The position numbers were made by a program, and so were the translations under genes. DNA of 64,000 nt from Aquamicrobium aerolatum DSM 21857 (GTDB lineage Bacteria; Pseudomonadota; Alphaproteobacteria; Rhizobiales; Rhizobiaceae): NCBI RefSeq assembly GCF_900113935.1, contig NZ_FORF01000001.1, positions 1 to 64,000 of the forward strand, in the 5' to 3' direction. The stretch's first letter is position 1. Each line of letters begins with the position of its first letter. The notes beneath the pieces were generated by a model that saw only the letters and a list, made by a program, of their open reading frames with translations, ran no database searches and was not told where the DNA came from. This document shows positions 1 through 64,000 of this stretch, piece after piece.

Positions 1-235
1 CTTCCATCATCTGGATAAAGATGCCTTTGTCGCCCCAGCGTTTCCAGCGGTTATAAAGCGTCTTCGCCGGGCCATATTCCTTCGGCGCATCGCACCACCT
101 GAGCCCGTTGCGGTTGACGAAGATGATGCCGCTCAGAACGCGTCGATCATCAACGCGCTGGCGACCATGGCTCTTGGGAAAATAGGGCCGAAGACGAGCC
201 ATTTGCTCGTCCGTCAGCCAAAACAAATTGCTCAT
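1..235 (-). CDS. IS5-family transposase OrfA, N-terminal part (truncated by window edge)
   Basis: Minus-strand frame opening with ATG at 235 and running off the window at 1, giving 78 residues. It starts MSNLFWLTDEQMARLRPYFP and continues through a DDRRVLSGIIF segment to NGLRWCDAPKEYGP and YNRWKRWGDKGIF. This is the typical N-terminal helix-turn-helix half (DUF4096-like) of IS5/IS427 transposases, which are often split into two overlapping ORFs. The catalytic DDE part would lie outside the window. Because only one end is seen, it is not known whether the IS is intact. Confidence 0.85.
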   Translation of the reverse strand, partial: MSNLFWLTDEQMARLRPYFPKSHGRQRVDDRRVLSGIIFVNRNGLRWCDAPKEYGPAKTLYNRWKRWGDKGIFIQMME

Positions 236-299
236 CAGTCAGGCTCCTATACGCCCGTCTGAATCACACCCATTCCTCTAAATCAATGGGTCCTGAGCC
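1..299 (-). mobile_element. IS5-family (IS427-like) insertion sequence, partial
   Basis: Right-hand end of an IS read on the minus strand. The transposase fragment at 1-235 is followed outward by about 64 bp ending in GGGTCCTGAGCC near 288-299. That resembles the terminal inverted repeat of IS427-group elements, and TAG just outside could be the short target duplication. The rest of the IS lies left of the window. The exact end is inferred from the remembered family consensus, since the opposite terminus is not visible. Confidence 0.7.
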
Positions 300-550
300 T
301 AGACGGCCCTATGACCTTTGGGCGGGTAGCCTTGGACATACGCCATAGGCTCCCCGACCATAGGGTCGAGGATCGTGGTGCCGTCACGGCCGGCACCAAC
401 CGCTAGTCAGGGGTTACTAAGCCCCAGAGCAGCGCGTCTGCTCCGCGTCTATTCTTATCCGACCCACGCGGGAATGTCTTTGCCTAATCATTGCGGCAGA
501 CAATGACGCGCTGAAAAGCCTCATCTTTTGACCATCGGACCTTCCTTATT
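300..550. other. Gene-free stretch between IS end and the AlpA/RepA operon
   Basis: No convincing gene is seen. On the minus strand, about 405 down to 300, there is a short open stretch reading GRDGTTILDPMVGEPMAYVQ and ending just after KGHRAV. It looks protein-like and could be the stub of a gene cut by the IS insertion, but I do not recognise it. The remainder (410-550) probably holds promoter and regulatory sequence for the downstream operon. Confidence 0.35.
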
Positions 551-590
551 GGGGTGCCGCCAGCGCATAGGCGCAAATGCGGCACGCTAC
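551..590 (+). repeat. 40-bp ICE repeat, copy 1 (hairpin upstream of alpA)
   Basis: A 40-bp sequence identical to 27032-27071. It contains a perfect 7-bp inverted repeat, GTGCCGC (554-560) and GCGGCAC (579-585), able to form a hairpin. In both places a CCATGGTTCGC block follows about 20 bp downstream, and the element lies about 70-80 bp before the first start codon of a gene group. The position suggests a shared operator or a structured 5' leader. This is inference from repetition and placement. Confidence 0.8.
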
Positions 591-661
591 GCGCCGCCGG
601 TCCCTCGCCATGGTTCGCCACAGACCGCTGCCGCTCCCGGCAGTTCAACTGGAGGTGATCC

Positions 662-931
662 ATGCCCAACCCGATTGCGGGCCTGCCGCCGCGCCTGTTG
701 CGCACCAAGGAAGCCGCGCGCTTCCTCGGCATATCCATCCGCACCCTTGAGAAACATCGCACCTACGGAACGGGCCCGACCTATCGCAAGGTCGGGGGCC
801 GTGTCCTCTACACCGTCCGCGATCTGGAAGACTGGAGCGCGGGCGGCGAACGCAAATCCACCCGCGACAAGACAGCAGGCACCGTCTTTCCGGCGCGTCC
901 GCTCACCCCCGAAGAACGGGGCGACCGCTAG
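662..931 (+). CDS. AlpA-like helix-turn-helix DNA-binding protein
   Basis: An 89-residue protein with a MerR/AlpA-type winged helix-turn-helix. The segment LLRTKEAARFLGISIRTLEK (about residues 13-32) is the DNA-recognition core, followed by RKVGGRVLYTVRDLEDW, typical of the helix_turn_helix_17/excisionase-like family. The start is well defined: GGAGGTGATCC, a long match to the 16S anti-Shine-Dalgarno, precedes ATG 662. It sits directly before repA (TAG then ATG with no gap). In related ICEs such proteins regulate replication and excision genes; that role here is inferred. Confidence 0.8.
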   Translation: MPNPIAGLPPRLLRTKEAARFLGISIRTLEKHRTYGTGPTYRKVGGRVLYTVRDLEDWSAGGERKSTRDKTAGTVFPARPLTPEERGDR

Positions 932-2008
932 ATGCTGCGCGAGGACGGGCACGACCCCGCGCAGCCGGCCGAGGATAGCGAGCGCAGCCGCCTAGACCCC
1001 TTCGTGGTCGCAACGGGCGACGCGCCGCCGCGTGACCAGCGCGACTTGATGGAGCGGCCATTCTTCTCGCTTGCGAAGACACCGCGCACCAAACCGATTC
1101 TCTACAAGGCCGCCGACATAGAGGTGCAAGTGTTCGGGATGCCCGAGCACGGGATGGCGACCATTTGGGACGCCGATTTGCTGATATGGGCGGCCTCGCA
1201 GATCGTCGCGGCCGAGAATGACGGCCTCGCCACGTCGCGCTTCGTCCGCTTCACGCCCTACCATCTGTTGCGCGCCATCGGACGCCCGACCGGCAATCAT
1301 CAATACCGCCTCCTGAAAGCTGCGCTGGCGCGGCTGCAATCCACCGTCATCGCCACCACGATCCGCAACGGCCCGCATTGGCGTCGCCGGCAATTCTCAT
1401 GGATCAACGAGTGGGAGGAAATGACGACGCGCGCCGGCCGCGTCGAGGGCATGGAGTTCGTCCTGCCCGAATGGTTCTACAACAGCGTCATTGATCGCTC
1501 GCTGGTCCTGACCATCGACCCAGCTTATTTCCGGCTGACTGGAGGCATCGAGCGATGGCTTTACCGCGTCGCCAGAAAGCACGCCGGGCACCAGCGCCAC
1601 GGCTGGATTTTCGAGGTCGCGCACCTTCATCAGAAATCCGGCAGCCTCGCCCGGCCGTCCGACTTCGCGCTTGACCTGCGCCGCATCGCGGCCCGTCAGC
1701 AACTCCCCGGCTACCGCCTCCAGATCGAGCGAGAGGACGGCCGCGAGTTGCTGCGCATCCGCCCCGAAAACTCATCAACAGGCACTGTTGATAACCCTGT
1801 TAATGCCATCGGCAGATCAGGCGCACGGGGTATCGGCACATCAGGCGCATCACTATCGGCAGATCAGGCGCACGAACCGCAGCTAACGCTTTGGCCTGAA
1901 AAGCGGAATCCGACCGCTAACTTATCTAACAGAGAATCTAACTCTTTTTCTTTGACGCGCGCGCAGGCGAAGCGTGGTGCCGGTTCTGCCGGGAACGGCG
2001 AGCCATGA
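932..2008 (+). CDS. repA: Replication initiator protein A (RPA family)
   Basis: A 358-residue protein of the plasmid/ICE replication initiator RPA family. Core motifs include ERPFFSLAKTPRTKPI, the VFGMPEHGMATIWDADLLIW segment, LLRAIGRPTGNHQYRLLKAA and GIERWLYRVARKHAGHQ. Residues about 280-350 are low-complexity and are encoded by DNA carrying iteron-like repeats (1808-1873), so the coding end probably doubles as the replication origin. Start ATG 932 abuts the stop of the AlpA-like gene, indicating co-transcription. It probably supports transient replication of the excised circular ICE. Confidence 0.85.
   Translation: MLREDGHDPAQPAEDSERSRLDPFVVATGDAPPRDQRDLMERPFFSLAKTPRTKPILYKAADIEVQVFGMPEHGMATIWDADLLIWAASQIVAAENDGLATSRFVRFTPYHLLRAIGRPTGNHQYRLLKAALARLQSTVIATTIRNGPHWRRRQFSWINEWEEMTTRAGRVEGMEFVLPEWFYNSVIDRSLVLTIDPAYFRLTGGIERWLYRVARKHAGHQRHGWIFEVAHLHQKSGSLARPSDFALDLRRIAARQQLPGYRLQIEREDGRELLRIRPENSSTGTVDNPVNAIGRSGARGIGTSGASLSADQAHEPQLTLWPEKRNPTANLSNRESNSFSLTRAQAKRGAGSAGNGEP
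1774..1956 (+). other. Candidate replication origin (iterons inside repA 3' end)
   Basis: Three near-identical repeats of ATCGGCAGATCAGGCGCAC at 1808-1826, 1832-1850 (one internal change, final T) and 1855-1873, spaced 23-24 bp. Just upstream is a perfect palindrome ATCAACAG-GCA-CTGTTGAT (1774-1792), and TGTTGATAA (1786-1794) reads as a near-consensus DnaA box on the other strand. Downstream, 1918-1956 is unusually AT-rich for this GC-rich element, as expected for an unwinding region. The function is inferred from this combination; the repeats lie within the repA coding frame. Confidence 0.6.
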
Positions 2009-2068
2009 CGCACGCTGTTGACGCAGCGCACGCGCGCAACCCCACCAGCACATCGCCGGAGACGCACA

Positions 2069-2587
2069 ATGACCCGTCGCGCCCATCGCAGCGCGCACGG
2101 CCGTCCGCTGCCGGACGGGCCTGCGCCCTTCACCACATTGGTCGAGCTGACTTTCGAGAAACGCCGCATCGAGCATTGGATCAGGTTCGGCCGCAAGAGC
2201 TATGAACAGATCATCGACCGCCGCCGCAGCGTCGTCGGCTTCGCGTCGGGCAGCGTCTTTGCCTTCGTGCGATGGGCGAAAGGCGACCATGGCACAGTCG
2301 TTTCCCGCATCGACATTGTGCGCGCCATCGGTCGCGGCGAGCCGTTCCAGACATTGCCCTTCGTCCGCCCCGGTGGCGAAATCCTGTTGCGCCTCGATAG
2401 CTGGTCCAAGGTGCAGCGCGGGCTTGCCGCCATCGACGCCGTGGAATCGCTCGGCCTCGATCCGGCCGACGCTGCACCGGAACACTGGCGGCACGTCCAC
2501 AACCGTTTGACCGCCAATCTGGAGCCGCACGCCTACACGCCCGAGCGACATGCCGAGTGGCTTCACCGCCGAAGGATCGAGCCATGA
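2069..2587 (+). CDS. DUF2840 domain-containing protein
   Basis: A 172-residue protein with the DUF2840 pattern seen in Trb-type ICEs: VELTFEKRRIEHWIRFGRKS near the N-terminus, FAFVRWAKGDHGT, and a conserved tail ending in LHRRR. The function of this family is unknown. I chose ATG 2069 because CGGAG lies about 9 bp upstream; an upstream in-frame TTG at 2018 is possible. Its stop overlaps the next start in ATGA at 2584-2587, so it is translationally coupled to the TraF-like protease gene. Confidence 0.75.
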   Translation: MTRRAHRSAHGRPLPDGPAPFTTLVELTFEKRRIEHWIRFGRKSYEQIIDRRRSVVGFASGSVFAFVRWAKGDHGTVVSRIDIVRAIGRGEPFQTLPFVRPGGEILLRLDSWSKVQRGLAAIDAVESLGLDPADAAPEHWRHVHNRLTANLEPHAYTPERHAEWLHRRRIEP

Positions 2588-3129
2588 CGCGCCGCCGCAC
2601 CCTCACGGTGACGGCGCTCGCCGTCCTCGGCATCGCCGCCGCCAGCGCCGTCGATTGGCCTTTGAGGCTCATCTGGAACGCCACGGCCAGCGCGCCCATC
2701 GGCTTCTACACCGTCGAGCCGGCCGACGCGCTCGACGTGCCCGAGCTGGTCGCCGTCATGCTGCCCGAACCGCTCGCCGCCTCCATGGTCGAGCGCGGCT
2801 ATATCGCGCGCGGCGTCCCGCTCTTGAAGCGCGTCTTGGGCCTGCCGGGGCAGCAGGTTTGCCGCTTGCGATCCACGATCACGATGAACGGGATCGAGAT
2901 GGGCGAGGCGCTGGAGCGTGACAGCCTCAGCCGCGATCTGCCCGTCTGGCAGGGCTGCCGTGTCATCGGCGACGGCCAGCTTTTCCTCATGAATTGGGAA
3001 GTCCGCGACAGCCTCGACGGCCGCTATTTCGGACCCATCCCCGCAGCTTCCGTCATCGGCCGAGCGGTCCCGCTCTGGACCGATGAGGAAGGCGTCGGCC
3101 GCTACGAGTGGCGCGCGCCGACGCACTGA
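2584..3129 (+). CDS. traF: TraF-type S26 family signal peptidase
   Basis: A 181-residue membrane-anchored serine protease. It has an N-terminal hydrophobic helix (residues about 7-23), the catalytic Ser region SAPIGFYTV (Ser36) and the catalytic Lys in LLKRVLGLPG (Lys82), followed by the family box containing NWEVRDSLDGRYFGPIP. In RP4 the TraF homologue matures and cyclises the TrbC pilin, and the same substrate (TrbC, 18042-18374) is present here. The start overlaps the DUF2840 stop (ATGA); an upstream in-frame start at 2557 is less likely. Confidence 0.85.
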   Translation: MTRRRTLTVTALAVLGIAAASAVDWPLRLIWNATASAPIGFYTVEPADALDVPELVAVMLPEPLAASMVERGYIARGVPLLKRVLGLPGQQVCRLRSTITMNGIEMGEALERDSLSRDLPVWQGCRVIGDGQLFLMNWEVRDSLDGRYFGPIPAASVIGRAVPLWTDEEGVGRYEWRAPTH

Positions 3130-3164
3130 AACCATCCCCGAAAGCCAATCACAGGAGATTTTCC

Positions 3165-3500
3165 ATGGCAGAAATAGGCACCTTCACCCGCACCGAAATC
3201 GGCTATGCCGGAGAGCTTCATTCGTTCGGCCTCCACGAAAAGCTGTTCATCGTCCCGGCCAAGCCGAGCGACATGAAAAACGCGCCCGACTATCGCCTGC
3301 GCCTCGATAGCGAGGACGGCCCGGACGCTGGCCCCGCATGGAAAGACTCCAGCGAAAATGCCGGCGACTTCGTGTCGATGAGACTGGAGGGACCGATCTT
3401 CCCGTTCCCGATCCGCGCCAAGCTGTTCCAGTCCAACGACGATCTTTCGGTCTGGACGCTGCGTTGGAAACACCCCCGGAAAGTCGAGGACGAGGAATGA
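3165..3500 (+). CDS. DUF736 family protein
   Basis: A 111-residue protein beginning MAEIGTFTRTEIGYAGELHS, characteristic of the DUF736 family found on Agrobacterium/Rhizobium plasmids and ICEs between traF and virD2-like genes. AGGAG lies 8 bp before ATG 3165. The function is unknown. The terminal codons overlap the next gene (ATG 3497, stop 3498-3500), so it forms part of the same transcriptional unit running towards the relaxase. Confidence 0.8.
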   Translation: MAEIGTFTRTEIGYAGELHSFGLHEKLFIVPAKPSDMKNAPDYRLRLDSEDGPDAGPAWKDSSENAGDFVSMRLEGPIFPFPIRAKLFQSNDDLSVWTLRWKHPRKVEDEE

Positions 3501-4429
3501 CGGCCGCGCGCGTCCGGCCCGCCATCCGGTTCAAGATCGTCATCCCTTTGTTCGCGGAAAAGCCGTCTCATCCCTTCGTCCCGCTCTGCGACCAGACGGC
3601 CGGCGCGCATAGCGAAGGTCAGGGGCGGCCATCGGCCGGCGCTTGCGCCTTGCCCTTGACCGCAGCGAGCACGCTGGCAGGCTGGTGTCGAAGCGGAGAC
3701 AGGACTGCATGGCATTATGCCGTGCTGATACTGGCCGGTGCGCTTTCCGTTTGCGCCGGATCGGGCGTCGCGGTCGCGCAATCCGCGCCCGTCGAGCGCC
3801 CGGCCGCCGCCCATCCCTATGCGGCTCACATCGCCGAGGCGTCGCAGCGTTTCGGCATACCTGAGCATTGGATCGTCGCGGTGCTACGCGCCGAGAGCGC
3901 GGGCGACGTGCGCGCGGTCTCAACGGCCGGCGCGACGGGATTGATGCAGGTGATGCCCGACACATGGGCGGGCCTGCGCGTCCGCTACGGCCTCGGCCGC
4001 GATCCCTACGACCCGCGCGACAACATCCTCGCAGGCACGGCCTACCTGCGCGAAATGTTAGACCGCTACGGCAATGTTGCGGCGATGCTGGCGGCGTACA
4101 ATGCCGGCCCCGGCCGATACGATGAATATCTAGCGACCGGCCGGACCCTGCCGGCCGAGACGCGGGCCTATATCGCCGCGCTCGCGCCGATCCTCGGCGG
4201 CGCGACTTCAACCGAAGCGCCGTCATCGGCACCGCCACCGCCGCCAGATTGGCGCGAAGCACCGCTGTTCGTTATGCATCCGGGCGATGCACGGGCTGTC
4301 GCCGCGCCGCCGTCCGACGCACGATCCGGCGACGGCCGCGCGACCGTTCCGGCGCGCGATGCCGTCGATGCAAAGTCGCAGGGCGACGGCATTTTCGTCG
4401 CCGACGCAAGCGGTTCGGAAACGCCATGA
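3497..4429 (+). CDS. Lytic transglycosylase (SLT domain), conjugation-associated
   Basis: A 310-residue protein with a hydrophobic segment at about 72-95 acting as signal anchor, then an SLT fold at about 110-220. The catalytic glutamate is in VLRAESAGD (Glu133). Other landmarks are STAGATGLMQVMPDTW and MLAAYNAGPGRYDEYLATGR. The tail is Pro/Ala-rich. Such VirB1-like enzymes open peptidoglycan locally for the mating apparatus. ATG 3497 overlaps the DUF736 stop. The unusually long region before the hydrophobic segment leaves the true start open to doubt. Confidence 0.85.
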   Translation: MTAARVRPAIRFKIVIPLFAEKPSHPFVPLCDQTAGAHSEGQGRPSAGACALPLTAASTLAGWCRSGDRTAWHYAVLILAGALSVCAGSGVAVAQSAPVERPAAAHPYAAHIAEASQRFGIPEHWIVAVLRAESAGDVRAVSTAGATGLMQVMPDTWAGLRVRYGLGRDPYDPRDNILAGTAYLREMLDRYGNVAAMLAAYNAGPGRYDEYLATGRTLPAETRAYIAALAPILGGATSTEAPSSAPPPPPDWREAPLFVMHPGDARAVAAPPSDARSGDGRATVPARDAVDAKSQGDGIFVADASGSETP

Positions 4430-4736
4430 GGGCGACGTTTCCGCGCTCGGCGGCACTCATTCCGGTGTCCAGTCAGGCAGGTTTTTGCCCGGCTGGATTC
4501 CCGGCAGGAGGGGCAGAAAAGGCAGAAAGGGCGGAGGGCAAGATTAAAGAAGACGGCACCATATGGGGCCGCTTCTGGAAATTGTTGTTGTCTGCACACT
4601 GGTTAGGTGGCCGGTTCCGGCACCATGGTTTTGAGGGGCCGCGTGCCGCGATTTTGCGCAAAGCCTTGGCTTTGCAGGGTTTCGAGCGGCACCATAGGCG
4701 CAGATCGGCCGTTTTTCGGCGGTTTGGGCTGGAGTC
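4430..4736. other. Gene-free region before relaxase, candidate oriT
   Basis: A 307-bp stretch without a convincing gene, directly upstream of the relaxase. It contains a perfect inverted repeat GCAAAGCC-TT-GGCTTTGC (4658-4675) and three copies of CGGCACCAT (near 4554, 4619 and 4687), two of them followed by GGGGCCGC. Hairpins and short repeats next to the relaxase gene are the usual hallmark of a transfer origin. No nick site can be assigned by eye. Confidence 0.45.
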
Positions 4737-6797
4737 GTGCCCTTGAGCGCCGACGACGAAAACCGCTTCCGTCCGAAGCCCGGCCGCATCCGATCCGACA
4801 CGCCGAAGGCCGGCAAGACCAAGAGCTTTTTCACGCAGGTCAGGAAGATCACCCGCCAGCATCAGGCGGCAGCCTCACGCGATCCTTCCATGCCGTCATC
4901 CGCGCGCCCGTCATCGCCGGGGCGGTCTCGCGCCATGGCCGCCAGCGGCAAGGGCGTGAAGCGCGGCCGGGGCGCGAGCTTCGTGCGCGCCCGGAACATA
5001 TCCGGCAACTGGCATCATCGCCAGCCGGGCAGCCGCCGCGTGATCGTCAAGCAGCGCAGCGTCCGGGCCGCATGGAAGGGCGGCCGTGCCCGCGCGCATC
5101 TGCGCTATGTCCAGCGTGACGGAACCTCGCGCGACGGCGAACGCGGCCAGCTCTATTCGGCGCATGAAGACCGCGCCGATGGCGACGCCTTCCTTGATCG
5201 TGGTCAGGATGACCGCCATCAATTCAGATTCATCGTCTCGCCCGAGGATGGCGCGGAGCTGTCGGACCTCACGGCCTACACCCGCGATTTCATGAAACAG
5301 GTGGAAGGCGACCTCGGCACGAAGCTGGATTGGGTTGCCGTCAATCACTACAACACCGGCCATCCCCATGTGCATGTCATCGTCAACGGCCGCGATGATA
5401 CGGGCGGGGATCTAGTCATCAACGGCGACTATCTCGCCAACGGCCTGCGCGAGCGCGCCAGCGAGCTTGCCAGTCTGGAACTCGGCCCCGTTACCGAGAT
5501 TGAGCAGACCCGCAAGCTGTCCGCCGAAATCGACCAGGACCGTTTCGCCCGCATCGATCGCGCCATGGCCGAGGAAGCCGATGCCCGTTTCGTCGACCTG
5601 CGCCACGAGCCGGCAGCGCCGAGGCGGCAGTTCGAGCGAACGCTACGCCTGCGCAGGCTCGCCAAGCTGGAGAAGATGGGGCTGGCGACCGAGCACGCGC
5701 CCGGTGTTTGGGAATTGAGCAAGGACATGGAACCGGTCTTGCGCGAGTTGGGCGAGCGGGGCGACATTATCCGCACCATGCACAAGGCGCTTGGGCCGCA
5801 GGGCGGCGAACGCGATCCCATGAGCTTCCAAATCCATGACGGAGCGCCCGAGACGCCCATCGTCGGCCGCGTCGTGGACAAGCACCTGTCCGACGAGCTG
5901 GGCGAGAACCTGACAATCGTGGTGGACGGGATCGACGGCCGCACACACCACATTGCCGGCATCGCGCCCGAGCGGCTGGAGGACGCCCGCATCGGCAGTG
6001 TCGTCCAGATCGGCCCGGCCGAGGCGGCAGCCCGACCGTCCGACCGCAGCATCACCGCCATCGCCGAGGACGGCATCTATCGGCCGAGCCGTCATCTGGA
6101 GCAGGCGAAATTCGAGGGCCGCGTTCCCGGCGGCGACTATGAGGGCTATATCGATGCCCATGTCCGGCGGCTGGAGGCGCTGCGCCGGGCCGGCATCGTC
6201 GAGCGCATCGACGCCGACCAATGGCGCATCCCAGATGATCTGGTCAGCCACGCGGCTGATTACGATGCCGGCCGCGACCGGCAGGCCAGCGTTCGCGTGC
6301 TTTCCCCGGTTGATCTGCAAAGGCAGATACGTTCGGACGGCGCGACATGGCTGGACCGGCGATTGGTCCATGGCGAAACGGCCGACCTTGCGCCGACCGG
6401 CTTCGGGCAACAGGTCCGCGAAGCCATGGACCAGCGCCGCGAGCATCATATCGAACAGCGCGACGCTACGCGCAACAGGGACGGCCGCATCTTCTACCGG
6501 CGCAATCTTCTCGCCACCCTGCGCGAGCGGGAAGTTGCGCGCGCCGGTGCGGAGATGGCCGAGGGCAAGGCGCTGCCGTTCCGCGCCGCCAAGGATGGTG
6601 AGAGTGTCAGCGGCAAGTTCACCGGGACTGTCCAGCTAACGAGCGGCAAGTTCGCCATCGTGGAAAAGAGCCACGAGTTCACCCTTGTCCCGTGGCGGCC
6701 GATCATCGACCGCCAGCTCGGCCGCGAGGTCGCGGGTATCATGCAGGGCGGTTCGGTGTCGTGGCAGTTAGGGCGGCAGCGGGGGTTGGGGCTATAG
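4737..6797 (+). CDS. VirD2-like relaxase/mobilization nuclease (DUF3363)
   Basis: A 686-residue relaxase that would nick oriT and pilot the strand into the recipient. The N-terminal part (about 75-260) is the relaxase domain, with the metal-binding histidine cluster HYNTGHPHVHVIVNG near residues 203-217. The C-terminal half matches the DUF3363 type, ending LVPWRPIIDRQLGREVAGIM and a QLGRQRG tail. It starts with GTG 4737. The last 38 codons are matched by a diverged second copy at 8325-8438, after floR. Confidence 0.9.
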   Translation: MPLSADDENRFRPKPGRIRSDTPKAGKTKSFFTQVRKITRQHQAAASRDPSMPSSARPSSPGRSRAMAASGKGVKRGRGASFVRARNISGNWHHRQPGSRRVIVKQRSVRAAWKGGRARAHLRYVQRDGTSRDGERGQLYSAHEDRADGDAFLDRGQDDRHQFRFIVSPEDGAELSDLTAYTRDFMKQVEGDLGTKLDWVAVNHYNTGHPHVHVIVNGRDDTGGDLVINGDYLANGLRERASELASLELGPVTEIEQTRKLSAEIDQDRFARIDRAMAEEADARFVDLRHEPAAPRRQFERTLRLRRLAKLEKMGLATEHAPGVWELSKDMEPVLRELGERGDIIRTMHKALGPQGGERDPMSFQIHDGAPETPIVGRVVDKHLSDELGENLTIVVDGIDGRTHHIAGIAPERLEDARIGSVVQIGPAEAAARPSDRSITAIAEDGIYRPSRHLEQAKFEGRVPGGDYEGYIDAHVRRLEALRRAGIVERIDADQWRIPDDLVSHAADYDAGRDRQASVRVLSPVDLQRQIRSDGATWLDRRLVHGETADLAPTGFGQQVREAMDQRREHHIEQRDATRNRDGRIFYRRNLLATLREREVARAGAEMAEGKALPFRAAKDGESVSGKFTGTVQLTSGKFAIVEKSHEFTLVPWRPIIDRQLGREVAGIMQGGSVSWQLGRQRGLGL

Positions 6798-6878
6798 GAG
6801 CCAACGATACCGCATTGCAACGCAACAAATAATTCGATAAGAGCTGCTATTCAATTTCGTAATCGTGGAGCCATCAGC

Positions 6879-6908
6879 ATGGGAAATTCCAAGTCAGCAG
6901 ACAAGTAA
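6879..6908 (+). CDS. floR leader peptide (attenuator), MGNSKSADK
   Basis: A nine-codon ORF, MGNSKSADK then TAA, with TGGAG about 8 bp upstream. It closely resembles the cmlA leader peptide (MSTSKNADK) used for phenicol-inducible translational attenuation. The stop codon is immediately followed by a 9-bp stem-loop (6909-6936). Ribosome stalling on this peptide would be expected to alter the downstream hairpin and expose the floR start. The similarity is seen directly; inducibility here is inferred. Confidence 0.7.
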   Translation: MGNSKSADK

Positions 6909-6936
6909 GCCGCAACATCAGAATTGTTGTTGCGGC
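6909..6936 (+). promoter_or_regulatory. Attenuator stem-loop upstream of floR
   Basis: GCCGCAACA (6909-6917) pairs perfectly with TGTTGCGGC (6928-6936), starting at the base after the leader-peptide stop. A weaker second pairing, GACGA near 6967 with TCGTC at 7009-7013 next to the floR ATG, could mask the floR start region. This is the arrangement expected for drug-induced translational attenuation. Confidence 0.6.
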
Positions 6937-7013
6937 GCTCTGTAAGACCAATCCCATCTGATTGCTGACGAGCAGACGCTGCCCGGTATCCTTAATCGAG
7001 CGGTTGATTCGTC

Positions 7014-8228
7014 ATGACCACCACACGCCCCGCGTGGGCCTATACGCTGCCGGCAGCCTTGCTGCTTATGGCTCCCTTCGACATCCTCGCGTCGCTGGCG
7101 ATGGATATTTATCTTCCAGTCGTTCCGGCGATGCCGGGCGTCCTGAACACGACTCCATCCATAATCCAACTCACGTTGAGCTTCTACATGGTGATGCTCG
7201 GTGTGGGCCAAGTGATCTTTGGGCCACTCTCCGATCGCGTCGGGCGACGGCCGATCCTGCTTGTAGGCGCAACGGCTTTCGTTGCTGCGTCTCTGGGAGC
7301 GGCTTGTTCTTCAACTGCATTAGCCTTTGTTGCGTTTCGTCTGGTTCAAGCAGTTGGAGCATCGGCCATGCTGGTGGCCACCTTCGCGACCGTGCGCGAC
7401 GTATATGCCAATCGTCCCGAAGGTGCCGTCATCTACGGCCTTTTCAGTTCGATGCTGGCGTTCGTGCCTGCGCTCGGCCCTATAGCCGGTGCGCTGATCG
7501 GCGAGTTTTGGGGATGGCAGGCGATCTTCATCACACTGGCTGCACTGGCTTCGCTCGCACTCTTAAACGCCAGTTTCAGGTGGCATGAAACCCGACCGTT
7601 GGATCAGGCCAGAACGCAACGATCTGTTTTGCCGATCTTCGCGAGTCCGGCCTTTTGGGTTTACACAGGCGGATTTAGTGCCGGCATGGGCACATTCTTC
7701 GTTTTCTTCTCGACAGCCCCCCGTGTTCTCATAGGCCAAGCCGGCTATTCCGAGATCGGATTTAGCTTGGCCTTCGCGACTGTCGCGCTGGTCATGGTCA
7801 CGACAACCCGCTTCGCAAAGTCCTTCGTTGCCAAATGGGGTATCGCGGGATGCGTAGCGCGCGGGATGGCGTTGCTCGTTTCCGGCGCGATCCTGTTGGG
7901 GATCGGCCAACTTTTCGGATCGCCGTCATTTTTCAGCTTCATCCTGCCGATGTGGGTTGTCGCGGTCGGCATTGTCTTCACGGTGTCCGTTACCGCCAAC
8001 GGCGCACTTGCGCAGTTCGACGACATCGCTGGATCAGCGGTTGCGTTCTACTTCTGCATCCAAAGCCTGATAGTCAGTATCGTCGGGACATTGGCGGTGA
8101 CGCTGTTAAACGGCGATACAGCGTGGCCCGTGATTTGTTACGCCACGGCAATGGCAGTGCTGGTGTCGTTGGGGCTGGCGCTCCTTCGATCCCGTGATGC
8201 TGCCACCGAGAAGTCGCCAGTCGTCTAG
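7014..8228 (+). CDS. floR: Florfenicol/chloramphenicol efflux MFS transporter FloR (variant)
   Basis: A 404-residue major-facilitator drug exporter of the Bcr/CflA type, with 12 hydrophobic segments and the loop motif GPLSDRVGRRP. The whole length matches remembered FloR: it starts MTTTRPAWAYTLPAALLLMA and ends RDAATEKSPVV. Scattered substitutions relative to that sequence make it a diverged allele rather than the common one. Expected role: proton-driven export of florfenicol and chloramphenicol at the inner membrane. It is preceded by a leader peptide and hairpin and flanked on both sides by relaxase 3' ends. Confidence 0.93.
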   Translation: MTTTRPAWAYTLPAALLLMAPFDILASLAMDIYLPVVPAMPGVLNTTPSIIQLTLSFYMVMLGVGQVIFGPLSDRVGRRPILLVGATAFVAASLGAACSSTALAFVAFRLVQAVGASAMLVATFATVRDVYANRPEGAVIYGLFSSMLAFVPALGPIAGALIGEFWGWQAIFITLAALASLALLNASFRWHETRPLDQARTQRSVLPIFASPAFWVYTGGFSAGMGTFFVFFSTAPRVLIGQAGYSEIGFSLAFATVALVMVTTTRFAKSFVAKWGIAGCVARGMALLVSGAILLGIGQLFGSPSFFSFILPMWVVAVGIVFTVSVTANGALAQFDDIAGSAVAFYFCIQSLIVSIVGTLAVTLLNGDTAWPVICYATAMAVLVSLGLALLRSRDAATEKSPVV

Positions 8229-8324
8229 CCGACGACTGGAAGCAAGCCCGCTCCGATGCGGCGCAATAATCATCGAAACCTTGTGAATGGCGGTATCCTG
8301 TCCGGCAAGATACCGCTCATTTCC

Positions 8325-8438
8325 CTTGTCCCGTGGCGGCCGGTCATCGACCGCCAGCTCGGCCGTGAGGTCATCGGCATCGTGCAAAGCGGATCGGTGT
8401 CGTGGCAGTTGGGGCGGCAAAGGGGCATAAGCCTCTAA
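8325..8438 (+). pseudogene. Second relaxase 3' end (remnant, last 37 codons)
   Basis: The frame reading LVPWRPVIDRQLGREVIGIV through a QLGRQRG tail to TAA 8436-8438 repeats the C-terminus of the relaxase at 6684-6797 with clear nucleotide divergence (roughly four of five bases alike by eye). Homology starts abruptly near 8325, and no start codon or relaxase domain precedes it. The last bases overlap the tetR stop on the other strand. It is a fragment of a related but different relaxase gene, marking a recombination seam. Confidence 0.85.
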
Positions 8439-9061
8439 TCTGTTGTAGATGAACGCAGCCGCTCGAAACCAGCGATGAGGCTGTCGAGTCCGAAGTTGAA
8501 CGCAGCATCCATGCCGTCTGTTTCCAACTCGTGAAACAGATCGTGCAGGAAGGACGACGGTGCTTGCTCGGACACATCTGGCCTGTCCGGAACTCTCTCA
8601 TCGGCATCAGATGCCTGCTGCTCGAGAACGGAACCGACCACATAGTGACTGACCGCCCGGAGCGCCCAAACAGCGTGCTTCGGACCAAAGCCCGCCGCGC
8701 AGAGAAAGCGTATTTGTGTCTCGGCAGCGCCAAAATTCGGTTCTGTCGGTCGAGTGCCGGCATGGATGCGCGCCCCGTCGCGATAATAGAGCAACGCCGT
8801 TCTGAAACTCTGGGCGTTCTCTTTCAGGAATAGCCGCCAGTCTTCGTTCTCTTCGGGTAGCGAGCGGGTGTGGCGTTCCGTCAGCATTGCCTCGGCCAGT
8901 GCGTCAAGCAGCGCGCGCTTGTTCTGGAAATGCCAGTAAAGCGCAGGCTGCTGAACCTTGAGGCGTTCAGCGAGCTTTCGCGTCGTCAGGTTGTCCATGC
9001 CAACCTCGTTCAGCAGCTCCAGCGCCGCTGCGATCACGGTGCCCTTGTCCAGTTTGGTCAT
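8435..9061 (-). CDS. tetR: Tetracycline repressor TetR, class G
   Basis: A 208-residue TetR-family repressor starting MTKLDKGTVIAAALELLNEV. The helix-turn-helix is at about 25-45 (LTTRKLAERLKVQQPALYWH), and the C-terminal domain is of the tetracycline-binding type. It is transcribed divergently from tet(G), with two palindromic operators in the gap between them. Without drug it should shut both promoters; tetracycline-Mg binding releases it. The sequence agrees with remembered TetR(G). Its stop overlaps the end of the relaxase remnant. Confidence 0.92.
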   Translation of the reverse strand: MTKLDKGTVIAAALELLNEVGMDNLTTRKLAERLKVQQPALYWHFQNKRALLDALAEAMLTERHTRSLPEENEDWRLFLKENAQSFRTALLYYRDGARIHAGTRPTEPNFGAAETQIRFLCAAGFGPKHAVWALRAVSHYVVGSVLEQQASDADERVPDRPDVSEQAPSSFLHDLFHELETDGMDAAFNFGLDSLIAGFERLRSSTTD

Positions 9062-9081
9062 TCACGTTCCTTCGCCAACGC

Positions 9082-9132
9082 TTGACAATTTATCACCGAT
9101 AAGTTCTATGTCCATGTCCTTATCATTGATAA
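9082..9132. promoter_or_regulatory. tetR/tet(G) divergent promoter with two tet operators
   Basis: Two palindromes of the tet operator type: TTATCACCGATAA (9090-9102) and TTATCATTGATAA (9120-9132). Towards tet(G), TTGACA (9082-9087) with TTCTAT (9104-9109) at 16-bp spacing forms a good sigma-70 promoter that overlaps the first operator. Repressor binding would therefore block it directly. The tetR promoter must run the other way through the same operators. Confidence 0.8.
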
Positions 9133-9165
9133 AGTCGCTCGCATTGAGCGGCGCTGGAGTTTCAG

Positions 9166-10341
9166 GTGCGCAGCTCTGCCATCATCGCCCTGCTGATCGT
9201 CAGTCTCGACGCCATGGGACTCGGCCTCATCATGCCGGTCCTTCCGACGCTTCTGCGCGAGCTTGTGCCGGCGGAGCAGGTCGCTGGTCACTATGGTGCT
9301 TTGCTGTCACTCTATGCGTTGATGCAGGTCATCTTCGCGCCCGTGCTTGGACAATTTTCAGATGCTTACGGTCGGCGTCCGGTGCTTCTGGCTTCCCTTG
9401 CGGGGGCCGCAGTCGATTACACGATTATGGCATCAGCGCCGGTCTTATGGGTGCTCTATATCGGCCGGCTCGTCTCCGGCATCACGGGCGCAACCGGAGC
9501 TGTAGCTGCCTCAACCATTGCGGATTCGACGGGGGAAGGTTCTCGCGCACGCTGGTTCGGCTACATGGGGGCCTGTTATGGGGCAGGCATGATTGCCGGG
9601 CCAGCACTTGGTGGTATGCTCGGTGGTATTTCTGCCCATGCTCCGTTTATCGCCGCTGCCCTTCTCAACGGCTTCGCGTTCCTGCTAGCCTGCATTTTCC
9701 TCAGGGAGACTCGTCGCGGCGATGGCGAGACCGGAAAGCCGGTTCGCATCAAACCATTCGTTCTGTTCCGGCTGGATGATGCATTGCGCGGGCTAGTGGC
9801 CCTTTTCGCAGTTTTCTTCATTATTCAACTGATCGGCCAGGTCCCTGCGGCCCTATGGGTCATATATGGCGAGGATCGTTTTCAGTGGAACACCACGACC
9901 GTTGGCTTGTCGCTCGCGGCGTTTGGAGCAACACACGCGATTTTTCAGGCGTTTGTTACCGGCCCTCTTTCAAGCCGGCTTGGAGAACGGCGCACGCTAC
10001 TGTTTGGCATGGCTGCGGATGCGACTGGCTTCATTCTTCTGGCTTTTGCCACGCAGGGATGGATGGTGTTCCCGATTTTGTTGCTGCTTGCCGCCGGAGG
10101 TGTTGGCATGCCGGCCTTGCAGGCAATGCTTTCAAACAATGTCAGCAGTAACAAGCAAGGAGCTTTACAGGGAACGCTTACAAGCCTCACCAATCTAAGC
10201 TCTATCGCGGGACCGCTTGGCTTCACGGCACTCTATTCTGCCACCGTAGGAGCATGGAACGGTTGGGTTTGGATTTTCGGCGCGATCCTCTATTTAATAT
10301 GTCTGCCAATACTACGCAGACCTTTCGCAACTTCATTGTGA
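9166..10341 (+). CDS. tet(G): Tetracycline efflux protein Tet(G) (MFS, variant)
   Basis: A 391-residue tetracycline/H+ antiporter of the major facilitator family, with 12 hydrophobic segments. It begins MRSSAIIALLIVSLDAMGLG, has the loop motif GQFSDAYGRRPVLL and ends LPILRRPFATSL, matching remembered TetA(G) with scattered substitutions. The start is GTG 9166. It is controlled by the adjacent TetR. Expected role: energy-dependent export of the tetracycline-Mg complex. The gene is followed directly by a LysR gene. Confidence 0.93.
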   Translation: MRSSAIIALLIVSLDAMGLGLIMPVLPTLLRELVPAEQVAGHYGALLSLYALMQVIFAPVLGQFSDAYGRRPVLLASLAGAAVDYTIMASAPVLWVLYIGRLVSGITGATGAVAASTIADSTGEGSRARWFGYMGACYGAGMIAGPALGGMLGGISAHAPFIAAALLNGFAFLLACIFLRETRRGDGETGKPVRIKPFVLFRLDDALRGLVALFAVFFIIQLIGQVPAALWVIYGEDRFQWNTTTVGLSLAAFGATHAIFQAFVTGPLSSRLGERRTLLFGMAADATGFILLAFATQGWMVFPILLLLAAGGVGMPALQAMLSNNVSSNKQGALQGTLTSLTNLSSIAGPLGFTALYSATVGAWNGWVWIFGAILYLICLPILRRPFATSL

Positions 10342-10430
10342 TTGAGTCATGGCGAATTGGTATGCGTAGACTTACGAGAAATGACGGATTAAATCCGTTG
10401 AGCAATCATCTCCTTTCGGGGCGAGTGCCA

Positions 10431-11348
10431 ATGATGACCTTAGTTCACACTCTCGCTGTCGCCGAATATCTCAACTTCCGTCACGCCGCCAATGCGCTCG
10501 GCGTTGCACAGTCCAGCGTCAGCGCCCGCGTGAAGGCACTGGAAGAAGACCTCGGCATCCTCTTGTTCGAGCGTCATGCACGCGGCGTTCGGCTGACCGA
10601 GGCCGGACGCCATTTCGTCGAGCGGATAGCCGTAGGTATTGACCAACTCGACCATGCGGTGAAAACCGCCGGCATGGCGGCAGCCGGAGAAAGCGGCCGG
10701 CTTCGTATCGGTATCCATGCCCTGATTCCGCATAGCTTCCTCGCAAAGCTGATCGGCCAATACCGCAAGGATCACCCCGATGTTGAAGTCGAGATCGCCG
10801 AAGGCCCGGCCCGTGAAGCGGTGGTGCAGCTTCGCGCCGGCAGGTTGGACGTGGCGTTCGTCGCGGGCACGCCCCAACCACCCGACTGCCATTCCCGTCG
10901 CACATGGACCGAACCGCTCTTGGCGGTGCTACCGGAACGGCATCCGCTCGCCAAGCGGTCAGCCGTCACATGGCCCGATCTGGCAGGCGAGACGTTCCTT
11001 GTCCGGCATGGCGGCACTGGACCGCAGGTTCATAGCCATATCATGCTACGCCATGCCGAGCGCTGGCCTGCGCCGTCGATCCTGCGCTTCGACGTGGGGC
11101 GTGGCACCCTTTTGTCCTTGGTCGGACAGGGCTTCGGCATCACCATCGTCGGCGCGGCCACGGCGCTGTTGCCGACAAACGGCATTGTCTTCTTGCCCTT
11201 CGCCGACGAGCCGGAGCCGGTCGCCTTCTCGGCTGTCTGGTCGCCGTCCAACCGCAGCGCGGCGCTTCGTAACCTGCTCAGCCTCGCCAACGACATGGGC
11301 CGGCAGGTCTGCACGAATTCAGTACTGCCACGGATAGCGAGGGCGTGA
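10431..11348 (+). CDS. LysR-family regulator, copy 1 (downstream of tet(G))
   Basis: A 305-residue LysR regulator. The N-terminal winged helix includes NFRHAANALGVAQSSVSARV and LEEDLGILLFERHARGVRL; an effector-binding domain starts near residue 90. ATG 10431 (or 10434) is chosen because homology with copy 2 begins at TLAVAEYLNF; the longer frame upstream only overlaps tet(G). It is highly similar over nearly its whole length to 13355-14314, diverging after LLSLAND. Copy 2 lies next to traG, so this copy probably arrived with a neighbouring cargo. Confidence 0.85.
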   Translation: MMTLVHTLAVAEYLNFRHAANALGVAQSSVSARVKALEEDLGILLFERHARGVRLTEAGRHFVERIAVGIDQLDHAVKTAGMAAAGESGRLRIGIHALIPHSFLAKLIGQYRKDHPDVEVEIAEGPAREAVVQLRAGRLDVAFVAGTPQPPDCHSRRTWTEPLLAVLPERHPLAKRSAVTWPDLAGETFLVRHGGTGPQVHSHIMLRHAERWPAPSILRFDVGRGTLLSLVGQGFGITIVGAATALLPTNGIVFLPFADEPEPVAFSAVWSPSNRSAALRNLLSLANDMGRQVCTNSVLPRIARA

Positions 11349-11382
11349 GCCGAAGTGGTCGCGGAAGCACCGTCCGGGACTG

Positions 11383-12645
11383 TTATTGCCATCGCCGGAA
11401 AGCGACACTTGCATTAACGCCGCCAAAGCCGAATCCGTTGGAAATGGCATGTTCCATGAGAACAGGCCGTGCAGATTGGCGAACCAGATCGATACCTACG
11501 GCAATAGGATCGGGGCTCTCCAAATTTCTCGTTGGGGGAGCGATTTGATCCCGTAAGGCGAGTATCGTGAAGATCGCCTCAATGCCGCCAGCGGCACCGA
11601 GTAAGTGCCCCGTCGCTGACTTCGTGGCGCTTACAGCTACATCATGATCGCCAAAAACGGATTTTATCGCGGCTATTTCTCCTCGATCCCCTACGGGGGT
11701 GGAGGTTGAATGAGCGTTCAGATGTTGAACATCGTTGGGCTTCAAACCGGCACTTTGTAGCGCGATTTTCATTGCACGGGCCGCGCCTCGACCGTCCTCT
11801 GGACCGGCAGTCACATGGTGTGCATCAGCGCTTGTGCCGTATCCTACCAATTCGGCTATGGGTTTGGCACCCCGAGCAAGGGCATGTTCCAATTCTTCTA
11901 TGACGATCAGACCCGCCCCTTCGGACATTACGAAACCATCGCGCTCGGTGTCGAACGGCCTTGACGCCATTTCAGGTGTAGTATTGTAGCCGGTAGATAG
12001 TGCTCGCGCGGCAGCAAATGCCCCGAGACTAACCTTGTCAATGCACGCTTCTGCTCCACCGCACAGAGCGATATCGGCTTCGTTGGAGCGTATCAGCCGC
12101 GCGGCGTCTCCGATGGCCTGAACGCTCGCAGCGCAGGCGGTTACAGGCGTGCCAATTGGGCCTGTAAATCCATGCCTGATGGTAACGTGTCCTGCTGCAA
12201 GGTTGGCAAGAAACGACGGCACGGTAAACGGTGAGAGCCTCCGTGCTCCCCGTGTATCCGTTATGCGAACTGCCGAAGCGATAGCAGGAAACCCGCCTAT
12301 ACCAGAGGCGATAATTGTCGCCGTGCGCTCACGTTCGTAGTCGCTCGTGGGATGCCATCCTGCCGTTTCAAGAGCCTCCTTCGCGGCCGCAAGTGCAAAC
12401 AGAATGAAGCGATCCATTTTTCGTTGATCCTTTGTGTCAACGATTAAATCTGGATCAAAACCGGCTTCGGAATCTTCAATCAGGCTGGGAACGATTCCCC
12501 CGATTTTCACCGGTAGATCATTGGAGATTTCATCAGGCAAATTCCTGATTCCCGATTTCCCGTCGAGGAGTCTTTTCCAGCTTATTTCAGTGCCAGAACC
12601 AAGGGGGCCAACTAAACCCATGCCGGTTACAACAATTCGGCGCAT
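11383..12645 (-). CDS. fabF: Beta-ketoacyl-ACP synthase II (FabF-like), ICE-borne
   Basis: A 420-residue condensing enzyme that would extend acyl-ACP with malonyl-ACP in fatty-acid synthesis. The thiolase-fold catalytic triad is intact: Cys171 in VTACAASVQ, His312 in HLNAHSTSTPVGD and His347 in SATGHLLGAAGG. It is the second gene of a unit with hxlR, only 4 bp apart. Base composition is visibly less GC-rich than that of the trb genes, pointing to a foreign source. A fabF copy on a resistance-carrying ICE could be a drug-tolerant replacement of the chromosomal enzyme, but that is a hypothesis. Confidence 0.9.
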   Translation of the reverse strand: MRRIVVTGMGLVGPLGSGTEISWKRLLDGKSGIRNLPDEISNDLPVKIGGIVPSLIEDSEAGFDPDLIVDTKDQRKMDRFILFALAAAKEALETAGWHPTSDYERERTATIIASGIGGFPAIASAVRITDTRGARRLSPFTVPSFLANLAAGHVTIRHGFTGPIGTPVTACAASVQAIGDAARLIRSNEADIALCGGAEACIDKVSLGAFAAARALSTGYNTTPEMASRPFDTERDGFVMSEGAGLIVIEELEHALARGAKPIAELVGYGTSADAHHVTAGPEDGRGAARAMKIALQSAGLKPNDVQHLNAHSTSTPVGDRGEIAAIKSVFGDHDVAVSATKSATGHLLGAAGGIEAIFTILALRDQIAPPTRNLESPDPIAVGIDLVRQSARPVLMEHAISNGFGFGGVNASVAFRRWQ

Positions 12646-12649
12646 TGGA

Positions 12650-13159
12650 TTATTCCGTTTCTTTTTCTGAGCTTATTCGCTTCATGCGATTTATGACGCG
12701 CATCGTTTCCTCTGTTGCGGCGGGGCCTGCCAGAAGAACGGTGTTTTCGGGAGTGATTGCTTCTCCTGTATTCGCGTCGATGATAACGGCGGTCCTCTCC
12801 TGTCCGGTTTTCTTGTCACCAAGGCGCATGGCTATTTCATTGGGCGCAAGGTTCCGGTTCCCCCATGCGAACAGGGCGATTGCTACCGGATAGAAATCTC
12901 GCCCCTTGTCGGTAAGGACGTATTCAAATCGAGGCGGATGATCATTGTATCGTTGCCTTTCAAACAGTCCTTCCGCCGTGAGATGCTTCAATCGCCTCGC
13001 CAAAATGTTCGCGGAAATACCGAGATTCTTCTCGAATTCATCGAATTTGCTAAGCCCTTGGAAGGCGTCTCGCAGGATCAGGATGCTCCACCAGTCACCG
13101 ACGCTTTCCAGCGCTCGGGCTGCGGGACACTCGAATGACAGAAAGCTTGTTCGTTGCAT
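12650..13159 (-). CDS. HxlR-family transcriptional regulator
   Basis: A 169-residue protein with an HxlR/MarR-like winged helix at about 10-100: CPAARALESVGDWWSILILR, then NLGISANILARRLKHL and a wing at PPRFEYVLTDKG. A C-terminal extension of about 60 residues follows the usual domain. It precedes fabF in the same operon and probably controls it. ATG 13159 has only a weak GGA upstream; promoter-like elements are placed so close that the message may be nearly leaderless. Confidence 0.85.
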   Translation of the reverse strand: MQRTSFLSFECPAARALESVGDWWSILILRDAFQGLSKFDEFEKNLGISANILARRLKHLTAEGLFERQRYNDHPPRFEYVLTDKGRDFYPVAIALFAWGNRNLAPNEIAMRLGDKKTGQERTAVIIDANTGEAITPENTVLLAGPAATEETMRVINRMKRISSEKETE

Positions 13160-13198
13160 GACACATCCATAATGGTGTAACTTCCATCATGCAAGTCA
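13157..13198 (-). promoter_or_regulatory. Promoter and inverted repeat before hxlR-fabF
   Basis: On the minus strand, TTGCAT, 17 bp, then TATGGA sits immediately before ATG 13159, so transcription may begin at or next to the start codon. A widely spaced palindrome TGCATGA (13155-13161) and TCATGCA (13187-13193) frames the promoter and could be an operator for the HxlR product. Both assignments are by eye. Confidence 0.4.
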
Positions 13199-13354
13199 CT
13201 TATGCGCAGTAGGCGACATAGTAGGAGGGGTAATCCAATGCGTCATTCTAAGGGAGCCAAGCACCTGCGTCTGCTACGGCGTGGAACAAAGCACTGTAGT
13301 GGCATTTGAGCGATGCGGCGGCGATCAGCACCGATGGATGGTTGCCCATGGGGT

Positions 13355-14314
13355 ATGCCGACCACGCTCGGATCGCGTATCCCCCTCGCATCGCTGATCC
13401 AGACACTCGCCGTCGCCGAATATCTGAACTTCCGCCACGCCGCCAATGCGCTCGGCGTGGCGCAATCCAGCGTCAGCGCCCGCGTGAAGGCGCTGGAAGA
13501 AGACCTTGGTATCCTTCTGTTCGAGCGTCACGCGCGCGGCGTCCGACTGACCGAGGCCGGACACCACTTCGTCGAGCGGATAGCGGCCGGCGTCGATCAA
13601 CTGGACCATGCAGTGAAGACCGCCGGCATGGCGGCAGCGGGAGAAAGCGGCCGGCTTCGTATCGGTATCCATGCCCTGATCCCGCACAGCTTCCTCGCAA
13701 AGCTGATCGGCCAATACCGCGAGGACCATCCCGGCGTTGAAGTCGAGATGACGGAAGGGACAGCTCGCGAAGCGGTGATGCAGCTTCGCGCCGACCGGCT
13801 GGACGTGGTGTTTGTCGCGGGCACGCCCGAGCTGCCAGACTGCCACACCCACCCGATCTGGACCGAACAGTTGGTTGCCGTGCTGCCGGATGGGCATCCA
13901 CTCGCCGGGCAGTCGGCCGTCACATGGGCCGATCTGGCCGGCGAGACGTTTCTTGTCCGGCATGGCGGCACAGGTCCGCAGGTTCATAGCCATATCGTGC
14001 TGCGCCATGCCGGGCGCTGGCCCGCGCCGTCAATCCTGCGCTTCGACGTGGGGCGTGGCGCGCTGCTGTCCATGGTCGGACAGGGCTTCGGCATCACCAT
14101 CGTCGGAGCAGCTACGGCGCTGCTGCCCACGTCCGGCATCGTCTTCCTGCCTTTCGCCGATGAGCCAGAGCCGGTTGCGTTCACCGCCGTCTGGTCGCCG
14201 TTCAATCGCAGCGCCACCCTGAAAAACCTGCTCAACCTTGCAAACAATATGAGGCGTTGCGGCGATTCGCCCGGCCAGTTGCGCAGCGGCGATCACCCGG
14301 CCGGATGGCGGTGA
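13355..14314 (+). CDS. LysR-family regulator, copy 2 (upstream of traG)
   Basis: About 319 residues, with the same LysR helix-turn-helix (NFRHAANALGVAQSSVSARV) and effector domain as copy 1 at 10431-11348; the two differ by scattered substitutions. It lies just before traG in the same direction, the position a LysR gene is expected to occupy in this ICE class, so I regard it as the resident copy. The start is uncertain: ATG 13355 is preceded by GGGG, while ATG 13313 would add 14 residues. It may control transfer genes. Confidence 0.8.
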   Translation: MPTTLGSRIPLASLIQTLAVAEYLNFRHAANALGVAQSSVSARVKALEEDLGILLFERHARGVRLTEAGHHFVERIAAGVDQLDHAVKTAGMAAAGESGRLRIGIHALIPHSFLAKLIGQYREDHPGVEVEMTEGTAREAVMQLRADRLDVVFVAGTPELPDCHTHPIWTEQLVAVLPDGHPLAGQSAVTWADLAGETFLVRHGGTGPQVHSHIVLRHAGRWPAPSILRFDVGRGALLSMVGQGFGITIVGAATALLPTSGIVFLPFADEPEPVAFTAVWSPFNRSATLKNLLNLANNMRRCGDSPGQLRSGDHPAGWR

Positions 14315-14438
14315 ACGCAACCCGTCCTATTTGCCGCCGATAGTATCCGGTAGCCCTCCCGCACCCCCTTTCCTGTTGCCTGTCCGGTTTTGCCTACTCT
14401 CTGATCGGCTCCGTTTCTTTTGCCGACTGGAGCCTGCA

Positions 14439-16424
14439 TTGCGCGGAGGCCGAATCCTTTGGGGTCAAATCGCTGTCGTCTTCACCATCGTTCTGGTGAT
14501 GGTGTGGGCAGCGACGCAATGGACGGCGTTCCGCCTCCGCTTCCAGCTCCAGCTTGGCAATCCGTGGTTCGAGCTGGCGGGCTGGCCGGTCTATTATCCG
14601 CCGGCCTTCTTCTGGTGGTGGTTTTCGTTTGACGCCTATGCGCCCGCAATCTTCGTCGAAGGTGCCATCATCGCGGCGTCCGGCGGTTTCATCGCCATCG
14701 CCGCCGCCATCCTCATGTCGATCATCCGGGCACGGGAGGCGCGCAACGTCGCCACCTATGGTTCGGCGCGATGGGCGGAGGATCGCGAAATCCGCGCCGC
14801 CGGTCTGCTCGGCCCCGATGGCGTGGTGCTCGGCAGATACGACCGGCACTATCTGCGCCATGACGGGCCGGAGCATGTGTTGTGCTTCGCCCCGACTCGC
14901 AGCGGCAAAGGTGTCGGGCTGGTGGTACCGACGCTGCTGACATGGCCGGGAAGCTGCATTGTCCACGACATCAAGGGCGAGAACTGGACTCTGACGGCCG
15001 GCTTTCGCGCCCAGCATGGCCGCGTCCTGCTGTTCGATCCCACGAACGCCAGATCGTCCGCCTACAATCCGCTGCTCGAAGTGCGGCAGGGGGAATGGGA
15101 AGTCCGCGACGTGCAGAACATCGCGGATATTCTGGTCGATCCCGAAGGCAGTCTCGACAAGCGCAACCATTGGGAAAAGACCAGCCATTCGCTGCTGGTC
15201 GGCGCGATCCTGCATGTTCTCTATGCGGAGAAGGACAAGACCTTGGCGGGCGTCGCCAACTTCCTGTCCGATCCCCGCCGTCCGGTCGAGGCGACCTTGC
15301 GCGCCATGATGGATACGCCGCATCTCGGCGAGGCGGGCGTTCATCCCGTCATCGCGTCGTCGGCCCGCGAGCTGTTGAACAAATCCGAGAACGAACGGTC
15401 GGGCGTGCTCTCCACCGCCATGTCGTTTCTCGGCCTCTACCGCGATCCCGTGGTGGCGCGGGTGACGGCGCGATGCGACTGGCGCATTGCCGATCTGGTC
15501 GGCAGCCGCCAGCCCGTCACGCTCTACCTTGTCGTGCCGCCGTCCGACATAAACCGCACAAAGCCGCTTATCCGCCTGATCCTCAACCAGATCGGCAGGC
15601 GGTTGACCGAGGAATTGACCACCTCCGGCAAGCGCCATCGGCTGCTATTGATGCTGGACGAGTTTCCGGCGCTCGGCCGGCTCGATTTCTTTGAATCGGC
15701 GCTCGCCTTCATGGCGGGCTACGGAATCAAAGGCTTCCTGATCGCGCAGAGCCTCAACCAGATCGAGCGCGCCTATGGCCCGAACAACGCGATCCTCGAC
15801 AACTGCCACGTCCGCGTCAGCTTCGCCACGAACGACGAAAGGACGGCGAAGCGTGTTTCAGACGCATTAGGCACGGCGACCGAGCTGCGCGACTCCACCA
15901 ACTACGCAGGGCACCGCCTAGCCCCGTGGTTAGGTCACTTGATGGTGTCGCGGCAGGAGACGGCCCGGCCGCTGCTCACGCCGGGCGAAATCATGCAGCT
16001 TCCACCCACCGACGAAATCGTCATGGTCGCGGGCACGCCGCCGATCCGCGCCATCAAGGCGCGCTATTTCGAGGATGCGCGATTGCAGGAACGCATCCTG
16101 ACCCCGCCCGATCTGGTCGCCGCTCCGCTGGCGCCCAGCCCATCCGCCGATGATTGGTCCGGCCGCGTGGTCGCGGCGGAAAGCCGTTCCGCGACGTGCG
16201 GAAGCGAGGCCGAAGGCGATCCGGCCAATGCGGGCATCCGCCGCGAGCCGGAATTGCCCGAGCATGAGGAAATCGTCGCCCCGCCGCCATCCCCCGAACA
16301 GGAGTTCGAGTTTCTGGACGACGAGCCGGACGTTGACGCGGCCAAGGCCCGTGCCATGCGCCAGCGCATGAGGATGGTGGCGCGGCAGGTGGCGATGAAC
16401 CCCGATGATGGAATCGACCTTTGA
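14439..16424 (+). CDS. traG: Type IV coupling protein TraG/VirD4
   Basis: About 661 residues; an inner-membrane ATPase that hands the relaxase-DNA complex to the Trb channel. N-terminal membrane helices are at about 8-30 and 60-95, with Walker A in FAPTRSGKGVGLVVPT and Walker B in LLLMLDEFPALGRL. The C-terminal tail is acidic and Pro-rich, as often used for substrate docking. I chose TTG 14439 (GGAG 7 bp upstream) because conserved sequence starts at RGGRILWGQI; TTG 14331 is an alternative in the same frame. Confidence 0.92.
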   Translation: MRGGRILWGQIAVVFTIVLVMVWAATQWTAFRLRFQLQLGNPWFELAGWPVYYPPAFFWWWFSFDAYAPAIFVEGAIIAASGGFIAIAAAILMSIIRAREARNVATYGSARWAEDREIRAAGLLGPDGVVLGRYDRHYLRHDGPEHVLCFAPTRSGKGVGLVVPTLLTWPGSCIVHDIKGENWTLTAGFRAQHGRVLLFDPTNARSSAYNPLLEVRQGEWEVRDVQNIADILVDPEGSLDKRNHWEKTSHSLLVGAILHVLYAEKDKTLAGVANFLSDPRRPVEATLRAMMDTPHLGEAGVHPVIASSARELLNKSENERSGVLSTAMSFLGLYRDPVVARVTARCDWRIADLVGSRQPVTLYLVVPPSDINRTKPLIRLILNQIGRRLTEELTTSGKRHRLLLMLDEFPALGRLDFFESALAFMAGYGIKGFLIAQSLNQIERAYGPNNAILDNCHVRVSFATNDERTAKRVSDALGTATELRDSTNYAGHRLAPWLGHLMVSRQETARPLLTPGEIMQLPPTDEIVMVAGTPPIRAIKARYFEDARLQERILTPPDLVAAPLAPSPSADDWSGRVVAAESRSATCGSEAEGDPANAGIRREPELPEHEEIVAPPPSPEQEFEFLDDEPDVDAAKARAMRQRMRMVARQVAMNPDDGIDL

Positions 16425-16434
16425 GGATACGCCC

Positions 16435-16914
16435 ATGGCAACCAGAACCCGCCTGAATCTCTATTTCGACCCCGCGCTCATTCCACAGATCGAGGCGATG
16501 GCGCTGCGCCGCTCGGTGGCGCTGCGCCGCAATGTCTCGAAATCCGCCATCGTTGAGGCGGCGGTCATGTCCTACCTGTCCGGCGATTCCGCCGACCAGC
16601 TTGAAGCCGCCATGTCGCGCCGCTTGGACAAGCTCGGCCGCCAGATCGACACGCTCGACCTAGATCTCGCCGTCCTTGGCGAGGCGGTCGCGCAGTTCAT
16701 CCATTTCTGGATGACCCTCACGCCGCCGCTTACGGGAGCCGCACAATCCGCTGCCCGCGCCAAAGGCGCGGAGCGCTTTGAGGGCTTCATGCAGAATCTC
16801 GGACGGCGTCTGGCGACGGGCGACAGGTTCCTCAAAGAGCTGTCGCGTGACCTCGACTCACTTCCCGACGATCCGTTGCCGGACGAGTCCGAGAGCAACG
16901 GCGATCAAGAATAA
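16435..16914 (+). CDS. CopG/ribbon-helix-helix-like protein
   Basis: A 159-residue protein starting MATRTRLNLYFDPALIPQIE, with an N-terminal ribbon-helix-helix-like strand and helices, then a segment predicted to be helical and an acidic end. In Trb-type ICEs a gene of this kind sits between traG and trbB and is annotated as CopG-family or conjugal transfer protein. It may regulate the trb operon or help relaxosome assembly. GAGG precedes ATG 16435 by about 9 bp; the gene lies 10 bp after traG. Confidence 0.75.
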   Translation: MATRTRLNLYFDPALIPQIEAMALRRSVALRRNVSKSAIVEAAVMSYLSGDSADQLEAAMSRRLDKLGRQIDTLDLDLAVLGEAVAQFIHFWMTLTPPLTGAAQSAARAKGAERFEGFMQNLGRRLATGDRFLKELSRDLDSLPDDPLPDESESNGDQE

Positions 16915-17061
16915 GTATTCGGACCCATCCTATTTACCGCCGTTCGCCGCCGATCACCGCACGCAGCTAGATACTTGTTGAACCGGCCAGATTTCGGCCT
17001 CTCTTAATCGACCCCGATCCGGGGATGGCCTGTCGCGTCCCCGCAAGAAGCCGGGGCCGAC

Positions 17062-18045
17062 ATGACCACCAACCACCAAAGACCGGAAGCCATTGCGCGC
17101 GGCGCACGCATGTTGCGCACCGCGCTCGGCCCCGCCATTGCCCGGCTGCTCGAAGACCCGGCCGTGGTCGAGGTGATGTTGAACCCGGACGGGCGGTTGT
17201 GGATCGACCGCCTGTCCGAAGGGCTTTCCGATACGGGCGAGCGCCTGTCCGCCGCCGATGGCGAACGCATCGTTCGGCTGGTCGCGCATCATGTCGGCGC
17301 GGAGGTTCATGCCCGCAGCCCGCGCATCTCGGCCGAGCTGCCGGAGTCTGGCGAAAGATTCGAGGGCCTGCTGCCACCCGTGGTCGCCGCCCCGACCTTC
17401 GCCATCCGCAAGCCCGCCGTCGCCGTGTTCAGCCTCGACGACTATGTGGCGGCGGGGATCATGTCCACCGATCAGGCCGCGACGTTACGCGCGGCCGTTT
17501 CCTCCCGCGCAAATATCCTCGTGGCGGGCGGCACCAGCACCGGCAAGACCACGCTGACCAATGCGCTGCTCGCCGAGGTGGCGAAGACGGCGGATCGCGT
17601 CGTCATCATCGAGGATACGCGCGAGCTGCAATGCGCCGCGCCCAATCTAGTGGCGATGCGGACGAAAGACGGCGTGGCGACGCTTTCCGATCTGGTGCGT
17701 TCCTCGCTGCGCCTGCGCCCCGACCGCATCCCCATCGGCGAGGTGCGCGGATCGGAAGCCCTCGACCTCCTGAAAGCGTGGGGAACGGGACACCCCGGCG
17801 GCATCGGCACCATCCATGCAGGCACCGGCATCGGTGCGCTCCGTCGCCTTGAACAGCTCATCCAAGAGGCTGTCGTCACCGTCCCGCGCGCCCTGATCGC
17901 CGAGACAATCGACCTTGTTGCTGTCCTTTCCGGGCGCGGTTCCGCGCGCCGGCTTGCCGAGCTTGCCCGCGTCGAAGGGCTGGGGCCGGACGGCGACTAC
18001 CGCATCACCCCCGCAATCCAAACCAGCACAGGAGAATCTTCATGA
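17062..18045 (+). CDS. trbB: TrbB, conjugal transfer ATPase (VirB11 family)
   Basis: A 327-residue hexameric secretion ATPase of the VirB11 family, cytoplasmic, powering pilus biogenesis and translocation. Seen: N-terminal domain with [19 protein letters not shown], Walker [10 protein letters not shown] near residue 156, the Asp box [13 protein letters not shown], Walker B region [12 protein letters not shown] and His box [13 protein letters not shown]. It opens the trb operon after a 147-bp gap and overlaps trbC in ATGA. Confidence 0.95.
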
Positions 18046-18374
18046 TCCGCACGATTTCGCGCGGCTATCGCTTCGCCGCGACCGCCGCATCCACCCTTGC
18101 TATCAGCTTCATGCTCGCCCCGGCCGCCCATGCGTCGGGATCGTCGATGCCGTGGGAGCAACCGCTTCAGCAAATCCTTCAGTCCATTGAGGGACCCGTC
18201 GCAAAAATTATCGCGGTGATAATTATCATCGCCACCGGCCTGACCCTCGCGTTCGGGGACACCAGCGGCGGCTTTCGCCGTCTGATCCAGATCGTGTTCG
18301 GCCTGTCGATTGCTTTCGCCGCGTCGAGCTTCTTCCTGTCGTTCTTCTCGTTCGGCGGCGGGGCGCTCGTTTGA
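18042..18374 (+). CDS. trbC: TrbC, conjugative pilin precursor
   Basis: A 110-residue VirB2/TrbC pilin. It has a signal peptide ending near AAHASGS, followed by a mature part with two hydrophobic helices (KIIAVIIIIATGLTLAFGDT and SIAFAASSFFLSFFSFGGGA). The TraF-like protease of this ICE (2584-3129) is the expected processing and cyclising enzyme. It overlaps trbB and trbD starts by four and one bases. Confidence 0.92.
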   Translation: MIRTISRGYRFAATAASTLAISFMLAPAAHASGSSMPWEQPLQQILQSIEGPVAKIIAVIIIIATGLTLAFGDTSGGFRRLIQIVFGLSIAFAASSFFLSFFSFGGGALV

Positions 18375-18655
18375 TGGCCGTCGCGTTCGAGCAACTGGAC
18401 GCCGTGCCGGGCTTCACGGTCCCGGTTCACCGGGCGCTGACCGAACATATCCTGCTCGGCGGCGCTCCGCGCGCCATCGCCATCATGAACGGAACGCTGG
18501 CCGGAGCCGTGGGCCTCGGCCTGCGCCTCTGGCTGATCGGCATCGCCATCTGGGCAATCGGCCACTTCGCGGCCGTATGGGCGGCAAAGCGCGATCCCCT
18601 CTTTGTCGAGGTCGGGCGGCGGCATCTCCGCATCCCCGGTCATTTGGCGGTTTGA
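18374..18655 (+). CDS. trbD: TrbD, VirB3-like inner-membrane protein
   Basis: A 93-residue protein with hydrophobic stretches around APRAIAIMNGTLAGAVGLGL and LWLIGIAIWAIGHFAAVWAA, followed by AAKRDPLFVEVGRRHLR, the VirB3/TrbD hallmark. It is part of the inner-membrane platform that works with TrbE. The start ATG 18374 shares its A with the trbC stop. Confidence 0.9.
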   Translation: MAVAFEQLDAVPGFTVPVHRALTEHILLGGAPRAIAIMNGTLAGAVGLGLRLWLIGIAIWAIGHFAAVWAAKRDPLFVEVGRRHLRIPGHLAV

Positions 18656-18665
18656 GGGTGCAGCC

Positions 18666-21158
18666 ATGATGAACCTTTCCGAATTCCGCCGCACCGCCGC
18701 GCGCCTCTCTGATTATCTGCCATGGGCCGCGCTGGTCGGTCAGGGCGTTGTGCTCAACAAGGACGGCAGTTTCCAGAGGACGGCGAAGTTTCGCGGTCCC
18801 GATCTGGATTCCGCCGTCGCGGCCGAGCTAGTCGCCGTCGCCGGCCGCATCAACAATGCCGTGCGCCGCCTCGGCTCCGGCTGGAGCATCTTCGTCGAGG
18901 CGCAGCGTAGCGAAGCCGCCACCTATCCCGACAGCACCTTTCCCGATCCCGCGTCGGCGCTGGTCGATGCCGAGCGTAAGGCCGGTTTCGAGGAAGCGGG
19001 CGCGCATTTCGTGTCCGGCTACTTCCTCACCTTCCTCTGGCTGCCCCCGGCCGAGGAAGCCGCCCGCACTGAGGCATGGCTCTACGAGGGCCGGGAGAAA
19101 ACGGGGGTGGACCCGTGGGAAGTCCTGCGCGGCTTCATCGACCGCACCGACCGCGTGCTGGCCTTGCTTGACGGCTTCATGCCCGAGTGCCGTTGGATGG
19201 ATGACGGCGCGACGCTGACCTATCTCCATTCCACCATCTCGACCAACCGGCATCGTGTGCGCGTGCCCGAGGTGCCCATGCACCTCGACGCGCTGCTCGC
19301 CGACCAGCCCTTGACCGGCGGGCTGGAGCCGCGCCTTGGCGACGCGCATCTGCGCGTGCTGACCATCGTGGGATTCCCGACCGCGACGACGCCGGGCCTG
19401 CTCGACGAAATGAACCGGCTGCCGTTCCCATATCGGTGGAGCACCCGCGCGATCCTGCTCGACAAGACCGATGCAACCCGGCTGCTGACCCGCATCCGTC
19501 GCCAATGGTTCGCCAAGCGCAAGAGCGTCGCCGCGATCTTGAAAGAGGTCATGACAAACGAGGCGTCCGCGCTTGTGGACACCGACGCCGCCAACAAGGC
19601 GCTCGACGCCGACATGGCGTTGCAGGAGCTTGGGGCGGACGTGGCGGGCATGGCCTACGTCACGGCGACCGTCACCGTATGGGATGCCGACCCGCGCCTT
19701 GCCGACGAGAAGCTGCGCCTGGTCGAGAAGATCGTTCAGGGCCGCGACTTCACCGCCATGCCCGAGAGCGTCAACGCGGTTGATGCATGGCTCGGCAGCC
19801 TGCCCGGACACGCCTACGCGAATGTCCGTCAGCCGCCCATCAGCACTTTGAATCTCGCCCACATGATCCCGCTATCGGCGGTGTGGGCGGGGCCGGAACG
19901 GGACGAGCATTTCGGTGCGCCCCCTTTGCTCTTTGGAAAGACCGAAGGCTCAACCCCGTTCCGGCTAAGCCTCCATGTCGGCGACGTAGGCCATACCCTT
20001 GTCGTCGGCCCCACTGGCGCGGGCAAATCCGTGCTGCTCGCCCTCATGGCCTTACAGTTCCGGCGCTATGAGGCCAGCCAAGTCTTTGCCTTCGACTTCG
20101 GCGGTTCGATCCGCGCCGCATCGCTCGCCATGGGCGGCGACTGGCACGATTTGGGCGGCGGCCTCACGGAAGGGGCCGAGACGTCCGTTTCGCTCCAGCC
20201 GCTTGCCCGCATCCACGATACCTATGAACGCGCATGGGCGGCGGACTGGATCGCCGCCATCCTCATGCGCGAGGGGCTAACCATCACGCCCGAGGTCAAA
20301 GAGTATCTTTGGACGGCGCTGACTTCGCTGGCCTCGGCCCCCGTCGAGGAACGCACCATCACCGGCCTTGCCGTGCTGCTGCAATCCAACGATCTGAAAC
20401 AGGCGCTCCGGCCGTTCTGCGTCGGTGGGGCCTATGGCCGGTTACTCGACGCCGAGACAGAGCATTTGGGATCGGCGGACGTGCAGGCGTTCGAGATCGA
20501 GGGGCTGGTCGGGACCGGCGCGGCTCCGGCCGTGCTCGCCTACCTGTTCCATCGGATCGGCGACCGGCTCGACGGGCGGCCGACGCTTCTCATCATCGAT
20601 GAAGGCTGGCTCGCGCTGGACGACGAGGGTTTCGCCGGCCAGCTCCGCGAATGGTTGAAAACGCTGCGCAAGAAGAACGCCAGCGTCATCTTCGCCACGC
20701 AAAGCCTGTCCGACATTGACGGGAGCAACATCGCGCCCGCCATCATCGAGAGCTGCCCGACGCGGCTCTTGCTGCCGAACGAGCGCGCCATCGAGCCGCA
20801 GATCACGGCCATCTATCGCCGCTTCGGCCTCAATGACAGGCAGATCGAAATCCTCGCAAGGGCCACGCCCAAGCGGGATTATTACTGCCAAAGCCGCAGG
20901 GGCAATCGCCTGTTCGAGCTTGGCCTGTCCGAAGTCGGCCTCGCGCTCTGCGCCGCATCCGCCAAATCCGACCAGACGCTCATCGCGCAGATTGTCGCCG
21001 AACACGGCCGCGATGGCTTCCTCGCCGCATGGCTACAGGCGCGCGGCGTCGATTGGGCTGCCGACCTGATCCCGAACCTCACCAATCTCGCCGACCGACC
21101 GGAATCCGCCGCGCCGGCCGCGCCGGATATCCACCCCACACAGGAGATTCTTCCATGA
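18666..21158 (+). CDS. trbE: TrbE, VirB4-type conjugal transfer ATPase
   Basis: An 830-residue ATPase energising assembly of the mating channel. It has an N-terminal CagE/TrbE domain, then Walker A in VVGPTGAGKSVLLALMAL near residue 450 and Walker B in TLLIIDEGWLALDDEGF. The conserved ATQSLSDIDGSNIAPAIIES follows. ATG 18666 is chosen by comparison with family starts (MMNLSEFRRTAARLSDYLPW); the open frame upstream overlaps trbD. Its stop overlaps the trbJ start in ATGA. Confidence 0.95.
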   Translation: MMNLSEFRRTAARLSDYLPWAALVGQGVVLNKDGSFQRTAKFRGPDLDSAVAAELVAVAGRINNAVRRLGSGWSIFVEAQRSEAATYPDSTFPDPASALVDAERKAGFEEAGAHFVSGYFLTFLWLPPAEEAARTEAWLYEGREKTGVDPWEVLRGFIDRTDRVLALLDGFMPECRWMDDGATLTYLHSTISTNRHRVRVPEVPMHLDALLADQPLTGGLEPRLGDAHLRVLTIVGFPTATTPGLLDEMNRLPFPYRWSTRAILLDKTDATRLLTRIRRQWFAKRKSVAAILKEVMTNEASALVDTDAANKALDADMALQELGADVAGMAYVTATVTVWDADPRLADEKLRLVEKIVQGRDFTAMPESVNAVDAWLGSLPGHAYANVRQPPISTLNLAHMIPLSAVWAGPERDEHFGAPPLLFGKTEGSTPFRLSLHVGDVGHTLVVGPTGAGKSVLLALMALQFRRYEASQVFAFDFGGSIRAASLAMGGDWHDLGGGLTEGAETSVSLQPLARIHDTYERAWAADWIAAILMREGLTITPEVKEYLWTALTSLASAPVEERTITGLAVLLQSNDLKQALRPFCVGGAYGRLLDAETEHLGSADVQAFEIEGLVGTGAAPAVLAYLFHRIGDRLDGRPTLLIIDEGWLALDDEGFAGQLREWLKTLRKKNASVIFATQSLSDIDGSNIAPAIIESCPTRLLLPNERAIEPQITAIYRRFGLNDRQIEILARATPKRDYYCQSRRGNRLFELGLSEVGLALCAASAKSDQTLIAQIVAEHGRDGFLAAWLQARGVDWAADLIPNLTNLADRPESAAPAAPDIHPTQEILP

Positions 21159-21928
21159 CCTATTCCAAGATCGTCGGGGCCTCGGCCCTCGCGCTGGCGC
21201 TCGCCGTGCCCGTCGCGTTGTCGCCTATGCTGGCAAGCCCGGCCCATGCGCAATTCGGTTTCGGCCGCATCGTCTATGACCCGTCCAACTATGCGCAGAA
21301 CGTGCTCACGGCAGCGCGCACTCTGGAGCAGATCAACAACCAGATCACCAGCCTCCAGAACGAGGCGCAAATGCTCATCAATCAGGCCCGCAATCTGGCG
21401 AGCCTGCCGTATTCCTCGCTCCAGCAGCTCCAGCAGAACGTCCAGCGCACGCAGCAGCTTCTCGGCCAAGCGCAGAACATCGCGTTCGAGGTCGGGCAGA
21501 TCGACCAAGCGTTCCAGCAGCAATATGGCAACGTCTCGCTTTCGGCGACCGAAGCCCAGCTTGTCGCCGATGCGCGCGGCCGCTGGGAGAATACCGTTGG
21601 CGGCTTGCAGGACGCGATGCGCGTTCAGGCGGGTGCGGTCGGCAACATCGACAGCAACCGCGCCGAGATGGCCGCGCTTGTCGGCCAGAGTCAGGGCGCG
21701 ACCGGGGCATTGCAGGCGACGCAGGCCGGCAACCAGCTTCTCGCGCTCCAGTCGCAGCAGCTTTCCGACCTAATCGCGGTCATCTCGGCAAACGGCCGCG
21801 CCGACGCGCTGACCGAGGCAGAGCGCGCGACCGCCGCCGAGCAGGGCCGCATCCAGCGCGAACGGTTCCTGACGCCGGGCAGCGGATACCAGCCCGGCAA
21901 CGCGCAGATGTTCAACGGCAACAACTGA
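21155..21928 (+). CDS. trbJ: TrbJ, VirB5-like minor pilus protein
   Basis: 257 residues with a signal peptide (residues about 1-31, ending PAHAQ) and the family opening FGRIVYDPSNYAQNVLTAAR. A long glutamine-rich helical region (LQNEAQMLINQARNLASL) follows. As VirB5-type proteins sit on the pilus tip, it is probably exported to the periplasm or pilus. Translational overlap with trbE. Confidence 0.92.
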   Translation: MTYSKIVGASALALALAVPVALSPMLASPAHAQFGFGRIVYDPSNYAQNVLTAARTLEQINNQITSLQNEAQMLINQARNLASLPYSSLQQLQQNVQRTQQLLGQAQNIAFEVGQIDQAFQQQYGNVSLSATEAQLVADARGRWENTVGGLQDAMRVQAGAVGNIDSNRAEMAALVGQSQGATGALQATQAGNQLLALQSQQLSDLIAVISANGRADALTEAERATAAEQGRIQRERFLTPGSGYQPGNAQMFNGNN

Positions 21929-21941
21929 CGGGAGGCTCGCC

Positions 21942-22208
21942 ATGGACGGCAAGATGCTGGCCCGGCTCGGGGCCGTGGTGTTCATCGCCATCGCCGTCAC
22001 GGCGACCGCAATCGACATGGCGCGGAAGGACGAACCTTCCGTGCTACCCCCGGCGTCGGCCTTCCAGCCACCGGCCGATCCCCTGCGCGAAACCCTGCGC
22101 CGTTGCCAGCAGCTCGGCGAGGCGGCGGCGAGTGACACCGACTGCCTCGCCGCATGGGCTGAATCCCGCGACCGCTTCCTCGGCCGTGACCGCAGCGAGG
22201 CGCGCTGA
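21942..22208 (+). CDS. trbK-alt: TrbK-alt, putative entry exclusion protein
   Basis: 88 residues with one N-terminal hydrophobic helix (LARLGAVVFIAIAVTATAID) and a conserved C-terminal CQQLGEAAASDTDCLAAWAE cysteine pair. This is the TrbK-alt type found between trbJ and trbL in alphaproteobacterial ICEs. By position it corresponds to TrbK, the entry-exclusion lipoprotein of RP4, but it has no lipobox. The function is inferred from position. Confidence 0.8.
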   Translation: MDGKMLARLGAVVFIAIAVTATAIDMARKDEPSVLPPASAFQPPADPLRETLRRCQQLGEAAASDTDCLAAWAESRDRFLGRDRSEAR

Positions 22209-22210
22209 CC

Positions 22211-23584
22211 ATGGGCAACACGGGCGTCATCGACAATTTTCTCGGCGTATTCACCTCCTACATCGACAGCGGTTTCGGGCTGCTCGGCGGCGAGGTCGCC
22301 TTCATCGCCACGACGCTCATCGTCATCGACGTGACGCTTGCCGCGCTCTTTTGGGCATGGGGCGCGGATGACGACATTATCGCGCGGCTGGTCAAGAAGA
22401 CCCTGTTTGTCGGTGTCTTCGCCTACATCATTTCAAACTGGAACAACCTCGCCCGCATCGTCTTCGAGAGCTTCGCCGGCCTCGGCCTCATGGCGTCGGG
22501 TACCGGCTTTTCCGTTTCCGATCTGATGCGGCCGGGCCGCGTGGCGCAGACCGGCCTTGATGCCGGCCGGCCGCTGCTCGATTCCATTTCCGACCTGATG
22601 GGCTGGATCGCCTTCTTCGAGAATTTCATTCAGATCGCGTGCCTGCTGTTCGCGTGGGCGCTTGTGGTGCTCGCGTTTTTCATTTTGGCGATCCAACTTT
22701 TCGTGACGCTGATCGAGTTCAAGCTGACCACGCTGGCCGGCTTCGTGCTGATCCCCTTCGGCCTGTTCGGCAAGACCGCGTTCATGGCCGAGAAGGTTTT
22801 GGGCAACGTGGTGTCGTCCGGCATCAAGGTCTTGGTGCTCGCCGTCATCATCGGCATAGGCAGCACCTTGTTTTCGCAATTCACGGCCGGTTTCGGCGGG
22901 GCAACCCCGACCATCGACGAGGCCATGGCGATTGTGCTTGCCGCGCTGTCTCTGCTCGGCCTCGGCATCTTCGGTCCCGGTATCGCCAACGGCATCGTCT
23001 CTGGCGGCCCGCAACTCGGCGCGGGCGCAGCCGTGGGAACCGGCCTTGCGGTCGCAGGTGCAGGCGTCGCCGCTGGCGGCGGGGCCATGCTCGCCGCCAA
23101 AGGTGGTGCTGCTGCCCTGTCCGGTGGAGCCGCGGCCGTTCGGGGAGGCGCGACCGCCGCGGGCGCGGCGACCGCTGCCTATAACCTCGGCTCGCTCGGC
23201 CAGACCGGAGCGGCGGGCGTTGCCTCCGGCCTCGGCGGTGTCGCCCGAGCGGCAGGCTCGGCCGCCGTCTCGCCGCTCAAGCGCGCAGCCTCCAGCGCAA
23301 CATCCCAAGCAAGCGAAAGCGTCAAGTCCAGCTTCTCCGCTGGCGCAAAGGCCGGCTTCGGCGCGACTGGCGGCAGCTCGACCATGAGCACGGTCGGCGG
23401 CGCGAGCGCCGCCCCGGCCGCCGCGCCGCCGACTTCCCCCGATGGTCCCCCGGCTTGGGCGCAGCGGATGCAGCGCCGGCAGGCCCTCAACCACGGCACC
23501 GCCATGACAGCCCATGCCGTCCGCTCCGGCGACAGCCACGGCTCCGGTTCCTCCGTCAACCTTTCCGAAAGTGACCGCTCATGA
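22211..23584 (+). CDS. trbL: TrbL, VirB6-like polytopic channel protein
   Basis: 457 residues. About six hydrophobic segments in the first 280 residues form the TrbL/VirB6 membrane core. An Ala/Gly/Ser-rich tail (about 285-457) follows, with stretches such as GGAAAVRGGATAAGAATAAY. Long low-complexity tails are usual in this family. It starts 2 bp after trbK-alt and overlaps trbF in ATGA. Confidence 0.92.
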   Translation: MGNTGVIDNFLGVFTSYIDSGFGLLGGEVAFIATTLIVIDVTLAALFWAWGADDDIIARLVKKTLFVGVFAYIISNWNNLARIVFESFAGLGLMASGTGFSVSDLMRPGRVAQTGLDAGRPLLDSISDLMGWIAFFENFIQIACLLFAWALVVLAFFILAIQLFVTLIEFKLTTLAGFVLIPFGLFGKTAFMAEKVLGNVVSSGIKVLVLAVIIGIGSTLFSQFTAGFGGATPTIDEAMAIVLAALSLLGLGIFGPGIANGIVSGGPQLGAGAAVGTGLAVAGAGVAAGGGAMLAAKGGAAALSGGAAAVRGGATAAGAATAAYNLGSLGQTGAAGVASGLGGVARAAGSAAVSPLKRAASSATSQASESVKSSFSAGAKAGFGATGGSSTMSTVGGASAAPAAAPPTSPDGPPAWAQRMQRRQALNHGTAMTAHAVRSGDSHGSGSSVNLSESDRS

Positions 23585-24270
23585 GCATCTTCAAACGACC
23601 CGCAACTCATTACGGCAAATCACCCGAACCCGAGACGCCCTACCAGAAGGCCGCGCAGGCGTGGGACGAGCGCATCGGCTCTGCCCGCGTGCAGGCAAGG
23701 AACTGGCGGCTCATGGCCTTCGGCTCCCTGATCCTTTCGGCCGGCTTCGCCTCGGCGCTGGTCTGGCAGTCGGCGCGCGGGACCGTGGTGCCTTGGGTTG
23801 TTCAGGTCGATAATCTCGGGCAGGCGCAGACCGTCGCGCCGGCCCTAGCCGACTATCGCCCGACTGACCCGCAAATCGCTTTCCACCTCGGCCGCTTCAT
23901 CGAGCAGGTCCGCGCGATCCCGGCCGATGCGATCATTGTCCGCCAGAATTGGCTTCGGGCTTATGAGTGGACCACGGATCGAGGCGCGGCTGCCTTGAAC
24001 GACTACGCCCGCGCCAACGACCCGTTCACCCGCGTCGGCCGTCAGCAGGTCGCCGTCGAGGTCTCGAGCGTCATCCGCGCGTCCCCCAACAGCTTCCGAG
24101 TGGCGTGGACCGAACGCCATTTCGAGAACGGCCAACTCTCCACGACCGAACGCTGGACCGCGATCCTGACCATCGTGATTCAGCCGCCTCGCAATGCCGA
24201 GCGCCTGCGCGCCAATCCGCTCGGAATCTACGTCAACGCAATTTCGTGGTCGCGGGAGATGAGCCAATGA
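23581..24270 (+). CDS. trbF: TrbF, VirB8-like protein
   Basis: 229 residues; one N-terminal membrane helix (LMAFGSLILSAGFASALVWQ, about 41-60) and a periplasmic VirB8/TrbF domain of NTF2-like fold, including TERWTAILTIVIQPPRNAERL. It bridges the inner-membrane complex to TrbG/TrbI. Its stop TGA at 24268-24270 overlaps an ATG at 24267, the expected start of trbG, but foreign sequence follows immediately. Confidence 0.93.
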   Translation: MSIFKRPATHYGKSPEPETPYQKAAQAWDERIGSARVQARNWRLMAFGSLILSAGFASALVWQSARGTVVPWVVQVDNLGQAQTVAPALADYRPTDPQIAFHLGRFIEQVRAIPADAIIVRQNWLRAYEWTTDRGAAALNDYARANDPFTRVGRQQVAVEVSSVIRASPNSFRVAWTERHFENGQLSTTERWTAILTIVIQPPRNAERLRANPLGIYVNAISWSREMSQ

Positions 24271-25670
24271 AAACTTCAGCTTGCATCAATCACCTCGCTG
24301 ATCTTTCCCTCGGAGATCATGAAAAACGAGGTGCCCGTCATCTCGATCTCCTGCCCGGCCTTCCAGCCATTGGGCAGGTCGGTCTTGACCTTGGCGCGAT
24401 AGCCGATGCGCACGGCTGCACGGTCGTCTATCGCGATACAGTCGAGGATCGTCTGTTCTCTTTCAGCAAACAACTGGACGCCCTGTTCCGCCAGCGCACG
24501 GAATGCCTCGATCCCGTGCGTTTCGTTCGTCGTCTCTCCGTTCGATCTGTTGATAAACCGAACGTCGCCCGACAGGCAGTCGAGCATCGCCTGAACATTC
24601 ATCCTGTTGTAGGCGTCGATATACCGGGCAACAATCGTCGGCACAGAATCCATTCTGTCGATTCCTCCTTACTGATCCTGAAGTCGCTAACCTATGCGAT
24701 TTTTGCGACGGCGTTTGCAATTACTTTGGCAGGCTGCGCGACCAACCGGACACCGCAATTCAGCTACGATGCCAGCGTTCCGCCGCTGCCGACCGTGCAG
24801 GCGGCGGCAACCGACAACACGCCCCGGCCGCTGCATGTGCCCCCGGCATGGACCGTGGCGCGCGGCGGCACCGCCGCAGGCACACCGACCGGCCGCGTCG
24901 AGAACGCAAATGCCGCCGCCCGCGTCGAGCCGCGCCGGGAAGGCTACTACAACGCCATCCAGATTTATCCGTGGTCGGAAGGCGCGCTCTATCAGGTCTA
25001 TGCCGCAGTCGGGCAGATCACGACCATTGCGCTGGAGCCAGGCGAGAGCCTGACAGGCGCGGGGCCGATCGCGGCCGGCGATACGACAAGGTGGATTATC
25101 GGCGACACAGAGAGCGGCAGCGGTGCAAACCGCCGTGTCCATATCCTCGTGAAGCCGACGCGCCCCGACATTTCCACCAACCTTGTCGTCACCACCGACC
25201 GGCGCACTTACATGCTCGAGCTGCGCGCGCGGGAATCGCTCTACATGCCGGCCGTGGCATGGGCCTATCCCGCACCGCCTGCCGGCCAGCGCCAGACCGT
25301 TCCGGCCGCACCCATCATTCCCGCCGAGGCAGCGCGGAACTATCGTTATGGGTTGCAGGTGCAGGGCGATAGCCCGCCATGGCGGCCGGTTTCCGTCTTC
25401 GATGACGGCAGGCGCGTTTATATCGTCTTCCCGGCTGGGATCGTGCAGGGCGAGATGCCGCCGATCTTCGTGCTTGGCGCGAACGGCGAGCCGCAGATCG
25501 TCAACAGCCGTGTCCACCAGAACGTCCTGATCGTTGACCGCCTGTTCGGCACGGCCGAACTGCGCCTTGGTTCTGGCAACCGCCAGCAGACGGTCAGGAT
25601 CGTCCGCACCAACCCGACGCAGGCCGCAGCCCAGCCGGCCAGCGCGACCACGGGAGGATCGTCCTCATGA
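24267..25670 (+). CDS. trbG: TrbG, VirB9-like protein, with displaced N-terminus
   Basis: The VirB9/TrbG domain is normal from about residue 160 on (NAIQIYPWSEGALYQVYAAV, RRVHILVKPTRPDISTNLVV, and RRVYIVFPAGIVQGEMPPIF to the end). The lipoprotein signal is SLTYAIFATAFAITLAGC with lipobox Cys at codon 157. The only in-frame ATG near the expected place is 24267, overlapping the trbF stop. Using it adds about 134 residues read antisense through the NTF2-like gene. Otherwise translation would have to start at a rare codon near 24672-24675. The export signal would then be internal, so function is doubtful. Confidence 0.75.
   Translation: MKTSACINHLADLSLGDHEKRGARHLDLLPGLPAIGQVGLDLGAIADAHGCTVVYRDTVEDRLFSFSKQLDALFRQRTECLDPVRFVRRLSVRSVDKPNVARQAVEHRLNIHPVVGVDIPGNNRRHRIHSVDSSLLILKSLTYAIFATAFAITLAGCATNRTPQFSYDASVPPLPTVQAAATDNTPRPLHVPPAWTVARGGTAAGTPTGRVENANAAARVEPRREGYYNAIQIYPWSEGALYQVYAAVGQITTIALEPGESLTGAGPIAAGDTTRWIIGDTESGSGANRRVHILVKPTRPDISTNLVVTTDRRTYMLELRARESLYMPAVAWAYPAPPAGQRQTVPAAPIIPAEAARNYRYGLQVQGDSPPWRPVSVFDDGRRVYIVFPAGIVQGEMPPIFVLGANGEPQIVNSRVHQNVLIVDRLFGTAELRLGSGNRQQTVRIVRTNPTQAAAQPASATTGGSSS
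24276..24653 (-). CDS. NTF2/SnoaL-like small protein inserted at trbF/trbG junction
   Basis: A 125-residue protein on the strand opposite to trb, starting MDSVPTIVARYIDAYNRMNV. It has the cone-shaped NTF2/SnoaL pattern: an N-terminal helix, GDVRFINRSNGE, GIEAFRALAEQGVQLFAERE, and strands ending in TGTSFFMISEGKISEVID. AAGGAGG lies about 11 bp before its ATG at 24653, so it has its own translation signals. Many such proteins are small enzymes or ligand binders; the substrate is unknown. The gene separates trbF and trbG, which otherwise overlap, and is therefore a late insertion. Confidence 0.75.
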   Translation of the reverse strand: MDSVPTIVARYIDAYNRMNVQAMLDCLSGDVRFINRSNGETTNETHGIEAFRALAEQGVQLFAEREQTILDCIAIDDRAAVRIGYRAKVKTDLPNGWKAGQEIEMTGTSFFMISEGKISEVIDAS

Positions 25671-26794
25671 GCGATACCGATACCGCCGCACCCATGCGCC
25701 TGCGCGCTGAATCGCCCCGCGTCACCCGCCTGTCCCGCAAAATGCTGGCAGGCGTCGGAGCCGTCGCGCTTCTCGGCTTCGGCGGGGCGCTGATCTACGC
25801 GCTCCAGACCCGCGACGGAGGGCCGGACGGCGGCGAACTTTACTCGACCAACAACCGGCAAACCGCCGATGGGCTGGCGGGCCTGCCGAGCGACTATAGC
25901 GGCCCGGTGCTCGGTCCCGCGCTGCCGGGCGACCTTGGCCGCCCGATCCTTGACGCGCAGAACAGGGGCCAGCCAGTCGCGCCGCCCGTCATGACGACGC
26001 CCGCCGTCGATCCCGAGGAAGAACGCCGCAGGGCCGAGGAAGAAGCCGCGCGCTTGAGCAACGTCTTTTTCCAGTCCGGCCCGCGCACGGTAGCGCCAGC
26101 CGGCACGGCCATGCCCGGCCTTGCCGGTCTTGGCCTCGGCGGGCAGCCCGCGACACAGGATCGCCACGCGGCGTTTCTCAACGGGCCGGTGGACCGGCAG
26201 ACCGTCGCCCCGGATCGCGTTGTGCCGCCAGCATCGCCCTATATCCTTCAGGCCGGGGCCGTGATCCCGGCCGCGCTCATCACCGGCATCCGTTCCGACC
26301 TTCCGGGCCAGATCACCGCGCAGGTGACGGAGAACGTCTATGACAGCCCGACCGGCTCGCTGCTCCTGATCCCGCAGGGCACCCGCATCATAGGCCAATA
26401 CGATGACGGCGTGACCTTCGGCCAGCGCAGGGTGCTCTTGGTGTGGAACCGCCTGATCCTGCCGGGCGGCCGCTCCATCGTTCTGGAGCGCCTGCCGGGC
26501 GCGGACGCCAGCGGCTATGCCGGCCTTGAGGACGGTGTTGATTACCATTGGTGGGATCTAATGAAGGCCGCAGGGCTATCCACGCTGCTTGCAGTCGGCT
26601 CGGAGCTGGCCACGAGCGACGAGGACCGGCTGATCCGCGCCATCCGCGACGGGGCGCAGGATACCGTCAATCAGGCCGGCCAGCAGATCGTCCAGCGCCA
26701 GTTGCAGGTTGCGCCGACGCTCACCATCCGGCCGGGCTTTCCGGTCAGGATCATCGTCACCCGCGATCTTGTGTTCGAGCCGGCAGGAGGTTGA
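25667..26794 (+). CDS. trbI: TrbI, VirB10-like channel protein
   Basis: 375 residues: cytoplasmic N-terminus, one membrane helix (AGVGAVALLGFGGALIYALQ, about 30-49), a Pro-rich periplasmic linker and the C-terminal VirB10 domain. Landmarks of that domain are LQAGAVIPAALITGIRSDLP, LLIPQGTRIIGQYDDGV, and the end PGFPVRIIVTRDLVFEP. It spans the envelope and senses ATPase energy. It overlaps trbG in ATGA and closes the classical trb set. Confidence 0.95.
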   Translation: MSDTDTAAPMRLRAESPRVTRLSRKMLAGVGAVALLGFGGALIYALQTRDGGPDGGELYSTNNRQTADGLAGLPSDYSGPVLGPALPGDLGRPILDAQNRGQPVAPPVMTTPAVDPEEERRRAEEEAARLSNVFFQSGPRTVAPAGTAMPGLAGLGLGGQPATQDRHAAFLNGPVDRQTVAPDRVVPPASPYILQAGAVIPAALITGIRSDLPGQITAQVTENVYDSPTGSLLLIPQGTRIIGQYDDGVTFGQRRVLLVWNRLILPGGRSIVLERLPGADASGYAGLEDGVDYHWWDLMKAAGLSTLLAVGSELATSDEDRLIRAIRDGAQDTVNQAGQQIVQRQLQVAPTLTIRPGFPVRIIVTRDLVFEPAGG

Positions 26795-26796
26795 CC

Positions 26797-27018
26797 ATGA
26801 CGAAACTGAAACTCGGCCCGCTGCCCGACGACAAGCCTGTCAAGGTGACGGTGGAACTGCCCGCGCCGCTTCACCGCGATCTGATCGCCTATGCCGAGGT
26901 GCTGGCCCGCGAGAGCGGCCAGCCCGTTGCCGATCCCGCCAAGCTCATCGTTCCGATGCTTCAACACTTCATCGCCACGGATCGCGGTTTCGCCAAGGCG
27001 CGGCGAGCCTCCAGCTAA
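26797..27018 (+). CDS. DUF2274 domain-containing protein
   Basis: 73 residues starting MTKLKLGPLPDDKPVKVTVE, the DUF2274 pattern that regularly follows trbI in alphaproteobacterial ICEs. AGGAGG sits 8 bp upstream, and the gene begins 2 bp after the trbI stop. The sequence looks like a small ribbon-helix-helix-like fold (LHRDLIAYAEVLARESGQ), suggesting DNA binding or regulation, but no function is established. Confidence 0.8.
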   Translation: MTKLKLGPLPDDKPVKVTVELPAPLHRDLIAYAEVLARESGQPVADPAKLIVPMLQHFIATDRGFAKARRASS

Positions 27019-27031
27019 CCCCATTCCGGCA

Positions 27032-27071
27032 GGGGTGCCGCCAGCGCATAGGCGCAAATGCGGCACGCTAC
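27032..27071 (+). repeat. 40-bp ICE repeat, copy 2 (hairpin)
   Basis: Identical to 551-590, including the inverted repeat GTGCCGC/GCGGCAC, with CCATGGTTCGC again just downstream. It stands about 80 bp before the first gene of the module that ends in the recombinase. The same leader therefore precedes both the alpA-repA operon and the toxin-antitoxin/recombinase operon. Confidence 0.85.
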
Positions 27072-27152
27072 AGGCCGCCGACTGCCCTCCATGGTTCGCT
27101 TAATTCCGGGGCCAATAGCGCCCCGGAATCCGCCAGAACCAAGGAGGATTCC

Positions 27153-27470
27153 ATGTGCGCAGAGCGCCGCCGCGCCCGCAAAGGGCGACCGCGACAGTCG
27201 ATCCCCGAACCACTTCCCGACGATCTGTTCGACTACGCCGACGATCCTACGCCGGACGACCGGACGCGAGCCGGCAACACGCCACTTCTCGGCCCGGACG
27301 GCCAGAGGATGCGCGTTACCGACGATTGGCCGGAGGACATTCCCGTTACCGAGGCCGAGATTGACGTGTTCGAGCGCTGGTTCGGCGATGTGTTCGACGA
27401 ACTCTTGAACCCGGGAAAGCCGGATGACAGCTTGCAATTCCTATCTCAAACTGATAGGAAAAAGGCATGA
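27153..27470 (+). CDS. Conserved ICE protein of unknown function
   Basis: 105 residues, acidic and Pro/Asp-rich: starts MCAERRRARKGRPRQSIPEP and contains LPDDLFDYADDPTPDD and TEAEIDVFERWFGDVFDELL. No domain is recognised. AAGGAGG lies 9 bp before ATG 27153. It is the first gene after the second 40-bp repeat, and its last codons overlap the next gene's start, so it heads a four-gene operon ending with the recombinase. A small partner of the toxin-antitoxin pair or a recombination accessory protein is possible. Confidence 0.7.
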   Translation: MCAERRRARKGRPRQSIPEPLPDDLFDYADDPTPDDRTRAGNTPLLGPDGQRMRVTDDWPEDIPVTEAEIDVFERWFGDVFDELLNPGKPDDSLQFLSQTDRKKA

Positions 27471-27820
27471 GCGCGGATCGTGATCCGGGCCTCGACACGC
27501 TTCTGGACCTCGACGGACAGATGCTCTTTGTCGATCCAGAGGGCGGCCATTGGGTGAAGTTCGTCGTCACCCGCGTTCCGGCATCCCCGGAGAAGCCGCA
27601 CGGCCTCGATTATTCGCTCACGCTTCACGGGCCTTCGGGCGAACGACTGGTCGGCTTCGACAATGCCCACCCGGTCGGCCGGGGCAGGCGCGGCGAGCCG
27701 ATGGACCATCGGCACCGCTTTCAGACCGTGAAGCCTTACGCCTACGAGGATGCGGCCACGCTGCTGGCCGACTTCTGGCAGACCGTGGACGCGGTATTGA
27801 AGGAACGAGGTGCCCTATGA
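27467..27820 (+). CDS. TumE-like toxin (DUF6516 family)
   Basis: 117 residues with the DUF6516/TumE pattern: HGLDYSLTLHGPSGERLVGF, then the conserved PMDHRHRFQTVKPYAYEDA and a C-terminal LLADFWQTVDAVLKERG helix. In characterised pairs this family is the toxin and the following helix-turn-helix protein is the antitoxin. It overlaps both neighbours (start within the upstream gene's end, stop in ATGA with the antitoxin), as is typical of such modules. Confidence 0.7.
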   Translation: MSADRDPGLDTLLDLDGQMLFVDPEGGHWVKFVVTRVPASPEKPHGLDYSLTLHGPSGERLVGFDNAHPVGRGRRGEPMDHRHRFQTVKPYAYEDAATLLADFWQTVDAVLKERGAL

Positions 27821-28215
27821 CCACATTGAAAGTCGGGATTGCCGACTATGAAGAAATGAAGGCCCGCACCATGCGGATCGCGCGCGGCGAGGAAAAACCT
27901 GCGCCCAGCGATCCGAAGGTGTGGTTCACCTCGACCGAATCCTTTGCCAAGGTGCTGTCGGCCGGCAACCGCGAACTGCTGCGCATCATCGCCGAGAAAG
28001 CCCCGGCATCGCTGGAGGAACTGGCGGAAATCACCGGCCGGGCCGGCTCCAACCTGTCACGCACCCTGAAAACCATGGAGAGCTATGGCCTTGTGCGGTT
28101 TGAACCGGGGCATGGACGCAAACTCGCGCCCAAGGTGGTGCATGACCGGGTGGAGCTGGCGTTGCCCCTGATCGACCGCCCCAAGGCGAAGAAAGCTATG
28201 GGAGGCCAAGCATGA
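27817..28215 (+). CDS. TumA-like HTH antitoxin/transcriptional regulator
   Basis: 132 residues with a MarR-like winged helix: AEKAPASLEELAEITGRAGS, SNLSRTLKTMESYGLVRFEP and a basic end. An N-terminal arm (SDPKVWFTSTESFAKVLSAG) precedes it. Proteins of this form accompany DUF6516 toxins as antitoxins and autoregulators. ATG 27817 overlaps the toxin stop; its own stop overlaps the recombinase start. Confidence 0.7.
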   Translation: MTTLKVGIADYEEMKARTMRIARGEEKPAPSDPKVWFTSTESFAKVLSAGNRELLRIIAEKAPASLEELAEITGRAGSNLSRTLKTMESYGLVRFEPGHGRKLAPKVVHDRVELALPLIDRPKAKKAMGGQA

Positions 28216-29870
28216 ACAAGCACAGCCCAACCACTACCGCCCGTGCCGCCCTCTATCTGCGCGTCTCGACTGCCCGGCAGGCCGAGCATGACATTTCCAT
28301 TCCCGACCAGAAGCGGCAGGGCGAAGCCTATTGCGAGCAACGCGGCCTGCAACTGGTGGAGACGTTCATCGAAGCAGGCGCAACCGCCACCAACGACAAA
28401 CGCCCCGAGTTTCAACGAATGATCGAAGCGGGCACGACCAAGCCCGCGCCCTTCGATATTGTCGTGGTCCACTCGTTCAGCCGGTTCTTCCGCGATCACT
28501 TCGAGATGGAGTTCTACGTTAGAAAGCTGGCGAAGAACGGCGTCAAGCTGGTGTCCATCACGCAGGAGATGGGCGACGATCCCATGCACCAGATGATGCG
28601 GCAGATCATGGCGCTGTTCGACGAATACCAGTCGAAGGAGAACGCCAAGCACGTCCTGCGCGCCATGAATGAGAACGCCCGGCAAGGCTTCTGGAACGGC
28701 GCACGGCCGCCTATCGGCTATCGCATCGTCGCAGCCGAGCAGCGGGGATCGAAGATCAAGAAGAAGCTGGAGATCGACCCGCTGCACGCCGACACCGTGC
28801 GGCTGATCTATCGCCTGTTCCTCGAAGGAGACGGCACGTCCGGCGCGATGGGCGTAAAGGCCATCGCCACCTATCTCAACGAGCGCCGCTTCTTCACCCG
28901 CGACGGAGGGCGTTGGGGATTGGCGCAAATCCACGCCATCCTGACCCGCACCACCTATATCGGCGAGCACAGGTTCAACACCCGCTCGCATAAGGACCGG
29001 GAGAAGAAGCCGGAGAGCGAGGTCGCTATCATGGCGGTGCCGCCCCTAATCGAGCGCGAGACGTTCGACGCGGTGCAAGCCCGCCTCAAGTCCCGCAATC
29101 CCATGGTGACGCCTGCACGTGTCTCCAGCGGCCCGACGCTCCTGACCGGCATTTGCTTCTGCGCCAAGTGCGGGGGAGCGATGACCCTTCGCACCGGCCA
29201 AGGCAGCACGGGCGCGACATACCGCTACTATACCTGCTCGACCAAGGCCCGGCAGGGCAAGACCGGCTGCAAGGGTCGCACAATCCCCATGGACAAGCTG
29301 GACCATACGGTCGCCGATTATATCGGGGACCGCCTGCTCCTGCCCAAGCGGTTGGAAACCGTCCTTGCCAGCGTCATCGACCGCCGACAGGAACGCACCG
29401 AACGCCGCCGCGAGCATCTTGCCGAGCTTCAAAGGCGAATCACGGAAGCCGACCAGCGGCTCGGCCGTCTCTTTGACGCCATCGAAGCCGGCATGGTGGA
29501 CAAGGACGACGCCATGGCAAAGGAACGCATGGTGAGCCTCAAGGCATTGCGGGATCAAGCCGCCGCCGACGCGGAGCGCACGCAGCTCGCGCTCGATAGT
29601 TCAGGCAATCAGGGCGTCACCCCCGATATGCTCAAGGGGTTTGCCCGCAAAGCCCGTGAACGGATCAAGCTCAACGATGGCGGCTACCGCCGCGACCATC
29701 TACGCGCGCTGGCGCAGCGTGTCGAGGTTGCCGACGACGAGGTTCGCATCATGGGATCGAAGTCGGAACTGCTGCGAACGTTGGTCGCCGCTTCAAGCGT
29801 AGAAACGGCGGCGTTCGGCGTTCATAGTTCTGTTCTGAAATGGCGCGCCCGAAAGGATTCGAACCTCTGA
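28212..29870 (+). CDS. Large serine recombinase (ICE integrase)
   Basis: 552 residues. The N-terminal resolvase domain contains AALYLRVSTARQAEHD with nucleophile Ser19 and the VVHSFSRFFRDHFEME segment. It is followed by the Recombinase domain (ARQGFWNGARPPIGYRIV), a zinc-ribbon (CFCAKCGGAMT and later CSTKARQGKTGC) and a coiled coil near 395-450 (RREHLAELQRRITEADQRLG). It catalyses site-specific integration and excision. The stop codon and last ten codons (ending RARKDSNL) lie inside tRNA-Arg, so part of the protein is encoded by the attachment site. Confidence 0.93.
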   Translation: MNKHSPTTTARAALYLRVSTARQAEHDISIPDQKRQGEAYCEQRGLQLVETFIEAGATATNDKRPEFQRMIEAGTTKPAPFDIVVVHSFSRFFRDHFEMEFYVRKLAKNGVKLVSITQEMGDDPMHQMMRQIMALFDEYQSKENAKHVLRAMNENARQGFWNGARPPIGYRIVAAEQRGSKIKKKLEIDPLHADTVRLIYRLFLEGDGTSGAMGVKAIATYLNERRFFTRDGGRWGLAQIHAILTRTTYIGEHRFNTRSHKDREKKPESEVAIMAVPPLIERETFDAVQARLKSRNPMVTPARVSSGPTLLTGICFCAKCGGAMTLRTGQGSTGATYRYYTCSTKARQGKTGCKGRTIPMDKLDHTVADYIGDRLLLPKRLETVLASVIDRRQERTERRREHLAELQRRITEADQRLGRLFDAIEAGMVDKDDAMAKERMVSLKALRDQAAADAERTQLALDSSGNQGVTPDMLKGFARKARERIKLNDGGYRRDHLRALAQRVEVADDEVRIMGSKSELLRTLVAASSVETAAFGVHSSVLKWRARKDSNL

Positions 29871-29917
29871 CCCCCAGATTCGTAGTCTGGTGCTCTATCC
29901 AGCTGAGCTACGGGCGC
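29841..29917 (-). tRNA. tRNA-Arg (anticodon ACG), ICE integration site
   Basis: On the minus strand a 77-nt cloverleaf with acceptor stem GCGCCCG (29917-29911) pairing with CGGGCGC (29851-29845). The D-arm contains AGCTCAGCTGGATAGAGC, the anticodon arm is CCAGA-CTACGAA-TCTGG (anticodon ACG), and the T-arm is GGTTCGAATCC. Discriminator G and an encoded CCA lie at 29844-29841. The 3' end faces the ICE, as expected when an element integrates into a tRNA 3' half and restores the gene. Confidence 0.95.
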
Positions 29918-30039
29918 GTGCCATGCCGATTTCTCGGCGGAGCCGGTGATCACTGCTAGGTGGCCCGGCGTTGTGGGCGTTACCTATCTACTCATTTCGC
30001 CAATTGCAAGCGGGATTTCGCAAAACTTTCAAAGAGATT

Positions 30040-31530
30040 TCATGCGGGCCTGCGAAACGTGCCGCGGGCACTGTGGATATCCACAGGCTGGTCGGGAATT
30101 GCGATCTCGAACACGGTGCGCCCGCCGTCGCGCTTTCCCGCCAGCTTGATCGTGCCGCCATGGGCGCGCACCAGTTCGTGCGCGATGGCAAGGCCAAGGC
30201 CGGTGCCGCCGCTGCGGGCCGCGCCGCGAAACGCGCTGAACAGGTTCTCACGCGCCTTGGGCGGCAGGCCGGGGCCGGTATCCTCGACAAAGATGCGGCA
30301 CACGCTGCCTTCGCGCTCGCCATGGATCGCGAGGCGTTTGACCACGACATTATCCGCGTCGGCCGCCATCGCCTGTACCGAATTGCGGGCGAGGTTGGAA
30401 AGAACGCGGAAAATCTGCTCCGAATCGGCGTCGATCTCGACTTCCGAATCGACTGCGTTGACGAACTCGATGTCGGAATCAGGTGCCAGTCCGAGAAAAT
30501 CCTCCACCTCTTCGACCAGAAGGCGTAGGCGCAGGCGGCGGCGGGCGGGCGGCGCTTCCTGTGTGCGGCCATAGGCCAGCACTCCCTCGGTGTAGGAGGC
30601 GGCGCGGTCGATCGCGCGCACCAGGCGTGGCGCGAGGCTTTGCGCCAGCGGGTCCTTCACCGTCGCCAGCCGGTCGGAAATCAGCTGCGCGGCGGCGAGG
30701 GTGTTGCGCATGTCGTGGTTGATCTTGGAAACGGCAAGGCCGAGATCGGCCAGATGTTTCTGCTCGGAGAGCGTGCGTTGCAGTTGCGACTGCATGGCGG
30801 CAAGTTCGCGTTCGGCGACGCCGATCTCGTCATCACGATGGGCGTCCGGGCGGATGATTCGCGTCGGGTCGTCCGGTGCCTCGGCAAAATCGAGCATGGA
30901 GCGCGTCATCACCCGCACGGGCCGTATCATGATCCGGTTGATCGCGTAGTACACCAGCCATGCGGTCACCAGCGACAGGATGAGTGCCAGCACAGCGACA
31001 TTGCGAGCATAGCCGAGCATCGACTTGCGCAGATTGCCATCGCCCATCACCAGTTCGAACTCGCGTTCGTGGTCGCCGACGGCGCCAAACACGCGCAGCG
31101 TCCGTTCGCCGCCGAAGAACAGCGTGTCGAGCGCGTCGGTCAGCGCTTCGAGAGGGGGTGTGTCGTCGAGGTTGATGTGATCGTCGACGGCGGGAGGCAT
31201 CTGCGATACCGCCAGCAACTGCGAGACGCCCTGCGAGCGCACCGCAACGGCTTCGGCGCCGAGCGAGATCAGCACATCATCCTGCACCTGCTGCGACAGG
31301 CTGCCGGGGGCGCTCTCGACCAGCACGATGCCGACGGCGGCGGCAGTGGCCAGCCGTTCGTCAAGCCAGCGCAGCCGGTACTCGGCCACCGATGGCAGGA
31401 AGATCAGCACTTCGGCCAGCATCACGAACAGGATCGTCAGCAGCAGAAGCTTGGTCGACAGCCCACGCGACAGCGGCACCTGCTCATCGGTGCGCTCTTG
31501 CCCGCCAGCATCATCAAGGGTCGGCCGCAC
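30040..31530 (-). CDS. Sensor histidine kinase (orphan)
   Basis: About 496 residues. A membrane helix (LLLLTILFVMLAEVLIFLPS) is followed by a periplasmic sensor region, a second helix (VAVLALILSLVTAWLVYYAI), HAMP, a HisKA-like helix with the phospho-acceptor in KINHDMRNTLAAAQL (about His272), and an HATPase domain ending with GTGLGLAIAHELVRAHGG. No response regulator is adjacent. I prefer GTG 31530 with GGAG upstream; the frame is open further up to 31668. The signal is unknown. Confidence 0.88.
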   Translation of the reverse strand: MRPTLDDAGGQERTDEQVPLSRGLSTKLLLLTILFVMLAEVLIFLPSVAEYRLRWLDERLATAAAVGIVLVESAPGSLSQQVQDDVLISLGAEAVAVRSQGVSQLLAVSQMPPAVDDHINLDDTPPLEALTDALDTLFFGGERTLRVFGAVGDHEREFELVMGDGNLRKSMLGYARNVAVLALILSLVTAWLVYYAINRIMIRPVRVMTRSMLDFAEAPDDPTRIIRPDAHRDDEIGVAERELAAMQSQLQRTLSEQKHLADLGLAVSKINHDMRNTLAAAQLISDRLATVKDPLAQSLAPRLVRAIDRAASYTEGVLAYGRTQEAPPARRRLRLRLLVEEVEDFLGLAPDSDIEFVNAVDSEVEIDADSEQIFRVLSNLARNSVQAMAADADNVVVKRLAIHGEREGSVCRIFVEDTGPGLPPKARENLFSAFRGAARSGGTGLGLAIAHELVRAHGGTIKLAGKRDGGRTVFEIAIPDQPVDIHSARGTFRRPA

Positions 31531-31801
31531 GATGGTCCCGCTCCAGAAATGGCTGTCCCCGCCCGAAAAAATGGCAGTCCAAGCCTTGTCAGATCTTGCA
31601 AATAGGAATTTGCGGCAATTTTGCGAGGAATTGAGGTTGAAAAGCGGCGCGGCGCAAAGACAAGGCACCTTTTCGCCGGCAACACAGAAGTATCTTCTCT
31701 ACTAAGGCCTTGGTGCGCGGATGAAAATTCTTGTCTGTCCACACTTGTGCCGCCTATGGTGGACCAACGAGATGTAATTGTCCGGACGGGGAGGAGTTTT
31801 C

Positions 31802-32635
31802 ATGTCCATGGCACTGACAGGTGTTTATCGCGCGCTCATGGCTGTGGCCGTATCGCTCTTTGTCGGGGGCGCCGCGTTGGCGCAGGAAAAGACGCCGCAG
31901 GATCCGCGCCTGCACACGCCGGGCAAGTTGACGGTCGCCACCAGCGATCCTGCCTATCCGCCATGGGTGATCAACAATGCGCCGGAAAGCGGCGAAGGCT
32001 TCGAGAGCGCGCTGGTCTATGCGTTGGCCAAGGAGCTCGGCTTCGAAAAGGACGATGTCGTCTGGGTCCGCGAGACCTTCGAGCAGGCGATCGCGCCGGG
32101 CAAGAAGAACTATGATTTCGGCATCCAGCAGATTTCGGTGACGGAAGCGCGGGCGCAGATCGCGACCTTCTCGCAGGTCTATTATCAGCCCGACAAGGCG
32201 CTGGTGGCGCTGCCGGGCGGTCCCGCTGACGATGCGTCCACCTTCGATGAGTTGCGTAAGCTGCGCTGGGGCGTCGCGCTCGGCACCACCGACCTGACCT
32301 ATGTCGAGAACATTCTCGGCGTGAAGAACGCGGCGGTCTATGACGATCAGGTCGGCGTCTTCCAGGCGCTGCAGGCACGCCAGATCGACGCGACGGTGGT
32401 CGCCGTTCCCACCGCGCTCTATCTGACCGCGGTGCAGGTTCCGGATGCCTCGATCGTCGCGCTTCTGCCGGGCGATGAGAACGATCTTGGCCACGGGCTG
32501 ATCTTCCAGCAGGGCAATCCGATCGTCGGCTGGATCGATGAGGGGCTGATGGGCGTCGTCGGCAAGGGCGTGGTGGACGATCTGGTCTACCAATATCTTG
32601 TCGCCGACCCCAATGTGAAGGTCATCAACGAATGA
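31802..32635 (+). CDS. Amino-acid ABC transporter, periplasmic substrate-binding protein
   Basis: 277 residues with a signal peptide ending near GGAALAQ (about residue 28) and a family-3 solute-binding fold: GKLTVATSDPAYPPWVINNA, GFESALVYALAKELGF, then NYDFGIQQISVTEARAQIAT. It captures a polar amino acid or similar ligand for the permease and ATPase encoded next. GGAGGAG precedes ATG 31802; the gene overlaps the permease start. Confidence 0.88.
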   Translation: MSMALTGVYRALMAVAVSLFVGGAALAQEKTPQDPRLHTPGKLTVATSDPAYPPWVINNAPESGEGFESALVYALAKELGFEKDDVVWVRETFEQAIAPGKKNYDFGIQQISVTEARAQIATFSQVYYQPDKALVALPGGPADDASTFDELRKLRWGVALGTTDLTYVENILGVKNAAVYDDQVGVFQALQARQIDATVVAVPTALYLTAVQVPDASIVALLPGDENDLGHGLIFQQGNPIVGWIDEGLMGVVGKGVVDDLVYQYLVADPNVKVINE

Positions 32636-33525
32636 GGCCCGATGCCGCGTCGCCGGCATTCGTCGGCGCGGCAGAGGAGGCGCTCACAGACAGCCCGCCA
32701 CCGCCGCCCGCGCGGCGCAGGACCAGTCTGCGCGACCAGATCGTGCCGATATTCACCAGTCTTGCCAGCGTCGCTCTGTTTTTCGGGGTGATCGCCTATG
32801 TGGTCACCTCTGCCCCGGAGTGGCCGCGCATCAAGCGGCAGTTCTTCAGCCTCGATGCGATGATCGAGGCGTTTCCTGCGGTGCTGCGCGGCTTCTGGAT
32901 CAACATCCAGGTATGGCTGATCGCGCTGGTGGCGATTGCCCTTTGGGCGATGGTGCTGGCGCTGGCGCGTTCGCTGCGGGGGCCGTGGTTCGCGCCGCTG
33001 CGCATTTTTGCGATTGTCTATGTCGACGTGTTCCGCGGCCTGCCGGCCTTGCTGCTGGTGCTGCTGTTCGGTTTCGGCATTCCGGCGCTGAACCTTCCGG
33101 GGCTGCCGTCCAGCGGCCTGTTCTGGGGCACGGTGGCGATGATCCTGTGCTACGCCGCCTATGCTTCCGAAGTGTATCGCGCCGGCATCGAGGCGGTGCA
33201 TGACGGGCAGCGCATGGCGGCCAAGTCGCTCGGCCTGACTCAATGGCAGGCGATGCGCTACACGATCTTGCCGCAGGCGATCCGCAATGTGCTGCCGGCG
33301 CTCCTCAATCTGACGGTCGCCTTGCAGAAGGACGTCGCGCTGCTGTCGGTGATTGGCGTGCGCGATGCGGTGCGCGAGGCGCAGATCTACACCGCGCAGA
33401 CTTTCAACTATTCGTCGCTGATTGCAGCCGCTGTCCTGTTCATGCTGGCAACCGTGCCGATGGCGCGCCTCACTGATTACATCTCGCGGCGCGATCGCTT
33501 GCGTCGTCTTCAGGGGGCTGCGTGA
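32632..33525 (+). CDS. Amino-acid ABC transporter permease (HisM/GlnP type)
   Basis: 297 residues with a Pro-rich N-terminus and about five membrane helices. The polar amino-acid permease signature is YVDVFRGLPALLLVLLFGFG, and the ATPase-contact (EAA) loop is EAVHDGQRMAAKSLGLTQWQ. It sits between binding protein and ATPase with ATGA-type overlaps on both sides. A single permease gene suggests a homodimer. Confidence 0.9.
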   Translation: MRPDAASPAFVGAAEEALTDSPPPPPARRRTSLRDQIVPIFTSLASVALFFGVIAYVVTSAPEWPRIKRQFFSLDAMIEAFPAVLRGFWINIQVWLIALVAIALWAMVLALARSLRGPWFAPLRIFAIVYVDVFRGLPALLLVLLFGFGIPALNLPGLPSSGLFWGTVAMILCYAAYASEVYRAGIEAVHDGQRMAAKSLGLTQWQAMRYTILPQAIRNVLPALLNLTVALQKDVALLSVIGVRDAVREAQIYTAQTFNYSSLIAAAVLFMLATVPMARLTDYISRRDRLRRLQGAA

Positions 33526-34271
33526 TGGAAGATCGCGTTTCCATCGATTCTGTCACCAAATATTACGGCAGCAAGCTGGTGCTCGACCGGGTGAGCCTTT
33601 CCGTCAGGCGTCACGAGGTGGTCTGTCTCATTGGCGCGTCGGGGTCGGGCAAGTCGACGTTGCTGCGCTGCATCAACCGGCTGGTCGAATACGACCATGG
33701 CGTGATTCGGCTCGATGGCGTTGCGACCGAGGATCCGTCCTTTGGCAAGGTCGGGCTCTACCGGCGCATCGGCATCGTCTTTCAGGCCTATAATCTGTTT
33801 CCGCACATGAATGTGCTCGACAACATCACGCTGGCGCCGCGCCGGGTGCATGGTGTGGCGCGCCGCGCGGCGGAGGACAAGGCGCGCGAGCTGCTGGCCG
33901 GCTTCGGCATGAGCGAGCATGCCCTGTCTTATCCAGAGCAATTGTCCGGCGGGCAGCAGCAGCGCGTCGCCATCGTGCGTGCGCTTGCCACCAATCCGCA
34001 GGTGCTGCTGCTCGATGAGGTGACGGCGGCGCTCGACCCGGAGCTGATCGGCGAAGTGCTGCGCATTGTCCGACAGCTCAAGGATGACGGCATGACGATG
34101 GTGATCGTCACCCACGAGATGGGCTTTGCACGCGAGGTGGCGGATCGGGTGTGTTTCCTTGAAGGCGGACGCATCGTCGAACAGGATGCACCGTCGCGTC
34201 TGTTCGCCAGCCCGCAAAACCCGCGCACCCAGAAATTTCTTCAGCGCATCATCGAGGCCGGGCGGTTATAG
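33525..34271 (+). CDS. Amino-acid ABC transporter ATP-binding protein (GlnQ type)
   Basis: 248 residues with Walker A GASGSGKSTLLRCIN, Q-loop FQAYNLFPHMNV, signature LSGGQQQRVAIVRAL, Walker B VLLLDEVTAALDPE and the H-loop THEMGF. These are typical of polar amino-acid importers. It overlaps the permease stop; ATG 33525 is preferred over the adjacent in-frame GTG 33522. Confidence 0.93.
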   Translation: MEDRVSIDSVTKYYGSKLVLDRVSLSVRRHEVVCLIGASGSGKSTLLRCINRLVEYDHGVIRLDGVATEDPSFGKVGLYRRIGIVFQAYNLFPHMNVLDNITLAPRRVHGVARRAAEDKARELLAGFGMSEHALSYPEQLSGGQQQRVAIVRALATNPQVLLLDEVTAALDPELIGEVLRIVRQLKDDGMTMVIVTHEMGFAREVADRVCFLEGGRIVEQDAPSRLFASPQNPRTQKFLQRIIEAGRL

Positions 34272-34324
34272 AGCGGGCTGCATTGAGGCGGCTGTGAGAA
34301 GGGCTGACGCAAAGCGAGCTCTCA

Positions 34325-34353
34325 TTGACTCGCCCTGCGCATCCACCTATAAG
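34325..34353 (+). promoter_or_regulatory. Sigma-70 promoter of rpmH-rnpA
   Basis: TTGACT (34325-34330), 17-bp spacer, TATAAG (34348-34353): a near-consensus housekeeping promoter. It lies about 120 bp before rpmH and is consistent with high expression of ribosomal protein L34. Confidence 0.75.
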
Positions 34354-34476
34354 CCCGGCCACGCTCGGGCCTTCGGTTTCGGCGCAGCTTGATGCTGTTC
34401 AGAAACGAAGCGGGCGAACGCTCCTGCTCATAAAGAGTCAGATCTAAGAAGGGCCGCACACCGCGGTATTAAACAA

Positions 34477-34611
34477 ATGAAGCGCACCTACCAACCTTCC
34501 AAGCTTGTTCGCAAGCGTCGTCACGGTTTCCGTGCCCGTATGGCCACCAATGGCGGCCGTGCAGTGATTGCCGCACGCCGCTCGCGCGGTCGCAAGCGGC
34601 TGTCCGCTTAA
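34477..34611 (+). CDS. rpmH: 50S ribosomal protein L34
   Basis: A 44-residue, very basic protein beginning [20 protein letters not shown] and ending RGRKRLSA, full length for L34. It lies just upstream of rnpA, the universal bacterial arrangement. Confidence 0.98.
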
Positions 34612-34630
34612 AGCCCGGAAGGCCGGAACC

Positions 34631-34978
34631 TTGTCGGACCGGCCCACCGGTAGAATTCCCGGGCGCTTGAAAAAGCGCTCGGAATTCCTGGCCGTGCGAC
34701 GCGGAGAAAAGCGTCGTGGACGGCTTTTTCTGCTTGAAGTGCTTGATCGTGCAGATGGCGATGCGCCCCGCGTCGGGTTCACCGTCACCAAGAAAGTGGG
34801 CAATGCGGTGGTCAGAAACCGCGTCCGCCGACGGCTGAAAGAAGCCACGCGCGTTCATGCCGCTGATGACATGACGACGGGCAGCGACTATGTGATCGTC
34901 GGGCGACGCGAAGTGCTGAATGCCTCCTTTGACGATCTGAAGCGGGAACTGTCCCGCAGAATACGTGGCTCGCGGTAA
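34631..34978 (+). CDS. rnpA: Ribonuclease P protein component
   Basis: About 115 residues; the protein subunit that helps RNase P RNA bind and cleave pre-tRNA 5' leaders. The RNR motif is seen in [20 protein letters not shown], after the N-terminal [16 protein letters not shown] chose TTG 34631, giving the usual family start ([18 protein letters not shown]); the open frame continues upstream over rpmH. It is followed 8 bp later by yidC. Confidence 0.93.
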
Positions 34979-34986
34979 GGGTACCG

Positions 34987-36813
34987 ATGGAAAACAATCG
35001 TAATTTCTTCATCACGATCGCGCTTTCCGTGCTGATCCTCGTGCTTTGGCAGGTGTTCTACATGAACCCGCGCGTCGAAGCACAGCGTGAGGTCGCCCGC
35101 ATCGAAGCCGAGCGTAACCAGGTTGCTCAGGAAGCCGTCACGCCGCAAGCCGGCGGTGGCGCAGCGGATATTCCCGGTGCCGCGCCTTCGGATAGCGCCG
35201 CCTCCGTGCCGGGCGCAGCGCTTGGCGGGCCACTTGGCCCGACCCGTGATGTCGCGCTGGCTGCGAGCAATCGCATCGCTGTCGACACGCCGCGTCTGAG
35301 CGGTTCGATCAATCTCGTTGGCGGTCATATCGACGATATCCTGTTGAAGGACTACCGCACGACGGTTGAGCCGAATTCGCCCAATATCGAATTGCTGCAT
35401 CCGGCCTCGATGGCCGATGGCTATTATGCCGAAGTCGGCTTTGTCGGCAGCGAGTCGACGGGAGAGGTTCCCGGTCCGGCCACGGTCTGGTCCGTCGAGG
35501 GCGAACAGACCCTGACCCCGGCAACGCCCGTGACCTTGACCTATACCAATGACAAGGGCCTGACCTTCACGCGCACCATCGCGGTCGACAACAATTACAT
35601 GTTCACCGTGTCCGACGCGGTGGCCAATGCCGGCAGCGCGCCGGTCACCTTGTCGAACTATGGCCGTATCGCGCGTATTGGCCAGCCGCATACCGACGGC
35701 TTCTTCATCTTGCATGAAGGCCTGATCGGCGTCACCGGCACTGAAGGGCTGCAGGAGATCAAATATTCCGATCTCGCCGAAAAGCGCCAGATTCAGCCGG
35801 GCAAGTCGCAGGATGGCTGGATTGGCGTCACCGACAAATACTGGGCCGTCGCCATCGTGCCGTCGAGCGCGCAGCCGTTCCAGCCGCGCTATGCCTATTT
35901 CGATGATGGACGCACCCGCTATCAGGCCGACTTCCTGACCGATCCGCTGGTGGTCGAGCCGGGCCAGTCGCGCACGGTCGAGACGCTGGTTTTCGCTGGC
36001 GCCAAGGAAACCGCCCGCATCGACGCCTATCAGGACGAGCGCAACATCCGCCAGTTCGACCTTCTGATCGACTGGGGCTGGTTCTATTTCATCACCAAGC
36101 CGATGTTCTATCTCATCGACTTCCTGTTCAAGATGCTGGGCAATTTCGGCCTTGCCATCCTTGCGACCACGGTTGTCGTGAAGGCCATCTTCTTCCCGCT
36201 CGCCAACAAGTCGTACAAGTCGATGGCGAACATGAAGAAGGTGCAGCCCAAGCTGCTTGAAATCCGCGAGAAATACGCGGACGACAAGATGAAGCAGCAG
36301 CAGGCGATGATGGAGCTGTACAAGACCGAGAAGATCAATCCGCTCGCAGGTTGCTGGCCGATCCTGATCCAGATCCCCGTGTTCTTCGCGCTCTACAAGG
36401 TTCTCTACGTCACCATCGAAATGCGCCACGCGCCGTTCTTTGGCTGGATCAGGGATCTGTCCGCGCCGGATCCGACCTCGCTGTTCAACCTGTTCGGTCT
36501 TCTGCCGTATGACGTGCCGTCCTTCCTGATGATCGGTGTCTGGCCAATCATCATGGGCATCACGATGTTCCTGCAGATGCGCATGAACCCGACACCGCCC
36601 GATCCGACGCAGGCCATGATCTTCAACTGGATGCCGGTGATCTTCACCTTCATGCTGGCGACGTTCCCGGCCGGTCTGGTGATCTACTGGGCGTGGAACA
36701 ACACGCTGTCGATCACCCAGCAGGGCATCATCATGAAGCGTCAGGGCGCCAAGATCGAATTGTGGGACAACCTCGTCGGCCTGTTCAAGCGCAAGCCCAA
36801 GGCAGCCGAATAG
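34987..36813 (+). CDS. yidC: Membrane protein insertase YidC
   Basis: 608 residues. It has an N-terminal membrane helix ([20 protein letters not shown]), a large periplasmic beta domain (about 60-350) and a conserved five-helix insertase core from about 365. Landmarks of the core are [40 protein letters not shown] and [20 protein letters not shown]. It inserts proteins into the inner membrane alone or with SecYEG. Confidence 0.98.
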
Positions 36814-36836
36814 GCGCAGCGGGAAATACATTGACA

Positions 36837-36864
36837 GAAGGCCCGGACGACGGGCCTTCTTTGT
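36837..36864 (+). terminator. Terminator after yidC
   Basis: Inverted repeat AGAAGGCCC (36837-36845) and GGGCCTTCT (36852-36860) with a short loop, followed by TTGTG. It is a stable hairpin with a modest T tract, placed between yidC and engB. Confidence 0.65.
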
Positions 36865-36929
36865 GTCTGCTGTTGGGTGTGCGCCCTAAAGGACGCAGCC
36901 GGCAGCACAATAATTCAGGGACGAAACCG

Positions 36930-37598
36930 ATGACAGATGTGACCACTCCCGTACTCAGCGAAACCGCGCGTGGTCTCTTCAACCATCCGTGGGTGTTCAT
37001 CCGTGGCGTGCCGTCGCTTAAATTCCTGCCGCCAGAAGGGCCAGCCGAGATCGCCTTTGCCGGCCGCTCCAATGTCGGCAAGTCGTCGCTGATCAACGCG
37101 CTGGTGGGCAAGAAGGGGCTTGCGCGCACGTCCAACACGCCGGGCCGCACGCAGGAACTGAACTACTTCGTCCCGGATGGCTATTCCGGCGAGAAGGGCG
37201 ACCTGCCGCCAATGGCGCTGGTCGACATGCCCGGCTATGGCTATGCGCAGGCGCCCAAGGAACAGGTGGAGGCCTGGACCAAGCTGGTGTTTGATTATCT
37301 GAAGGGCCGCGTCACGCTCAAGCGCGTCTATGTGCTGATCGATTCGCGCCACGGCATCAAGAAGAACGACGAGGACGTCCTTGCCCTGCTCGACAAGGCT
37401 GCCGTGTCCTACCAGATCGTCCTGACCAAGCTGGACAAGATCAAGGCTGCTGGCGTGCCGCGGCTGATGGCTGAGACCGCCGAGAAGATCAAGAAGCGTC
37501 CGGCGGCGTTCCCGCAGATCCTGGCGACGTCTTCCGAGAAAGCGGAAGGTCTCGACGAATTGCGCAACGCTATTGCGCTGGTCGTCAACGGCGGTTGA
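36930..37598 (+). CDS. engB: Ribosome biogenesis GTP-binding protein EngB/YsxC
   Basis: 222 residues. The TrmE-Era-EngA-like GTPase core shows G1 [15 protein letters not shown]2-region [14 protein letters not shown]3 [10 protein letters not shown] and G4 TKLDK. It is needed for late large-subunit assembly. ATG 36930 ([20 protein letters not shown]) is the family start. argB, often the next gene in relatives, is not here; eutH follows instead. Confidence 0.95.
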
Positions 37599-37751
37599 AA
37601 ACCGCTTCGCGCCACCATTACCTAGCGTAAAGTTTGTGGCGCAAGCCATGTGCTTGGCATACGATTGCGTTGCCTGTGGGGAAATTGCGTCCGAAGGCGC
37701 AGACAGGCGGCGCGGAGCCGCGAGGTTTCGCTTCTTGGAGGAGGGGAACCT

Positions 37752-38981
37752 ATGGCTTCAATCGGAACTTACGTCATCTACATCATCATGGCGTGCGCGG
37801 TTGCCGGTGCCATCGCATCGATCCGCAACGCTGAAGAAGGGCTCGGCAAGGAATTCCGCGAAGGCATCTATGCCATCGGGCCGATCTTCATTCCGGTCGC
37901 CGGCATCATGGCGTCGATTCCATATCTGTCGGAATTTGTCCGGGTGCTGGTTGGCCCGCTCTTTTCCGCCATCGGCGCCGATCCTGCGATTGCCGCCACC
38001 ACCATCATTGCCGTCGACATGGGCGGCTATCAGCTTGCCGACGCCCTGGCGCAGACCCGTGACGGCTGGATCATGGCCTCTGTGGTCGGCTACATGGCCG
38101 GCGCGACGATCATCTTCTCGATTCCCGTCGGTCTGGCGATGCTGCAAAAGAGCGACCACAAATATATGGCGCTCGGAATCATGTCCGGCATCTTGAGCGT
38201 TCCGATTGGCGTGTTCATCACCTGCGCGCTGCTCGCCATCTCGGGCATGGATGTGCGCCCCGCCATCGCCACCGCAGATCCGGAAACGATGCATGCCATC
38301 GGGCTGGGCTTTGGCACCATCATCATCAATCTCTTGCCGCTGATCGTGTTCTGTGGCGCCATCGCGCTCGGCCTGCGCTTCATCCCGGATGCCATGATCA
38401 CCGGCTTTCTCTGGTTCGGTCGCATCATGTATGCCGGCATCACGCTGGTTCTGGTGTTCTCGATCGTCGAATATTTCACCGGCTTCTTCTCCAACGTCAT
38501 CGGCGGCTGGGGCTTTGACCCGATCATCGCCGACGAGGCGGACCAGTTCCGCGCCCTCGAAATCGCCGGCTATATCGGCATCATGCTCGCCGGCGCGTTT
38601 CCGATGGTCTACCTTCTGACCAAATATCTTGCCGGCCCGATGGAAGCGTTGGGCAACAGGATCGGGGTCGAAGCGCAGGGCGCAGCCGGACTGCTGGCGG
38701 CTTGCGCCAACATTCTGGCGATGTTCCGCCTGATCGCCGGGATGCGTCCGAAAGACAAGGTGCTCGCCATCGCGTTCGCCGTCTGCGCCGCGTTCATGTT
38801 CGGCGATCACCTCGCTTTCGCCGCCAATTTCCAGCCGACAACGATCCTGCCATTGCTTCTGGGCAAGATTGGCGGCGGCATGGCTGGCTTTGCCATCGCA
38901 TTGTGGCTGTCGGTGCCAAAGGCGGAACAGCTGGCCGCCAGCGAGCCGGATATGGCCATCGTGCAACCGGCGATTGCCTGA
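37752..38981 (+). CDS. eutH: Ethanolamine transporter-like protein EutH
   Basis: 409 residues, about ten to eleven hydrophobic segments. EutH landmarks are ADPAIAATTIIAVDMGGYQL, IKVG-like polar turns between helices, and NILAMFRLIAGMRPKDKVLA. GGAGGAGGGG precedes ATG 37752. EutH proteins facilitate ethanolamine entry. Here no eutBC lyase or microcompartment genes are nearby; the next genes are an amine-oxidising dehydrogenase and a choline/ethanolamine-kinase-like protein on the opposite strand, which suggests uptake of an amino alcohol handled differently. Confidence 0.88.
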   Translation: MASIGTYVIYIIMACAVAGAIASIRNAEEGLGKEFREGIYAIGPIFIPVAGIMASIPYLSEFVRVLVGPLFSAIGADPAIAATTIIAVDMGGYQLADALAQTRDGWIMASVVGYMAGATIIFSIPVGLAMLQKSDHKYMALGIMSGILSVPIGVFITCALLAISGMDVRPAIATADPETMHAIGLGFGTIIINLLPLIVFCGAIALGLRFIPDAMITGFLWFGRIMYAGITLVLVFSIVEYFTGFFSNVIGGWGFDPIIADEADQFRALEIAGYIGIMLAGAFPMVYLLTKYLAGPMEALGNRIGVEAQGAAGLLAACANILAMFRLIAGMRPKDKVLAIAFAVCAAFMFGDHLAFAANFQPTTILPLLLGKIGGGMAGFAIALWLSVPKAEQLAASEPDMAIVQPAIA

Positions 38982-38989
38982 CACAGCAA

Positions 38990-39021
38990 GGGGGACAGTC
39001 TGACCGGACTGCCCCCCTTTT
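38990..39021. terminator. Terminator between convergent eutH and dehydrogenase genes
   Basis: GGGGGACAGTC (38990-39000) pairs with GACTGCCCCCC (39007-39017) around a short loop, followed by TTTTCTTTCC. The stem can serve both converging transcription units, though the T tract favours eutH. Confidence 0.7.
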
Positions 39022-39046
39022 CTTTCCAAATGCTCGAAAGCTCGGA

Positions 39047-41497
39047 TCAGGCCTTCACGCGCTCTGCCTTCGGGTCGTAGAGCGGCTCCATGTGCAGCGT
39101 TGCCGCAACAGTTTCCATCGCCACCACCAGCTTATAGGTGCCGGAGTGGAGGAACGCGTCGCTGACGCCGCCATCATGGCGGACATAGCCGTAGCCGATG
39201 TTCTTTCCGACCGTGTAACCATAGCCGCCCGAGGTGAGATAGCCGACCGGCACGCCATCGCGCAGGATCGTTTCGCGTCCGACCAGCACCACGTTAGGGT
39301 CATCAACGGTGAAGCCGGCAAACCTCTTGGCCGGCTGCTGGCCGATTGCCGCCTGCGCCGCCTTGCGCCCGAGGAAGTCCGTGTCCTTCTTCAGCTTCAC
39401 CGCCCAGCCGAGTCCCGCTTCAAACGGTGTATCGTTGGGCGTGATGTCCGAGCCCCAGGCGCGATAGCCCTTTTCGAGACGCAGCGATTCCAACGCGCGA
39501 TAGCCAACCGGGCGGATGTCATAGGGCTTGCCCGCCTGCATCAGCGCGTCGAACACGTCGCCGGTGGCATTGATCGGGATATGCAGTTCCCAGCCAAGCT
39601 CGCCGACATAGGTGACGCGCAGCGCCCGCACGAGATGGCCGGCAATGTCGATCTCGCGCACATGGCCAAACGGGAACGCAACGTTCGACACATCCGCCGC
39701 CGTCACCTTCTCCAGCACCCGCCGCGCCTCCGGTCCCATCAATGACAACGTGCCGAACTGTTCCGTCACATCGCTTAGCGTTGCATCGAGGCCGGCGTCG
39801 ATATGGTCGGCGATCCAGCCAAGATCGTGGGTACGGAAGCCGGTGCCGGTAACGATGTAGAACAGATCGTCCGCCAGCCGCGCCACGGTCAGGTCGGATT
39901 CGATGCCGCCGCGCGTGTTGAGCAGCTGCGTATAGGTGAGGCGGCCCGCTGGCTTTGCCACGTCGTTGGCGCAGATCCAGTCGAGCGCCTTTTGCGCATC
40001 CTTGCCGCGCAGTTGATATTTGGCGAAGGACGACTGGTCGAACACGCCGACCTTGTCGCGCACATGCGCATGCTCGCGCCCGACCGCGTCGAACCAGTTC
40101 TGCCGTCCCATCGAATAGACATCCTTGCCGCCGCCCTCTGGCGCAAACCAGTTGGGCCGCTCCCAGCCGAGCTTGGAGCCGAACACCGCGCCATGCGCCT
40201 TCAGCCGCTCATAGAGCGGCGAGACGATGGCCGGGCGACCGCTGTCATATTCTTCATGCGGATAGCCGATCGTGTAGTGCTTGCCATAGGCTTCCAGCGT
40301 GCGCTCGCGCACCCAGTCGCGGTCGCGATGCAGGCCGGAGAAGCGGCGAATATCGACGGTCCACAGATCGAGCGGCGCTTCGCCATCGACCGCCCATTGC
40401 GCCAGCACCCAGCCTGCGCCACCGCCCGACGCGATGCCGAACGCGTTAAAGCCCGCGCCGACGAACATGTTGGCGCATTCCGGCGCCGAGCCGAGGATGA
40501 AATTGCCGTCGGGGGTAAAGCTCTCGGGGCCGTTGATCATCTGCTTGACCCCGACATTCTCCAGTTCGGGAATGCGGATCATCGCCTGTGTCATGTGCTG
40601 TTCGAAATGGTCGAAATCGTCGTCGAATAGGCGAAATTCCCATTCGTCCGGAACGTCGCCCCCGGCAAGGCCGGTTGTCCAGGCCTGCGGGTTCGGCTCA
40701 TAGCCGCCCATCACCAGTCCGCCGACTTCCTCCTTGAAATAGATGCGCCGGTCGGGATCGCGGATCGTCGGCGCGTCGCTTGCCAGTCCCGCTACCTTCT
40801 CGGTGATGATGTATTGATGCTTGACCGGTTGCAGCGGCACGTTGATGCCAGCCATCGCGCCGACCTGCCGCGCCCATTGGCCGGCGCAGTTGATCACCGT
40901 GTCGCAGGCGATGTCGCCTTGCGTCGTCTTCACCTTGACGATGCGGCTGCCATCCATCTCGAAGCCGGTGACGCGCACCCCTTCAACGATTTTCGCGCCA
41001 TGCATGCGCGCGCCCTTCGCCAGCGATTGGGTGATGTCGGACGGGCTTGCCTGTCCGTCGGTCGGCAGCCATGACGCGCCGACGAGGTCCGACACGTCCA
41101 TCAGCGGCCACATCCGTTTCACTTCTGCCGGCGAGATCAGCTGCATGTCCATGCCAAAGCTTTTGGCGGTGGTCGCCAGCCGCTTGAATTCGGTCCAGCG
41201 GTCCTGATTGGTTGCCAGCCGCAGGCAGCCGGTCATCTTCCAGCCGGTCGCAAGGCCAGTCTCGGCCTCCAGCCCCTTGTAGAGATCGACCGAATACTTC
41301 AGCACCCGGGTGATCGAGGCCGACGAGCGCAGCTGGCCGACCAGCCCTGCCGCATGCCAGGTCGAGCCGGAGGTCAGCTGGCCCTGTTCGAGCAGCAGCA
41401 CGTCGGCCTTGTGATCCTTCGCCAGATGGTATGCGGTGGAGCAGCCGATGATGCCGCCGCCGATGACGACGTAGTGCGCGTGGGTTGGCAGCGCCAT
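39047..41497 (-). CDS. Dimethylglycine/sarcosine dehydrogenase-like flavoprotein (DAO-GcvT)
   Basis: 816 residues. The N-terminal FAD-binding DAO domain has the dinucleotide motif VVIGGGIIGCSTAYHLA. STWHAAGLVG follows, with His48 in the position that carries covalent FAD in dimethylglycine and sarcosine dehydrogenases. The C-terminal half (from about 430) is a tetrahydrofolate-binding GcvT domain. The enzyme would demethylate an N-methyl amine and pass the methyl group to tetrahydrofolate or release formaldehyde. The exact substrate cannot be told. It is co-transcribed with the kinase-like gene 2 bp upstream. Confidence 0.88.
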   Translation of the reverse strand: MALPTHAHYVVIGGGIIGCSTAYHLAKDHKADVLLLEQGQLTSGSTWHAAGLVGQLRSSASITRVLKYSVDLYKGLEAETGLATGWKMTGCLRLATNQDRWTEFKRLATTAKSFGMDMQLISPAEVKRMWPLMDVSDLVGASWLPTDGQASPSDITQSLAKGARMHGAKIVEGVRVTGFEMDGSRIVKVKTTQGDIACDTVINCAGQWARQVGAMAGINVPLQPVKHQYIITEKVAGLASDAPTIRDPDRRIYFKEEVGGLVMGGYEPNPQAWTTGLAGGDVPDEWEFRLFDDDFDHFEQHMTQAMIRIPELENVGVKQMINGPESFTPDGNFILGSAPECANMFVGAGFNAFGIASGGGAGWVLAQWAVDGEAPLDLWTVDIRRFSGLHRDRDWVRERTLEAYGKHYTIGYPHEEYDSGRPAIVSPLYERLKAHGAVFGSKLGWERPNWFAPEGGGKDVYSMGRQNWFDAVGREHAHVRDKVGVFDQSSFAKYQLRGKDAQKALDWICANDVAKPAGRLTYTQLLNTRGGIESDLTVARLADDLFYIVTGTGFRTHDLGWIADHIDAGLDATLSDVTEQFGTLSLMGPEARRVLEKVTAADVSNVAFPFGHVREIDIAGHLVRALRVTYVGELGWELHIPINATGDVFDALMQAGKPYDIRPVGYRALESLRLEKGYRAWGSDITPNDTPFEAGLGWAVKLKKDTDFLGRKAAQAAIGQQPAKRFAGFTVDDPNVVLVGRETILRDGVPVGYLTSGGYGYTVGKNIGYGYVRHDGGVSDAFLHSGTYKLVVAMETVAATLHMEPLYDPKAERVKA

Positions 41498-41499
41498 GG

Positions 41500-42396
41500 T
41501 CAGGCCTTTCCGTAGCTGGTGCGATAGGCATCGAGCATGGCGTCGAGCCGTTCCAGGTTTTCATCCGCATAGGCGACGAAATCGACGCCGGGCGTGTTGA
41601 GATGCAGTTCGGAGACCATGCTCCACATCGCCTCGCGCAGCAGCGAGGCGCATTGCATCGCGGCCATCGACTTGCGCAGCGCCGGAGTCGGCGTGGCATC
41701 GAAATAGATCCCCAGCAGTTCCTCGGTCTCTTCCGGCGAAAAGCCTGCATTGGACGACAGGCCCGCCAGATCAAACATTGCGGTCGAAAACCCGGCATAT
41801 TCGAAATCGATCAGCCAGAGCCGGTCGCCGGTATCCAGCAGGTTTGCCGGCAACAGGTCATTATGGCCGAACACGATGGGCAGCGGCAGCTGTGCCTTCT
41901 CCAGTTCATCGGCGAGTTCCAGATAGATGCCAAGTTCGGGCACCTTGCGGCTGTTGCCTGCTTCCAGCGTGCGGGCATAGTCGCGGATGACGTGGAACAC
42001 CCAGAACATGAAGCCTGCGCCCGACACATGAGCGGCCATCGTGTCGTGGTAGTCGCGCATGATCCTGGCGACGCGCGGCAAGTTCTCGCGCACATCTTCC
42101 GGCGTGAATGTCCGGGCGCCGAGATGCGCGCTGACCATGACGCCGGGGCGGTAATATTCCAGCGCCGGGGCAAAGCCTGCCTCATGGGCGGCGCGTGCGG
42201 TCATCGCCTCGCGCTCGCGGCAGACATGATGAAACGGGTAGTCGCTGCCGAAACGCACCACGTGGCGTCCGGCATCGTCGACCACAAGGAAATTCTCGTT
42301 GGACAGCCCGCCATGTAGGGGCTCGACCGTGATCGCGCCCTGCCACAGCGGCAGCGCGCGAATGCGACCCGCAGTTGTTTCGGTCAATTCTTGCAT
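41500..42396 (-). CDS. Choline/ethanolamine kinase-family phosphotransferase
   Basis: 298 residues with the aminoglycoside-phosphotransferase/choline kinase fold: LHGGLSNENFLVVDDAGRHV at the nucleotide-binding end, catalytic FGHNDLLPANLL and the DFG-like LIDFEYAGFSTAMFDLAGL. It probably phosphorylates choline, ethanolamine or a related amino alcohol. It is the first gene of a pair with the dehydrogenase, and the EutH permease is encoded convergently. Confidence 0.85.
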   Translation of the reverse strand: MQELTETTAGRIRALPLWQGAITVEPLHGGLSNENFLVVDDAGRHVVRFGSDYPFHHVCREREAMTARAAHEAGFAPALEYYRPGVMVSAHLGARTFTPEDVRENLPRVARIMRDYHDTMAAHVSGAGFMFWVFHVIRDYARTLEAGNSRKVPELGIYLELADELEKAQLPLPIVFGHNDLLPANLLDTGDRLWLIDFEYAGFSTAMFDLAGLSSNAGFSPEETEELLGIYFDATPTPALRKSMAAMQCASLLREAMWSMVSELHLNTPGVDFVAYADENLERLDAMLDAYRTSYGKA

Positions 42397-42498
42397 CTCC
42401 TCCCAGCGTGCAAAAGAGAAGACTAAGCTGAACTTTCTGCCGGTGCTAGCGCATGTCTGACGAAAATGGGGACCGGATTGAAGCTTCAGGTGTCAGGC

Positions 42499-42639
42499 AT
42501 GAACTTTTCGCGGCACCGAAAGCTGTCCTGCCTCGCGGTTCTGGGGCTGGTGACGCATCCTGCAGTCGGTTGTTTAGGGTTTTCTAAAAAACACGTGCAA
42601 GCGCCGCCGTTTGGTGAGATATTTCCTTCACCTCTATGA
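42499..42639 (+). CDS. Possible small lipoprotein-like ORF (46 aa)
   Basis: A 46-codon frame starting MNFSRHRKLSCLAVLGLVTH, with a basic start, hydrophobic core and a cysteine at residue 25 (PAVGC), like a signal peptide with lipobox. The Shine-Dalgarno is weak. It ends just before the ribosome site of the next gene. There is no family support, so it may be chance. Confidence 0.25.
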   Translation: MNFSRHRKLSCLAVLGLVTHPAVGCLGFSKKHVQAPPFGEIFPSPL

Positions 42640-42653
42640 AGGGAGGGGAACAA

Positions 42654-43022
42654 ATGCCAAGGTTGTCGAACTATTATTTCGGAACTGCCATCCTGTTCCT
42701 GATTGCCGGCATCATGGTCGGCCTGCACATGTCGATGACGCAGAATTACACATCCACCGGTGCGCATGCTCACATCAACCTTCTGGGCTGGGTGACCATG
42801 TCGCTGTTCGGCATTTATCTCGCACTCAATCCCGCCAAGGCCGCATGGGGTTTGGCGCGGATTCAGTATTACGTCTATGTGCTTGGCGTGCTGGTGCTGA
42901 CGTGCAGCCTGTATCTGTTGCTGAACGGTTATCAGCAGATGGAGCCGGTTGTCGCCATCTCGTCGCTGGTTGCCTTTCTGGGCGTGCTTTTGTTCGCGGT
43001 CATCATTTTCCGCCGCGCCTGA
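42654..43022 (+). CDS. Small haem-copper-oxidase-subunit-I-like membrane protein
   Basis: 122 residues with four hydrophobic segments. The second contains GAHAHINLLGWVTMSLFGIY, which resembles the haem-ligand helix of cytochrome oxidase/NorB subunit I, though the rest of that large protein is missing. Stand-alone proteins of this type occur in rhizobia; their role is unknown, with haem binding or respiratory assembly the obvious guesses. GGGAGGGG precedes ATG 42654; ATG 42636 is an alternative. Confidence 0.75.
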   Translation: MPRLSNYYFGTAILFLIAGIMVGLHMSMTQNYTSTGAHAHINLLGWVTMSLFGIYLALNPAKAAWGLARIQYYVYVLGVLVLTCSLYLLLNGYQQMEPVVAISSLVAFLGVLLFAVIIFRRA

Positions 43023-43126
43023 AAGCCTGTCATGCGCCTGTCACATGCCGCGCGTATTACAACCAGGAACCGAACACCCAGCCAATGACCGCGGATGAAC
43101 CGGCAGCGGCAGGGAAATCGGGAGAA

Positions 43127-43160
43127 GGTCGGGCTCACCCGGCCTTTTTTCTTTTTTTCA
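43127..43160 (+). terminator. Terminator after the small membrane protein
   Basis: GGTCGGG (43127-43133) pairs with CCCGGCC (43138-43144, one G-U pair) over a 4-nt loop. It is followed by a T-rich run with only one C (43145-43158). A classical factor-independent terminator. Confidence 0.8.
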
Positions 43161-43162
43161 AA

Positions 43163-43394
43163 GCAATCCCAGCAAAAGTGCGAAGCGGTTTTGCGTTCGG
43201 GATTGCGTAGAAACAAGGAACCGCAGCAATCCCAGCAAAAGTGCGCAGCGGTTTTGCGTTCGGGATTGCTTGGGAAAGGGAACCGGAACAATCCCAGCAA
43301 AAGTGCGAAGCGGTTTTGCGTTCGGGATTGCGTAGAAACAAAGAACTGAAGCAATCCCAGCAAAAGTGCGAAGCGGTTTTCGTCTGGGGTTGCG
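43163..43394. repeat. Four-unit tandem array of palindromic elements
   Basis: Four units of about 44 bp at 43163-43206, 43226-43269, 43289-43332 and 43351-43394, spaced 62-63 bp. Each begins GCAATCCCAGCAAAA and ends GTTTTGCGTTCGGGATTGC, so each folds on itself (GCAATCCC/GGGATTGC and GCAAAA/TTTTGC arms); the last unit is diverged. The short links are also partly repeated. The array lies between the 3' ends of two converging genes. Confidence 0.9.
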
Positions 43395-43400
43395 TAAAAC

Positions 43401-44474
43401 CTATGCTGTCGCGTGCTCTTCGGCGGGGCGTCGGATCGAAGCGCCGGCTTCCGCCACGATGGGCCGCAGCCCTTCGCCGCCGGCATCCAGCACCTCGAAG
43501 AACTGCCGGCGCATGCGTGGCTCCCAAAACTTGTTGATGTGTTCGGCAATCCCGGCAACCCCTTCCGCATGCGGCTTGGATTCGAAGAAGACGCCGATCT
43601 GATTGGCCATGCGAATGATCTTGGCATGGCGATCCTGGCTGTGCGCCTCTTCTTGCTGCACGTCATCAACTCCGATTTTCAGTCGTTCCGGGTGGGTAAA
43701 CACGTCGAATTCGTCGCCGCGCACCAGCGCGACCAGCGTCATGCCCGACATTTGCGCCGTGCGCACGGCCAAAGCCGTCGGGGCGGAAACGGCAACGATG
43801 AACGGCGAGCCGATGGCCGCCGCCTTCTGCACCATCTCGACCGACACGCGCGAGGTCACGATCACCGCGCCGCTGCCGCCGTCGATGCCGGCCTTGGCGA
43901 GTGCGCCCGCAAGCTTGTCGAGCGCGTTGTGGCGGCCGACATCCTCGCGCGCTGCAACGATGCCCTTGCCGGGAATGTAGAAGCCGGCGGCGTGCACCGC
44001 GCCGGTCTGGGCGTGAAATGGCTGCTGGCGCGACAATTGCCGCACTGCGCCGGTGATGTCGTCTTCATTGAGCGTCAGCGTCGAGGCGCGCACGTCGCTG
44101 GCGCTGCGCATCGCCTCATCGATCGACTCGATGCCGCACAGCCCGCATCCGACCGGACCTGCCAGCCGCCTGCGCCGCGCCTGAAACCGCGTGTTGGCGC
44201 TGTCCTTGAGGCGGATCTGGATATCCACCCCGGACTCAACATCCTCCACGTTCACCGAGGCGATCTCGTCGAGATGCGAAATGATCCCCTCGGTCAGCGA
44301 GAAGCCGAGCGCGAAATCGTCAAAGTCGGCGGGGCTTGCCATCATCACCGCATGCGTCGTGCCGGCATAGGACAGCGCCACCGGCGTTTCTTCCGGCACG
44401 TTGCGGTCGGCCCGGCTGGTGCCGTCCTTGCGGTGGGCGATGCGCGAGGCGGTGCTGATCGGCGGGCGGCTCAT
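43401..44474 (-). CDS. fdhD: FdhD-FdsD fusion: formate dehydrogenase sulfurtransferase plus delta subunit
   Basis: About 357 residues in one frame. Residues 1 to about 275 are FdhD/FdsC: GPVGCGLCGIESIDEAMRSA carries the CxxC used to sulfurate the Mo-bis-MGD cofactor, and VAAREDVGRHNALDKLAGAL is conserved. The last about 75 residues match FdsD (IIRMANQIGVFFESKPHAEG, then HINKFWEPRMRRQFFEVLDA), normally a separate small subunit. Start ATG 44474 has AAGGAA upstream; ATG 44492 is possible. It is the last gene of the fds operon. Confidence 0.85.
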   Translation of the reverse strand: MSRPPISTASRIAHRKDGTSRADRNVPEETPVALSYAGTTHAVMMASPADFDDFALGFSLTEGIISHLDEIASVNVEDVESGVDIQIRLKDSANTRFQARRRRLAGPVGCGLCGIESIDEAMRSASDVRASTLTLNEDDITGAVRQLSRQQPFHAQTGAVHAAGFYIPGKGIVAAREDVGRHNALDKLAGALAKAGIDGGSGAVIVTSRVSVEMVQKAAAIGSPFIVAVSAPTALAVRTAQMSGMTLVALVRGDEFDVFTHPERLKIGVDDVQQEEAHSQDRHAKIIRMANQIGVFFESKPHAEGVAGIAEHINKFWEPRMRRQFFEVLDAGGEGLRPIVAEAGASIRRPAEEHATA

Positions 44475-44511
44475 GGCGTCAGTTTCCTTCATGCCGACCC
44501 GCTGTACCGCA

Positions 44512-47388
44512 TCATTCTGCGGCCTCCAGCGGCTTGGCGATCACGCGCGAGCGGCGCGACAGGTCTTCATATTCTTCCTGCCATTCCGATGGCCCGTTGG
44601 ACGGAGCCACCTGCACCGCCGTCACCTTGTATTCCGGGCAGTTGGTCGCCCAGTCGGAGAAGTCGGTGGTGATGACATTCGCCTGCGTGTCGGGGTGGTG
44701 GAAGGTGGTGTAGACCACGCCCGGCGCCACGCGGTCGGTGATCAGCGCGCGCAGCGAGGTCGATCCGGCGCGCGAGGCAACCCGCACCCAGTCCTCATTG
44801 CGGATGCCGCGCTGTTCGGCGTCGTGCGGGTGGATTTCCAGCCGGTCTTCTTCATGCCAGGCATTGTTGCCGGTGCGCCGCGTCTGCGCGCCGACATTGT
44901 ACTGCGACAGGATGCGACCCGTCGTCAAAAGCAGCGGGAAGCGCGGGCCGGTCTTCTCGTCGGTGGCGACATATTCGGTGCGGATGAACTTGCCCTTGCC
45001 GCGCACGAAGCCGTCAATATGCATGATCGGCGTGCCCATCGGCGTCTTCTCGTTGCACGGCCATTGCACCGAGCCGACCCGCTCGAGGAAGTCGAAGGAG
45101 ACACCGGCAAAGCTCGGCGTCGTCTGCGAGATCTCGTCCATGATCTGCGACGGGTGGGTGTAGTTCCAGTCGAGGCCGAGTGCGCGGGCCAGCGCCTGCG
45201 TCGCCTCCCAGTCGGCATAGCGCGCCTTCGGCTCCAGAACTTTGCGCACCAGATTGATGCGGCGCTCGGCATTGGTGAAGGTGCCGTCCTTTTCGAGGAA
45301 GGTCGATCCCGGCAGGAACACATGCGCAAAGCGGGCTGTCTCGTTGAGGAACAGGTCGTGCACGACGACGCATTCCATCGCTGCCAGACCCGCCGAGACA
45401 TGCCTGGTGTCCGGGTCCGACTGCAGGATGTCCTCACCCTGAATGTAGATGCCCTTGAACGAGCCTTCGACTGCCGCGTCGAGCATATTCGGAATGCGCA
45501 GGCCCGGCTCGTTGTCGAGCTTCACGCCCCACAGGCTTTCATAGATCTCGCGCACCGCGTCGCCGGAGATGTGGCGATAGCCCGGCAGTTCGTGCGGGAA
45601 CGAGCCCATGTCGCACGAGCCCTGCACGTTGTTCTGGCCGCGCAGCGGGTTCACGCCGACGCCACGACGGCCGATATTGCCAGTCGCCATCGCCAGATTG
45701 GCAATCGCCATCACCGAGGTCGAGCCCTGGCTGTGTTCGGTCACGCCGAGGCCATAATAGATCGCGCCATTGCCGCCGGTGGCATAAAGGCGCGCCGCGC
45801 CACGGATCGTTTCGGGATCGACACCGGCATAGGCGCCAACCGTCTCCGGGCTGTTTTCCGGCATCGCCACGAACGACGCCCAGTCCTGGAATTCCGCCCA
45901 GTCGCAGCGCTCGCGAATGAAGGCTTCGTCGAACAGCCCCTCGGTCACGATCACATGCGCCAGTGCGGTCAGCACCGCGACATTGGTGCCCGGCTTCAGC
46001 GGCAGGTGGAAATCGGCTTCGACATGCGGCGTGCGCACCAGGTCGATGCGGCGCGGGTCGAGCACGATCAGGCGCGCGCCTTCGCGCAGCCGCTTCTTCA
46101 TGCGCGAGCCGAACACCGGGTGTGCGTCGGTCGGGTTTGCACCGATCAGCAGAACGACATCGGTGTCTTCGATGGAATCGAAGTCCTGTGTGCCAGCCGA
46201 AGTGCCGAAGGCTTGCCCGAGGCCATAGCCGGTGGGCGAATGGCAGACGCGGGCGCAGGTGTCGACATTGTTGTTGCCGAAACCCTGCCGCACCAGCTTC
46301 TGCACGAGGTAGGTTTCCTCGTTGGTGCAGCGCGAGGACGTGATGCCGCCGACCGCGCCGCGACCATATTGGTACTGTATGCGGTGAAATTCGCTGGCGG
46401 TATATTCGAGGGCCTCTTCCCACGACACTTCGCGCCACGGATCGGTGATCTTCTGGCGGATCATCGGCTTGAGGATGCGGTCCTTGTGGGTGGCATAGCC
46501 ATAGGCGAAGCGACCCTTGACGCAGGAATGACCGTGGTTTGCATCGCCGCCCTTGTAAGGCACCATCCGCACGACCTCGTCGCCCTTCACTTCGGCCTTG
46601 AACGAGCAGCCGACGCCGCAATAGGCGCAGGTCGTCACGGTCGAGCGTTCCGGCATGCCCAGTTCCAGCACGGACTTTTCGCGCAGCGCGTCGGTCGGGC
46701 AGGCCTGCACGCAGGCACCGCACGACACGCATTCGGACTCGATGAAGCTCTCGTTCATCGAGGCGACCATCCGGCTTTCGAAGCCGCGTCCCTCAATGGT
46801 CAGCGCGAAGGTGCCCTGCACGTCCTCGCAGGCGCGCACACAGCGCGAGCAGACGATGCACTGCGACGGATCATAGGTGAAATAGGGGTTGGATTCGTCG
46901 TGGGCGATATAGTCGATATTGAGCGAGCCGTTGCCGGGCGCGAGATGGTTGCGGCCATCGCTGCCATAGCGCAGATCGCCCAGCCCGACATCGCGCGCCA
47001 CCTTGTCGAACTCGCTTGCGCCGGTGCCAGCCGTCTCGCCACGCCCGATGGCGTGGTCGGAAGCGTAAAGCTCCATCACGCCGCGCCGCACGGCGGTCAG
47101 CCGGTCCGACTGCGTCTTGACGACGATGCCCTCGGCGACCGGTGTGGTGCAGGACGCCGGCATGCCGTTGCGCCCTTCGATCTCCACCAGGCAGACCCGG
47201 CAGGAGCCGAACGCGTCGACCATGTCGGTCGCGCACAATTTGGGGATTTCCACCCCGGCTTCCATCGAGGCGCGCATGATCGAGGTGCCTTCGGGCACCG
47301 TCACGCTCTTGCCGTCAACGATCAGCGTGACCTGCTTTTCCGCCTTGGATTCAGGCGTTCCGTAATCGATTTCGTGGACCAGACCCAT
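44512..47388 (-). CDS. fdsA: NAD-dependent formate dehydrogenase alpha subunit
   Basis: 958 residues; the catalytic subunit oxidising formate to CO2 at a molybdenum (or tungsten) bis-MGD centre. An N-terminal 2Fe-2S domain contains AFGSCRVCLVEIEGRNG. 4Fe-4S clusters lie in CSRCVRACEDVQGTF and CVSCGACVQACPTDAL, and CAYCGVGCSFKAEVKG opens the molybdopterin domain. The likely metal-ligand Cys289 is in GHSCVKGRF. It is preceded by fdsB and followed by fdhD-fdsD. Confidence 0.96.
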   Translation of the reverse strand: MGLVHEIDYGTPESKAEKQVTLIVDGKSVTVPEGTSIMRASMEAGVEIPKLCATDMVDAFGSCRVCLVEIEGRNGMPASCTTPVAEGIVVKTQSDRLTAVRRGVMELYASDHAIGRGETAGTGASEFDKVARDVGLGDLRYGSDGRNHLAPGNGSLNIDYIAHDESNPYFTYDPSQCIVCSRCVRACEDVQGTFALTIEGRGFESRMVASMNESFIESECVSCGACVQACPTDALREKSVLELGMPERSTVTTCAYCGVGCSFKAEVKGDEVVRMVPYKGGDANHGHSCVKGRFAYGYATHKDRILKPMIRQKITDPWREVSWEEALEYTASEFHRIQYQYGRGAVGGITSSRCTNEETYLVQKLVRQGFGNNNVDTCARVCHSPTGYGLGQAFGTSAGTQDFDSIEDTDVVLLIGANPTDAHPVFGSRMKKRLREGARLIVLDPRRIDLVRTPHVEADFHLPLKPGTNVAVLTALAHVIVTEGLFDEAFIRERCDWAEFQDWASFVAMPENSPETVGAYAGVDPETIRGAARLYATGGNGAIYYGLGVTEHSQGSTSVMAIANLAMATGNIGRRGVGVNPLRGQNNVQGSCDMGSFPHELPGYRHISGDAVREIYESLWGVKLDNEPGLRIPNMLDAAVEGSFKGIYIQGEDILQSDPDTRHVSAGLAAMECVVVHDLFLNETARFAHVFLPGSTFLEKDGTFTNAERRINLVRKVLEPKARYADWEATQALARALGLDWNYTHPSQIMDEISQTTPSFAGVSFDFLERVGSVQWPCNEKTPMGTPIMHIDGFVRGKGKFIRTEYVATDEKTGPRFPLLLTTGRILSQYNVGAQTRRTGNNAWHEEDRLEIHPHDAEQRGIRNEDWVRVASRAGSTSLRALITDRVAPGVVYTTFHHPDTQANVITTDFSDWATNCPEYKVTAVQVAPSNGPSEWQEEYEDLSRRSRVIAKPLEAAE

Positions 47389-47450
47389 GGTTCAGGCTCC
47401 TGAGAAAGATATAGCGCACGAACGCGGCAGGATAAGGGGCGCAAGCTGGC

Positions 47451-49007
47451 TCATTCGGCTGCCTCCAGCGCCGCGCGCGGGCGGAAATCGTCGGGGAAAT
47501 GCGTCAGTGCGCTCATCACCGGGTAGGGGATGAACCCGCCCAGCGCGCACAGCGAGCCGAACTTCATCGTTTTGCAGAGGTCGGTAACCAGTTCGATCTG
47601 CGCTTCGGGCTCGATGCCCTGCGCCAGCCTGTCGAGCGTCTCCATGCCGCGCACCGAGCCGATGCGGCAGGGCGTGCACTTGCCACAGCTTTCGACGGCG
47701 CAGAACTCCATCGCAAAGCGCGCCTGCTTGAGCATGTCGGCGCTGTCGTCGAACACGGTGATCCCGGCGTGGCCGATCAGCCCGTCCTTGGCGGCAAAGG
47801 CTTCATAGTCGAACGGCGTGTCGAACAGATCGCGCGGGAAGTAGGCGCCCAGCGGTCCGCCCACCTGCACGGCTTTCACCGGGCGCCCGCTGAACGTGCC
47901 GCCGCCGATCTCATCGACGAGCTCGCCAAGCGTCATGCCGAAGGCCGCTTCAAACAGGCCGCCATGCTTCACATTGCCGGCAATCTGGATCGGGATCGTA
48001 CCGCGCGAGCGGCCCATGCCGAAATCCTTGTAATAGGCCGCGCCCTTGTCGAGGATCACCGGCACCGAGGCCAGCGAGATGACATTGTTGATCACCGTCG
48101 GCTTGCCGAACAGGCCTTCAATCGCTGGTAGCGGCGGCTTGGCGCGCACCACGCCGCGCTTGCCTTCAAGGCTGTTGAGCAGCGAGGTTTCTTCGCCGCA
48201 GACATAAGCACCCGCGCCCGCGCGGATTTCCATGTCGAAGGCATGGGCCGAACCCATCACGCTGGTCCCGAGGATGCCGGCGCGCCGGGCGATCTCGACG
48301 GCACGGTTCATCGTCGCGATGGCGTGCGGATATTCCGAGCGCAGATAGACAAAGCCCTTGGTCGCGCCCGTGGCGATACCGGCAATCGTCATGCCCTCGA
48401 TCAGCACGAAGGGGTCACCCTCCATGATCATCCGGTCGGAGAAGGTCGCCGAGTCGCCTTCATCGGCATTGCAGACGATGTATTTCTGGTCGCTTTGCGT
48501 GCCCAGCACCGTGTTCCACTTGATGCCGGTCGGAAAGCCTGCGCCACCGCGTCCGCGCAAGCCGGACTCGGTCACGGTCGCCACGATGTCGGCGGGCGCC
48601 ATGCTGGCCGCTTTTTCCAGCCCGACGAGGCCGCCATGGGCGCGATAATCGTCGAGCGACAGCGGGTCGGTGATGCCGCAGCGTGCAAAGGTCAGGCGCG
48701 TCTGGCGGGCAAGGAAGGGGATTTCCTCGACCCTGCCGAGCGACAGGCGGTGAGCGCCGCCGTTGAGGAACCCGGCATCGAACAGCGCGCCGACATCGCG
48801 CGCCATCACCGGGCCATAGCCGATGCGGCCTGTCGGTGTTTCCACCTCGACCATCGGCTCCAGCCAGTAGAGCCCGCGCGAACCGTTGCGCACGATCTGC
48901 GCGTCGATGCCGCGCGCGGCCAGTTCCTGGGCGATGGCTTTTGCCACCTTGTCTGCACCCAGCGCCAGCGCGCCGGAATCTGCGGGAACGTAAATCTTCG
49001 TGGTCAT
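47451..49007 (-). CDS. fdsB: NAD-dependent formate dehydrogenase beta subunit
   Basis: 518 residues, NuoF-like diaphorase subunit: N-terminal thioredoxin-like part, FMN/NADH site in GLRGRGGAGFPTGIKWNTVL and GAGAYVCGEETSLLNSLEGK, and a 4Fe-4S site ESCGKCTPCRIGSVRG. It passes electrons from FdsA to NAD. ATG 49007 overlaps the fdsG stop; a longer open frame upstream is the shadow of fdsG. Confidence 0.95.
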   Translation of the reverse strand: MTTKIYVPADSGALALGADKVAKAIAQELAARGIDAQIVRNGSRGLYWLEPMVEVETPTGRIGYGPVMARDVGALFDAGFLNGGAHRLSLGRVEEIPFLARQTRLTFARCGITDPLSLDDYRAHGGLVGLEKAASMAPADIVATVTESGLRGRGGAGFPTGIKWNTVLGTQSDQKYIVCNADEGDSATFSDRMIMEGDPFVLIEGMTIAGIATGATKGFVYLRSEYPHAIATMNRAVEIARRAGILGTSVMGSAHAFDMEIRAGAGAYVCGEETSLLNSLEGKRGVVRAKPPLPAIEGLFGKPTVINNVISLASVPVILDKGAAYYKDFGMGRSRGTIPIQIAGNVKHGGLFEAAFGMTLGELVDEIGGGTFSGRPVKAVQVGGPLGAYFPRDLFDTPFDYEAFAAKDGLIGHAGITVFDDSADMLKQARFAMEFCAVESCGKCTPCRIGSVRGMETLDRLAQGIEPEAQIELVTDLCKTMKFGSLCALGGFIPYPVMSALTHFPDDFRPRAALEAAE

Positions 49008-49480
49008 GCCCGCACCTCGGCAACAATCTCGTCGGCCTTGGCGGCGTCCAGCCGTCCGATCACTTCGCCGTCCAGCATCGCGGAGGGCGCGCAGGCGCAC
49101 AGGCCGAGGCAGTAGACCGGCTCCAGCGTCACCGCGCCGTCAAGCGTCGTCTGGTGGAAGTCGATGCCGAGCAGGCGCTTGATCCGCTCCGCCACCGCGT
49201 CCGATCCCATCGACTGACACGCTTCGGCGCGGCACAGCTTGAGCACATGCCGTCCCGCCGGAGCCTTTCGAAAATCGTGATAGAAGCTGGCGACGCCATG
49301 CACTTCGGCGCGCGACAGGTTCAGCGCGTGGGCGATGACCGTCAGAGATTCCTGTGGCAGATAGCCGAAATCGGCCTGAACCTCATGAAGAATGGGAAGC
49401 AGCGGGCCTTCGAGGCCGGCGAGCCGCTCTACGATCTCCGCCGTCCGTGCCGAGACTTCGGTACCTTGCGCCTGCACCAT
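49004..49480 (-). CDS. fdsG: NAD-dependent formate dehydrogenase gamma subunit
   Basis: About 158 residues of the NuoE-like 2Fe-2S protein: ILHEVQADFGYLPQESLTVI, HGVASFYHDFRKAPAGRHVL, ligands in CRAEACQSMG and CLGLCACAPSAMLDGEVIGR. First gene of the fds operon. ATG 49480 gives the family start; ATG 49501 would add seven residues. Confidence 0.93.
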   Translation of the reverse strand: MVQAQGTEVSARTAEIVERLAGLEGPLLPILHEVQADFGYLPQESLTVIAHALNLSRAEVHGVASFYHDFRKAPAGRHVLKLCRAEACQSMGSDAVAERIKRLLGIDFHQTTLDGAVTLEPVYCLGLCACAPSAMLDGEVIGRLDAAKADEIVAEVRA

Positions 49481-49570
49481 GCGGCAGCGCCCTCCCTGCA
49501 TACATACTCAACGTTCCTCTATGAGATACTGCGCATCCGCACGAGAAAATCAATAAAGCTGCGCCGTTGA

Positions 49571-49591
49571 TTGATAGAAGAACCCTATCAA
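49571..49591. promoter_or_regulatory. Putative LysR-type operator before fdsG
   Basis: TTGATAG-N7-CTATCAA (49571-49577 and 49585-49591), a perfect interrupted palindrome containing the T-N11-A/ATAG-N7-CTAT form typical of LysR-regulator sites. It lies between the lysR gene and fdsG, about 90 bp before the fdsG start, the position expected for formate-responsive activation. Confidence 0.6.
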
Positions 49592-49627
49592 GCGCGAGCG
49601 ATGTATACAGTTGAACTGTTCGGTCGG

Positions 49628-50524
49628 CTATTTGCTCTGGAAGGCTTTTGCCAGCCGCTGCGCCTCCTCAAGCAGTGCGGCGACCAGCGGGGTGCGCGGC
49701 TCGCGCGCCGCCACCACCAGCCCGACGCTGTGCGAGGCGTCCGGCCCGACAATCGGGATCGCCCGGATCGGCTCGGCAAAGCCGAATGTTTCGGCCAGGT
49801 TCAGCGGCATGATTGACGACCATTTGCCGGTGCGGATATGCGAGAACAGCACGATCATCGAGTTCGATTCCAGCGTCGGTCGCGCCGATGCGCCCGCTTC
49901 CGCCAGATGATGATCGATGATGCGCCGGTTCTGCATGTCCGGTGTCAACAGACACAGCGGCCGTTCGGCGACTTCCGACCAGGTGACCTGCTCGCGTTCC
50001 GAAAGCGGCGTGCCTGCCGCCGTGATCAGCTGATAACGCTCGGCATAAAGCGGCACTGACAACACCCGCCCCAGCGGCTCGTTGTCGAGATAGGTGATGC
50101 CGGCATCAATGTCGAAATTGCCCAGCAGCGACAGCACTTCAATTGAGGTGCGCGACAGGATGGTGAACGACACGCCCGGATGGCGCTCGCGAAATGGCGT
50201 CGTCAGAAGCGGCGTCATCGCCAGCGCGGTCGGAATCGCGGCAATGCGCAGCCGTCCCGACAAGCCGCGCCGTGCCGCGTGCATTTCCTCGCGCATGGTG
50301 CGCGTGTCGTTGGTGATCCGCCGCGCCCAGACCAGCACCTGCTCGCCTTCCGGCGTCAGCGCCTGAAAGCGCGAGCCGCGCAGCACCAGCATCACGCCAA
50401 GCTGGTCTTCCAGCTGCTTGATCCCCGCCGACAGCGTCGGCTGGGTGATGCCCAGTTCCTCGGCTGCCTTGCCGAAGTGCCGCGTGCGCGCCAGCGCCAT
50501 GAAGAATTCGAGCTTGTCGATCAT
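49628..50524 (-). CDS. LysR-family regulator, probably of the fds operon
   Basis: 298 residues: helix-turn-helix in FFMALARTRHFGKAAEELGI and TQPTLSAGIKQLEDQLGVML, then a LysR substrate-binding domain. It is encoded just upstream of, and on the same strand as, fdsGBA with a palindromic site between them, which points to formate dehydrogenase control. The effector is not known. Confidence 0.88.
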   Translation of the reverse strand: MIDKLEFFMALARTRHFGKAAEELGITQPTLSAGIKQLEDQLGVMLVLRGSRFQALTPEGEQVLVWARRITNDTRTMREEMHAARRGLSGRLRIAAIPTALAMTPLLTTPFRERHPGVSFTILSRTSIEVLSLLGNFDIDAGITYLDNEPLGRVLSVPLYAERYQLITAAGTPLSEREQVTWSEVAERPLCLLTPDMQNRRIIDHHLAEAGASARPTLESNSMIVLFSHIRTGKWSSIMPLNLAETFGFAEPIRAIPIVGPDASHSVGLVVAAREPRTPLVAALLEEAQRLAKAFQSK

Positions 50525-50670
50525 GGCGGCAAGCCTAGCCGAGGCGCGTGCGCCACGCCAGCAGGGCAGTCACCTGAAAGTGCCTGCTTGTCCTTTTTGC
50601 TGCATCGCGTCATCAGGTCCGCAAGGCGTCCTCCCGCGCCTGCAAATCTGAAATGAAGAAGTGAATTGCA

Positions 50671-51231
50671 ATGAAACTCAACATCATCATCGGCAGCACG
50701 CGTCCGGGCCGCATCGGTCCCAAGGTTGCAGCGTGGGCCGAAACCTTCGCCCGCGAGCACGGCAAGTTTGACGCCAATCTGGTCGATCTGGCCGATTTCG
50801 CCCTGCCGGTCTATGACGAGCCCAAGCATCCGCGCATGCAGGATTATGCGCATGACCATACGAAGAAATGGGCTGCGTCCGTCGATTCCGCCGACGCCTA
50901 CCTGTTCGTGACGCCGGAATACAACTATTTCCCGCCGGCTTCGCTCATCAACGCCCTGAGCTATCTGAGCCATGAATGGGCCTACAAGCCCGCGGCAGTC
51001 GTCAGCTATGGCGGGATTTCGGGCGGTCTGCGGGCCGCGCAGGAACTGAGACTGATGCTGACCACGCTGAAGATCATGCCGATCCCGGAGGGCGTGCCGG
51101 TGCCGATGGTGTTCGGCATGCTGAACCCCGAAACCGGCTTCACGCCGACTGAACCGGTTGTGGACGGCACCCGCCTGGTGCTGGACGAATTGCACAAATG
51201 GGCTGACGCACTGACGGCGCTGCGCCAGTAG
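50671..51231 (+). CDS. NADPH-dependent FMN reductase family protein
   Basis: 186 residues with the flavodoxin-like start MKLNIIIGSTRPGRIGPKVA (FMN phosphate loop), and the typical YLFVTPEYNYFPPASLINAL and AAVVSYGGISGGLRAAQELR. These proteins reduce FMN, quinones or related acceptors in the cytoplasm. Stands alone, read away from the lysR gene. A GC-rich hairpin without a T tract lies after it near 51245-51270. Confidence 0.85.
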   Translation: MKLNIIIGSTRPGRIGPKVAAWAETFAREHGKFDANLVDLADFALPVYDEPKHPRMQDYAHDHTKKWAASVDSADAYLFVTPEYNYFPPASLINALSYLSHEWAYKPAAVVSYGGISGGLRAAQELRLMLTTLKIMPIPEGVPVPMVFGMLNPETGFTPTEPVVDGTRLVLDELHKWADALTALRQ

Positions 51232-51380
51232 TCAGCTTCGCTGGAGGCCGGGCGTCGCAGGGCCCGGCCTTCCGTGACGTGGAATAGCTGGCCTGCGACG
51301 CTGGCAGACTTGGTTCGCGCGCCAAACTGGACTATCTCAGATGCAGCCAACGGCTTGAGCCCAAGGGGTAGTGCTTAAAG

Positions 51381-52547
51381 ATGTCAGTTACCAAAGACGC
51401 CGTCATTGAAACGCTGAAGACCATCAAGGGGCCCGATTTTGAAGGCGATCTCGTATCGCTCGGGCTGGTCTCGGATATTTTCATAGCCAACAACAAGGTT
51501 TTCTTCTCGATCACCGTGCCAGCGGATCGCGCCCAGGCGCTTGAGCCGCTGCGTGCCGCCGCCGAACGTGCGGTCAAGGCAATTCCCGGTGTCGAAGGCG
51601 CGGTCGTCGCGCTTACCGCGGAAAAGAAGGGCGGCGGCATGGAATCTGCCCCGCCGCGCCCCGCACCTGCGCCACGTCCCGCCGCTGCCGCGCGTCCGGC
51701 TGCGCCGCTTGCGCCAGCAGGTCGCCAGCAGGGCAAGGCCGGCGTTCCGGGTGTCGGTGCCATTATTGCCGTTGCGTCCGGCAAGGGCGGCGTCGGCAAG
51801 TCGACCACGGCGGTCAATCTCGCGCTTGGTCTTTCCACGCTCGGCCTCAAGGTCGGCGTGCTCGACGCCGATATTTACGGCCCGTCGATGCCGCGTCTGC
51901 TCGGCATTTCCGGTCGTCCCGAAACGGTTGACGGTAAGGTTCTCAAGCCGATGCAGAACTACGGCATCAAGGTGATGTCGATGGGCTTCCTCGTCGAAGA
52001 GGAAACGCCGATGATCTGGCGTGGACCGATGGTGATGTCGGCTTTGTCGCAGCTTCTGCGCGAAGTCGAATGGGCGCCGCTCGACGTGCTCGTGCTCGAC
52101 ATGCCGCCCGGCACCGGCGATGCCCAGCTTACCGTCGCCCAGCAGGTGCCGCTCGCCGGCGCCGTGATCGTCTCGACGCCACAGGACATGGCGCTGATCG
52201 ACGCACGCAAGGGCATCAACATGTTCAAGAAGGTCGACATCCCGCTGCTCGGCATCGTCGAGAACATGAGCTACTTCCTCGCCCCCGACACCGGCGCGCG
52301 CTACGACATTTTCGGCCATGGCGGTGCCCGCCGCGAGGCCGAGCGTCTCGGCGTGCCGTTCCTGGGCGAAGTGCCGCTGACGATGGATGTGCGCGAAAGC
52401 TCCGACGGTGGCCGCCCGGTCGTTGCCTGCGATCCCGAAGGCGCACAGGCGAAGATCTACCGCGCCATCGCCGCCAAGGTCTGGGAGCGTGTTCAGGTCG
52501 AGCAGCAGGCAGCCAAAGCCGCCGCGCCAACGATTGTGTTTGAGTAG
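51381..52547 (+). CDS. mrp: Mrp/ApbC-family Fe-S cluster carrier ATPase
   Basis: 388 residues. An N-terminal MIP18-like domain (about 1-85, MSVTKDAVIETLKTIKGPDF) and an Ala/Pro linker precede the ATPase with the deviant Walker A VASGKGGVGKSTTAVNLALG. DMPPGTGDAQLTVAQQV follows. The CxxC usually found near ENMS is absent: the sequence reads NMSYFLAPDTGARYDIFGHG. Cluster binding would then need other residues, a variant known in several alphaproteobacteria. Confidence 0.9.
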   Translation: MSVTKDAVIETLKTIKGPDFEGDLVSLGLVSDIFIANNKVFFSITVPADRAQALEPLRAAAERAVKAIPGVEGAVVALTAEKKGGGMESAPPRPAPAPRPAAAARPAAPLAPAGRQQGKAGVPGVGAIIAVASGKGGVGKSTTAVNLALGLSTLGLKVGVLDADIYGPSMPRLLGISGRPETVDGKVLKPMQNYGIKVMSMGFLVEEETPMIWRGPMVMSALSQLLREVEWAPLDVLVLDMPPGTGDAQLTVAQQVPLAGAVIVSTPQDMALIDARKGINMFKKVDIPLLGIVENMSYFLAPDTGARYDIFGHGGARREAERLGVPFLGEVPLTMDVRESSDGGRPVVACDPEGAQAKIYRAIAAKVWERVQVEQQAAKAAAPTIVFE

Positions 52548-52548
52548 A

Positions 52549-52634
52549 GGGAAGGGGAGTAGGGAGTTAGGGGAGTAGGGAAAATACCTGCTGCCTGTTC
52601 CCTTACTCCCTTTTTCCCCTATTCCCCTAACTCC
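52549..52634. repeat. G-rich/C-rich inverted repeat with quadruplex potential
   Basis: Five G runs on the plus strand (52549-52551, 52554-52557, 52562-52564, 52570-52573, 52578-52580) separated by 2-5 bases. A matching set of C runs follows at 52600-52627. The halves are imperfect reverse complements (GGAGTTAGGGGAGTAGGG and its counterpart CCCCTATTCCCCTAACTCC). It fills the gap between mrp and the hydratase gene. Confidence 0.8.
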
Positions 52635-52647
52635 GGAGGAACCCCGC

Positions 52648-53451
52648 TTGACCGAAACGCCCGTCATCTTCGAACGCCGCGACTTCTATGCTGTCATCAC
52701 GCTTAACCGCCCGGATCGCCTGAACTCGCTCAATGAAGCGATGCATCTGGCCCTGCGCGCCGCACTGGAAGAGTGCGAGGCGGATCCAGATTGCGGCGCG
52801 ATCATCCTGACGGGGGCAGGGCGGGGCTTTTGCGCCGGGCAGGATCTGGCCGGTCGCGATCCGACCTTGCAGGGCGAAAGCCCGGACCTCGGCAGCACCC
52901 TGCAGACCTATTACAACCCGCTGGTGCGCAAGCTGCGCGCCATGCCCAAGCCGGTGATCTGTGCGGTCAACGGCGTTGCAGCGGGTGCCGGGGCCAACAT
53001 CGCATTGTCCTGCGACATCGTTCTGGCCGCCCATTCGGCGAAATTCATTCAGGCCTTTTCCAAGATCGGCCTCATCCCCGATGCGGGGGGCACTTACTGG
53101 CTGACGCGTCATCTGGGTGAGGCGCGCGCCAAGGCGCTGGCGCTCACCGCCGCGCCGCTGTCGGCGGAAGATGCCGCCAATTGGGGTCTTATCTGGAAGG
53201 CGGTTGCCGATGAGCAGCTGATGGCTGAGGCCGTCGCCCTTGCCGAAGGCTTCGCCAATGGTCCGACGCGTGCGTATGGACTTACCAAGCAGGCGATTCA
53301 GGCAGCCTCGACCAATTCGCTCGAAGAGCAGCTCGACCTTGAACGCTCGCTGCAGCAGCAATGCGGCTGGTCCGACGACTACAAGGAAGGCGTGCTGGCG
53401 TTTCTGGAAAAGCGTCCTGCCGATTTTCGCGGTGCACGCAAGAAGCAGTAG
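52648..53451 (+). CDS. Enoyl-CoA hydratase/isomerase, PaaG-like
   Basis: 267 residues of the crotonase fold: VITLNRPDRLNSLNEAMHLA, oxyanion-hole part GAGRGFCAGQDLAGRD and CAVNGVAAGAGANIALSCDI. The ending CGWSDDYKEGVLAFLEKRPADF resembles the phenylacetate-pathway isomerase PaaG. No other paa genes are in view, so it could equally serve fatty-acid oxidation. It starts with TTG 52648, with GGAGGA upstream. Confidence 0.82.
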   Translation: MTETPVIFERRDFYAVITLNRPDRLNSLNEAMHLALRAALEECEADPDCGAIILTGAGRGFCAGQDLAGRDPTLQGESPDLGSTLQTYYNPLVRKLRAMPKPVICAVNGVAAGAGANIALSCDIVLAAHSAKFIQAFSKIGLIPDAGGTYWLTRHLGEARAKALALTAAPLSAEDAANWGLIWKAVADEQLMAEAVALAEGFANGPTRAYGLTKQAIQAASTNSLEEQLDLERSLQQQCGWSDDYKEGVLAFLEKRPADFRGARKKQ

Positions 53452-53495
53452 CGTAAGTTTTCACTTACCGAAACCCAGTGACGGGAAACCGCATC

Positions 53496-53906
53496 ATGAC
53501 GCGTCGCAACTCTTCTCTCGGTTTCCTTGGCCGGTTCGGGCGCTCTGCCGATCTGCGCGCCCTCGATGCCGCCTTGCGTGCTGTCGATATCCATCCGGCA
53601 ATGGTGCCGGATGGCGCAAAGCTGACCATCGTCAATCTGATGAAGGACCAGTGGCCCGATCAGGAGCCGCCGCAAAGCGCCTATCCGCCGGTGGCGCAGC
53701 TGTTCGGTTTCTGCATCGTCGGGCCGGACGAGTTCGCCCGCGCCAATGGCCCCGATGCCACGGCTGAGGCTGAACGGCGTCTCGACAGGGCACTTGAGCG
53801 CGAAGAAAGCTTCGACGCCCAGCTCGTGCTGCTGGCGCTGCATTCAAAGCTCGTCAGCCCCAAGCTGGTCGAGCTTTACGGTCTCAGCGCCTCCAGCGAG
53901 GATTGA
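53496..53906 (+). CDS. Conserved hypothetical protein
   Basis: 136 residues beginning MTRRNSSLGFLGRFGRSADL, with AALRAVDIHPAMVPDGAKLT, PVAQLFGFCIVGPDEFARAN and a helical end. No known domain is recognised; it looks soluble and helical. ATG 53496 has GGGA 9 bp upstream; a GTG at 53478 is an alternative. It follows the hydratase gene by 44 bp and may share its transcript. Confidence 0.65.
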   Translation: MTRRNSSLGFLGRFGRSADLRALDAALRAVDIHPAMVPDGAKLTIVNLMKDQWPDQEPPQSAYPPVAQLFGFCIVGPDEFARANGPDATAEAERRLDRALEREESFDAQLVLLALHSKLVSPKLVELYGLSASSED

Positions 53907-53931
53907 GAAGATCAGCCAGGCAGCGTGCTAC

Positions 53932-55425
53932 TTATGCCGCCGCGCGTCGTTGCACCGCCTGTGCCAGCTCCCGAATTCCCGGCTCGATATTGTTGAGCGT
54001 GATCGACGAGAAGCCGAGCCGCAGGAAATGGCCGTTCTGCTGCGGCTGATCGAAGAAGCGCGCGCCTTGCTCGATCAGCACGCCCCGTGCTGCCGCCGCT
54101 TGCGCGATGGCCGCGCCATTGGTGCCGCGTTGGCCGCGCAGCCAGATCGAGGTTCCGCCCGGCGTGTCGGTAATGTGCCATTCCGGCATCTGCGCCTCGA
54201 TCGCTTGCGTCAGCCGCTTGCGCCGCTCGGCAAAGGCCGTTGAAAGCCGGCGCACCAGCGCTTCATGATGGCCCAGCGACAGGAACAGCGCCACGGCGCG
54301 CTGGTTGTTGGCGGGCGGATGGCGCAGCATGAAGCGGCGCAGGGCCCGCAACTCCGCGATCAGCCCCGCCGAAGCAACGATGTAGCCAAGCCGCAGGCCC
54401 GGTGCGAGCGTCTTCGACAGCGAGCCGACATAGATCACGCGTCCCGCGCGGTCCTGTCCGCGCAGCGCCTGCTGCGGTGCGTCATCGACCAGCTGGCTGT
54501 CATAGCCATCCTCGATGATCAGCCGGTCATGCTTCTCGGCATCGTCGAGAATCTGCTGGCGACGTTCCTGCGACAGCGGCACCATCGTCGGGCAGTGGTG
54601 GTTGGGCGTGACGAACACGAAGTCGCTGTCACGCGGGATTGCCGAAGGGTCGATGCCTTCCTGGTCCACCGGCACGGGCGTCACTTCAGCGCCGGCAAGC
54701 CGGAAGATCGAGCGCGCATCGGGATAGCCGGGGTCTTCCATCGCCACCTTGGTGTCGCGTCCCATCAACAGCGTCGCCAGCATGTAGAGCGCGTGCTGCG
54801 CGCCCAGCGTCACGATGATCTCGTCCGGATTGGCGAAGATGCCGCGCCGGGGCAACAGCCGCGCCTGGATCTGTTCGATCAGCAGCGGGTCGTCGCGGTC
54901 CACCATGTCGGCGGCCCAGTTGCGGATTTCCAGCACCGCCAGCGCCATGCGGTTGCACTCGCGCCATTCGGCGGTCGGAAACAGCGACGGGTCGAACTGG
55001 CCGTAGACAAACGGGTAGGACGCCTTGATCCAGTTCTCGTGCTTGCGCGGTTCGGGCATTTCGGACGGCGCCATCTTGCGCCGCGCCTTCCAGTCGATCG
55101 TGTCCTGTTTTTCCTTGATCCCCGGCTCGCGGATGCGCCCCGGCGTTGCCAGCACTTCCGGGTTCACGAAGTGCCCGCGCCGTTCCTTGGCGACGAGAAA
55201 GCCCTGATCGACCAATTGCTGGAACGCCAGCACCACCGTCCCGCGCGCCACGCCAAGCTTCTGCGCCAGAATCCGGCACGAGGGCAGCGGCATCGAGGCC
55301 GCGATCTGCCGGTCGAGGATGGCAGCGACGATTGCCTGACGGATCTGTGCCTGAAGGGTCTGCCCGGAATCGGTCGAAATTCGAAACAGCCCGGACCAGA
55401 TAGCCGGATCGGTACGTGATGACAT
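53932..55425 (-). CDS. MocR/PdxR-type regulator (GntR plus aminotransferase domain)
   Basis: 497 residues. An N-terminal GntR winged helix (SGQTLQAQIRQAIVAAILDR, then ILAQKLGVARGTVVLAFQQL) is joined to a class I aminotransferase-like domain with PLP-binding features (LIIEDGYDSQLV, then YVGSLSKTLAPGLRLGYIVA with the Schiff-base lysine). Such proteins regulate PLP, GABA or taurine genes. ATG 55425 has GGGGAG upstream. TGGTCCAAT and GTACCAAT near 55490-55535 may be operator half-sites. Confidence 0.88.
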   Translation of the reverse strand: MSSRTDPAIWSGLFRISTDSGQTLQAQIRQAIVAAILDRQIAASMPLPSCRILAQKLGVARGTVVLAFQQLVDQGFLVAKERRGHFVNPEVLATPGRIREPGIKEKQDTIDWKARRKMAPSEMPEPRKHENWIKASYPFVYGQFDPSLFPTAEWRECNRMALAVLEIRNWAADMVDRDDPLLIEQIQARLLPRRGIFANPDEIIVTLGAQHALYMLATLLMGRDTKVAMEDPGYPDARSIFRLAGAEVTPVPVDQEGIDPSAIPRDSDFVFVTPNHHCPTMVPLSQERRQQILDDAEKHDRLIIEDGYDSQLVDDAPQQALRGQDRAGRVIYVGSLSKTLAPGLRLGYIVASAGLIAELRALRRFMLRHPPANNQRAVALFLSLGHHEALVRRLSTAFAERRKRLTQAIEAQMPEWHITDTPGGTSIWLRGQRGTNGAAIAQAAAARGVLIEQGARFFDQPQQNGHFLRLGFSSITLNNIEPGIRELAQAVQRRAAA

Positions 55426-55662
55426 GCAATGCTCCCCAACTGCACCGGATCCACTGGGCTGCGGTTCTGGCTCAACGCATTGAAGACTGGTCCAATGATT
55501 TGCACCAGTGAAATAAATTGATCGTACCAATGCGCATCACTGATACGTGCGATTTGCGCCAGAACCGTGCCTTGGCCGTCTGTTTTGACAATTGTCGCTT
55601 GAACCCTGACGCTCTCGGGGCATATGAGTTGCGGCACCTTCTGCTGGTTTGCGGAGATTGAT

Positions 55663-57306
55663 ATGGGCACCAAGAATTTCGACGCAGCTCTTGCCGCGCT
55701 CAAGGCTCACCGGGAACAGCAGGGTGATTTCGACCTGCGCGCGGCGTTCGCTGCCAATGGCAATCGTTTCGAGGCGTTTTCTGCCCGGCAGGACGACCTG
55801 CTGTTCGATTTCTCCAAATGCGCTCTGACCAGCGAAACGCTGACGCTGTTGCACACGCTTGCCATCGCGGCAGGTGTGGAAACGCGTCGCGCCGCGATGT
55901 TTTCCGGCGGCAGGATCAACAACACCGAGGACCGTGCGGTGCTGCATGTCGCCTTGCGCGCGCAGCAAGGTGAGCGCGTGATGCTCGACGGCCATGATGT
56001 CGCCGAAGACGTGCACGCCGTGCTTGCGGCGATGGCGGACTTTGCCGAAGGCATCCGCAGCGGCGATCTGACCGGCGCCACCGGCAAGCCGATCACTGAT
56101 GTCGTCAATATCGGCATCGGCGGCTCCGATCTCGGCCCGGCGATGGCGACGCTCGCTCTGGCGCCCTATCATGACGGGCCGCGCACGCATTTTGTCTCCA
56201 ATATCGACGGCGCGCATATCGCCGACACGCTGAAGGGTCTTAGCGCCGAGACCACCCTGTTCATCATCGCGTCCAAGACCTTCACTACCATCGAGACGAT
56301 GACCAATGCTGCCACCGCGCGGCGCTGGGTCGCCGAGAGGCTTGGCGAGGAAGCTGTCGGCCATCACTTTGCCGCCGTTTCCACTGCGCTCGACAAGGTC
56401 GCCGCCTTCGGCATCGCTTCTGATCGCGTCTTCGGTTTCTGGGATTGGGTCGGCGGGCGCTATTCGGTGTGGTCGGCTGTTGGCCTGCCGGTCATGATCG
56501 CCGTCGGCGCGGACAATTTCCGTCAGTTCCTGGCCGGTGGCCACGCCATGGACCGGCATTTTTCCGACACGCCAGCCGCCCGCAACGTGCCGCTGCTGAT
56601 GGGGTTGGTCGGCTATTGGAACCGCGTCGTGTGCGGCTATCCGACCCGCGCGGTGATCCCGTACGATCAGCGCCTTGCGCGCTTGCCGGCCTATCTGCAG
56701 CAGCTCGACATGGAGTCCAACGGCAAGGGCGTCACAATTGATGGCGCGCCGGTGGCAACGCCGACCGGGCCGGTGGTGTGGGGCGAGCCGGGCACCAACG
56801 GCCAGCACGCCTTCTTCCAGCTTCTCCATCAGGGCACCGACATTGTGCCGGTCGAGTTTCTCGTCGCCGCCAACGGCCACGAGGCGGATTTGCGCTTCCA
56901 TCACGAATTGCTGCTCGCCAATTGTTTCGCGCAATCGGAAGCGCTGATGAAGGGGCGCACGCTCTATGAGGCGCGCGCGCAGATGCTGGCGAGGGGCATG
57001 TCTGCCGATGAGGCCGAACGCCTCGCACCGCACCGTGCGTTCCCCGGCAATCGTCCGTCGGTCACGCTGCTCTACCGGATGCTCGATCCCTATACGCTGG
57101 GGCGCTTGATCGCCCTTTACGAACATCGCGTCTTCGTTGAGGCGCAGCTATACGGCATCAATGCCTTCGACCAATGGGGCGTCGAACTGGGCAAGGAACT
57201 CGCCACCGGCCTCTTGCCTGTCGTGGAAGGCAGAGAGAATGCCGCAAACCGCGATGCCTCCACCGCAGGCCTCGTGGCACATATGCACGAACTTCGCGAA
57301 GGATAA
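55663..57306 (+). CDS. pgi: Glucose-6-phosphate isomerase
   Basis: 547 residues, normal length. It interconverts glucose-6-phosphate and fructose-6-phosphate. Signatures: [37 protein letters not shown], the box [39 protein letters not shown] and [20 protein letters not shown]. Start ATG 55663. The HAD gene starts 5 bp after the stop. Confidence 0.97.
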
Positions 57307-57310
57307 TCTG

Positions 57311-58018
57311 TTGGCCGAAATCAAGGGCATTCTGTTCGACAAGGATGGCACGCTTGTCGACTTTCATGCGACGTGGTTCGCTGCCGGCGACACCCTCGCC
57401 ATGCGCGCAGCCGAAGGCAATCGCGAGCGCGCCAATTTATTGATGGAGCAGGCGGGGTTCGATTTCGAAACCCATCGCTATCTGCCCGATTCCGTGTTTG
57501 CCGCAGGCACCAACGCTGACATTGTCGAGTTGTGGTATCCCGAGCTCGACCTTGCGGCGCGAAACCTCATTCTCGCCGATTTCAACAGTTTCACCTCGTC
57601 GCAGGATGCGGCAACGCCGGTGCCGCTGGCAGGCTGCCGCGACACGCTTACGACGCTGCACGCGCGCGGCCTCAAGCTTGGCATCGCCACCAACGATTCC
57701 ACCAGCGGGGCGGAGCGGACGTTGCTCGCCCTCGGCGTGGCGCAGATGTTCGAGGCGGCCTATGGCTATGACGCGGTCGCCAATCCGAAACCCGCGCCCG
57801 ACACCGTCTATGCGTTCTGCGACCTGACCGGCCTCAAGCCGTCGCAACTCGCCATGGTCGGCGACAATCGTCACGATCTGGAAATGGCAAAGGCCGGCGG
57901 CGTCGGCCTTGCGGTTGCGGTCCTGTCCGGCACCGGCACCCGAGAATCGCTCACCCCGCTCGCCGACATCGTGCTCGACTCGATCAGCGATCTTCCGGCC
58001 TATCTGGCCGGGGCTTGA
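57311..58018 (+). CDS. HAD-superfamily hydrolase, phosphoglycolate-phosphatase-like
   Basis: 235 residues: motif I FDKDGTLVDFHATWFA with the nucleophilic aspartate, motif II GIATNDSTSGAERT, motif III lysine in ANPKPAPDTVYAFC and motif IV MVGDNRHDLEMAKAGGVG. It dephosphorylates a small organic phosphate, identity unknown. TTG 57311 is chosen because homology starts at AEIKGILFDKDG; the open frame upstream overlaps pgi. Confidence 0.88.
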   Translation: MAEIKGILFDKDGTLVDFHATWFAAGDTLAMRAAEGNRERANLLMEQAGFDFETHRYLPDSVFAAGTNADIVELWYPELDLAARNLILADFNSFTSSQDAATPVPLAGCRDTLTTLHARGLKLGIATNDSTSGAERTLLALGVAQMFEAAYGYDAVANPKPAPDTVYAFCDLTGLKPSQLAMVGDNRHDLEMAKAGGVGLAVAVLSGTGTRESLTPLADIVLDSISDLPAYLAGA

Positions 58019-58031
58019 AACTGGCGTCATG

Positions 58032-58060
58032 AAAAAGCCCGCGCGAAGCGGGCCTTTTAA
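58032..58060. terminator. Bidirectional terminator between HAD and acyl-CoA ligase genes
   Basis: AAAAAGCCCGC, short loop GCGAA, GCGGGCCTTTTAA: a strong GC stem with A and T tracts on either side. It suits both the plus-strand HAD gene and the minus-strand ligase gene that converge here. Confidence 0.85.
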
Positions 58061-58074
58061 GTTGTCTCGTCGGA

Positions 58075-60336
58075 TCAGCGCAGCTCGCGCCGCAGGATCT
58101 TGCCGACATTGGTTTTCGGCAGCTCGTTGCGGAATTCGACATGGCGCGGGCGCTTGTAGCCGGTCAGGTTGTCGCGGCAATAGTCGAGAATGTCCTTCTC
58201 GGTCAGCGCCATGTCCTTGCGCACCACGAACACCTTCGGCACTTCGCCCGACTTCTCGTCCGGCACGCCGACAGCTGCCACTTCCAGAATGCCCGGATGC
58301 ATCGCCAGCACGTCCTCGATCTCGTTCGGATAAACGTTGAAGCCGGAGACGAGGATCATGTCCTTCTTGCGGTCGACGATCTTCACATAGCCCTTCTCGT
58401 CCATGAAGCCCATGTCGCCAGACTTGAAGTAGCCGTCTTCGGTCATCACCTTGGCGGTCTCGTCGGGGCGGTTCCAGTAGCCGGCCATCACCTGCGGGCC
58501 GCGGATGAGGATTTCACCGACATCACCCAGCGGCAGATCGTTGCCATCGTCGTCGCGGATCGCGACATCGGTGGACGGGATCGGCAGGCCGATGGTGCCG
58601 GAGAAGGATTCCGCGCTGAACAGGTTGGCGGTCGCCACCGGCGATGTTTCCGACAGGCCGTAGCCTTCCGAGATCATGTTGCCGGTCAGCTTGTGCCAGC
58701 GTTCGGCAACCGCGCGCTGCACCGCCATGCCGCCGCCAAAGGTCAGCATCAGCGGCTTGAAGTCGAGCTTCTGGAAGTCCTCATTGTTCAAAAGTGCATT
58801 GAACAGCGTGTTGAGGCCGGGGAAAACGTTGATCGGATGCTTCTGCAGATCCTTCACGAAGGCCGGAATATCGCGCGGATTGGCGATCAGCACGTTCTCC
58901 GCGCCTTGCTTCATGCCCATGAACGCGTTCACGGTCAGCGCGTAGATATGATAGAGCGGCAGCGGGCACACGAAGACGAGGCGCGTCGGGCGCTGGCGCT
59001 TGGTGAAGGCGGTTTCGAGCCATGCCTGGTTCTGGCTGGTATTGGCCAGGATGTTGCGATGGGTCAGCGTCGCGCCCTTGGAAACGCCCGTCGTTCCGCC
59101 GGTATATTGCAGGAAAGCCACGTCCTCCTGGCCGATATCGACCTTCTTGAACGTTCTTGAGCGGCCGTCCTTCAGCATGTCCTTGAAGCTGATATGGCCC
59201 GGCAGGTTCCAGTTCGGCACCATCTTCTTGACGCGACGCACCACCAGATTGACGACATGGCCCTTCAGCCCGAGCATGTCGCCCATGGCGGCCACGACGA
59301 CGTGCCTGACCGGCGTGTTCTTGATGACGGTTTGCAGCGTGGTGGCGAAATTCTCCAGAATGAAGATCGCCTCCGCGCCGGAATCCTTCAGCTGGTGCTC
59401 CAGTTCGCGCGGCGTATAGAGCGGGTTGACGTTCACCACGGTGTAGCCGGCGCGCAAAACCGACATCAGCACCACCGGATATTGCAGCACGTTCGGCATC
59501 ATGATCGCGACGCGCGCACCCTTCTGCAGGCCTTTCGACTGCAGCCAGGCCGCAACATGCAGCGAGGCTTCATCGAGCTGTGTGAAGGTCAGGCTCTTGC
59601 CCATCGAGGTGAAGGCGGGACGGGTCGAATATTTCGCACAGGCCTTGGTCAGCATCTCGGCCAGCGAATTGTCCTCGATCGGTCCGATCTCTGGTTTCAC
59701 GACGCTTGGATAGCTGGAGAGCCAGGGTTTGGCAGCGTAAGGCGAGGCAGGAGTAGCAGTCACGGTTTCAGGCGCTTTCACGGCAGCTTTGGTCTTGGAG
59801 CTGTCAGTCGTTGGTGTTTTAGCCGCAGTTTTCGCCGCAGTTCTTGCTGGCTTGTCGGCTGTTGCTGCCTTGGCGGCGGGTTTGGCTGACGCCTTGTCGG
59901 CGGCGGGTTTCGAGGCGGTCTTGGCTGGAGCCTTTGGAGCAGCGGCAGCTTTGGTCGTGGCTTTCGCGGCCGGCGCGCTCTTGGCTGCAGCCGGCTTGGC
60001 GGTTTCTGCCTTCGGCGCGGCAGCGGCCTTTGTGGGAGCAGGCTTCGCCGGGGTGGCCTTTGCGCTGGCCTTCGCCACCGGTTTTGCCGCGGTCTTCGGC
60101 GCGCTCGCCTTTGCCGTCGCCGCTGCGGCCTTGGCAGGCGTCGCCTTTGGCTTTGGCGTGGTCTTTGTCTTGGCGGCGCTGTCCGCGCTTTTTGCTGCCG
60201 AGGCCTTCGAGGTGGCGGCCTTCGGGGTGGCGGCTGGTTTTGCCGCAGCCTTGCTGGCGGTCTTCACCGCTTCCGGCTTGGTGGTCGCTGGTGCGTCGGT
60301 CTTCGTCGAAGCTGCTTTTGCCGGTGTTTTCGCCAC
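58075..60336 (-). CDS. Long-chain acyl-CoA ligase with histone-H1-like N-terminal tail
   Basis: About 753 residues. Residues 1 to about 190 are almost only Ala, Lys, Pro, Thr and Ser (for example AKTPAKAASTKTDAPATTKP), like bacterial histone H1 tails. The rest is a full FadD-type adenylating enzyme: phosphate loop YTGGTTGVSKGATLTHRNIL, GYGLSETSPVATANLF, SGDMGFMDEKGYVKIVDRKK and the catalytic lysine near the end (LPKTNVGKILRREL). It starts with GTG 60336 after AGGAGG. Confidence 0.9.
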   Translation of the reverse strand: MAKTPAKAASTKTDAPATTKPEAVKTASKAAAKPAATPKAATSKASAAKSADSAAKTKTTPKPKATPAKAAAATAKASAPKTAAKPVAKASAKATPAKPAPTKAAAAPKAETAKPAAAKSAPAAKATTKAAAAPKAPAKTASKPAADKASAKPAAKAATADKPARTAAKTAAKTPTTDSSKTKAAVKAPETVTATPASPYAAKPWLSSYPSVVKPEIGPIEDNSLAEMLTKACAKYSTRPAFTSMGKSLTFTQLDEASLHVAAWLQSKGLQKGARVAIMMPNVLQYPVVLMSVLRAGYTVVNVNPLYTPRELEHQLKDSGAEAIFILENFATTLQTVIKNTPVRHVVVAAMGDMLGLKGHVVNLVVRRVKKMVPNWNLPGHISFKDMLKDGRSRTFKKVDIGQEDVAFLQYTGGTTGVSKGATLTHRNILANTSQNQAWLETAFTKRQRPTRLVFVCPLPLYHIYALTVNAFMGMKQGAENVLIANPRDIPAFVKDLQKHPINVFPGLNTLFNALLNNEDFQKLDFKPLMLTFGGGMAVQRAVAERWHKLTGNMISEGYGLSETSPVATANLFSAESFSGTIGLPIPSTDVAIRDDDGNDLPLGDVGEILIRGPQVMAGYWNRPDETAKVMTEDGYFKSGDMGFMDEKGYVKIVDRKKDMILVSGFNVYPNEIEDVLAMHPGILEVAAVGVPDEKSGEVPKVFVVRKDMALTEKDILDYCRDNLTGYKRPRHVEFRNELPKTNVGKILRRELR

Positions 60337-60492
60337 TTTGGTTTCCTCCTGAGTTGGGGGGTCTGCGGCGCGCCTGTCCGGCACGTCTCTTGCGTCTTCA
60401 AAGTCTGTCTGGCTCTGAAGACCGCCCCGCCTTATCTCGTCAACTATGGCGACAATTTCGAGCGGTGCAAGTCTTCAGCAGGCAGGATTGCG

Positions 60493-61044
60493 CTATTGGC
60501 CGTATCCTGGGTGGCTTTCCAGAAGTTCGACTTCCGCTGCGGTGCTTTCGCGGCCCAGCGCCTTGTTCCGGTGCGGGAAGCGACCGTATTTGGCGACCAT
60601 GTCACGATGCTCGATGGCGAATTTCAGGCCGTTCTCGTTGCCGAGGCTACGGAACAGGTCGACGCATCTTTCCTGGTCCGCCATCACCTCGGAGTGCATG
60701 AGCGGCATGTACATGAACTGCTTTTCGGTGTCCGACAGCTGCCGGTCGAATTCCCGGTCGAGCGCGCGACGGGAAAGTCCGAGCGCCATGTCGTCGGTGC
60801 CGAACGCCGCCGGCGAGCCGCGATAGATGTTGCGCGGGAACTGGTCGAACAGGATGATCGCGGCCAGCGCCGTGCGAGCATCTTCCACGCTGTCGACGCG
60901 GAAGTTGCTGCGCATGTCCTGATAGAGCGGTTTGAAGCGCGTCTTGATCGTCTCGTCGAGCGTCTTGTCGCCGCCAAACCAGTCCTGTGCGGTCAGTTCC
61001 TTGAACCAGAAGTCCAAAACTTCATCGACCCATTTTTCGCTCAT
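60493..61044 (-). CDS. DUF924 family protein
   Basis: 183 residues with the DUF924 pattern DEVLDFWFKELTAQDWFGGD, ALAAIILFDQFPRNIYRGSP and MYMPLMHSEVMADQERCVDL; a TPR-like all-helical cytosolic protein of unknown role. AAGGAG precedes ATG 61044. It lies 11 bp after the ABC ATPase gene and may be the last gene of that transcript. Confidence 0.88.
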   Translation of the reverse strand: MSEKWVDEVLDFWFKELTAQDWFGGDKTLDETIKTRFKPLYQDMRSNFRVDSVEDARTALAAIILFDQFPRNIYRGSPAAFGTDDMALGLSRRALDREFDRQLSDTEKQFMYMPLMHSEVMADQERCVDLFRSLGNENGLKFAIEHRDMVAKYGRFPHRNKALGRESTAAEVELLESHPGYGQ

Positions 61045-61055
61045 CGCGAACTCCT

Positions 61056-62690
61056 TCAGTTTACCTTCGAGATGTCCGGAACCGCGTTCAGGAGCATCTG
61101 GGTATATTCGGCCTGCGGGTTGTCGAAGATGTCGTCAACCTGACCCTGTTCCACCAATACACCCTTGCTCATGACACCCACATCATCGGCCATCTGGCGC
61201 ACAACCGCGAGGTTGTGGCTGATCAGAAGATAGGTGAGGCCATACTCGTCTTGAAGGCTGCGCATCAGGTCGAGCACCTGCGCCTGCACCGACACGTCGA
61301 GCGCTGACGTCGGCTCGTCGCAGACGATGAATTCCGGCTGGCTCGACAGCGCGCGGGCAATGGCGATGCGCTGGCGCTGGCCGCCCGAAAATTCGTGCGG
61401 GAACTTGCGCATCGAGATCGGGTCGAGACGCACCTTTTCCAGAAGGTCCGCCACCCGCTCTTCGGCTTCGCGCTTGTTGGCGACCAGCTTCAGCGCCCGC
61501 ATCGGCTCGGCGATGATGTCGCCGACGCGCCAGCGCGGGTTGAGGCTGGCATAGGGATCCTGGAAGATCATCTGCACCCGCTGGCGGCGCTGCTGGGTGC
61601 CCGAGCCACCGGCCCAGATGTCGTCGCCCTCGAGGAGCACCTGGCCGTTGGTTGGCTTGATCAGGCCGACGAGCATGCGCGCGCAGGTCGACTTGCCGGA
61701 ACCCGATTCCCCGACCAGCCCGTAGGTCGAGCCCTTGCGGATGTTGAAGGAAACATCCTGCACTGCCTTGACGACGGTGCGCTTGGAGCCCTTCAGCATG
61801 CGGTCGAGCATGCCCGGCGACAGGTCGAAGTCGCGTGTCAGGTTCTTCACCTGCACCAGCGGCGTTGCTGCCGGCGGCACGTCGTGGCGGCGCGTCTCGT
61901 CCTTGATCGACGGGATCGAGTTGATCAGGTTGATCGTATACTCTTCCTGCGGACGCTTGATGATGTCGCCGACGGAGCCCGTCTCGACGATCTTGCCCTT
62001 GTTCATCACGATCATGCGGGTGGCCGTCTCGGCAATCACGCCCATGTCGTGCGTCACCAGCATCACGGCAGCACCCCGGCTTTCGCACAGCTGCTTCAAG
62101 ACGCGGATGATCTGCGCCTGCACCGACACGTCGAGCGCCGAAGTCGGCTCGTCGGCGATGATGAGGTCGGGCTCCGCCGACAGCGCGAGCGCGATCACGA
62201 CGCGCTGGCGCATGCCGCCCGAAAACTGGTGCGGATAGCTGTCGATGCGCGTTTCGGGGGAGGGGATGCCCGCCTCCGCCAAAAGGTCGATCGCCCGCTG
62301 ACGCGCCTGCGCCTCGTTCATCGGCAGGTGGCGGCGGATCGTCTCGATCAGCTGTTCACCGATGGTGTAAAGCGGGTTCAGCGAGGTCAGCGGGTCCTGG
62401 AACACCATGCCGATGCGCTTGCCGCGCAGCTTGGCCATCTCGTCGGGGGGCAGATTGTCGATGCGCTGGCCGCTCAGATAGACCTCGCCGCTGGCAATGC
62501 GCCCCGGACGGTCGATCAGGCCGATGATGGCCGAGCCGGTCATCGACTTGCCGGCGCCGGACTCGCCCACCACGCCAAGGATTTCCCCCGGCATGATGTC
62601 GAACGAGACGCCGTTGACGGCGGTGAAGAGACCGCGTCGAAGTGGAAACTCCACCACGAGATTGCGGACTGAAACGATAGGTTCGCTCAT
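61056..62690 (-). CDS. Dipeptide/oligopeptide ABC transporter, fused double ATPase
   Basis: 544 residues with two complete nucleotide-binding domains. The first (about 1-265) has [17 protein letters not shown], signature [15 protein letters not shown] and [20 protein letters not shown]. The second (from about 280) has [20 protein letters not shown] and [15 protein letters not shown]. This is the DppD-DppF/GsiA fusion type that powers peptide or glutathione uptake. ATG 62690 overlaps the permease stop (ATGA). Confidence 0.94.
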
Positions 62691-63646
62691 CAGCGCAGCC
62701 TCGGATTCAGCGCATCGCGCAGCCAGTCGCCCAGAAGGTTCACGGCCAGCGCAAGCAGGATGAGGGTGATGGCGGGGAAGAACAGGATCCACCATTCGCC
62801 CGAGAACAGGAACTGCTGGCCGATGCGGATCAGAGTTCCCAGAGATGGCTGGGTTGGCGGAACGCCGACGCCGAGGAATGACAAGGTCGCCTCTTCGATG
62901 ATCGCCAGCGCGAGGCCAATGGTCGCGATCACCAGCACCGGTGCCATCACGTTCGGCAGCACATGGCGCACGAGGATGAACAGCGGATGCACGCCCATGA
63001 TGCGGGCGGCCGACACATAGTCCTTCTGCCGCTCCACCATCGTTGCGCCGCGAACGGTACGGGCGAACTGCGCCCAGTTCGACAGGCCGATGGCGATGAT
63101 CAGAACCCAAAGGGCCATGTTTTCCTGCTTGCTCGGCGGAATGATGCCGCGCGCAATGCCGAAGATCAGCAGTGCAATCAGGATCGCCGGGAACGACAGC
63201 TGGATGTCGGCGACGCGCATGATCACCGCGTCCGTCTTGCCGCCGACATAGCCTGCGGTCAGGCCCAGCGAGATGCCGATCAGCATCGCGAAGGCCGTTG
63301 CCAGAACGCCGACGAACAGCGAGACGCGGCTGCCATAAAGAATGGTGGAAAAGACGTCGCGGCCCTGATGGTCGCTGCCCATCAGGAAGTAGTTGCCCAT
63401 CATCGACTGCGAGTTGGGCGGCGTGAAGCCGTCCATCAGGTTGAGGCTCGACGGGTCGAACGGATTGTAGGGCGCAATCCACGGCGCAAGCAGCGCCGCG
63501 CCGATCAGCAGCACGGCGACGATGGCCGCCACGATGGTCACCGGCGAGCGCCGGAACGAAAAGAAGATGTCGGAGTCCCACATGCGATAGAGGCGCGATC
63601 TGGGTTTGGCGGCCGCCGGAGGGGCCAGGTTCGGTTGAGTTGTCAT
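62690..63646 (-). CDS. Dipeptide/oligopeptide ABC transporter permease (DppC type)
   Basis: 318 residues: cytoplasmic N-terminus, first membrane helix at about 38-58, then the DppC/OppC features LMGSDHQGRDVFSTILYGSR and EAA loop RQKDYVSAARIMGVHPLFIL, ending with GDWLRDALNPRLR. It pairs with the DppB-like permease encoded immediately upstream (stop at 63651). Confidence 0.94.
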   Translation of the reverse strand: MTTQPNLAPPAAAKPRSRLYRMWDSDIFFSFRRSPVTIVAAIVAVLLIGAALLAPWIAPYNPFDPSSLNLMDGFTPPNSQSMMGNYFLMGSDHQGRDVFSTILYGSRVSLFVGVLATAFAMLIGISLGLTAGYVGGKTDAVIMRVADIQLSFPAILIALLIFGIARGIIPPSKQENMALWVLIIAIGLSNWAQFARTVRGATMVERQKDYVSAARIMGVHPLFILVRHVLPNVMAPVLVIATIGLALAIIEEATLSFLGVGVPPTQPSLGTLIRIGQQFLFSGEWWILFFPAITLILLALAVNLLGDWLRDALNPRLR

Positions 63647-63650
63647 GGGG

Positions 63651-64000
63651 CTACTTTCCCGATCCGGACGCGTTGATCCGCAAGCGGGGATCGACTGCGT
63701 AGTAGAGGATGTCGACGATCAGGTTGATGACGACAAAGACGAAGGCGATGAACATCAGGTAGGCCGCCATCACCGGCACGTCGACGACCTGCACGGAGTT
63801 GATGAACAGCGAGCCGACGCCCGGCCATTGGAACACGGTTTCGGTGACGATCGAGAACGCGATCACCGAGCCCAGCTGCAGACCGGTGATGGTGATGACC
63901 GGCACCATCGTGTTCTTCAGCGCGTGGCCGAAATTGATCGCCCGGTTGGACAGGCCGCGGGCGCGCGCGAACTTGATATAGTCCTGGCGCAGCACTTCCA
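63651..64000 (-). CDS. Dipeptide/oligopeptide ABC transporter permease (DppB type), 3' part
   Basis: C-terminal part, about 116 residues, running off the window edge. LRQDYIKFARARGLSNRAIN is the EAA loop; FSIVTETVFQWPGVGSLFIN and a final helix ending YYAVDPRLR complete the DppB/OppB pattern. The N-terminal helices and, presumably, the peptide-binding protein gene lie beyond 64000. Confidence 0.9.
   Translation of the reverse strand, partial: EVLRQDYIKFARARGLSNRAINFGHALKNTMVPVITITGLQLGSVIAFSIVTETVFQWPGVGSLFINSVQVVDVPVMAAYLMFIAFVFVVINLIVDILYYAVDPRLRINASGSGK

Follow-up and report, generated by a model that had tools for sequence, protein, structure and literature searches.

How did three sets of cargo genes, two of them comprising antibiotic-resistance pumps, come to lie one behind the other between the relaxase gene and traG of a single ICE, a predicted self-transfer element, in Aquamicrobium aerolatum DSM 21857? 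The window, i.e. the whole stretch of 64,000 nucleotides analysed here, begins at a contig end 4.7 kb ahead of the relaxase gene (features lie on the forward strand unless stated otherwise). Upstream of the slot, the ICE backbone encodes a TraF-type peptidase (2557-3129) and a lytic transglycosylase (3338-4429), both recognised by NCBIfam below cut-off, in an order (2557..4429) resembling that of a Phaeobacter plasmid relative. The slot's left wall is the full-length relaxase gene R (4737..6797; DUF3363 and MobA/VirD2-like domain, Pfam), and its right wall is traG, encoding the T4SS coupling protein (14331..16424; Pfam, NCBIfam), downstream of which lie the mating-pair genes trbB, trbC, trbE and trbJ (17062..21928; NCBIfam, trbC below cut-off).

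Within the slot, a leader (6798-7013) precedes the cargo of the first unit, floR, which encodes a florfenicol/chloramphenicol efflux pump (7014..8228; Pfam MFS). This unit lacks a lysR gene in the window, floR being followed by a joint with the sequence CCCTTGT (8323..8329), at which a second copy of the relaxase 3' end begins, the scar R' (8323..8438; located by repeat search and alignment). The second unit consists of tetR(G) (8435..9061, reverse strand; Pfam TetR), the tetracycline pump gene tet(G) (9166..10341; Pfam MFS) and a closing lysR gene, L1 (10422..11348; Pfam and homology comparison). Across a second joint, from the lysR stop to the flank of fabF (11343..11360), follows the third unit, with fabF for a beta-ketoacyl-ACP synthase II (11383..12645; Pfam) and an HxlR-family regulator gene (12650..13159; Pfam), both on the reverse strand and thus transcribed away from their lysR gene, L2 (13355..14314; ORF list, Pfam), which ends 16 bp ahead of the traG ORF on the same strand. 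Genes matching floR, tetR(G), tet(G) and fabF in plasmid records are named FloR, TetR(G), Tet(G) and FabF; the mechanical ORF starts of the two lysR genes are 10254 and 13313, the homologous parts being 10422-11348 and 13355-14314. Both joints were placed by comparison with relatives, unbroken ones in the case of the first.

An earlier note on this DNA had regarded lysR as a core gene of the ICE. We surveyed loci gathered by relaxase similarity, covering kin of roughly at least 72% identity and leaving out more distant matches of the first search as well as four partial or end-of-contig close matches (G171:C35, G333:C2, G303:C15, G366:C24). Of 126 loci with a relaxase end, 33 had no traG on the contig and were excluded from the counts; duplicates were merged only when exactly identical, so that near-copies remain among the 76 distinct slots. 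A lysR gene was scored as present at a protein identity of at least 45%, and slot distances are based on extrapolated traG starts. Eighteen slots are empty (e.g., L047) and 58 are occupied; lysR is absent from all 18 and present in 57 of the 58, the exceptions being L065, with cargo but without lysR, and L109, with lysR but without a cargo ORF of 90 aa. This distribution suggests that, in this ICE family, lysR travels with the cargo and is not a permanent component of the element, and we reject it as a core gene of the family as a whole. On the relaxase tree the empty state requires nine changes, six of them forced by well-supported branches. The earlier view does describe the window's own relaxase clade, where lysR is found in 31 of 31 slots; since all of these are occupied, a joint gain of lysR and cargo is not visible inside this clade. 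The gene preceding an intact lysR is co-oriented with it in 42 of 52 distinct cases, and lies at most 200 bp away in 35 (simple ORF caller). By analogy with the Tn4371 literature, the terminal position of lysR in the units may be explained by co-transcription of a TraR-like regulator with the cargo, which would link expression of the cargo to transfer of the ICE. Of the slots with enough DNA, one of five occupied and one of five empty ones have a second, reversed LysR gene beyond trb; the remaining 66 are too short.

The two kinds of repeat in the window are real and not due to chance, because each coincides with a recognisable gene, either all of it or its 3' end, and the same arrangement recurs in relatives. 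As proposed earlier, the relaxase 3' end occurs twice, bracketing floR (6682-6784 and 8323-8425; 87% over 103 nt, gapless, by repeat search; 82.8% when aligned over 116 nt), and so does lysR (10446-10745 and 13400-13699; 89% over 300 nt), L1 and L2 being 84.7% identical as proteins. Both pairs are direct repeats on the same strand, as expected had the ICE duplicated its own relaxase end and lysR locally. However, R' (8323-8438) shares 98.3% identity with the native relaxase end of L096, a Devosia ICE with tet as first cargo, and agrees with it at every informative site, compared with only 82.8% identity to the window's own R; likewise, both L1 and L2 are more closely related to genes elsewhere than to one another. 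This lineage test contradicts local duplication for the relaxase end, and we reject that reading as extremely improbable; the earlier proposal that the two relaxase ends stem from different ICE lineages is borne out.

Some units are found both alone and stacked. The floR-lysR unit stands alone in the arrangement R-floR-lysR-traG in L107 (Brucella gallinifaecis), comes first in L057, and comes second in L056 and L005. A TetR-rlmN-lysR unit occupies L059 alone and is the first of two in L056 and L095, and an MFS534-lysR unit is alone in L140 and second in L041, the relaxases of which are 77.7% alike. The earlier expectation of single-cargo relatives thus holds for floR, but slots with tetR-tet(G) only or fabF-hxlR only were not found among the 76 distinct slots, these two sets always co-occurring among slots with traG. 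Nested arrays (tet-fab, floR-tet-fab and GNAT-floR-tet-fab) suggested a polarity in which new units always enter beside the relaxase gene; we do not claim it, as the relevant loci L042, L058 and L097 may be floR losses.

A lysR gene is joined to a relaxase end in four stack types, at differing places: in L005 (two joints), in L057, in the L039 type and in the window; in L041, a lysR fragment is joined to DNA just beyond the relaxase stop. Read by eye, the bases common to both sides number 5-7 in the window, 5 in L041 and 0-1 in L005 and L057. For the window, CCCTTGT is common to the relaxase gene and the start of the lysR gene that follows floR in other floR units; the unbroken floR-lysR side is preserved in L057 and L008, and the unbroken relaxase side in L096 (CTTGT, 5 bp, shared). 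Given their differing places and the 0-7 shared bp, the joints look illegitimate. At the second joint, L002, L039, L043 and L096 retain a decayed relaxase-end scar, which has been lost from the window, L040 and L042. The relaxase-end trace is weak (15-20 bases, in a spacer of ~75 bases) in the rlmN-floR stack of L056, absent from L041, and was not seen in the inspected DNA of L066 and L135. Several scars begin at nearly one place, near 6682-6692, which may reflect shared ancestry or a hot spot; we do not claim a hot spot, as two scars starting there probably share ancestry.

These joints bear on the earlier model, which attributes the stacking of all three cargoes solely to homologous recombination in relaxase and lysR genes. 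There are clear crossovers in lysR and in the relaxase end, and the duplicates do stem from different lineages. Yet a relaxase-relaxase or lysR-lysR crossover swaps units and cannot join the end of lysR to the middle of a relaxase gene with 0-7 bp shared. Since the lysR-to-relaxase-end joints are beyond its reach, homologous recombination was probably not the sole means of stacking, and we consider that model unlikely.

Seams within the duplicated genes, as proposed before, are evident in lysR and in the 3'-terminal third of the relaxase gene. Between ~6416 and ~13830, the successive segments of the window are 97-100% identical to L040, against 84-92% outside, with breakpoints in R and L2, respectively (Fisher p 6e-10 and 8e-28, computed at the chosen breakpoint without correcting for the choice). 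Breakpoints relative to L039 lie at ~6049 and ~8671. Only four positions differ from L096 within 8350-11199, divergence starting from ~11250, inside L1; the segment shared with L096 (8324 to ~11250) is bounded on the left by the 5-7 bp joint and on the right by an identity change in lysR, a layout that homology-facilitated illegitimate recombination would leave but that later exchanges could mimic. The relaxase ends of L042, L058 and L097 are of scar type at the first informative site, of own type at the next nine and of scar type thereafter; they look like crossovers between relaxase gene and scar, and could equally be read as floR losses.

We thus favour, with a probability of roughly 0.7, the reading that the slot holds three stacked units, the first of which has likely lost its lysR gene, and that it was built by illegitimate slot fusions and later exchanged by homologous recombination. 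Slots of different ICEs would have fused such that the lysR of one unit became illegitimately linked to the relaxase 3' end of the following unit, plausibly when an incoming ICE underwent homology-facilitated illegitimate recombination with a resident one, one edge being anchored by homology and the other joined with hardly any sequence in common or none. Afterwards, scars and superfluous lysR copies would decay by deletion, while units would be swapped between lineages through homologous recombination in lysR and the relaxase end. For the joining step, a deletion between two tandem ICEs is an equal alternative, and our explanation covers both routes. Taken as an account in its own right, in which the DNA between the lysR end of the first ICE and the relaxase end of the second is deleted and one ICE with both cargoes is left, the tandem route is possible, if somewhat improbable: its product would be the same, two relaxase matches, some of them partial, are listed for 11 of the 36 genomes with a match (two candidates were scored per genome), and Kaistia adipata carries two such ICEs on one contig, though in opposite orientation and not head-to-tail. 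Against fusion of slots count the observation that two joints share almost no sequence, and the low rate of homology-facilitated illegitimate recombination in conjugation, measured at 3e-10 per recipient (PMC3240628). Moreover, stacking is read from its products: because the joints are trimmed, the original breakpoints are uncertain, and the joint of the window and the second joint of L005 may descend from one older joint.

Mobile elements other than the ICE itself might also have delivered the cargo. ISCR2, ISCR3 and IS1247 flank copies of the window's units on plasmids, as they might if an ISCR-type or other one-ended transposase had brought each unit into the slot and then been lost. By Pfam, however, none of the nine slot proteins has a transposase or integrase domain, and seven IS/integron segments from relatives, a test narrower than a full IS library or attC model, gave no match in the window at E<=1e-5, the best in the slot being 17 bp with E 0.006. 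In addition, units in ICEs sit between whole relaxase and traG genes, and ISCR adjoins units in cut-down slot versions (L007, L008, L162). Origin by the tested elements is therefore rejected, in line with the earlier view that neither transposase nor integron is needed, and we deem a vanished one-ended transposase very unlikely.

The slot fusions that we favour can be placed beside known systems, as described in the parts of the cited papers covered here. Tn4371-family ICEs of beta- and gamma-proteobacteria with traR, e.g., ICEKKS102Tn4677, exhibit the same order (relaxase, cargo, LysR gene, traG, trb), with cargo likewise mostly transcribed towards the LysR gene (PMC11448139). The likeness is one of gene order and LysR position: a LysR gene lies between cargo and traG, on the same strand, in the window, and such a gene is found in 57 of 58 occupied slots. 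Unlike in those ICEs, units here are stacked with relaxase-end scars, empty relatives lack lysR, and, judged by record titles among the best-scoring 80 of 498 loci, hosts are Alphaproteobacteria except for one halomonad (L139). The alpha-I and alpha-II ICEs described in the same paper share alphaproteobacterial hosts and empty slots such as that of L047; they have neither cargo nor traR at this place, the legend of Fig. 8 marking differently located traR genes (PMC11448139). A LysR gene is lacking between relaxase gene and traG in all 18 empty slots sampled here, but is present in the window and in 57 of the 58 occupied slots, so that 58 of the 76 have cargo at this place. A Tn4371-like ICE of P. 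aeruginosa TL1285 bears floR-T1-tetR-tetA-lysR in its variable traF-traR region, similar to the window's cargo, but the part of that paper covered describes neither relaxase-end scars nor a unit structure (PMC8256890). In the orphan immunity-gene arrays of Vibrio T6SS, ascribed to something akin to homology-facilitated illegitimate recombination, modules are likewise added at a conserved anchor; there, the genes are others and old effectors are displaced, whereas the units described here are retained and close with a regulator gene (PMC5361080).

The slot also accounts for modules known from enteric bacteria. The floR-tetR-tet(G)-lysR-ISCR3 segment of E. coli L007, which we take to resemble complex integrons such as In104, has the same genes in the same order as ICE slots of this kind. 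So does the ISCR2-virD2-floR-lysR unit, the DUF3363 piece named 'virD2' being the 3' part of a relaxase gene (PMC6885840). Such units are pieces cut out of a slot beside an ISCR, whereas the ICE has intact relaxase and traG genes and yielded no IS in the search above; one E. coli plasmid even retains the relaxase piece, floR, the whole lysR and most of traG. Judged by these sequence comparisons, both enteric modules, ISCR2-virD2-floR-lysR and floR-tet(G)-lysR-ISCR3, represent fragments of ICE slots of this kind. The literature covered (including parts of PMC7438884, PMC10269605 and PMC13393415) nowhere traces the floR unit to an ICE slot.

More tentatively, with slightly less than even confidence, we suggest that the relaxase-traG gap of alphaproteobacterial Tn4371-like ICEs constitutes a recombinase-free cassette system: small cargo operons, each closed by a TraR-like lysR, would be added by illegitimate fusion of whole slots that leaves relaxase-end scars, scars and lysR would serve as seams for exchange and loss, and the enteric floR and floR-tet(G) modules would have been assembled here before excision by ISCR. 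The relaxase-end scars represent a readable record of acquisitions, and for some joints close kin of both parents are available. The 'virD2' (relaxase) and lysR pieces that flank floR in enteric bacteria are accounted for by the slot, as the end of its left wall and the last gene of a unit, respectively. Finally, since the 2-kb stretch from relaxase end to floR has a match in 950 of 5426 complete E. coli genomes (942 over at least 80% of it), it is plausible that environmental Alphaproteobacteria were the assembly ground for a clinically common floR module.

The slot of the predicted ICE, that is, the interval from relaxase to traG, is bounded in the window by the full-length relaxase gene R (4737-6797) and by traG (14331-16424), with genes for a TraF-like peptidase and a lytic transglycosylase upstream of R and trbB, trbC, trbE and trbJ downstream of traG. 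From left to right, the interval holds floR, a second copy of a relaxase 3' end (R', 8323-8438), tetR(G)-tet(G), a first lysR (L1, 10422-11348), fabF-hxlR on the minus strand (11383-13159) and a second lysR (L2, 13355-14314), which ends 16 bp ahead of the traG ORF. The ICE cargo here includes fabF, which lies antisense to its lysR beside an HxlR regulator and may be a spare drug target. The earlier note held that neither transposase nor integron is needed to explain the slot, and this agrees with our searches: none of the nine slot proteins is a transposase or integrase, and seven IS/integron segments from relatives gave no match to the window at E≤1e-5 (best match inside the slot 17 bp, E 0.006). 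No gene-free stretch of the slot exceeds the floR leader of 216 bp. The window's own 3.64-Mb genome contains one match to 6600-8500. In every compared segment, the window and the slot of Brevundimonas naejangsanensis (L082) share 99.5-100% identity, and genes of Shinella daejeonensis (L083) are 98.6-100% identical up to the end of its contig.

Relatives, labelled by L-numbers, were gathered by relaxase similarity (17 + 26 stretches from family searches, the best 80 of 498 named loci, and 7 plasmid or E. coli records). A relaxase end is present in 126 loci, 93 of which have traG on the same contig, yielding 76 distinct slots from hosts that are nearly all Alphaproteobacteria. Their gene order is that of the Tn4371 family; whereas the portion of PMC11448139 consulted describes alphaproteobacterial ICEs as lacking cargo and traR at the relaxase-traG place, most of the slots studied here contain cargo and a lysR. 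Across the ICE family sampled, cargo and lysR are gained and lost together: lysR of the slot family (≥45% protein identity) is absent from all 18 empty slots (relaxase-to-traG distance 13-694 bp) and present in 57 of the 58 occupied ones (at least 1350 bp), and the relaxase tree of the 76 slots requires 9 changes for the empty state, 6 of them forced by well-supported branches. The exception, L065, is a 9.2-kb occupied slot without lysR. The proposal that lysR is a core gene is not supported family-wide, although all 31 slots of the window's own relaxase clade are occupied and have it; the joint gain and loss shows across the family as a whole, this clade offering no empty slot for comparison. 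One clade member, L109, has lysR and no cargo ORF of at least 90 aa.

Between the last lysR match and the traG that follows lie 10-173 bp, with L077 (679) and L081 (915) as exceptions. An intact lysR is preceded by a gene on its own strand in 42 of 52 distinct cases, and in 35 the preceding gene lies no more than 200 bp from the lysR match. Among 30 cargo proteins hand-picked from slot ORFs, 13 are transport proteins (MFS, EamA, ArsP, outer-membrane efflux), the remainder being methyltransferases, hydrolases, a radical SAM protein, an ABC ATPase, a beta-lactamase-fold protein and regulators. The single units of L051 and L089 include a LuxR-type autoinducer-binding regulator. L053 and L067 contain a reversed LysR gene, 48-53% like L2, ∼12-14 kb past the traG start, which may be the traR of alpha-type ICEs; a lysR is also present inside the slot of L067. 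Ketogulonicigenium vulgare plasmid 1 (L163) shows the arrangement of the slots, with a DUF3363 gene, sugar-metabolism genes, a related lysR (56%), traG and trb genes.

Two lysR copies, whole or fragmentary, occur in 20 of the 58 occupied slots, and units, i.e., cargo genes closed by lysR, recur alone and stacked in tandem. floR-lysR is the lone unit in L107 (B. gallinifaecis), leads a pair in L057, and comes second in L056/L095 (of two) and in P. paraeruginosa L005. TetR-rlmN-lysR is the sole unit of L059 and opens the two-unit stacks of L056/L095 (cargo 99.4% identical, relaxases 91.8%), and MFS534-lysR fills the slot of L140 by itself and takes the second place in L041 (92.7% and 77.7%). Single-cargo relatives, as had been predicted, exist, including one with floR, but tet(G) alone or fabF-hxlR alone is absent from all 76 slots with traG. 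The TetR-rlmN(-like radical SAM)-lysR unit (L056, L059, L095, L006) is mobile cargo, with 99-100% identity among its copies in several hosts and on a Rhodobacter plasmid. The first 85 kb of Kaistia adipata contig NZ_AUHO01000007.1 hold two family ICEs (L088, L095) in opposite orientation with differing stacks, and the occupied slot of L129 (Acetobacteraceae) has two further relaxase-end matches (14157-14390 and 17798-17881).

Stacked units meet at joints, at several of which the lysR of one unit runs into a leftover relaxase 3' end, or scar. At the first joint of L005, a few bases separate the lysR stop from a relaxase end; in L057, 13 bases separate it from a decayed one. L056 is a weaker case, with ∼75 bases after the stop and just a 15-20 base trace of a relaxase end. 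In the window, the opening bases of a lost lysR come after floR and pass into the relaxase end at CCCTTGT (8323-8329); the unbroken floR-lysR side is found in L057 and L008 and the unbroken relaxase side in L096, with 5-7 bp in common. The second joint of L005 lies after 0.3 kb of lysR, and may go back with the window joint to one older joint. In L041, a 154-nt lysR fragment is joined to DNA that in L140 comes directly after the relaxase stop, with 5 bp in common; on our reading, the overlap at the joints of L005 and L057 is 0-1 bp. L002, L039, L043 and L096 have a decayed relaxase end between the tet lysR and fabF, which is lost in the window, L040 and L042; no scar was seen in the inspected stretches of L066 and L135. 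The scars of L005 (both), L057 and the window start within ∼20 bp of one another (region 6682-6712 of the window), at or just before GGCGGCCGGTCATCGACCGCC, a stretch that could form a small hairpin; the clustering may reflect shared ancestry or a hot spot.

The earlier note had homologous recombination within relaxase and lysR stack the cargoes. Lysr-to-relaxase-end joints that share 0-7 bp, however, are beyond what crossovers of one relaxase gene with another, or of one lysR with another, can produce. Most likely, a second family ICE would enter, or reside in, a cell already holding one; two relaxase matches, some partial, occur in 11 of the 36 genomes having any. Either homology would anchor one slot edge while the opposite edge is joined illegitimately, or a deletion would fuse two tandem ICEs, and we rank neither route above the other. 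Homology-facilitated illegitimate recombination in conjugation is, according to the part of PMC3240628 consulted, documented and rare. Cargo would afterwards be kept by selection while scars decay. That units end in lysR may be understood by analogy with ICEKKS102Tn4677, for which the consulted part of PMC11448139 describes a LysR gene, traR, at the corresponding place, co-transcribed with cargo and activating transfer; unlike such cargo, the window's fabF-hxlR unit is transcribed opposite to its lysR.

Related structures are found in enteric bacteria, and the literature searched, as far as its text was available, contained no statement of the stack-with-scars structure or of its tie to the enteric floR unit. 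That unit (L008), in the order ISCR2, relaxase piece, floR and lysR piece, runs colinear with L057 at 94.7%. E. coli IncC plasmid p39R861-4 (L162) carries at 2233-7778 part of a relaxase gene, floR, a complete lysR and the greater part of traG, colinear over 5.5 kb with single-unit L107 (86.1%) and up to lysR with L057 (93.9%), both edges being abutted by ISCR2-end sequence; it represents a larger form of the common ISCR2-floR unit. L007, a segment from an E. coli plasmid with the order floR-R'-tetR-tet(G)-lysR-ISCR3, shares 97.1% identity with window 6349-11001, scar included, and 950 of 5426 E. coli genomes match window 6500-8500. The exact ICE donor of these modules is absent from the sampled loci.

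That the duplicate relaxase ends come from different ICE lineages, as had been supposed, is borne out: the tet-first ICE L096 (Devosia faecipullorum) has a native relaxase end with 98.3% identity to R', matching it at every informative site, versus 82.8% between R' and R. Over 8350-11199 the window differs from L096 at 4 positions, differences returning in the lysR 3' end. Compared with L040, the relaxase is 92.2% identical, with a change at ∼6416, segments from there to ∼13830 are 97-100% identical (L1 lowest, 96.8%), and the lysR 3' half and traG beyond are 84-91% identical (Fisher p 6e-10 and 8e-28 for the two breakpoints, uncorrected for breakpoint choice). L039 has floR and its flanks in common with the window, with breakpoints at ∼6049 and ∼8671, and the relaxase ends of L042, L058 and L097 follow the scar type at the first informative site, the own type at nine sites and the scar type again after those. 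These breakpoints and mosaic ends indicate that the duplicated ends serve as seams at which units are exchanged and the first unit is possibly lost.
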